A stretch of 20,187 nt of DNA from a virus. A program made the translations under genes and the position numbers. The stretch is taken from positions 1 to 20,187 of the IMG/VR virus record IMGVR_UViG_3300027770_000316; one strand, written 5' to 3'. Within the stretch, counting starts at the first letter, position 1; every line of letters starts with the position of its first letter. This document shows positions 1-20,187 of this stretch, in pieces. The notes under the pieces were generated by a model. It worked only from the letters and a program-made list of their open reading frames with translations. It was not told the DNA's origin and did not search any database.

Positions 1-2
1 TC

Positions 3-188
3 AAGCCTGTGACCGACAAAGAAGCGTGGGCTAAATTCGAGGATGGGCTGAAGGATGTTACCTCTATGGAGGAGGCATTGGCGTGGGTTAAGAAGAACCA
101 GGCTATTGTGGAAAAGTTAAGCATTCGGGCAATGATCCGCAATTTCAACGATGATATCAGTCGGGCAAATAAATCTTGGCGTAATTAA
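3..188 (+). CDS. C-terminal end of an unidentified phage protein (5' truncated)
   Basis: An open frame enters from the left edge and encodes 61 residues before a TAA stop at 186-188. The fragment is helical and charged, and ends in KSWRN. The pattern of an acidic 'SMEEALAWVKKN' helix followed by a basic helix resembles the C-terminal tails of some phage recombinases (ERF/RecT type). The fragment is too short to assign, so that is only a guess based on its place just before nuclease, SSB-like and exonuclease genes. The start lies outside the window. Confidence 0.7.
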   Translation, partial: KPVTDKEAWAKFEDGLKDVTSMEEALAWVKKNQAIVEKLSIRAMIRNFNDDISRANKSWRN

Positions 189-195
189 AATTTAG

Positions 196-224
196 TTGAC
201 ACGCATTGGCTCACATCGCTAGAC
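196..224 (+). promoter_or_regulatory. Weak sigma70-like promoter candidate
   Basis: A perfect TTGACA lies at 196-201 in the short gap before the resolvase-like gene. Seventeen bases downstream there is only a poor -10 (CTAGAC, 219-224). The gap between the genes is 43 bases. This is a tentative call, resting on the -35 box alone. Confidence 0.22.
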
Positions 225-231
225 CCGATGG

Positions 232-675
232 ATGGGCAAAATCAATAGCAGGGCGAAGGGTGCGGCAGGGGAGAGGGAGTTAGCAAGTTACTTGCGCGAA
301 CAAGGTTGGCAGAAGGCTAGGCGCAGTCAGCAATACGCTGGTAATCCAGAGGGTGGTAGCGGGGATGTGGTTTGCGCGAATTTTCCATTTCATATTGAGG
401 GCAAGCGTTGCCAGGCATTAAAGCCCGAGGATTGGATGGCGCAGGCCAAGCGTGATTGTCCAGAGGGAAAGATCCCAGCGGTATTTTTTAGGCGCAATGG
501 TCGCAAAGAATGGCTTGTTATCTTAACCGCCGACAGCGTGTGCGAATTAGCTAGACAGATCGCGCCTTCAGATGTGAAGATCGAATATATGCCAACGATT
601 GCAAAAGGATTTTACGTCAACACGCCAGAAGATTTAGAACGACTTCAACCCACAACAATAAACCCAAATAAATAA
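232..675 (+). CDS. PD-(D/E)XK endonuclease, Holliday-junction-resolvase-like
   Basis: This 147-residue protein begins MGKINSRAKGAAGERE, the signature start of small phage resolvase-like nucleases. The probable metal-binding set is E14 in GERE, D45 in SGDVV, and E56-x-K58 in HIEGKR. A helix with MAQAKRD and a strand rich in FFRRNGRKEWLV follow, as is usual in the family. The likely role is cleavage of branched DNA during recombination or before packaging. This is inferred from the fold and from the neighbouring SSB-like and exonuclease genes. An ATG four bases upstream (228) is in another frame. The residues after about 110 (AKGFYVNTPEDLERLQ) are less conserved. The nuclease fold call is good; the exact substrate is not known. 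Confidence 0.8.
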   Translation: MGKINSRAKGAAGERELASYLREQGWQKARRSQQYAGNPEGGSGDVVCANFPFHIEGKRCQALKPEDWMAQAKRDCPEGKIPAVFFRRNGRKEWLVILTADSVCELARQIAPSDVKIEYMPTIAKGFYVNTPEDLERLQPTTINPNK

Positions 676-687
676 GGAGACACTAAA

Positions 688-1323
688 ATGGCACTAACAA
701 TCAGTGAATCGGCAAAGATGGAGCGCAAGCTCCCAGAGGCAGGAGCAACAATTGGTATTCTATATTCCCTAGTTGATCTAGGCACGCAGAAGACTAACTG
801 GGATAACGAAGAGAAGTGGACCCCGAAGGTTCGCTTAACCTTTGAACTACCCGAACAGCTAGATGAGTTTGAGGTAGAGGAGAATGGCAAACGTACCAAG
901 GTCAGCAAGCCGATGGTGGTTTCCATTGAGCAGACCCGCAGTCTTGGCGAGAAGGCTAGCCTGCGGAAACTATTGGAACAGTGGCGCGGTCAGACGTTCA
1001 CATCAGCAGAACTGAAGGCTTTTAGCCTAAAGAATCTGTTGGGCAAAACCGCTATGCTTACCCTCATCCACAAAACCTCTCAAGCTGGTCGCGCCTACTG
1101 CGCTATCGCTGGTGCGTCCAAGCTGCCTAAGAGCATGAAGGCTTCGACCACATCTGTTAACGATCAAGTATATTACGAGATCGAGCAGGGTGAGGGTGGT
1201 CAGTTCGCAGATATGCCAGAGTGGTTGCAGGACAAGATCCGTGCAAGCAAGGAGTTTGCTGGTGCAGCGGTCACAACCAAAGTTGGCGGTGAAGACGGAG
1301 ACGGCAACCAGGTTCCGTTCTAA
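688..1323 (+). CDS. SSB-like phage replication/recombination protein
   Basis: A 211-residue protein with a good ribosome site (AAGGAGA, 673-679). It starts MALTISESAKMERKLPEAG and has the block SLGEKASLRKLLEQWRGQ-F-LKAF-LKNLLGKTAMLTL. That block marks a widespread phage family usually left as hypothetical and found beside recombination nucleases. The C-terminus is acidic and ends NQVPF, closely resembling the acid-plus-PF tip with which bacterial SSBs recruit partner proteins. I infer a single-strand DNA-binding OB-fold protein. A recombination mediator of another type is possible. The gene lies 12 bases after the nuclease and 5 bases before the exonuclease, consistent with one operon. Confidence 0.65.
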   Translation: MALTISESAKMERKLPEAGATIGILYSLVDLGTQKTNWDNEEKWTPKVRLTFELPEQLDEFEVEENGKRTKVSKPMVVSIEQTRSLGEKASLRKLLEQWRGQTFTSAELKAFSLKNLLGKTAMLTLIHKTSQAGRAYCAIAGASKLPKSMKASTTSVNDQVYYEIEQGEGGQFADMPEWLQDKIRASKEFAGAAVTTKVGGEDGDGNQVPF

Positions 1324-1328
1324 GTTGT

Positions 1329-2150
1329 ATGGCTCTTACCATATCAGCTAAAGAGCCTTTCAATTCCCGCTTGGTCCAAACGGATCAAGCGGGTCATTGG
1401 TACACCCAAGAAGGTGATTCGGCTCATTCAATTATCGGTGCAAACGGCAAGGAACGTAACACTACAGTTACCGATGCTCGTAAGCTTGGACTACTGCCAA
1501 GTGTTACATCTATTATCGGAATCTTAGACAAGCCACAATTAACAAGTTGGAAGATAGAGCAAGGAATTATGTCCTCGCTTACTCTTCCAAAGGAGGAAAA
1601 TGAAACACTCGAAGACTACGCTAGAAGGGTGGTTAAAGACTCTAAAGAAGCAACAAGCAAAGCAGCGGAGCATGGCACAAAGATGCATACCGAAATGGAA
1701 AACATCCTTCTGGGACGAGCCTGTTCCACAGACGAAGTCCTCCAGCCCTACATCGTTACCTTTAAGAAGTGGTCCGATGAAAACATTGAAAAGACCTACT
1801 GGTGCGAAAAGGCAATGGTCGGTGCTGGCTACGCTGGAAGGTGCGATGCCTACGTCCGATTGAAGGGCATTGGCGATGCGATCATTGATCTAAAGAATCG
1901 GAAGGTGAATCCAAAGTACTCGCCATTCTACGAAACTTCTGACTGCCCCCAGCTTTGGGCTTACAGAATTGCCAGCGAGAATCCAAAGGCGGCCTGCGTG
2001 TCAATCGTGCTTGCATCCAACGATGCAAACAAGATCACCACTAGGACCTGGGAGGATGATGAGTTGTACCAATCTGGTATTGCCTTCCAAGCCATGTTGA
2101 AAATCTGGTGCTGGGTTAAGGGCTACACGCCTCCAGGTTGTAAGTTATGA
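1329..2150 (+). CDS. RecB/Cas4-like PD-(D/E)XK exonuclease
   Basis: This 273-residue protein carries the RecB-family nuclease motifs in order. These are an EHG-T-KMHTE helix (about 114-122), D173 in GRCD, the D187-L-K189 pair in IIDLKN, and Q208-x-x-x-Y212 in QLWAY. This set is typical of the PDDEXK_1 group that includes Cas4 and phage exonucleases. The likely job is 5' or 3' resection for single-strand annealing, working with the SSB-like protein just upstream. No four-cysteine iron-sulfur cluster pattern is apparent, so it is closer to phage exonucleases than to Cas4 proper. Its first six residues (MALTIS) are identical to those of the upstream gene. The ribosome site is weak (5-base gap, no clear GGAG), so translational coupling is likely. 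Confidence 0.8.
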   Translation: MALTISAKEPFNSRLVQTDQAGHWYTQEGDSAHSIIGANGKERNTTVTDARKLGLLPSVTSIIGILDKPQLTSWKIEQGIMSSLTLPKEENETLEDYARRVVKDSKEATSKAAEHGTKMHTEMENILLGRACSTDEVLQPYIVTFKKWSDENIEKTYWCEKAMVGAGYAGRCDAYVRLKGIGDAIIDLKNRKVNPKYSPFYETSDCPQLWAYRIASENPKAACVSIVLASNDANKITTRTWEDDELYQSGIAFQAMLKIWCWVKGYTPPGCKL

Positions 2151-2155
2151 AGCAC

Positions 2156-2220
2156 TTTACCGATAGGGTAATTTTGACAACATATAAACAAAACGTGTCG
2201 TTAATTTACCGATCTGTAAA
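2156..2220 (+). promoter_or_regulatory. Pair of operator-like inverted repeats around a promoter-like site
   Basis: In the 79-base gap before the accessory operon, the word TTTACCGAT occurs twice (2156-2164 and 2205-2213). Each copy is half of a small palindrome: TTACC-gatag-GGTAA (2157-2171) and TTTAC-cgatct-GTAAA (2205-2220). Their centres are about 48 bases apart. A perfect TTGACA (2174-2179) lies between them, but no good -10 follows at standard spacing. The arrangement looks like binding sites for a dimeric regulator controlling the downstream gene chain. It is inferred from symmetry only. Confidence 0.45.
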
Positions 2221-2229
2221 CATATCACA

Positions 2230-2526
2230 ATGACCCATCCAACCATAGCCGAGATGGGTGACGAAGCGGCAGCCGTAGTGTGGCGCATTATGGGCAAGGG
2301 GTCAGACAAGTCAGCCTACGGAGATTGGTTGCTGAAGGACAGACCAACCCATGATTACCATATTGCTAGGGCTATTCGTCACCTAGCTACAGCCCAGATG
2401 CAACTGCATAAGTCCACACCTTGCCCAGATAACAACGGCGAAACAAGTGTTGATCATTTAGAGCGTGCATTGGTTCGGTGTTTGTTTACGCTCGCACAAA
2501 TAAAGAAAGAGGTGACAAGATTATGA
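2230..2526 (+). CDS. dNTP diphosphohydrolase-like (DUF5664-type) protein
   Basis: A 98-residue protein with the pattern YGDW, then HIARAIRHL, then a variable loop, then VDHLERALVRCLFTL. The histidine, arginine and aspartate spacing resembles the small all-alpha phage domain DUF5664, described as the N-terminal domain of dATP/dGTP diphosphohydrolase. Such proteins are thought to trim nucleotide pools during phage replication. The match is by pattern only, and the protein is short for the family. It is the first gene after the operator-like repeats. It overlaps the next gene by four bases (ATGA). Confidence 0.45.
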   Translation: MTHPTIAEMGDEAAAVVWRIMGKGSDKSAYGDWLLKDRPTHDYHIARAIRHLATAQMQLHKSTPCPDNNGETSVDHLERALVRCLFTLAQIKKEVTRL

Positions 2527-2789
2527 AAGAAACGGAGGTAGATTTTAGCTGGAATGGAGAAGAGTACTCTGCATATGGAACGCCATATATTGAGACTACT
2601 GAAGAGGACATTGGACCTTGTAGGTGGGGTGAGCATTTCATGTCAGAGACTGTTAATTCGGTTGAAATGTCTGACATTGAAATCTTGAAAGACGGACAGC
2701 TTGTAGTTGATCCTCCCAAGGATTTGTTTGATAAGGCAGATGCTCTTCTCTGCTTGAAGGCAGGAGATGATTGGGAGCGTTCTAATTGA
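2523..2789 (+). CDS. Hypothetical acidic protein
   Basis: This 88-residue protein starts at the ATG of an ATGA overlap with the upstream stop and is preceded by AGAGGTGA (2508-2515). An open frame extends further upstream to 2478, but that part runs inside the previous gene and lacks a ribosome site, so I chose 2523. It is acidic (SWNGEEYSAYGTPY, then an EEDIGPCRWGEHF stretch) with no signal peptide or membrane segment. I recognise no family. Confidence 0.7.
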   Translation: MKETEVDFSWNGEEYSAYGTPYIETTEEDIGPCRWGEHFMSETVNSVEMSDIEILKDGQLVVDPPKDLFDKADALLCLKAGDDWERSN

Positions 2790-2941
2790 AACTCGCCCTG
2801 TCATGGATCTGCTACCACATAGGAAACATAATCAGCTTAACCTTGATGCGGTGGGGGTTGGGTTATCCAACTTATACTCGCCTTATGGTTTGGTCTTCAA
2901 ACCTAGATAAAGATGGAGTCATCTGGAAAGACGCAAAATGA
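2786..2941 (+). CDS. Small conserved phage protein with hydrophobic N-terminus, TTG start
   Basis: A 51-residue frame starting at TTG, which overlaps the previous stop (TTGA, 2786-2789) and has GGGAG at 2773-2777 at ideal distance. It ends at 2941, overlapping the next start as ATGA. The protein has a hydrophobic first half (LALSWICYHIGNIIS), then GYPTYTRLMVWSSNLD and a tail VIWKDAK. The 'YN/YTRLMxWSxxLD' block is familiar from many small phage proteins of unknown role. It was probably missed by gene callers because of its length and TTG start. A membrane-associated protein is likely, since about 20 N-terminal residues are hydrophobic. Confidence 0.75.
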   Translation: MKLALSWICYHIGNIISLTLMRWGLGYPTYTRLMVWSSNLDKDGVIWKDAK

Positions 2942-3603
2942 GAAAAGCATTAGTCACGCAAGCATTCGGAGATGATTGGAAAAAGATACTGGAACTAACT
3001 CAGCCGCGCATGGAGGCCTACTGCAAGCGTCACCAGATTGATTTTATCTCGCTAGAGAAGCCATTGGCCGAGCCTGTGCAGTACAGTAAGTCGGCGATTG
3101 GAAACATCATGGCAACGAAGGGCTACGAACAAGTCACGTTCCTAGATGCCGATGTCTTGGTTGCAGCCGATTGCCCCGACATAGGCGAAGACGCTGGCGT
3201 GTTTTGTGCTTTTGATGAAGGAGCATTCTTAGACCGCAAGCTGGCGATGGGTAAGCTTGCTGGAACTTTCGGCGCGATCATTGACCCGCGCTTCTACGTC
3301 AACACTGGCGTGTTTGTGATCTCCTCCAAGGTGGTAGGCGCACTGTCTATGCCACCACTAGGACTACTGCCCAACCACTTTGCCGAGCAGACTTGGATGA
3401 ACATTATGGTTCACATCTGGAACATCCCGCTGACTGAACTTGACCCTGTTTACAACTGCATGACATCAGTTGAGGAACACTTTGGCCTAGACCGCTACAA
3501 GGATGCAATGTGCATTCACTACGCTGGGCAGAGTGCTGACTTGGTTAAGTTGGCCGAGTTAATCAAAGCCGATGACGCAAAGCTAGTCGAGCTAGGACGA
3601 TGA
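2938..3603 (+). CDS. GT-A glycosyltransferase (GT8-like), DxD motif
   Basis: A 221-residue protein. The N-terminal strand KALVTQAFG is followed by a helix and the segment QVTFLDADVLV, where D70-A-D72 is the metal/nucleotide-sugar DxD motif of GT-A enzymes. YVNTGVFVIS (about 119-128), AEQTWMNIM (about 149) and IHYAGQS near the end are the remaining hallmarks of the glycogenin/GT8-type fold. The acceptor is unknown. In phages such enzymes act on host surface glycans, on virion proteins or on modified DNA bases. It is one of three glycosyltransferase genes within 5 kb. It is coupled by ATGA overlaps on both sides. Confidence 0.7.
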   Translation: MRKALVTQAFGDDWKKILELTQPRMEAYCKRHQIDFISLEKPLAEPVQYSKSAIGNIMATKGYEQVTFLDADVLVAADCPDIGEDAGVFCAFDEGAFLDRKLAMGKLAGTFGAIIDPRFYVNTGVFVISSKVVGALSMPPLGLLPNHFAEQTWMNIMVHIWNIPLTELDPVYNCMTSVEEHFGLDRYKDAMCIHYAGQSADLVKLAELIKADDAKLVELGR

Positions 3604-3809
3604 ACTTTGTGCGTGTAGTGCCAGAGTGTGGAAAGTGGCGGTTGCACACCATGAACGGCGAGGCCCTAGGACCGCGACTAATCGGGGCGCACATAGAAGG
3701 CGTGGCTCCTTTCATGGATGTATTCGATACCAAGGATGAAGCCCAGGATGCCGCGCAATGCTGGAACATCCTTGCCACTACTTGCAAGCCTAAGAAAAGC
3801 TATAAGTGA
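3600..3809 (+). CDS. Hypothetical protein
   Basis: A 69-residue protein starting in an ATGA overlap with the glycosyltransferase. It begins MNFVRVVPECGKWRLHTMNG and has a central hydrophobic stretch (FMDVFDTKDEAQDAA) and a basic end. It resembles the short 'display/AP2-like beta plus helix' phage proteins that carry a DTKDEAxxAA helix, but I cannot assign a family. No transmembrane segment. Confidence 0.65.
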   Translation: MNFVRVVPECGKWRLHTMNGEALGPRLIGAHIEGVAPFMDVFDTKDEAQDAAQCWNILATTCKPKKSYK

Positions 3810-4123
3810 TCAAAGGCGCATTAGTCAAAGGAGGATATGATGAAAAGCTACAGCAGTTGGCTGGCGAGGTTGCCTTGCGTGCGATCATGGATCTTCGCAC
3901 GCTCCGCAGGCGCGGGGTGGTTAGGTGTATGAAGATTATCGCTAGGCCAGAGCTAGCTAACCTCCGTGATATGCCCGAATACAAAAACTCGCACAATGTC
4001 CAGAAGCTACTGGAAGATTTCCGAAACGGCACAGTCGGCTGGTGGTGCAGGGCGGCTGGCATTCGGATATGTAACCGAACATTACTGCGCCGAATGAGGG
4101 AGGACGATTATGTTCTTTGCTGA
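3806..4123 (+). CDS. Conserved phage hypothetical protein, GTG start
   Basis: A 105-residue basic protein starting at GTG in a GTGA overlap with the previous gene. The C-terminal half (NVQKLLEDFRNG, then WWCRAAGI, then LLRRMRE) resembles a recurrent small phage protein in which a short helix, an F/W-x-x-W-C-x-x-A-G-I block and a final R-rich helix follow each other. The function is unknown. A strong AAAGGAGG (3827-3834) lies inside the gene but serves another frame, or nothing. The 3' end overlaps the next gene by 14 bases. Confidence 0.65.
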   Translation: MIKGALVKGGYDEKLQQLAGEVALRAIMDLRTLRRRGVVRCMKIIARPELANLRDMPEYKNSHNVQKLLEDFRNGTVGWWCRAAGIRICNRTLLRRMREDDYVLC

Positions 4124-4253
4124 TATAGCTGGCATAACGTGGGTAATTGGCTGGATGATTTTATACTCTTGTGTAATTTTATCTGGTATATATTTCGCGC
4201 TTTACATAATCCTCTGGATCATAGATCGTATAAAAAAGGAACTAGAAGAATGA
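4110..4253 (+). CDS. Small single-pass membrane protein
   Basis: A 47-residue frame with an excellent ribosome site (GAGGGAGG, 4096-4103) six bases before the ATG. It reads MFFADIAGITWVIGWM, continues as a long hydrophobic run to about residue 38, and ends in a charged tail DRIKKELEE. It is one transmembrane helix with a probable cytoplasmic basic/acidic tail. It overlaps the stop of the upstream gene by 14 bases and the downstream gene by ATGA. It is too short for most gene callers. Its role is unknown; holin-like or membrane-perturbing functions are possible but unsupported. Confidence 0.75.
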   Translation: MFFADIAGITWVIGWMILYSCVILSGIYFALYIILWIIDRIKKELEE

Positions 4254-4447
4254 GAAGAAAAAAACAACAAATAGAAGTACTAGACATTCGGGAAGTTAAG
4301 TCGGCTGTGATCGACATTAAGGTGGATGACAAGACGTTCAACGCTCTGGCTGAGGCTGGTAGGATTCACTTACAGAAGGATAAGAAGGCGTGCTTTGAGT
4401 ACGCACTGAACCAAGCATTGCTGGAACTAGCCGAGATGACTAAGTGA
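4250..4447 (+). CDS. Small basic hypothetical protein
   Basis: A 65-residue protein, MRRKKQQIEVLDIREVKS onward, starting at the ATG that overlaps the stop of the membrane protein. The frame stays open upstream to 4139, but that part is the shadow of the membrane protein gene, so 4250 is the better start. The body reads like a compact beta-strand plus helix domain (VIDIKVDDKTFNALAEAG, then a helix ending in LLELAEMTK). No family recognised. Confidence 0.7.
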   Translation: MRRKKQQIEVLDIREVKSAVIDIKVDDKTFNALAEAGRIHLQKDKKACFEYALNQALLELAEMTK

Positions 4448-5016
4448 ACGAAGCATTCAAGCAGAAGGTTCTAACCGCCAGCGTGGATCGTTACGTCCTC
4501 ACGCCTACGCAATGCACCATGCTAAGGCAGGATGCCGAAGTCATGGGCATGAAGCGTGCAACTGTGATGAACAAGGACGGCACTACTAGGCGATCATTCG
4601 CAAGAAGCTGCTCATCGTGCTGGGTTCCTTTCGCAAAACATTACGAATGGATTTACAAGGTTATGCGAGAGTTAACAGACAGCATCAATGCCGAGCAATG
4701 GCGTTTCGACATTCAAGGCATCCAACAGTTGCAGATACTAAAGTATAATCCCTTGCAACAATTCTGGTGGCACTACGATACATTCACCTCCGAGGCTCCA
4801 GTTAGGAAGCTGACAGCGGTGGTCAACCTATCTGACCCTAGCGAGTACCTGGGCGGTGGGTTGCAGGTCAAGGCTGACTTGGAGAATGCTCGGTTTATCC
4901 GCGAGCAAGGTGCGGGTACTTGGTTCCCCTCCTACATCGAGCATCGCGCTCGCGCCCCTATCTGGGGTACGCGCTGGGTGTTGGTTGCGTGGTTTACAGG
5001 ACCAGCGTGGAAGTAG
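4444..5016 (+). CDS. Fe(II)/2-oxoglutarate dioxygenase, prolyl-4-hydroxylase-like
   Basis: A 190-residue protein starting at GTG in a GTGA overlap. It shows the double-stranded beta-helix iron site: H110-x-D112 in WWHYD, a distal H167 in YIEHRA, and R177 (ten residues on, in GTRW) to bind 2-oxoglutarate. The LTAVVNLSDPSEYLGGGLQV strand (123-142) and FPSYIEH are typical of the PKHD/P4Hc branch common in phages. The enzyme would hydroxylate an unknown protein, nucleic acid or small-molecule substrate. Its presence near three glycosyltransferases makes hydroxylation followed by glycosylation conceivable, but it does not look like a TET/JBP enzyme. All iron ligands appear intact. Confidence 0.8.
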   Translation: MNEAFKQKVLTASVDRYVLTPTQCTMLRQDAEVMGMKRATVMNKDGTTRRSFARSCSSCWVPFAKHYEWIYKVMRELTDSINAEQWRFDIQGIQQLQILKYNPLQQFWWHYDTFTSEAPVRKLTAVVNLSDPSEYLGGGLQVKADLENARFIREQGAGTWFPSYIEHRARAPIWGTRWVLVAWFTGPAWK

Positions 5017-5237
5017 TCCAACTCAATCCCGAACTATGGATGATGACTCCCAAGGGTGAAGGGCTTGCATTCCTGGTGACTGACTACGGATTAGATCATA
5101 ACAAAATATTTACGATCATGCTTAATCACGGCGAGATTCTTGACTTTGATCTTCGCGATTGTCGCAGATGTGAAAACCCAAGCTTCGGGGTGCAAGCACC
5201 AGCAGTGCCCAATCCCTATTACAAACAAGGAGAATAG
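5007..5237 (+). CDS. Small conserved phage protein (TPKGEG-type)
   Basis: A 76-residue protein, with the likely start at GTG 5007, overlapping the dioxygenase by 10 bases. ATG 5041 is the alternative; the frame upstream of 5007 is shadow. The core MTPKGEGLAFLVTDYG, then IFTIMLNHGEILDFDLRDCR and NPSFG, matches a frequent small phage beta-barrel-like protein (TPxGEGxAxxVxDYG ... GEIxxFxxxDxR). The function of that group is not known to me. Confidence 0.65.
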   Translation: MEVVQLNPELWMMTPKGEGLAFLVTDYGLDHNKIFTIMLNHGEILDFDLRDCRRCENPSFGVQAPAVPNPYYKQGE

Positions 5238-5240
5238 TAT

Positions 5241-5408
5241 ATGCTCGGAAAAGACATTGGTAAGAACATTAAAGAATTGCGTGCTGATAATATGAAGAAG
5301 GGTAAGGCTCGCGGTGCTGGTGGTAAGGTGCGCGGACCTAAACAGATCCTAGCCATTGCGCTACGTTCCGCAGGGGTAAAGCCTAAGTACAAAATGAAGT
5401 CGGCCTAA
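5241..5408 (+). CDS. Small lysine-rich protein (DUF6496-like)
   Basis: A 55-residue, very basic protein with a clear AAGGAG (5227-5232) eight bases before ATG. It starts MLGKDIGKNIKELRADNMKK and then has KGKARGAGGKVRGPKQILAIAL. The 'GS/GA-GKV-xxPKQxIAIAL' pattern resembles the small DUF6496 proteins of phages and bacteria, which are possibly DNA-binding. The TAA overlaps the next ATG (TAATG). Confidence 0.7.
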   Translation: MLGKDIGKNIKELRADNMKKGKARGAGGKVRGPKQILAIALRSAGVKPKYKMKSA

Positions 5409-5590
5409 TGCTTGTAGAGACAAAGGCTAGACTTAAATGGTCCCGCGATATACTTCTTACTGCCAGAGAGAAACTGGTAGTAGAGAAGAATCGCGCGGAT
5501 CGTGGGAGATCGGTTGACATTATTCAGATTATCACGATGGTGGATGCAGTGGCACTGATAGCGAAAGAAATACTGGAGGAAATAAAATGA
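5408..5590 (+). CDS. Small helical hypothetical protein
   Basis: A 60-residue protein starting in a TAATG overlap. It is almost entirely helical and charged (LVETKARLKWSRDILLTAR, then a C-terminal VDAVALIAKEILEEIK), so it is a possible coiled-coil. The C-terminus overlaps the next gene's ATG (ATGA), and GGAGG in its last codons serves that gene. No family recognised. Confidence 0.65.
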   Translation: MLVETKARLKWSRDILLTAREKLVVEKNRADRGRSVDIIQIITMVDAVALIAKEILEEIK

Positions 5591-5847
5591 ACATTGATGA
5601 AAAAACTCTTTTTGATTTAGATGAATTTTCTGATTGGCAGAAAGAATGGAAAGATATGCCAGAATTTTTAAGTCAAAACAAAAAGCCACACCAACAAATT
5701 ATTGTTTCGTTTAAGTCTTATGAAGATGTGAAGGAATTTGCTAATAGACTTGGAGTTAATGTGACTCCAGAAACAGATGCAATCTGGTTCCCGCCCAAAG
5801 ACAAGGAGAGTGGTTTGTTTTACAAGAGTGATAAATGGACTGAATAG
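5587..5847 (+). CDS. Conserved phage hypothetical protein (SFKSYEDVKEFA type)
   Basis: This 86-residue protein starts in an ATGA overlap with a GGAGG ribosome site. The segment QQIIVSFKSYEDVKEFANRL and then TPETDAIWFPPKDKE fits a recurrent phage domain (IxVxF-S-xEDxxxFAxxxGxxxTxxTxxIWYP). That domain is sometimes fused to ParB-like or methyltransferase domains. Its function is unknown. From here to 6705 the DNA is visibly richer in A and T than its neighbours, suggesting separate acquisition together with the next gene. Confidence 0.7.
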   Translation: MNIDEKTLFDLDEFSDWQKEWKDMPEFLSQNKKPHQQIIVSFKSYEDVKEFANRLGVNVTPETDAIWFPPKDKESGLFYKSDKWTE

Positions 5848-6705
5848 ATGAAGAATAAATATCCAATCTTCATTCCCACAAAAGGAAGGCATCAATCACC
5901 ACAAACAATCAATATGTTTATGTCGCACAAGGTTGACTTTAGAATAGTTATTGAAAAACAAGAGTACGAACAATACTCTAAAATTGTAGATAAAACAAAA
6001 ATAATTGTAGTCCCACACCAGAATGAGGGATTAACTGTTACAAGGAATTGGATTTGGGATTTCGCCGAAAGTGAGGGCCACGAAAAATTTTGGACATTTG
6101 ATGATAATATAGGAAGAGTTTATCGCTGGAATAACAATACACGATACCAATGCAAGGATGGAATATATTTGCGGGTAATAGAAGATTTTTCTGATAGATA
6201 CACCAACTTACATATTATAGGCATGAATTATATGTGTTTCTGCAAAAGCTGCGATAACATCCCGCCATATTATCCTAATACAAGAGTTTACAGCAATATG
6301 CTGTTACCAACCAATGCAAGACTATCTAGTGGTGAGAAGCTTAGGAATAAGTTATTTTACAATGATGATACTGATTTGTGCCTTAGAGTTCTTAAAGACG
6401 GATTGCCAACAATCCAGATAAATGCATTCCTAATAGATAAATCCCAAACCATGACAGTTGGCGGAGGCATGACTGATTATTATTTGAGCGATGCTTGCAA
6501 GGGAAGATTAACTTTTGCCGAAGAATTGCAGCGAGCGCATCCAGATGTTACAACTGTAACTCAAAAATTTGGAAGATGGCATCATCATGTAAATTACAAG
6601 CCATTCAGTAAAAACAAGTTGACGCTTAAATGTAATATGCATATACCAGAAGGAGTTAATAATTACGGAATGAAATTAGCACCAGCAATTGTGGGAGAAA
6701 AATAA
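5848..6705 (+). CDS. TET/JBP-associated, GREB1-like glycosyltransferase
   Basis: A 285-residue protein. By motif order it matches the phage glycosyltransferases related to the GREB1 C-terminal domain (TAGT/cpSF2-GREB1 group). It has PIFIPTKGR at the start, TRNWIWD (65-71), FWTFDDN with the DDN at 85-87, and IIGMNYMCF. These are followed by TRVYSNMLLPT, YNDDTDLCLRVLKDG (171-185), DKSQTMTVGGGMTD, a WHHH segment at 244-247 and a final NNYGM. This family was proposed by comparative genomics (Iyer and colleagues, 2013) to glycosylate oxidised pyrimidines in phage DNA next to TET/JBP dioxygenases. No TET/JBP gene is visible here, so the acceptor is open. The metal/catalytic acidic residues look intact. 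The gene is AT-rich relative to its surroundings. Confidence 0.75.
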   Translation: MKNKYPIFIPTKGRHQSPQTINMFMSHKVDFRIVIEKQEYEQYSKIVDKTKIIVVPHQNEGLTVTRNWIWDFAESEGHEKFWTFDDNIGRVYRWNNNTRYQCKDGIYLRVIEDFSDRYTNLHIIGMNYMCFCKSCDNIPPYYPNTRVYSNMLLPTNARLSSGEKLRNKLFYNDDTDLCLRVLKDGLPTIQINAFLIDKSQTMTVGGGMTDYYLSDACKGRLTFAEELQRAHPDVTTVTQKFGRWHHHVNYKPFSKNKLTLKCNMHIPEGVNNYGMKLAPAIVGEK

Positions 6706-6706
6706 A

Positions 6707-6841
6707 ATGAACGTAGTTAAAGAATGGATTCTTGTAGGCGCAGGGCTGGCAATAGGGAAACTTATTGTGGCTGTTGCAGTGATTGCAGTACTCGCTGTAA
6801 TCCTTGCTGTGATCTTTATTATAGAGGAGAAAACCAAATGA
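6707..6841 (+). CDS. Small single-pass membrane protein
   Basis: A 44-residue frame: MNVVKEWILVGAGLAIGK, then a nearly pure Val/Ala/Ile/Leu helix to residue 39, then EEKTK. It has one transmembrane helix. It begins one base after the upstream stop and its TGA overlaps the next ATG (ATGA, 6838-6841). GAGGAG near its end serves the downstream gene. It is too short for usual gene calling. It is the second of at least four tiny membrane proteins in the window with this build. Confidence 0.7.
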   Translation: MNVVKEWILVGAGLAIGKLIVAVAVIAVLAVILAVIFIIEEKTK

Positions 6842-7944
6842 AACTCTGGATCAATAATACCAACTCAATCCACAAGGTAGATGACAATCTACTTCATACT
6901 CGCAACACCTACGTCATTCCAGACGAACTAACTGGTGCGCTATGGGATGACGCTGTGCCTTGTCCTCACAAGATTAAACCATATGCGAAGGGCAGAGCGG
7001 CAGGCGGAGCCACCGCAGTGTACCGCGCTGGTGCTATCGGGGATGCAGTCATCGCAACCGCTTTCGTTAATTACTTGGTGCAGGAGTCGGGTGGAGTGGT
7101 GGATGTTTACGCCCCTGCTCGCAACTTACCGCTGTACGCTGGCATTGGCGCGAAGCTATTCCCCTTACCTTGCACGCTAGAGGCGTGGGATTCGTATGAT
7201 TGTCACTTACCCACAGATGACCTGTTCAGTGGTCAGGTAGGTAATACAAAGCTAGGCACTGGTCCTGGTAACTGCTACCAGCGTGTGTACGAGTGGATGG
7301 GAGTTTGGGATGAGAAGACGATGGCAAAGTACTGTAAGCCCAATCTTTATCTAATCGAACCCGATCACGAAGAGTTAAAGGCGATGGGCAAGTGGCCACT
7401 ACCAGATCCCTACTTTGCTTACCATGTTTCATCTAGTGGACCTACTCGCACCTACCCGCCAAAGATGGGACAGGATGCTGTACAGGCGTTGCTGGAAGCC
7501 TACCCCAAACATCACGCCGTTATCATTGGCCTAGACAACGCAAACAATTTCAAGGTGGATCACCCGCGTGTGATTGACTTGTTCAACACGACCAAGGCGA
7601 TTCGTTCCTTGTTCCCTGTGGTTGCCAACGCTGACTTCGTAGTGGCTCCAGATAGTTCAGTCAACCATATCGCTGCGGGGTTAGATGTGCCGTGTGTGTC
7701 GCTGTGGGGATCATACGACCCCGCTGACCGCATGACTTACTATCCTAAGAACGTCTCGGTGTTCAAACCCGATACTTGCCCACACGCACCTTGCCGTCCT
7801 CATGGTGGGTTGCCACAAGCGAAGTGTAAGGACGCGAGCAATAAAACCCCTCGAACCCAATACTGGTGCAATGCTCTGCGAAACATTACGGCGGAAGACA
7901 TTGTTGTTGCATCGCACAAGGCGATGGAGCTAGAAGAGAAGTAA
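6838..7944 (+). CDS. GT9-like GT-B glycosyltransferase (heptosyltransferase family)
   Basis: A 368-residue protein starting at 6838 behind GAGGAGAAAACCAA. The frame is open upstream to 6724, but that part is the shadow of the small membrane protein. VYRAGAIGDAVIAT (61-74) is the N-terminal glycine loop typical of GT9. APDSSVNHIAAGLDVPCVSLWG (270-291) is its nucleotide-sugar-binding C-terminal signature. A cysteine-rich segment near 314-330 (CPHAPC, then C330) may bind zinc. In bacteria GT9 enzymes add heptose to lipopolysaccharide; phage copies are uncommon and their acceptors are unknown. It could modify host surface glycans, a virion protein or DNA. Confidence 0.75.
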   Translation: MKLWINNTNSIHKVDDNLLHTRNTYVIPDELTGALWDDAVPCPHKIKPYAKGRAAGGATAVYRAGAIGDAVIATAFVNYLVQESGGVVDVYAPARNLPLYAGIGAKLFPLPCTLEAWDSYDCHLPTDDLFSGQVGNTKLGTGPGNCYQRVYEWMGVWDEKTMAKYCKPNLYLIEPDHEELKAMGKWPLPDPYFAYHVSSSGPTRTYPPKMGQDAVQALLEAYPKHHAVIIGLDNANNFKVDHPRVIDLFNTTKAIRSLFPVVANADFVVAPDSSVNHIAAGLDVPCVSLWGSYDPADRMTYYPKNVSVFKPDTCPHAPCRPHGGLPQAKCKDASNKTPRTQYWCNALRNITAEDIVVASHKAMELEEK

Positions 7945-8169
7945 GTGAACGACAATCAATTGACACCTAATGAGGCAAGGGTCCTTTTTATTCTGCTTGG
8001 TGGAGAAGCAGGTATATCAGGAGAAACGAAAACTGCATATAAATTACTAGGGCGTGCCGTGGCTTGTCTTTATGGTCACGAAAGCGACAAAGTAATCAGA
8101 TGGCCTAAAACCATAAAACGCAAAATGAACAAACTTTATATGTCTCAATTTGAATGGACTAGGAAATGA
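7945..8169 (+). CDS. Hypothetical protein, GTG start
   Basis: A 74-residue basic protein starting at GTG immediately after the upstream TAA. It reads MNDNQLTPNEARVLFILLGG, then a helical middle and a basic end KRKMNKLYMSQFEWTRK. The 'LTPNEARVLFILL' helix hints at a winged-helix-like or MarR-like start, but the protein is short and nothing else supports DNA binding. It is coupled to the next gene by ATGA. Confidence 0.6.
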   Translation: MNDNQLTPNEARVLFILLGGEAGISGETKTAYKLLGRAVACLYGHESDKVIRWPKTIKRKMNKLYMSQFEWTRK

Positions 8170-8543
8170 ATAAAAATGAATCAACTAAAGTAACCTTGGC
8201 CTACAGGCGAAGCTCGCCACATTCGGTTTTAATATATTCCCAAGGAAGCTATCGCTATAGCCAAGAACTGTTAAAAGAATTTGAGGATAGGCACGGATAC
8301 GCAATGGTAGTTGGCTTTGGTGGGTGTGGTTCCAGCTACCCAAAGCTTGCGGATGAGTCTGGGCATTATTGGATGACACATTTTCATCACGCTGTAGTAC
8401 GAGACAAGGCCGATCCAATTGAACTACACAAAACACTATCTGCAATTCCAGAGTACAGAAATTTATGCGCTGGGGATATTCCATTCTTGAATCAATACGA
8501 AGAATGCGACAACAGGGAGTACGACATTTTAGCGGGGTGCTAA
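8166..8543 (+). CDS. Hypothetical protein
   Basis: A 125-residue protein starting in an ATGA overlap. It has tyrosine-rich beta segments (SVLIYSQGSYRYSQELLKEF) and a GFGGCGSSYPKL loop. A HYWMTHFHHAVVRD stretch (HFHH) could bind a metal. The C-terminus has three cysteines. I cannot place it in a family. It ends the accessory operon and is followed by the structured-RNA candidate. Confidence 0.65.
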   Translation: MNKNESTKVTLAYRRSSPHSVLIYSQGSYRYSQELLKEFEDRHGYAMVVGFGGCGSSYPKLADESGHYWMTHFHHAVVRDKADPIELHKTLSAIPEYRNLCAGDIPFLNQYEECDNREYDILAGC

Positions 8544-8546
8544 CCT

Positions 8547-8622
8547 AACTGGCGTTGTGGTACGCAGGGAGATCCTGCGGCTGGTCCTTCTGTGTGTCGA
8601 ACCACTTGAATCAGAGCCAGTT
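8547..8622 (+). ncRNA. Candidate structured RNA / leader of the primase gene
   Basis: The 87-base gap between genes folds on paper into nested helices. AACTGGC (8547-8553) pairs perfectly with GCCAGTT (8616-8622) to close the element. GTGGT (8557-8561) pairs with ACCAC (8601-8605). CGCAGG (8563-8568) pairs with CCTGCG (8574-8579) around a 5-base loop. The closing stem ends nine bases before the ATG of the primase at 8631, so it could act as a leader controlling that gene. The size is tRNA-like, but no D- or T-arm or anticodon arm fits and no CCA follows. It is not any named RNA class I recognise. Confidence 0.45.
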
Positions 8623-8630
8623 TGAATTTT

Positions 8631-9572
8631 ATGAACAACCAACGCATCGCTGAATCAATAGTCGGGGAAGTCGATTGGCAGTCCGAGAATCACGGACTAT
8701 GCAAATGCCCAGGGGAAGCGGCGCACACCAGCCACACCAGAGTCAGGGATACCACAGTCTTTATTGACGGAGCACCTACTATCTTCTGCTGGCACTCTTC
8801 CTGCACGCCATACCGCGATGAGGCCAACCGCAAGCTTCGCCGTGCTATCTCCAGCGACCCGCTGTACAAGTCAGCAGTTAAGGATTCCTTAATGACTCAA
8901 GGTAGCGGTTCGATACCAAGGGCCTTGGTAATCCAGAAAGATCCAGAGTTGGAAGTACTAGACCGCATTAAGACTATCGCAGAGTCAAACAAGCAACGCT
9001 ACCTCACGCACTATAATTGGGACCCAGCCGATATGTTCGAGGAATCGCCTACCCCTATACCAGACGAGCCACAGGCGCAATACGAGGAAATGTTGTCGCT
9101 ATTCAAACCAGATGACATCGTATGGATAGGTGGGGTCAAGGATAGTGGGAATCACCCACTTCACTTCAAGACCGCAAGCGAGTGGATGCAGACACCGCCC
9201 ATCAGTCAGTTTACGACTGCTGGGGTGTTTGCGGCTGGTACTATCAGCCGAGCCAATGAGAATGTTATCTCGCGCCGTTACCTAGTCATAGAGTCGGACA
9301 CGCTGACTAAGCCAGAGATGGGCGCGGTGTTCCAACTGATGCGTGATCTATTTAAGATGAAGTTGTACGCGGTTGTAGATACTGCTGGAAAGAGTTTGCA
9401 TGGTTGGTTAGAGATGCCCAAGCAAGAGTGGTTTGATCAATTAAAAGCTTTCCTTATCCCGCTAGGGTGCGACCCTGCTACCTTCAAACCAAGTCAGCCA
9501 GTACGGATGCCAGGTGTAAAAAGAAACGACAAAACGCAGAGCTTGTTATGGTTCTGCCAAGGAGGAAAGTAA
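8631..9572 (+). CDS. Phage primase: zinc finger plus AEP-type primase domain
   Basis: A 313-residue protein (ATG 8631; an in-frame TTG at 8622 is the alternative). The N-terminus has a probable zinc site: C24, C26 and histidines in AAHTSH, then FCWHSSC with C53, H55, C58. The C-terminal half contains YLVIESD (217-223, acidic metal-binding motif I), then VVDTAGKSLHGWLEMP with SLHGW at 255-259 (the S-x-H motif) and VRMPGVKR (291-298). These are features of archaeo-eukaryotic-type primases in phages. It is paired with the helicase directly downstream (one base between genes). It would make primers for phage DNA replication. The exact family name is uncertain; the domain order is clear. Confidence 0.7.
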   Translation: MNNQRIAESIVGEVDWQSENHGLCKCPGEAAHTSHTRVRDTTVFIDGAPTIFCWHSSCTPYRDEANRKLRRAISSDPLYKSAVKDSLMTQGSGSIPRALVIQKDPELEVLDRIKTIAESNKQRYLTHYNWDPADMFEESPTPIPDEPQAQYEEMLSLFKPDDIVWIGGVKDSGNHPLHFKTASEWMQTPPISQFTTAGVFAAGTISRANENVISRRYLVIESDTLTKPEMGAVFQLMRDLFKMKLYAVVDTAGKSLHGWLEMPKQEWFDQLKAFLIPLGCDPATFKPSQPVRMPGVKRNDKTQSLLWFCQGGK

Positions 9573-9573
9573 G

Positions 9574-10590
9574 ATGATTGAACCAGCAGTAGCCCTAGGA
9601 ATTAAACCTAAAACAGATGAGTGGCCGCCGATTAAACGCTATGATGAATTGATGGTAGAGAAGCTACCAGAGCCAGAGATTCTAATAGCTGGCATCTTGC
9701 ATCAAGGGGGCAAGTTGTTACTAGGTGGGGGCAGTAAGTCTTTTAAATCTTGGGCACTCATTGATCTCGCCTTGTCGATACAGGTTGGCGGGTTGTGGTG
9801 GGGGCAGCAGTGTAAGCGTGCCAAGGTTTTATTCATAAATTTCGAGATTCAAGAGTGGAGTTTCCGTAATCGTCTAGCTGATGTAGTCAAAGCAAAGAAT
9901 CTAACCCAAGATCAAGTGGCAGACTTCGATGTGTGGACGCTGAGAGGTTACGCTGCTGACTTGACAACTATCAGACCTATCATCGAGAAGCAGATCGAAG
10001 GTAAAGGCTACCAGGCGATCATTCTTGACCCAAATTATATGCTTATGGGTGATCGTGATGAGAACAACGCTGGAGACATGGCAAATTTGATGAATGAGTT
10101 TGAGGTACTGGCAGTTCGACACAATCTTAGTGTCATTTTGTCACATCATTTCGGCAAGGGAAACAAGAGTAATTCAGAGTCTATTGACAGATTCAGTGGC
10201 AGTGGTGTCTTTGCACGCAATCCAGACTCGCTTGTAGTCCTTACGGCACACGAAGAGGATGAGCGGAGCTTTACCTGTGAGGTCACGCTCCGTAACTTCC
10301 CACCATTAGACAGCTTTGTGGTGCAATGGCACTATCCACTATTCTTGACCAACTACTGCCTCAATCCAGACAATCTAAAGAAGGCTGGAGCGCACAAAGC
10401 GATCAACGATTCGGACCTACTAAAAGCAATGGGAATTAAGTCTTGGGTAGCAAATGACTTGGTCAAAACGATGGCAGAAAAGATGGAGGTTTCGGACAGG
10501 ACTGTTTATCGCTACATTAAGAGGCTGACAAACGCTGGCAAGATCGTGATAGACAACGGCTTCTATTCTGCCAACCAAGCTACTTTCTAG
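9574..10590 (+). CDS. RepA-like AAA/RecA-fold replicative helicase
   Basis: A 338-residue protein behind a perfect AAGGAGG. The Walker A region is LGGGSKSFKSW (50-60), a variant seen in phage RepA/AAA_25 proteins in which the usual glycine before the lysine is replaced. FINFEIQ (88-94, E91) is followed by the Walker B strand AIILDP (148-153) and LSHHFGKGN (189-197). SGSGVFARNPDSLVVL follows. The C-terminal 80 residues read as a winged helix (VANDLVKTMAEKMEVSDRTV, then YRYIKRLTNAGKIV). It would unwind or load at the origin with the primase upstream. The tandem repeats directly after the gene may be its binding site. Confidence 0.75.
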   Translation: MIEPAVALGIKPKTDEWPPIKRYDELMVEKLPEPEILIAGILHQGGKLLLGGGSKSFKSWALIDLALSIQVGGLWWGQQCKRAKVLFINFEIQEWSFRNRLADVVKAKNLTQDQVADFDVWTLRGYAADLTTIRPIIEKQIEGKGYQAIILDPNYMLMGDRDENNAGDMANLMNEFEVLAVRHNLSVILSHHFGKGNKSNSESIDRFSGSGVFARNPDSLVVLTAHEEDERSFTCEVTLRNFPPLDSFVVQWHYPLFLTNYCLNPDNLKKAGAHKAINDSDLLKAMGIKSWVANDLVKTMAEKMEVSDRTVYRYIKRLTNAGKIVIDNGFYSANQATF

Positions 10591-10593
10591 TCG

Positions 10594-10632
10594 CTGACAA
10601 AGGTACTGCCAAAGGCACTGACATCTAAGGTA
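10594..10632 (+). repeat. Three tandem iteron-like repeats
   Basis: Immediately after the helicase stop come CTGACAAAGGTA (10594-10605), CTGCCAAAGGCA (10606-10617) and a longer variant CTGACATCTAAGGTA (10618-10632). A further TGACAG follows. The consensus is CTGnCAAAGGYA. Short tandem repeats next to a replication helicase are typical of origin iterons, but three imperfect units is a small number. The role is inferred from position. Confidence 0.45.
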
Positions 10633-10678
10633 TGACAGACCCCTATAGTACATATAGAAATACAATCTGCATAGGAGA

Positions 10679-10711
10679 GGGGGAAAGGCTCCCTGAATCC
10701 GCCTTCCCCCC
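10679..10711 (+). other. GC-rich hairpin in the intergenic region
   Basis: GGGGGAAAGGC (10679-10689) pairs with GCCTTCCCCCC (10701-10711) with one mismatch, around an 11-base loop. No T-run follows directly (a run of A lies 30 bases later), so it is not a standard intrinsic terminator for the plus strand. It sits between the iteron-like repeats and the next small gene and may be part of an origin or an RNA structure. The rest of 10591-10788 is non-coding on both strands as far as I can judge. Confidence 0.4.
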
Positions 10712-10788
10712 AGCCGATCCGAAGCAGCCTTGAGCGTGAATTAAAAAAAACAAATGGCATCGTGGTCGGCGTGTGATAAAGTACGCAA

Positions 10789-10923
10789 ATGAATAAATTA
10801 AAACCTGGTTTGTATGCAAACATAAACGCTCGCCGTAAGGCGGGAACTAGCCGTCCTAAATCGCAAAGCACCATCAAGCCTAAGATCTGGCGTATGATGA
10901 AAGCTAAGAAGGGTACGTTCTGA
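10789..10923 (+). CDS. Small basic phage protein (GLYANI type)
   Basis: A 44-residue protein reading MNKLKPGLYANINARRKAGT, then a lysine-rich end with MMKAKKGTF. The 'KPGLYANI-A-R' opening is a familiar start of tiny basic phage proteins that lie near structural genes; their function is unknown. There is no Shine-Dalgarno sequence. An extended -10-like TGATAAAGT (10774-10782) ends seven bases before the ATG, so a leaderless message is possible. Too short for routine gene calling. Confidence 0.7.
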   Translation: MNKLKPGLYANINARRKAGTSRPKSQSTIKPKIWRMMKAKKGTF

Positions 10924-10946
10924 ACCAGGATAGGGATGAGCTAAAG

Positions 10947-11198
10947 ATGGCTCACAAGTTTATCAGTCTCCTTCAACTCGAGAATGCGAAGCTGCATGGA
11001 GTTGTGAGACTGCTGGGCGGGTTAGTGGACGATATGGAGGCTAACTGCTCCTATGAGGTGTTTGAGGCGCAGTGGGAAGGGTTGACCAGCTACGTTAAGG
11101 GCTTGTCAGAGTTCTTTTGCACACACCAGAAGGCCCTACAATCGCTCCAGGAGGCTTGCCCTGCGGTTTGGGACCAAGATGAAGTGGATGAAACGTGA
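10947..11198 (+). CDS. Hypothetical helical protein
   Basis: An 83-residue acidic protein with ATG 10947 and GGGATGAG upstream. A rarer in-frame CTG at 10920 would overlap the previous stop (CTGA) and add nine residues. It is helical (LLQLENAKLHGVVRLLGGLV), with one FFCTH motif and a C-terminal acidic tail DQDEVDET. No family recognised. It is coupled to the next gene by GTGA. Confidence 0.65.
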   Translation: MAHKFISLLQLENAKLHGVVRLLGGLVDDMEANCSYEVFEAQWEGLTSYVKGLSEFFCTHQKALQSLQEACPAVWDQDEVDET

Positions 11199-11431
11199 GT
11201 ACCCAAGATTTACCCTGTAACAGCCCTAGGCGTACCCCTGGGGGACCGAAAAAGTTCGTAGTTCGAGCCTGCCAAGGCGGTGAGAGCAAGACAATCCGCT
11301 ACGGAGACCCCAAGATGACCATTAAGAAGGGCAATCCAGACCGCAGGCGTAGCTTTCGGGCTAGGCACAAATGCGACAGCAATCCGCCGAGTAAACTAAC
11401 CCCACGTTTTTGGTCATGTCGAAATTGGTGA
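11195..11431 (+). CDS. Conserved phage protein with KFVV-RYGDP-RARHKCD-YWSC-W motif chain
   Basis: A 78-residue basic protein starting at GTG in a GTGA overlap. The chain KKFVVRACQGGESKTIRYGD, then KKGNPDRRRSFRARHKCD, then TPRFWSCRNW is a well-conserved pattern. It is seen in phages and some large DNA viruses, usually annotated hypothetical. It looks like a compact, possibly capsid- or DNA-associated domain; the function is not established to my knowledge. The final tryptophan is typical of the family, so the gene is complete. Confidence 0.7.
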   Translation: MSTQDLPCNSPRRTPGGPKKFVVRACQGGESKTIRYGDPKMTIKKGNPDRRRSFRARHKCDSNPPSKLTPRFWSCRNW

Positions 11432-11577
11432 CAACTATGCCTAAAAAAACACGCCACAATGCCCCGCAATCGAGCAAGGATGCCACTAGAAAGCGTCTTA
11501 AAGCGAAAGCTGATGCAGTGGACGTTCCAAACAGACCTCTAGGCAACCGAGCGTGCTGTTGCCGTATCGGTCGCTAG
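11428..11577 (+). CDS. Small basic hypothetical protein
   Basis: A 49-residue frame from GTG 11428 (GTGA overlap), or 46 residues from ATG 11437. It starts MPKKTRHNAPQSSKDATRKR and ends RACCCRIGR with three consecutive cysteines. It is strongly basic. It is the last plus-strand gene before the minus-strand island. No homology recognised; the call rests on the overlap style and the small basic composition shared with neighbours. Confidence 0.5.
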   Translation: MTTMPKKTRHNAPQSSKDATRKRLKAKADAVDVPNRPLGNRACCCRIGR

Positions 11578-11631
11578 GCTTCCGTTTGACGCTCCCGCTT
11601 ATACGTTCCTTGTACCGCCCTTATGCGTCTA

Positions 11632-11838
11632 TTAAACGTCTTTAATGCGACTGCGCTTCCGTTTGGCTTCTGGCCTGCCGTTCTCTACCCGCCACTTTTG
11701 CCAACGCTCCCGCTGGGTCTGCGCTACCATTTGGTAATGCTCCCGCGACATCTTGCGAGCTTTGGTAATTCCTGTAACGCTCCCGCCCTTACGCCCAATG
11801 GACGCAAAGTACTCCCGAATGATCTGTTCCTTGTCCAT
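11632..11838 (-). CDS. Small basic protein with GRKGG motif
   Basis: A 68-residue minus-strand protein reading MDKEQIIREYFASIGRKGGS, then VTGITKARKMSREHYQ and a very basic C-terminus. The 'YF-x-x-IGRKGG ... KAR' opening is common to small phage and plasmid proteins, possibly nucleic-acid binding. The start has only a moderate GGGAAGG about ten bases upstream. It is the last gene of the minus-strand island and converges on the plus-strand genes with a 54-base gap and no obvious terminator. Confidence 0.7.
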   Translation of the reverse strand: MDKEQIIREYFASIGRKGGSVTGITKARKMSREHYQMVAQTQRERWQKWRVENGRPEAKRKRSRIKDV

Positions 11839-11842
11839 AAAG

Positions 11843-11950
11843 TTAACCTTCCCGCGAGAATATCTGTGCTTCCGTTTTTACATACCCCTTATGCATCTCG
11901 CCTGCATAAAGGCTACGCTGCCGTTTGAATAGCCCACAAGTGTGAGCCAT
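11843..11950 (-). CDS. Very small hypothetical ORF
   Basis: A 35-residue frame reading MAHTCGLFKRQRSLYAGEMH and ending SREG. It stops four bases before the start of the 68-residue gene, the tight spacing expected for a real gene here. It has only a weak ribosome site (GGCGGGAAT) and contains two copies of the dispersed repeat, so it may instead be non-coding. Tentative. Confidence 0.3.
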   Translation of the reverse strand: MAHTCGLFKRQRSLYAGEMHKGYVKTEAQIFSREG

Positions 11951-11999
11951 TGCAAGACATTCCCGCCAAGGCTGGAACTTGGGCGGGGATAGTATCGCC

Positions 12000-12215
12000 T
12001 TAGGCTTGCTCTGCCATTAAATAATCTTCTTGAGCGTTTTGAATCCAAGTTTCAACGTCAACTATTCTTTCACACCAAAAGTTATTGTCTTCCATTGCTT
12101 CCTTCCCGCTCATATATCCAAGGCCACAAAAGGCAGAATCAAACTCTGCCCACTTCCCTCCAGTTGGCTCGCTGGTGTCAAGTTGGTGCATGTACGTTGG
12201 GTTGTTTTTTTTCAT
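12000..12215 (-). CDS. Hypothetical acidic protein
   Basis: A 71-residue minus-strand protein with AAAGGAAA upstream of its ATG (12213-12215). It reads MKKNNPTYMHQLDTSEPTGG, then AEFDSAFCGLGYMSGKEAMEDN, and ends with an acidic helix. Its pI is clearly acidic, which is unusual beside basic neighbours; small acidic phage proteins can be DNA mimics, but there is no further support. No family recognised. Confidence 0.65.
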   Translation of the reverse strand: MKKNNPTYMHQLDTSEPTGGKWAEFDSAFCGLGYMSGKEAMEDNNFWCERIVDVETWIQNAQEDYLMAEQA

Positions 12216-12299
12216 ATGTGTTTTTCCTTTATAGTTCTGCGCCGCCGTTTATGGCTGCGCTTCCGTTTGTTAGGTTAATCCTATCGGATCTTACCTTTG

Positions 12300-12322
12300 C
12301 TTCCCCCGTGCTAAAGGGGAAG
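12300..12322. other. Perfect 7-bp hairpin in a small-gene gap
   Basis: CTTCCCC (12300-12306) and GGGGAAG (12316-12322) form a perfect 7-bp stem with a 9-base loop. It lies just after the stop of the 32-residue minus-strand gene. There is no T-run on either strand, so it is at best a weak terminator or an RNA-processing structure. The remaining 12216-12299 holds only repeat copies. Confidence 0.35.
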
Positions 12323-12333
12323 ACAAGGGAAGA

Positions 12334-12432
12334 CTACTTGCGCGGCTTGTCCCGTGGCGTGCAAAGCCATACAAAAAGGCATAGCGCGGTTGCGTGCATC
12401 ATGCCTAATGCGTACATGGCGGGGTCATTCAT
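12334..12432 (-). CDS. Tiny single-pass membrane protein
   Basis: A 32-residue minus-strand frame: MNDPAMYALGMMHATALCLF, then VWLCTPRDKPRK. It has one hydrophobic helix and a basic tail. A strong GAGGAGGTG lies five to six bases before the ATG, and the ATG overlaps the upstream stop (ATGA). Both points argue it is translated. Too short for gene callers. Confidence 0.6.
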   Translation of the reverse strand: MNDPAMYALGMMHATALCLFVWLCTPRDKPRK

Positions 12433-12605
12433 TTTTTCACCTCCTCAGCGCGGATAGGGTTCCAATCCCAACTTCCCTCGTGCAGTTCCGTCCACTCTCC
12501 GCCGTCAATCTTGTCCGCCTTGTCCATCGCGTCTTCTTCATTCTCCGCCATTACTTCAACTTCATATTCCAATAGGCTTTGTGCTATTACTTTGAATTTT
12601 TTCAT
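12429..12605 (-). CDS. Conserved small phage/plasmid protein (MAENEEDAMDKA type)
   Basis: A 58-residue minus-strand protein reading MKKFKVIAQSLLEYEVEVMA, then ENEEDAMDKADKIDGGEW and a tail GSWDWNPIRAEEVKK. This beta-strand/EExA helix/beta layout is a frequent small domain in phages and plasmids whose role is unknown. The frame is open far upstream (to 12803), but that extension crosses two other genes and is low-complexity shadow, so I chose 12605. Confidence 0.75.
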   Translation of the reverse strand: MKKFKVIAQSLLEYEVEVMAENEEDAMDKADKIDGGEWTELHEGSWDWNPIRAEEVKK

Positions 12606-12762
12606 TTTGTTTGTCTCTTTCTTTTTTGATCTCCGCGCTCCATTCCATCCCATTCCGCACTGCCCAACGTAGGGCGGTAGCGTATGAGAGGAAACGCGCG
12701 AAGAATTGACCGCGTGAATTGTACACCGCGAAGTAGTGCCTAGTGCTTTCCATAAGCGACAA
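12562..12762 (-). CDS. Hypothetical protein
   Basis: A 66-residue minus-strand protein (M4 at 12753 is an alternative start). It reads SLMESTRHYFAVYNSRGQFF, then ARFLSYATALRWAVRNGMEW and a charged end. The YFAVYNSRGQFFARF part looks like a genuine beta-hairpin domain. It overlaps the Gp88 gene by 23 bases at its start and the 58-residue gene by 44 bases at its end, more than is usual here. That lowers certainty. Confidence 0.55.
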   Translation of the reverse strand: MSLMESTRHYFAVYNSRGQFFARFLSYATALRWAVRNGMEWSAEIKKERDKQNEKIQSNSTKPIGI

Positions 12763-13372
12763 CCTCCAATTTTTTGTCCCAACATGCGCGACATGTCAGG
12801 CACTTGTTACCCTGCCTTGAACTAGGGCAAGTCTCCCCACTTGTGACTACAGTTGACACTTGCACACCCAACCGCCGTGCTAGTGCCAATGGTGCCACGC
12901 CGTCAATCATATGAGCGGACAGGCGAATGGTGAGATTCGCGGGAACTTTGCCGCCGTTGTTAAGGTATGACTGCACGACTCCCGCTTCCCTTGTTGGCAA
13001 CCAGTGCCGCACGTTGGGAGTTTTTTCGCATACTTCAATTATCTTTTTTAGATGGTTTGAGTTTTGCAAGTCTCCCGCATCGTGCCATCTAAAGAATGCG
13101 TTTCCCTCTGCTTCTATTAAGTAAACCATGCTTTCAACCCAATCTTCGCGCCGTAGTGAACGCAAACGCCGCGCCAAGGCAGCGCGAACGGCAGGGAACC
13201 CATAGTTCCCCTTCATCGCGTAGCACTTGGAGCAAACCGATCCTTCTACCTTGCGAAGCTTGCCGCCAACCTTGCAAAGTGATGCAGGGATGGAGTAAGC
13301 AGGGCAAGGCATTTTACTTGGGCGAGAAAATCCGCCTCCTGTGGATGTTGTCGCGTGTTCGAAGGTCATCAT
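12740..13372 (-). CDS. Gp88-family cysteine-rich protein
   Basis: A 210-residue minus-strand protein, the largest gene of the island, with GGGAGG before its ATG pair (13372 or 13369). The chain SKMPCPAYSIPASLCKVGGK, then EGSVCSKCYAMKGNYGFPAV, then FFRWHDAGDLQ, then HWLPTREA, and at the end CPSSRQGNKCLTCRACW, is the hallmark of Gene product 88 from mycobacteriophages. That family is found across phages and plasmids. Multiple cysteines suggest metal or iron-sulfur binding. The function is not established. The complete motif set is present. Confidence 0.85.
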   Translation of the reverse strand: MMTFEHATTSTGGGFSRPSKMPCPAYSIPASLCKVGGKLRKVEGSVCSKCYAMKGNYGFPAVRAALARRLRSLRREDWVESMVYLIEAEGNAFFRWHDAGDLQNSNHLKKIIEVCEKTPNVRHWLPTREAGVVQSYLNNGGKVPANLTIRLSAHMIDGVAPLALARRLGVQVSTVVTSGETCPSSRQGNKCLTCRACWDKKLEVVAYGKH

Positions 13373-13375
13373 GAT

Positions 13376-13669
13376 TTAATTCCTCCCTTCCATCGTCACT
13401 AGGACGCTATGCTGCCAAGCGTTTTCCTTAATCCATTCCATGATCGTTTCCGCGTGGTATGACGTTGTCATGTCATGGAGATGATTAAGAAGGCGGCTCT
13501 CATGGATGCGCCCGAATATGTTCGAATGGATAACCGCTCCACTCTTCCACTCTTTCACTAGTACCTTTATTGTTGTGCCTTGGGGAAAATACGTTCCCTC
13601 GCTAACTTTGATTTGTATTATTCCGCCAATGCATTCTTCACCTATCTTCCAAGTTTTAGTTTTGTTCAT
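13376..13669 (-). CDS. Hypothetical protein
   Basis: A 97-residue minus-strand protein with AAAGGAAA before the ATG. It reads MNKTKTWKIGEECIGGIIQI, has a beta-rich N-terminal half (IKVSEGTYFPQGTTIKVLVKEW) and ends in MEWIKENAWQHSVLVTMEGRN. It stops three bases before the Gp88 start and carries that gene's ribosome site in its last codons. No family recognised. Confidence 0.7.
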   Translation of the reverse strand: MNKTKTWKIGEECIGGIIQIKVSEGTYFPQGTTIKVLVKEWKSGAVIHSNIFGRIHESRLLNHLHDMTTSYHAETIMEWIKENAWQHSVLVTMEGRN

Positions 13670-13693
13670 TGTGTGTAGTTTCCTTTTTTGTTT

Positions 13694-13774
13694 TTAGTTT
13701 TTACCGAAGTAGCCAAGCGCCATAAATAGAACGCATGGCGAGAGGAATAGGATTGTTATTGCTAGGTCAATCAT
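13694..13774 (-). CDS. Tiny membrane peptide
   Basis: A 26-residue minus-strand frame: MIDLAITILFLSPCVLFMAL, then GYFGKN. It is a single hydrophobic helix. Its ATG overlaps the upstream stop (ATGA) and GGAGGG lies upstream at suitable distance. The size and build match the other tiny membrane proteins of the window. A membrane peptide of unknown role; low length keeps confidence moderate. Confidence 0.5.
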   Translation of the reverse strand: MIDLAITILFLSPCVLFMALGYFGKN

Positions 13775-14055
13775 TTTCCATTCCCTCCATCTTGCGTTAC
13801 AAAGTAAGTTGCAAACCTTCCTGAAAAAGTCATGCGCTTCCATCCAAAAACTTTTTTGAAATGATTTTGCGCCCTTCTTAGGCTTCTTGCGTTTACGCTC
13901 AATACAGGAGAAATGATAGTTTGTGGAAAATCACCGAATCCATATTCGGAAGTATTTTCGCTTTTATAGCTTCTTCTATATAGAGTATATGGTTGAACTA
14001 CATTTTCACGAGCGTCTTTAACCGCGCCCGTTTCGGTGTGTGTTGTGTTATTCAT
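13771..14055 (-). CDS. Hypothetical protein, first gene of the minus-strand island
   Basis: A 94-residue minus-strand protein from ATG 14055. A TTG at 14070 is open upstream but lies in the promoter -10, so it is rejected. It reads MNNTTHTETGAVKDARENVV, then YTLYRRSYKSENTSEYGFGD, then a basic region NARSLRRAQNHFKKVFGW and a beta end FATYFVTQ. No family recognised. The predicted transcript start falls on or next to the ATG, implying a leaderless message. Confidence 0.65.
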   Translation of the reverse strand: MNNTTHTETGAVKDARENVVQPYTLYRRSYKSENTSEYGFGDFPQTIISPVLSVNARSLRRAQNHFKKVFGWKRMTFSGRFATYFVTQDGGNGK

Positions 14056-14061
14056 ATGGTC

Positions 14062-14089
14062 ATAATGCAAGCCTATAGCATCTTGTCAA
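14062..14089 (-). promoter_or_regulatory. Sigma70-like promoter for the minus-strand island
   Basis: Read on the minus strand, a perfect TTGACA (14089-14084) is followed after 16 bases by CATTAT (14067-14062), four of six to consensus. A start site about seven bases on would fall at 14055, the ATG of the first island gene. No ribosome site lies between them, so the message may be leaderless. Confidence 0.55.
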
Positions 14090-14112
14090 ACTTTATTTTG
14101 ATATATTTTAAT
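14083..14112 (+). promoter_or_regulatory. Sigma70-like promoter for the packaging operon
   Basis: On the plus strand, TTGTCA (14083-14088) is followed after 18 bases by TTTAAT (14107-14112, five of six to consensus) in an AT-rich stretch. The predicted start near 14119 leaves a leader of about seven bases before the terminase ATG at 14126. The -35 box occupies the same bases as the -35 of the divergent promoter. Confidence 0.5.
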
Positions 14113-14125
14113 GTAAGGTAAACGC

Positions 14126-14737
14126 ATGGAAGAAAGCATTGTTGAGAAGGGAAAGAATGGGCGCGATATATTCACGAAGGAATTGGCGGATGAGATAGTC
14201 GCGGCCTGTGGCTCAGGCTTTACGATTGAGAAAGCGGGCGCGTTGGTTGGTGTGAATGCAAACACGATAAAAACTTGGGCAAGTAGAAAGCCTGATTTTG
14301 CGCGTAGGGTGGAAACTGCCAGAAAAAAGCACGAGCTTTCCTTACTGCGGGATATAGAGCTAGCAGGGGAGAAGTCATGGCAAGCCAAAGCTTGGATGGC
14401 TGAAAGAATCTACAATCACGCACAACCCTCTGCACGTCTGTCAGTTACGCAAGATGTCACCCACGGCATCTCCTCGAACTTGGCCAGCTTGTTGGCGGGG
14501 ATTGCGGTGAAGAAGAAGGCGCAAGTGATTGACCTCCAGGATGTTAAAGACAAACCCAAGATCAATAGTTTATACAATAGCAATTGTGCGACAAGTGGTA
14601 CGCAAGATGTTGTCACTACAACACAATTAAAAATCTGTAAGCCTCGCAAGGTAGCCATGAAGAGAAGAAAACCTAGGGCTGAGAGCCTAGCCAAGTACAC
14701 CACCACGCCACCCGCCACGCCCCCAGCCCCCGCTTGA
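14126..14737 (+). CDS. terS: Terminase small subunit
   Basis: A 203-residue protein. Residues about 15-60 form a helix-turn-helix (ELADEIVAACGSGFTIEKAG, then GVNANTIKTWASRKPDF). They are followed by FARRVETARKKHE and LAGEKSWQAKAWMAERI, the standard layout of phage small terminases. The C-terminal half is low-complexity, lysine/arginine- then proline-rich (ending PPATPPAPA), longer than many relatives. It would recognise the packaging site and recruit the large subunit encoded next. An AAGG lies seven bases before the ATG. Confidence 0.8.
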   Translation: MEESIVEKGKNGRDIFTKELADEIVAACGSGFTIEKAGALVGVNANTIKTWASRKPDFARRVETARKKHELSLLRDIELAGEKSWQAKAWMAERIYNHAQPSARLSVTQDVTHGISSNLASLLAGIAVKKKAQVIDLQDVKDKPKINSLYNSNCATSGTQDVVTTTQLKICKPRKVAMKRRKPRAESLAKYTTTPPATPPAPA

Positions 14738-14798
14738 TACACATAACCCCCCCTAAATTATTGTGGCTCAAAACAAAAAGAAGTCTTAGCACACCACC

Positions 14799-16223
14799 AT
14801 GCCAAAGCCACCCAAGCGTAGCCAAGAAGAGGCGTTAGAAGACCTTGGCAAACCAGCCAATTTCGCATCTAACGCATTGGGCATCAACCTTTATGACTGG
14901 CAACGGAAGGTGTTAACCGATTTACACCCCAGAGACTCGCGCGTAGCATTGCGTGCAGCCAACGGCTCTGGCAAGACCAGCACAGTTATTTCGTCCATTT
15001 TGATATGGCACGCCCTCGTTTACCCGCGCTCAATTGCTGTAACAACGGCAGGCGTGTACCGACAAGTTGAAAGTCAGTTGTGGCCTAGCCTTCGCCATCA
15101 CATTTCTAAACTCGGTGGGGCATGGGAGGTGACATCTGGCGAGATCCGTTACCTCCACCCCAACGGCAACACATCGCGCATTATCGGGTACTCAGCCACC
15201 GATGCAGGGCGTGCAGAAGGCTGGCACGCTGAAGACCACGACAACCATCCTCTGCTCATGGTAGTGGACGAAGCCAAGACTGTAGCCGACCCTCTATTCG
15301 AGGCTATCAGCCGTTGCCAACCAACCAGACTGTTGATCGCATCCAGCCCAGGCGGGTCTAGCGGCGCGTTCTACCGCGCCTTCACCAAGGAGGCTGATAT
15401 GTGGAAGAAGCACTCTGTCACAGCGTTTGACTGCCCCCACATCACACAGGTACAGATTGATGAGGTTATCCAGCGTTACGGCGAGAAACACCCGCTGACA
15501 CGCTCCATGATATACGGAGAGTTCGTTGACATAGGTTCCGAGAGCCTTGTCATCAGCCTAAACCAACTCCAGCATTGCCTAACTACTCCACCAGCATTCA
15601 AGCCTGGCACTAGGGTAGCAGGCGTGGACTTTGCAGCAGGCGGGGATTGCAACGTGCTAGCAATAAGAGATGGCAATAAGGTTCTACCATTCCTAGCCTG
15701 GCGTGATCGTGACACGATGGCAGCGGTAGGGCGGTTTATCGTAGAGTTTAAGAAGGCTGGGCTAGAGCCTAACAACATATTTGCCGATGCGAGTGGGTTG
15801 GGGATGCCTATGTGCGATGCGCTGGCAGAGGCAGGCTGGGAGGTCAACCGAGTCAACTTCGGATCTACTGCCTACGATGCTGATGCCTATACCAATCGGT
15901 CTGCTGAGATGTGGTATGGCATGGCAAAGAAGATTGATGGGGCTGAGATCATCCTGCCAGAAGACGATGACCTGACTGCACAACTAACTTGCAGGAAAAG
16001 CCTGGTCAACTCCAAAGGCAAGCTAGGCGTGGAATCTAAGGATTCGATGCGTTCTAGGGGTCTTGCCTCACCAGATAAGGCAGACGCACTTGCTTTATGC
16101 TTGGATGGTGGCAACATGAGGTTCGACTTGACCTTTCAGATCGAAAGGCCAACTTGGAAATCACTTCAAGCCATGATGGAGTTTCACGACCCTGTTATGG
16201 CTGGGTTTGAAGCAGGAGGATAA
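14799..16223 (+). CDS. terL: Terminase large subunit (ATPase plus nuclease)
   Basis: A 474-residue protein. The ATPase motor has Walker A AANGSGKT (53-60) and Walker B LLMVVDEA (152-159; D157, E158), followed by the coupling motif ASSPGG. The RNase-H-like nuclease has GVDFAAGGD (275-283, D277), FADASG (D330) and a distal acid in DKADALAL (426-433). All catalytic positions are present. The protein packages DNA into the prohead using ATP and cuts concatemers. There is no Shine-Dalgarno sequence before the ATG, and an in-frame TAG at 14787-14789 rules out a longer start. The 61-base gap before it holds a C-run but no clear promoter. Confidence 0.92.
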   Translation: MPKPPKRSQEEALEDLGKPANFASNALGINLYDWQRKVLTDLHPRDSRVALRAANGSGKTSTVISSILIWHALVYPRSIAVTTAGVYRQVESQLWPSLRHHISKLGGAWEVTSGEIRYLHPNGNTSRIIGYSATDAGRAEGWHAEDHDNHPLLMVVDEAKTVADPLFEAISRCQPTRLLIASSPGGSSGAFYRAFTKEADMWKKHSVTAFDCPHITQVQIDEVIQRYGEKHPLTRSMIYGEFVDIGSESLVISLNQLQHCLTTPPAFKPGTRVAGVDFAAGGDCNVLAIRDGNKVLPFLAWRDRDTMAAVGRFIVEFKKAGLEPNNIFADASGLGMPMCDALAEAGWEVNRVNFGSTAYDADAYTNRSAEMWYGMAKKIDGAEIILPEDDDLTAQLTCRKSLVNSKGKLGVESKDSMRSRGLASPDKADALALCLDGGNMRFDLTFQIERPTWKSLQAMMEFHDPVMAGFEAGG

Positions 16224-16227
16224 AACT

Positions 16228-16398
16228 ATGAATATATGGAACTGGATCACATCGAATTGGACAGACGTAGTTGCTGCGGTTGGCGGCATTGTATTGGCTG
16301 CTCGTATTATTGTTAAGCTCACCCCCACTCCAGCGGATGACTCGATCTTGGAAAAGGTCGTTGCATTTCTGAAGACTGTCGGGTTAAACATCAAATAA
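16228..16398 (+). CDS. Holin-like small membrane protein
   Basis: A 56-residue protein with AGGAGG upstream. It reads MNIWNWITSNWTDVVAAVGG, then IVLAARIIVKLTPTPADDSI and a helical end. It has one hydrophobic segment (about 12-32), and the KLTPTPADD turn is typical of a small phage membrane family often called putative holins. It is followed by the spanin-like pair, which supports a lysis role. An upstream ATG in the same frame (16207) lies inside terL and was rejected. Confidence 0.6.
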   Translation: MNIWNWITSNWTDVVAAVGGIVLAARIIVKLTPTPADDSILEKVVAFLKTVGLNIK

Positions 16399-16404
16399 AT
16401 TTAA

Positions 16405-16593
16405 GTGATCGGTGCGATACTTCAAATCATCGCATCAGTCCTTCGCCTCATACCAGGTTGGTATGAGAAGCGTGTTGACAAGAACGCTACCGAGTGGAAA
16501 GATAATCGTGAGGTTATTGATCGCGAACTTGGTTCTGTTGCTTGGTGGGTGCGCGACAACAAGTCCGATAACGAACACATCGGGGGCAGTTGA
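16405..16593 (+). CDS. Putative i-spanin-like protein, GTG start
   Basis: A 62-residue protein starting MIGAILQIIASVLRLIPGW, a short hydrophobic N-terminus, then a charged helical region (EKRVDKNATEWKDNREVIDR). No ribosome site is seen before the GTG. An i-spanin normally has an N-terminal membrane helix and a periplasmic coiled coil; this one is short, so the call depends mostly on the embedded lipoprotein gene in another frame. Confidence 0.5.
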   Translation: MIGAILQIIASVLRLIPGWYEKRVDKNATEWKDNREVIDRELGSVAWWVRDNKSDNEHIGGS

Positions 16594-16723
16594 GTCATTA
16601 ATGAAAGACGATAACTACCCTGCGGTTCGTACTGCCTCTCCAGCCATTCGTGCCTGGGCGAAGAAGGCACTTAACTATGTCAATGATCTTTCTTATGAAC
16701 TTCAAACGGAGCGCAACAAATGA
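16508..16723 (+). CDS. Putative o-spanin (Rz1-like) lipoprotein embedded in another frame
   Basis: A 71-residue frame starting at GTG 16508, with GGAAAGA about six bases upstream. The N-terminus is a classic lipoprotein signal: R2, a hydrophobic run LLIANLVLLL, and a lipobox LGGC with the lipidated cysteine at residue 15. ATTSPITNTSG follows. The gene begins inside the preceding 62-residue gene in a different frame and continues past its end, the arrangement known for Rz/Rz1 pairs. It would sit in the outer membrane and help disrupt it at lysis, implying a Gram-negative host. Its stop overlaps the portal ATG. Confidence 0.65.
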   Translation: MRLLIANLVLLLGGCATTSPITNTSGAVESLMKDDNYPAVRTASPAIRAWAKKALNYVNDLSYELQTERNK

Positions 16724-18600
16724 ACGCTAAAGATACACGCAGGAATAGTTATTACACACGGATTATTGACTCGCTCAACCAGCGTGAGACTTGGGAGAAT
16801 CGTCAACGGCTGTTCTACCAGGCTCGCTATTTTGGTGTTAGGCGCAAGATTAAGCCTTGGCCTACAGCAGCCGACCTACACGTTCAGTTAATTGACTCTG
16901 CTATCGAGAAGCTAAAACCTTCTTTCGTCAATAGCGCAATCGGTAACGACATCCTTTCTAGCTTCGTTCCTATGCGCCAGCAGTTGGCTCCGCTGACAGT
17001 ATCAGCCGAGCGTTGGTTTGATTACCAGATGCGTGAGCGTACCAACTTCCAGAAAGAGATTGTTTCAGTCATCGACAACATCCTGCTCTACGGGCGCGGA
17101 GTAGCTAAAGTAATCTGGAACGAGGACAAGAAGCGTATTGACTTTGAAGCTATTGATCCATTCCATATCATCGTTCCTTCCTACACAAAGGAGTTTAAAG
17201 ATGCCGATTTCATTGTTCACATCATCTCAACAAGTGTCGATTCCTATAAGGCAAATCCGCTTTACAAGCAGGGGGACGAGTTCGTTAAAATCATTTCGGG
17301 TAAACCCTCGAAATCAGTGGGCTTACGAAGTGAGATTCAGGACGAAATTTACAGGCGCGAAGGAATTACTCAAGAATCTGACAATGATCGTATTGTCCTT
17401 TGGGAAATGTATACGCCGTCCGAAGATGGATGGAAGGTTGAAACCTACAGTCCTCTGGTTATAGACGAAGACATTCGCAAACCTTTCACGCTACCCTACC
17501 GACATGGTGAACCACCTTTTGTAGATTTCCCCTATGAGGTCACAGGGGGCGGTTGGTATAGCCCTCGCGGAGTTGCAGAAATTCTCCTCCCTGGCGAGAA
17601 TCTATTAAATAAGCTCAAGAACTCGTTGAGTGATTACGTTGAGCTAGCCAACCGACCCGTCTTTGAAGCACAGAATCCTATCTCGCTAAACACAGCGAAC
17701 TTGAAAATGCAGCCTGGTCAGATCCTGCCACAAGGATTAAAGCCAGTTCAGTTCAGCCAGCCTCCATTCGACTTCCAGCGTTTGATGCTTGAAGAGCGTC
17801 AACTTGCTGAACAGCGTATGGGCAACCCAGACTTTGGAGCAGGCTCGCAGTATAACGCTGGGGATAGAAAGACTGCTACCGAGATTCAAGCGTTGCAGTC
17901 GCAGTCAGCATCCTCTGGCGATCTTCGTAATCGTATGTTTAGGATGGGTCTATCCCACCTATTCAAACAATGCTGGTCACTCTACACGCAGTACAACAAG
18001 AAAGACTTGATGTATCGGTATGCGGAGGAAACTGGTTCGATGCCACCAGACGGCATCCATGATGAGTATTCCATTGAACCAAAGGGTGGACTAGACTTTA
18101 TTAACCGCCAGTTTGCGTTGCAGAAATCAGTTAGCCGTATGGCTATGTTCCAAAACAATCCTTTCATCAACCAAGGCGAACTGGTTAAATCGGTGCTTGA
18201 ACAAGACGATCCATCGCTGGTCCGTAGGCTCTACCAAGATCCTAACGCTGCCTCTGGGGATCAGGCTGAAGATCAAGCGACTGAAATTGCGACCATGCTC
18301 ACCACAGGCTTCCCTGTCGCTATCAAGCCTAGCGATGACCACAAGGCGCATATATCAGTTCTCTTCGCGTTTAACCAAGCTGCTCAACAGCGGCAACAAC
18401 AGGTCGATCAGAGCGCAATGCAAGTTCTGATGGCTCATCTCCAACAGCATTTAGCAGCGTTGGAGAAGATTGATCCCAATACATCCCGCGCAATTCAGAA
18501 ACAGCTTCGAGATGCAGGCAAGGCTCAAGTGCAACAACAGGGGCAACAACTGCCACCTGAAGCGATGCAAGGCCAAGCACCAGCACCGATGCCTGCTTGA
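16720..18600 (+). CDS. Portal protein
   Basis: A 626-residue protein starting in an ATGA overlap. The first part reads RIIDSLNQRETWENRQRLFY and VSVIDNILLYGRGVAKVIW, and a later PHG-type segment (PYRHGEPPFVDFPYEV) precedes YSPRGVAEILLPGENLLNKL and YNAGDRKTATEIQAL. These are the usual landmarks of portal proteins, which form the dodecameric ring at the head vertex. The C-terminus is glutamine-rich (QQRQQQVDQSAM to the end) with a Pro/Ala tail. The length fits short-tailed and related phages. It lies two bases into the spanin gene's end and before the scaffold region. Confidence 0.8.
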   Translation: MNAKDTRRNSYYTRIIDSLNQRETWENRQRLFYQARYFGVRRKIKPWPTAADLHVQLIDSAIEKLKPSFVNSAIGNDILSSFVPMRQQLAPLTVSAERWFDYQMRERTNFQKEIVSVIDNILLYGRGVAKVIWNEDKKRIDFEAIDPFHIIVPSYTKEFKDADFIVHIISTSVDSYKANPLYKQGDEFVKIISGKPSKSVGLRSEIQDEIYRREGITQESDNDRIVLWEMYTPSEDGWKVETYSPLVIDEDIRKPFTLPYRHGEPPFVDFPYEVTGGGWYSPRGVAEILLPGENLLNKLKNSLSDYVELANRPVFEAQNPISLNTANLKMQPGQILPQGLKPVQFSQPPFDFQRLMLEERQLAEQRMGNPDFGAGSQYNAGDRKTATEIQALQSQSASSGDLRNRMFRMGLSHLFKQCWSLYTQYNKKDLMYRYAEETGSMPPDGIHDEYSIEPKGGLDFINRQFALQKSVSRMAMFQNNPFINQGELVKSVLEQDDPSLVRRLYQDPNAASGDQAEDQATEIATMLTTGFPVAIKPSDDHKAHISVLFAFNQAAQQRQQQVDQSAMQVLMAHLQQHLAALEKIDPNTSRAIQKQLRDAGKAQVQQQGQQLPPEAMQGQAPAPMPA

Positions 18601-19127
18601 GAGTACCAGTAATGCGAGATGCCTTCCAAGCGGAAGGCTTAACAAAACTTTGTGAGTGGGCGAATGAGGCGGGTGCAAATAATAAGGCGGTTGAGATTGG
18701 ATCTTACAGCGGGGAAGGTACAGTGGTTATTGCTAAACATTTCAAGGAGGTTATGGCGGTTGATCCTTGGATGAATGGGTACGACATTAACGATGTAGCA
18801 AGCCAGCAATGCCCGATGAAGTTTGTTTTCGAGGCTTTTAAAGAACGTGCCACTCCACTTGGCAATGTTTTGCATAACAGAAGTAAAAGCCTAGATGCCT
18901 TACAGTTCTTTAGGGATGACGAGCTAGACTTTATCTACATAGACGGAGATCATCGCTACGAAGGCGTGCTTGCAGATCTGAATGGATGGAAGCCTAAGCT
19001 TAGGTCTGGCGGGATAATGGCTGGGCATGATTGGAGTTTTAAGTCAGTACAAAAGGCTTTGGTTGAGGTATTTAAGGATAAGGAAGCAGTTCTATTTCAG
19101 GGGGATTCATGGGGTATAAAGCTATGA
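18597..19127 (+). CDS. Class I SAM-dependent methyltransferase (Methyltransf_24-like)
   Basis: A 176-residue protein starting at TTG in a TTGA overlap with the portal gene (ATG 18612 is the alternative). Motif I is VEIGSYSGEGT (32-42), the acidic residue after strand 2 is D56 (AVDPW), and FIYIDGDHRYEGVLADL (112-127) with SGGIMAGHDW (137-146) completes the fold. This is the 'IDGDHxYExVxxDL' group, which methylates small molecules or sugars. It has no DNA-methyltransferase (N/D)PPY motif, so DNA methylation is not indicated. Its position between portal and scaffold genes is unusual. Confidence 0.75.
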   Translation: MRVPVMRDAFQAEGLTKLCEWANEAGANNKAVEIGSYSGEGTVVIAKHFKEVMAVDPWMNGYDINDVASQQCPMKFVFEAFKERATPLGNVLHNRSKSLDALQFFRDDELDFIYIDGDHRYEGVLADLNGWKPKLRSGGIMAGHDWSFKSVQKALVEVFKDKEAVLFQGDSWGIKL

Positions 19128-19447
19128 GAAAACTAAAGGCAGCACTGGCGTTCATACGCGACCAAGCATGGATTAACGAACCTAAGTGGGAAGATGAGGA
19201 CGAGAAGGCGTGGACAGGCTTCTTATCTACACCTACTGGCAAGAAACTTAGTCTTATACTTTTGAACCTAACCCTACGCCAAAATGCATCTGCTGTAATG
19301 AAAAAGCATGATGTACTTGCGGATGCGTGTGGTTATGCTAAAGGATTCAGAGGGTGTGTTGCGACATTGGAATCGCTCGCATCTCAAAAACTTAACTCCG
19401 CCGTCCCAGGCTATGGGGATGGATCGGATGAACCAGTAGCCGATTAA
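19124..19447 (+). CDS. Conserved phage hypothetical protein near the portal
   Basis: A 107-residue protein with its start at ATG 19124 (ATGA overlap); an ATG at 19109 lies inside the methyltransferase gene. It reads MRKLKAALAFIRDQAWINEP, then FLSTPTGKKLSLILLNLTLR, then KGFRGCVATLESLASQ. The 'TPxGKKL...L...LRQNA...GxxxGFRxCxAxLESL' pattern recurs in phage genes between portal and capsid; the role is unknown. A putative structural or assembly factor. Confidence 0.65.
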   Translation: MRKLKAALAFIRDQAWINEPKWEDEDEKAWTGFLSTPTGKKLSLILLNLTLRQNASAVMKKHDVLADACGYAKGFRGCVATLESLASQKLNSAVPGYGDGSDEPVAD

Positions 19448-19496
19448 CCTTTAGGTAGATTGACTCCCTACCAACAAGTGTAAAGAAAGGGTCAAA

Positions 19497-20187
19497 ATGG
19501 CAGATTCAACGGAAGTTACTGAACTGGATATGTTGAAACTAGCGGCAGCAGCCGATGCAGGATTGGAAACAGTCCCGCAGGATGAGCCGAAAGTGGAAGC
19601 AAAAACAGAGGTCGCTTCAAGCGGAGATACCGAGCAGAAACCCGCGCCTGCTGGAGAAGCCGAAACAAACAAACGTGGAGCCTCGGATGAGGTTCCAGCC
19701 TCTAAGGAGAAATCCAAAGAAGCAAGTTCTTTAACAGACCAACCTTCAGAAAACAACTCGGAATCGGCTTCCGAACAAAAGAAGCCTACCCGATATGAGA
19801 AGGCAAAGAGCAGACTCGAAAAAGAGTGGGACGATGTTAGAGAAGAAAAAGCAAGACTCAAATCAGAGCGTGAATCAATCGAACAGGCCAAAGCCCAACG
19901 AGAGACTTCGCAATCTGGTTCTGAGGTGCAGAAAACTGGAAACCGCCGCTTTAGTGCGGAGGATTACAGGGAAGCGGCAAAAAGCTATCGTGACGAAGGC
20001 CGTGATGATCTTGCAAAACTCGCAGAACAAAAGTCCACTGAAATCGAATCTGAGGATCGCAAAGAGTTTGAGCAAAAAACTCAAACTGAATTAAAGTCAG
20101 CATGGGATAAAAACCTACTTGAAGAAGTAGATTCTAACCCAGACCTTAAAGATTCTAAAAGCCAACTCTACAAAGCAGTATCTGAGA
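19497..20187 (+). CDS. Scaffold-like protein (3' truncated by window)
   Basis: An open frame from ATG 19497 (AAAGAAAGG upstream) to the right edge, 230 codons without a stop. The first 130 residues are low-complexity Glu/Ala/Ser/Lys (MADSTEVTELDMLKLAAAAD onward). A coiled-coil-like charged region follows (RYEKAKSRLEKEWDDV, then ERESIEQAKAQRE). Acidic, helical proteins after the portal gene are typically capsid scaffolds. The minus-strand frame across it is a shadow. The capsid gene would be expected beyond the window. Confidence 0.7.
   Translation, partial: MADSTEVTELDMLKLAAAADAGLETVPQDEPKVEAKTEVASSGDTEQKPAPAGEAETNKRGASDEVPASKEKSKEASSLTDQPSENNSESASEQKKPTRYEKAKSRLEKEWDDVREEKARLKSERESIEQAKAQRETSQSGSEVQKTGNRRFSAEDYREAAKSYRDEGRDDLAKLAEQKSTEIESEDRKEFEQKTQTELKSAWDKNLLEEVDSNPDLKDSKSQLYKAVSE

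Follow-up and report, generated by a model that had tools for sequence, protein, structure and literature searches.

What starts transcription and translation at the point where two oppositely oriented gene blocks of a phage meet? The DNA analysed here (the window) is a 20,187-bp IMG/VR virus record whose open reading frame list has the rightward genes stopping near 11.2-11.6 kb and a leftward accessory island running from 14055 down to about 11.6 kb. To the right of the island, rightward genes follow in the order terminase small subunit (TerS, 14126), terminase large subunit (TerL, 14799) and SU10-type portal (16720). An earlier note on this DNA had placed divergent promoters between the island and TerS, with a single common -35, TTGTCAA, starts at or near both start codons, two nearly leaderless messages and a switch between the two gene blocks. 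The genes at issue are the following.

13376..13669, minus strand: second island gene (MNKTKTWKIGE...), with its own ATG and a Shine-Dalgarno (-5.6)
13771..14055, minus strand: first island gene, 94 residues, predicted leaderless; leader MNNTTHTETGAVKDAR joined to body ENVVQPYTLYRR...
14126..14737, plus strand: TerS, which opens the packaging operon (phrog_4102, E 1.3e-12)
14799..16223, plus strand: TerL (phrog_2, E 7.4e-28)

Gene order, relatives and host

The body of the first island gene in the window matches phrog_25600, annotated as of unknown function (E 2.1e-05). A lambdoid immunity switch was considered and rejected, since the two facing genes encode TerS and a protein of unknown function rather than divergent repressors. 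Further into the island lie a GP88 family protein (12740-13372, minus strand; PF17338, E 1.1e-30) and a gene at 12429-12803 (minus strand) whose real start may be internal and whose residues 58-97 weakly match phrog_1307, 'RNA polymerase inhibitor' (E 0.00045).

The comparison drew on 287 relatives with a TerS match, of which 277 were scored and 119 kept after near-identical loci, and loci with less than 110 nt upstream of TerS, had been dropped; because the relatives share descent, the cells of their alignments are non-independent events. Most genes that a crude ORF caller predicted in ten long relatives (34-38 kb) are rightward; the leftward ones cluster just before TerS, apart from a few short ones scattered elsewhere. 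Among named phages we found no close DNA relatives of 12500-15500, and those ranked top for TerL were three Akkermansia phages at 36-39% identity. In the first of these, Chambord (a partial genome), the genes preceding TerS lie on the same strand, as do those preceding TerL in H4. Six relatives lie in bacterial genome contigs: three from one Luteolibacter pohnpeiensis strain, one from L. marinus, one from a Verrucomicrobiaceae MAG and one from a MAG titled 'bacterium isolate LLD_281 Lanier', at 39-41% identity, or 71% over 85 residues for the last. Judged from these sequences, the host of the phage family is likely to belong to the Verrucomicrobiota, and a passage in one study names Akkermansia muciniphila and another verrucomicrobial strain as Shine-Dalgarno-scarce (PMC10783764).

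In one relative, L021, the first island gene is ArdC-like (PF08401, E 3.6e-33). By N-terminal likeness, the corresponding proteins of L042, L056 and L261 resemble that of L021, and on the same ground L313 has an ArdC-like gene (950-1801, minus strand) first or early in its island. ArdC-like genes at the island front suggest a counter-defence island.

Two abutting promoters and their predicted start points

The promoter elements, as placed by comparison of the relatives, are these.

14062..14067, minus strand: -10 of the leftward promoter, CATTAT; 16-nt spacer, 6 nt to the ATG, predicted start 14055
14084..14089, minus strand: -35 of the leftward promoter, TTGACA, inside the TTGTCAA of the earlier note and kept in relatives
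14092..14097, plus strand: -35 position of the rightward promoter, TTTATT; T-rich, a poor TTGACA match in a conserved place
14114..14119, plus strand: -10 of the rightward promoter, TAAGGT; 16-nt spacer, 6 nt to the TerS ATG, predicted start about 14126

The minus promoter is kept among the 119 dereplicated relatives, and two arrangements follow it, form 1 (n=84) and form 2 (n=35), with one locus (L024) reassigned by eye from form 2, where a script had put it (83/36), to form 1. NAnnnT precedes the ATG in 84/84 form-1 loci, at 6 nt in 77 and at 7 nt in 7, and TAnnnT stands 6-7 nt upstream in 72/84, compared with 13.6% and 2.4%, respectively, at 13,314 background ATGs in 11 sequences; the window, with CATTAT, is among the 12 form-1 loci that have NAnnnT only. 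Taking the best of spacers 15-19, we found TTGACA matched at 6/6 positions in 29 of the 84 loci, at 5/6 in 25 and at 3 or 4 in the other 30, while among 3000 random sites 2 matched at 6/6 and 81 at 5/6. The minus side carries a sigma-70-type -35/-10 pair at 15-19 nt spacing that is conserved in relatives. An aSD energy of -4 or below occurs at 2/84 form-1 starts, 35/35 form-2 starts and 23% of 1100 random sites (means -1.09, -6.75 and -2.28), and the window's first island gene has -1.5. Since the -10 lies 6-7 nt before the start and a Shine-Dalgarno is almost always missing (no aSD energy ≤ -4 in 82/84), the leftward mRNA of form-1 loci is very probably leaderless. The minus half of the earlier note is upheld by these comparisons: its TTGACA (14089-14084) and CATTAT (14067-14062), 6 nt from the ATG at 14055, are present and conserved, and the leaderless geometry is supported. 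A consensus scan of 5000-20187 as a single sequence was uninformative, its 14 promoter-like sites being no more than shuffled sequence yields (18.7 +/- 4.4); it listed the minus site (10 of 12) and missed the note's plus site because it requires A at position 2 of the -10.

On the plus strand, the elements named in that note exist (TTGTCA 14083-14088 and TTTAAT 14107-14112, 18 nt apart), and TTTAAT overlaps the front of the conserved plus element. That element emerged from an alignment of 69 of 82 upstream regions after dereplication, with conservation counted over 68 (L068 skipped). Its family consensus is TTTnTT, a 16-nt gap and an extended -10 TGGTAnnnT, within a conserved block TTTnTT ... 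TATGGTAnnnT: TA is present in 68/68, G(-2) in 60/68, and T at -22, -20 and -18 in 66, 67 and 66 of 68, so that the -35 place is conserved yet unlike TTGACA, next to a conserved extended -10. This -10 lies 25 nt from TTGTCA and 7 bases downstream of TTTAAT, and the shared -35 was dropped after the alignment, the plus -35 place being the T-rich tract that adjoins the minus -35. The two places abut, 2 bp apart and with no shared bases, and the conservation of TTGTCA is explained by its belonging to the minus -35.

From the end of the plus -10 to the TerS ATG or GTG there are 5, 6 or 8 nt in 12, 21 and 21 of 69 rows, and 9 or 10 in 4. For the remaining 11 the script chose another in-frame start; in eight of them, at 15, and in two, at 0, a start codon is also present 6 nt past the -10, and L068 is cut short. 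Two overlapping readings of the -10 exist, as TATGGT and as TAnnnT, and the first would give TerS a leader of about 5 nt. We predict that the TerS mRNA is also leaderless or nearly so, its 5' end falling no more than about 5 nt from the start codon. The idea of divergent promoters with starts at or near both start codons thus survives comparison, though with neighbouring rather than common -35 elements, and of the two nearly leaderless messages the leftward one is supported by 84 form-1 relatives and the rightward one is predicted from a shifted register.

TerS could instead have a leader, its transcript coming from a more distant upstream promoter or from read-through, with TAAGGT serving as a ribosome-binding site. 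The aSD energy at the window's TerS is -3.9, where TAAGG could be a weak Shine-Dalgarno, and values go down to -8.8 in L001, L002 and L004; the family element, however, is TGGTAnnnT, often TATAAG, TAGATT or TAAAAT, which is no Shine-Dalgarno, TerS starts as a group come close to random sites (mean -2.84 against -2.28, with 23% of 118 against 23% at ≤ -4), and the gene upstream of TerS reads in the opposite direction, all of which makes this reading improbable.

A PWM for the plus promoter, trained on 115 of 119 family sites including that of the window, gave the window site 19.9, the top score in the window (an overlapping shifted site scored 14.3), and its top site was likewise the TerS one in the ten long relatives. 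A phage-wide plus promoter was rejected, the next best non-overlapping sites in the ten long relatives and the window reaching 9-16 against 20-30 at TerS. TerL starts in 83 relatives have Shine-Dalgarno energies like those of random sites (20% ≤ -4; window -0.1), perhaps reflecting translational coupling or mis-set starts. The stretches of 15/118 relatives stop 640-756 nt past the TerS start, by the C-rich TerS/TerL junction (window 14737-14800): L258, L252, L050, L306, L282, L021, L159, L243, L034, L028, L058, L053, L019, L051 and L001. Because contig ends cluster near the plus element, a cos/pac role for it was considered; candidate causes of the clustering are a physical genome end, a hard-to-sequence C-run and a conserved/variable assembly boundary.

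The start codons lie 70-77 bp apart in 75/83 form-1 loci measured and 85-89 bp apart in 8, a distance so tight that overlapping polymerase footprints are expected and exclusion is physically likely. Mutual exclusion of polymerases, and with it the proposed switch between island and packaging, is plausible on these grounds. The leftward promoter is near-consensus sigma-70, and the rightward one has a weak -35 with an extended -10; an early-left, late-right timing would fit these qualities, together with the ArdC-like first genes of L021 and the three loci like it. Sequence comparison points to a hub of divergent promoters at the place where the leftward accessory island meets the rightward packaging operon.

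A pseudoknot within the leader codons

In nearly all form-1 proteins a common N-terminus, 13-19 residues long, stands ahead of differing bodies. In the window, the leader that encodes it contains the following features.

14038..14052, minus strand: leader codons 2-6, A/C-rich (CA-repeat), from base composition
14008..14037, minus strand: H-type pseudoknot, from covariation in the alignment of 79 leaders
14037-14034 with 14024-14021, minus strand: S1, ACCG/CGGT
14033-14032, minus strand: L1, AA
14031-14025 with 14014-14008, minus strand: S2, ACGGGCG/CGCTCGT, one G-U
14020-14015, minus strand: L3, TAAAGA

Across 79 leaders, A+C makes up 0.892 of nt 4-21 against 0.51 further down, and there are 4.57 CA dinucleotides per 21 nt at the leader start against 1.07 downstream; A/C-rich first codons are not exclusive to form 1, form-2 genes having 0.732 and TerS 0.577.

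The pseudoknot itself is well supported by comparison of the leaders. The alignment, made with MAFFT blind to structure and to reading frame, holds 79 of the 84 form-1 leaders (L054, L243, L253, L289 and L306 were left out as near-identical), with S1 in columns 28-31/41-44 and S2 in columns 34-40/51-57. Over both helices, 91.0% of 820 cells are paired (97.0% for S1 and 87.5% for S2), compared with 30-37% in slid versions; there are 121 compensatory cells, against 12-47 in slid versions, and the covariation score is 0.401, against 0.06-0.11 for slid versions and 0.171 for shuffles. Taken singly, S2 reaches a covariation score of 0.494 (shuffles 0.199; slid 0.06-0.17) and contains 97 compensatory cells, and S1 reaches 0.238 (shuffles 0.122; slid 0.004-0.08) and contains 24. 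Both sides change in 10/11 pairs (S2 7/7, S1 3/4); the seven such S2 pairs were equalled by 210/500 shuffles, the other S2 measures by at most 6, and the number of pair types in S1 by 77/500. The leaders thus hold two crossing helices with covariation in each, in S1 mainly through the outer pair. That helix is nearly invariant, with 21, 2, 0 and 1 compensatory cells per pair; its outer pair is AU in 52 rows, GC in 20 and UA in 1, and the inner CCG/CGG is otherwise nearly fixed, with AGCG/CGCT (L064), ACCC/GGGT (L019) and TCCG/CGGA (L279) as rare variants. The 74 ungapped rows contain 39 distinct S2 stems, and 61 of them have S1 complete and at least 6/7 pairs of S2, the other 13 failing. RNAalifold, which cannot draw pseudoknots, recovers the inner five S2 pairs unaided. 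The family features are a mostly A-rich L3 and a conserved CGGY-N-AAAG core. Since crossing helices cannot be a DNA cruciform, selection acts on the RNA, if S1 is right.

S1 starts at nt 19, 22, 25 and 28 in 15, 44, 3 and 12 of the 74 rows, always in frame, and because the alignment was blind to frame this is separate evidence for a translated leader. The pseudoknot begins at least 19 nt from the A of the AUG in 74/74 leaders, and the first 18 nt have an MFE of 0 in 76/85 messages. Folding z-scores of nt 19-60 in 85 messages average -1.3 against mononucleotide shuffles and fall below -1 in 65%; energy alone would not have revealed the pseudoknot. Rfam 15 gave no match at the gathering threshold for the window, six form-2 loci or ten form-1 loci, and one sub-threshold match (E 0.78); no slippery heptamer, as in a frameshift signal, was noticed by eye.

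The 79 leader proteins fall into 28 body clusters (single linkage, E 1e-4, which may split short proteins too finely), and some of the bodies also exist on their own. The KTKTW body is joined to the leader in L017, L074 and L078; a further 33 listed rows, the second island gene of the window among them, have it unfused with its own ATG and, mostly, a Shine-Dalgarno. For the KTYSK body there are six fused cases among the 79 and three unfused ones (L282, L298 and L299), and the GP88 body has unfused copies and one fused case, L049, which has no pseudoknot. Unfused copies of the remaining body clusters were not found among the loci compared, where L173 (body 13) is fused and L212 is the L049 contig, so that neither counts.

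Some leaders depart from the pattern. A different hairpin of 7-8 bp lies at about the position of the pseudoknot in five of the 79 leaders (L008, L027, L295, L299 and L045, gapped in the alignment) and in the near-identical L054, L253 and L306, giving 8/84 form-1 leaders; L049 has an A/C-rich start with no stable hairpin, and L313, which is not among the 119, has yet another hairpin. The substitution of unrelated hairpins at this place speaks for a mechanical role rather than for a single sequence-specific partner. In form 2 (35/119), a 5' UTR with a hairpin and a Shine-Dalgarno precede the ATG behind the same promoter: TAnnnT occurs in the scanned promoter stretch in 29/35, and each of these 29 has one at index 32-35, the position of the majority of form-1 hexamers. 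The stems of the form-2 hairpin (e.g. L023, L029, L059, L018) seem to covary, with internal loops, as in GGGAG/CUCCC, AAUCC/GGAUU and AACUC/GAGUU.

A search of viral_contigs with a pattern of 19 fixed bases, all from the pseudoknot, found 37 matches spread over 36 stretches, 35 of which have one copy; many of these contigs were already in the relatives set, so that the matches are no fresh phage sample. All 37 have an in-frame ATG 18-30 nt upstream, and 34 face TerS at 89-151 nt. The three that do not (in L323, in L331 and the second of L332) belong to leaders at other sites; read by eye, each again has an AT-rich hexamer (TAAATT, TAACAA and TTAAAT) 6 nt before its ATG, and the cassette may move together with its own -10. 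The two leader-pseudoknot genes of L332 stand in tandem (4560 and 4430, minus strand), 130 nt apart, and the first encodes a 41-residue protein with a hydrophobic tail. A strict scan (11/11 pairs) of both strands of the window gave one match, 14037-14008, and the pseudoknot was rejected as a repeated element. Among the ten long relatives, the scan matched on the island's own strand in G002, G004 and G006 only (3/10) and on the opposite strand of the island in G010, with one match elsewhere in each of G003, G004 and G012; G005 and G007 are form-2 genomes, and 44 one-strand shuffles gave 2 matches.

The proposed role of the leader and its place among known systems

The explanation that we consider best, with a probability of roughly 0.64, is a divergent hub with two leaderless or nearly leaderless starts, from which the first accessory gene is expressed as a fusion to an in-frame A/C-rich leader with a pseudoknot. 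A near-consensus sigma-70 promoter would read left, starting at the ATG of the first island gene, and an extended -10 promoter would read right, starting no more than about 5 nt from the TerS start codon; abutting as they do, they probably interfere, with the island early and packaging late. The leftward message would consist of the AUG, about 18 mostly unstructured A/C-rich bases and the H-type pseudoknot, all in frame. The leaderless AUG and the CA-rich codons may bring in ribosomes without a Shine-Dalgarno. At 19 nt or more from the A of the AUG, and given the size of a ribosome footprint, the pseudoknot would lie just outside the initiating ribosome, where we infer that it either helps to hold the ribosome in place on the 5' AUG or shields the newly made message. 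As the element sits in codons, an accessory gene arriving in first place would become fused to it, and the hairpin UTR with its Shine-Dalgarno would be an alternative cassette behind the same promoter in 35/119. Passages in the literature on leaderless translation report that CA repeats after the start codon raise it and that structure around the start codon inhibits it (PMC9031893), and that ACA motifs act as enhancers (PMC3879156). We lean slightly towards the promoter, leaderless AUG, CA-rich codons and coding pseudoknot being a portable cassette that travels as a unit and donates about 16 codons to the first accessory gene.

The same structure might act elsewhere than in initiation. Nascent RNA of the put type makes polymerase termination-resistant, and the pseudoknot and the form-2 hairpin could in like manner act on transcription, or on RNA decay by protecting the 5' end. 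Both cassettes do place structured RNA near the predicted 5' end whatever gene comes next, but by eye they have no structure or sequence motif in common, and the form-1 element keeps frame and leaves the AUG open, as a purely transcriptional element need not; we therefore think a role of this sort rather unlikely. We judge it unlikely, too, that the pseudoknot is a translational operator which, once bound by a small ligand or by a protein of the phage or its host, silences the first island gene, after the models of phage gene-32-type autoregulation and preQ1 riboswitches. The compact H-type fold with its mostly A-rich third loop and conserved CGGY-N-AAAG core, right behind the start, would suit such a role, yet the start is left uncovered (by the distance of at least 19 nt in 74/74 leaders and the MFE of 0 in 76/85), unrelated hairpins take the same place in 8/84 leaders and in L313, and the window and ten form-1 loci match nothing in Rfam at the gathering threshold. 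That the leader is instead an N-terminal peptide signal kept for the protein's sake, with the RNA structure incidental, is nearly refuted: MNNTTHTETSAVKxxR-like N-termini do recur before bodies that blastp does not connect, but the stem residues vary while pairing is kept (SAVKAAR, GTAKDSR, EAVKAFR, SAVFVTL), both sides change in 10/11 pairs, and some bodies are found without the leader.

Returning to the hub with a fused coding leader, its promoters are ordinary in kind. In lambda, PR and PRM are back-to-back promoters close enough to interfere, and the cI message is leaderless; in the present phage family neither gene is annotated as a regulator. Divergent leaderless phage promoters are already known from the telomere phage PY54, where passages of the source describe RACE-mapped leaderless cI and cro mRNAs that start from the AUG and are read from divergent promoters in one intergenic region, the genes being lysogeny-switch repressors with an operator (PMC4488713), whereas here they are an accessory gene and TerS, one message has a coding pseudoknot, and the starts are predicted from sequence. 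Leaderless E. coli mRNAs whose translation is raised by CA repeats downstream of the start (Martin-Farmer and Janssen 1999, cited in PMC9031893) resemble the leftward message in having a 5'-terminal AUG, here predicted, followed by CA-rich codons; unlike them, the present leader is natural, family-wide and backed by a pseudoknot. The SAS/ESAS elements of cluster K mycobacteriophages are likewise conserved and tied to start codons across diverse genes, some of them being extended by an inverted repeat, but they lie upstream of the genes in many copies per genome (PMC3203893). The element found here lies inside coding sequence, with one copy in 35/36 pattern-bearing stretches. The preQ1-I and T2/T4 gene 32 structures are H-type pseudoknots with an A-rich loop 3, located in untranslated leaders. 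Ours has a like topology (S1 4 bp, L1 2 nt, S2 7 bp, no L2, mostly A-rich L3 of 6 nt) and differs in being translated, by the frame evidence. Among titles, abstract openings and some passages of the literature we found no counterpart to a covarying coding pseudoknot after a predicted leaderless start, fused to 28 unlike clusters.

The coding pseudoknot cassette is the interesting part of this locus, and would seem to be a gene starter of a new, portable kind. If this role holds, it would provide a natural route to translation start without a Shine-Dalgarno, and would account for N-termini common to unrelated phage proteins as determined by RNA, which automated annotation may mistake for protein homology. 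With two interchangeable cassettes behind one promoter, the function of each is directly testable by a swap.
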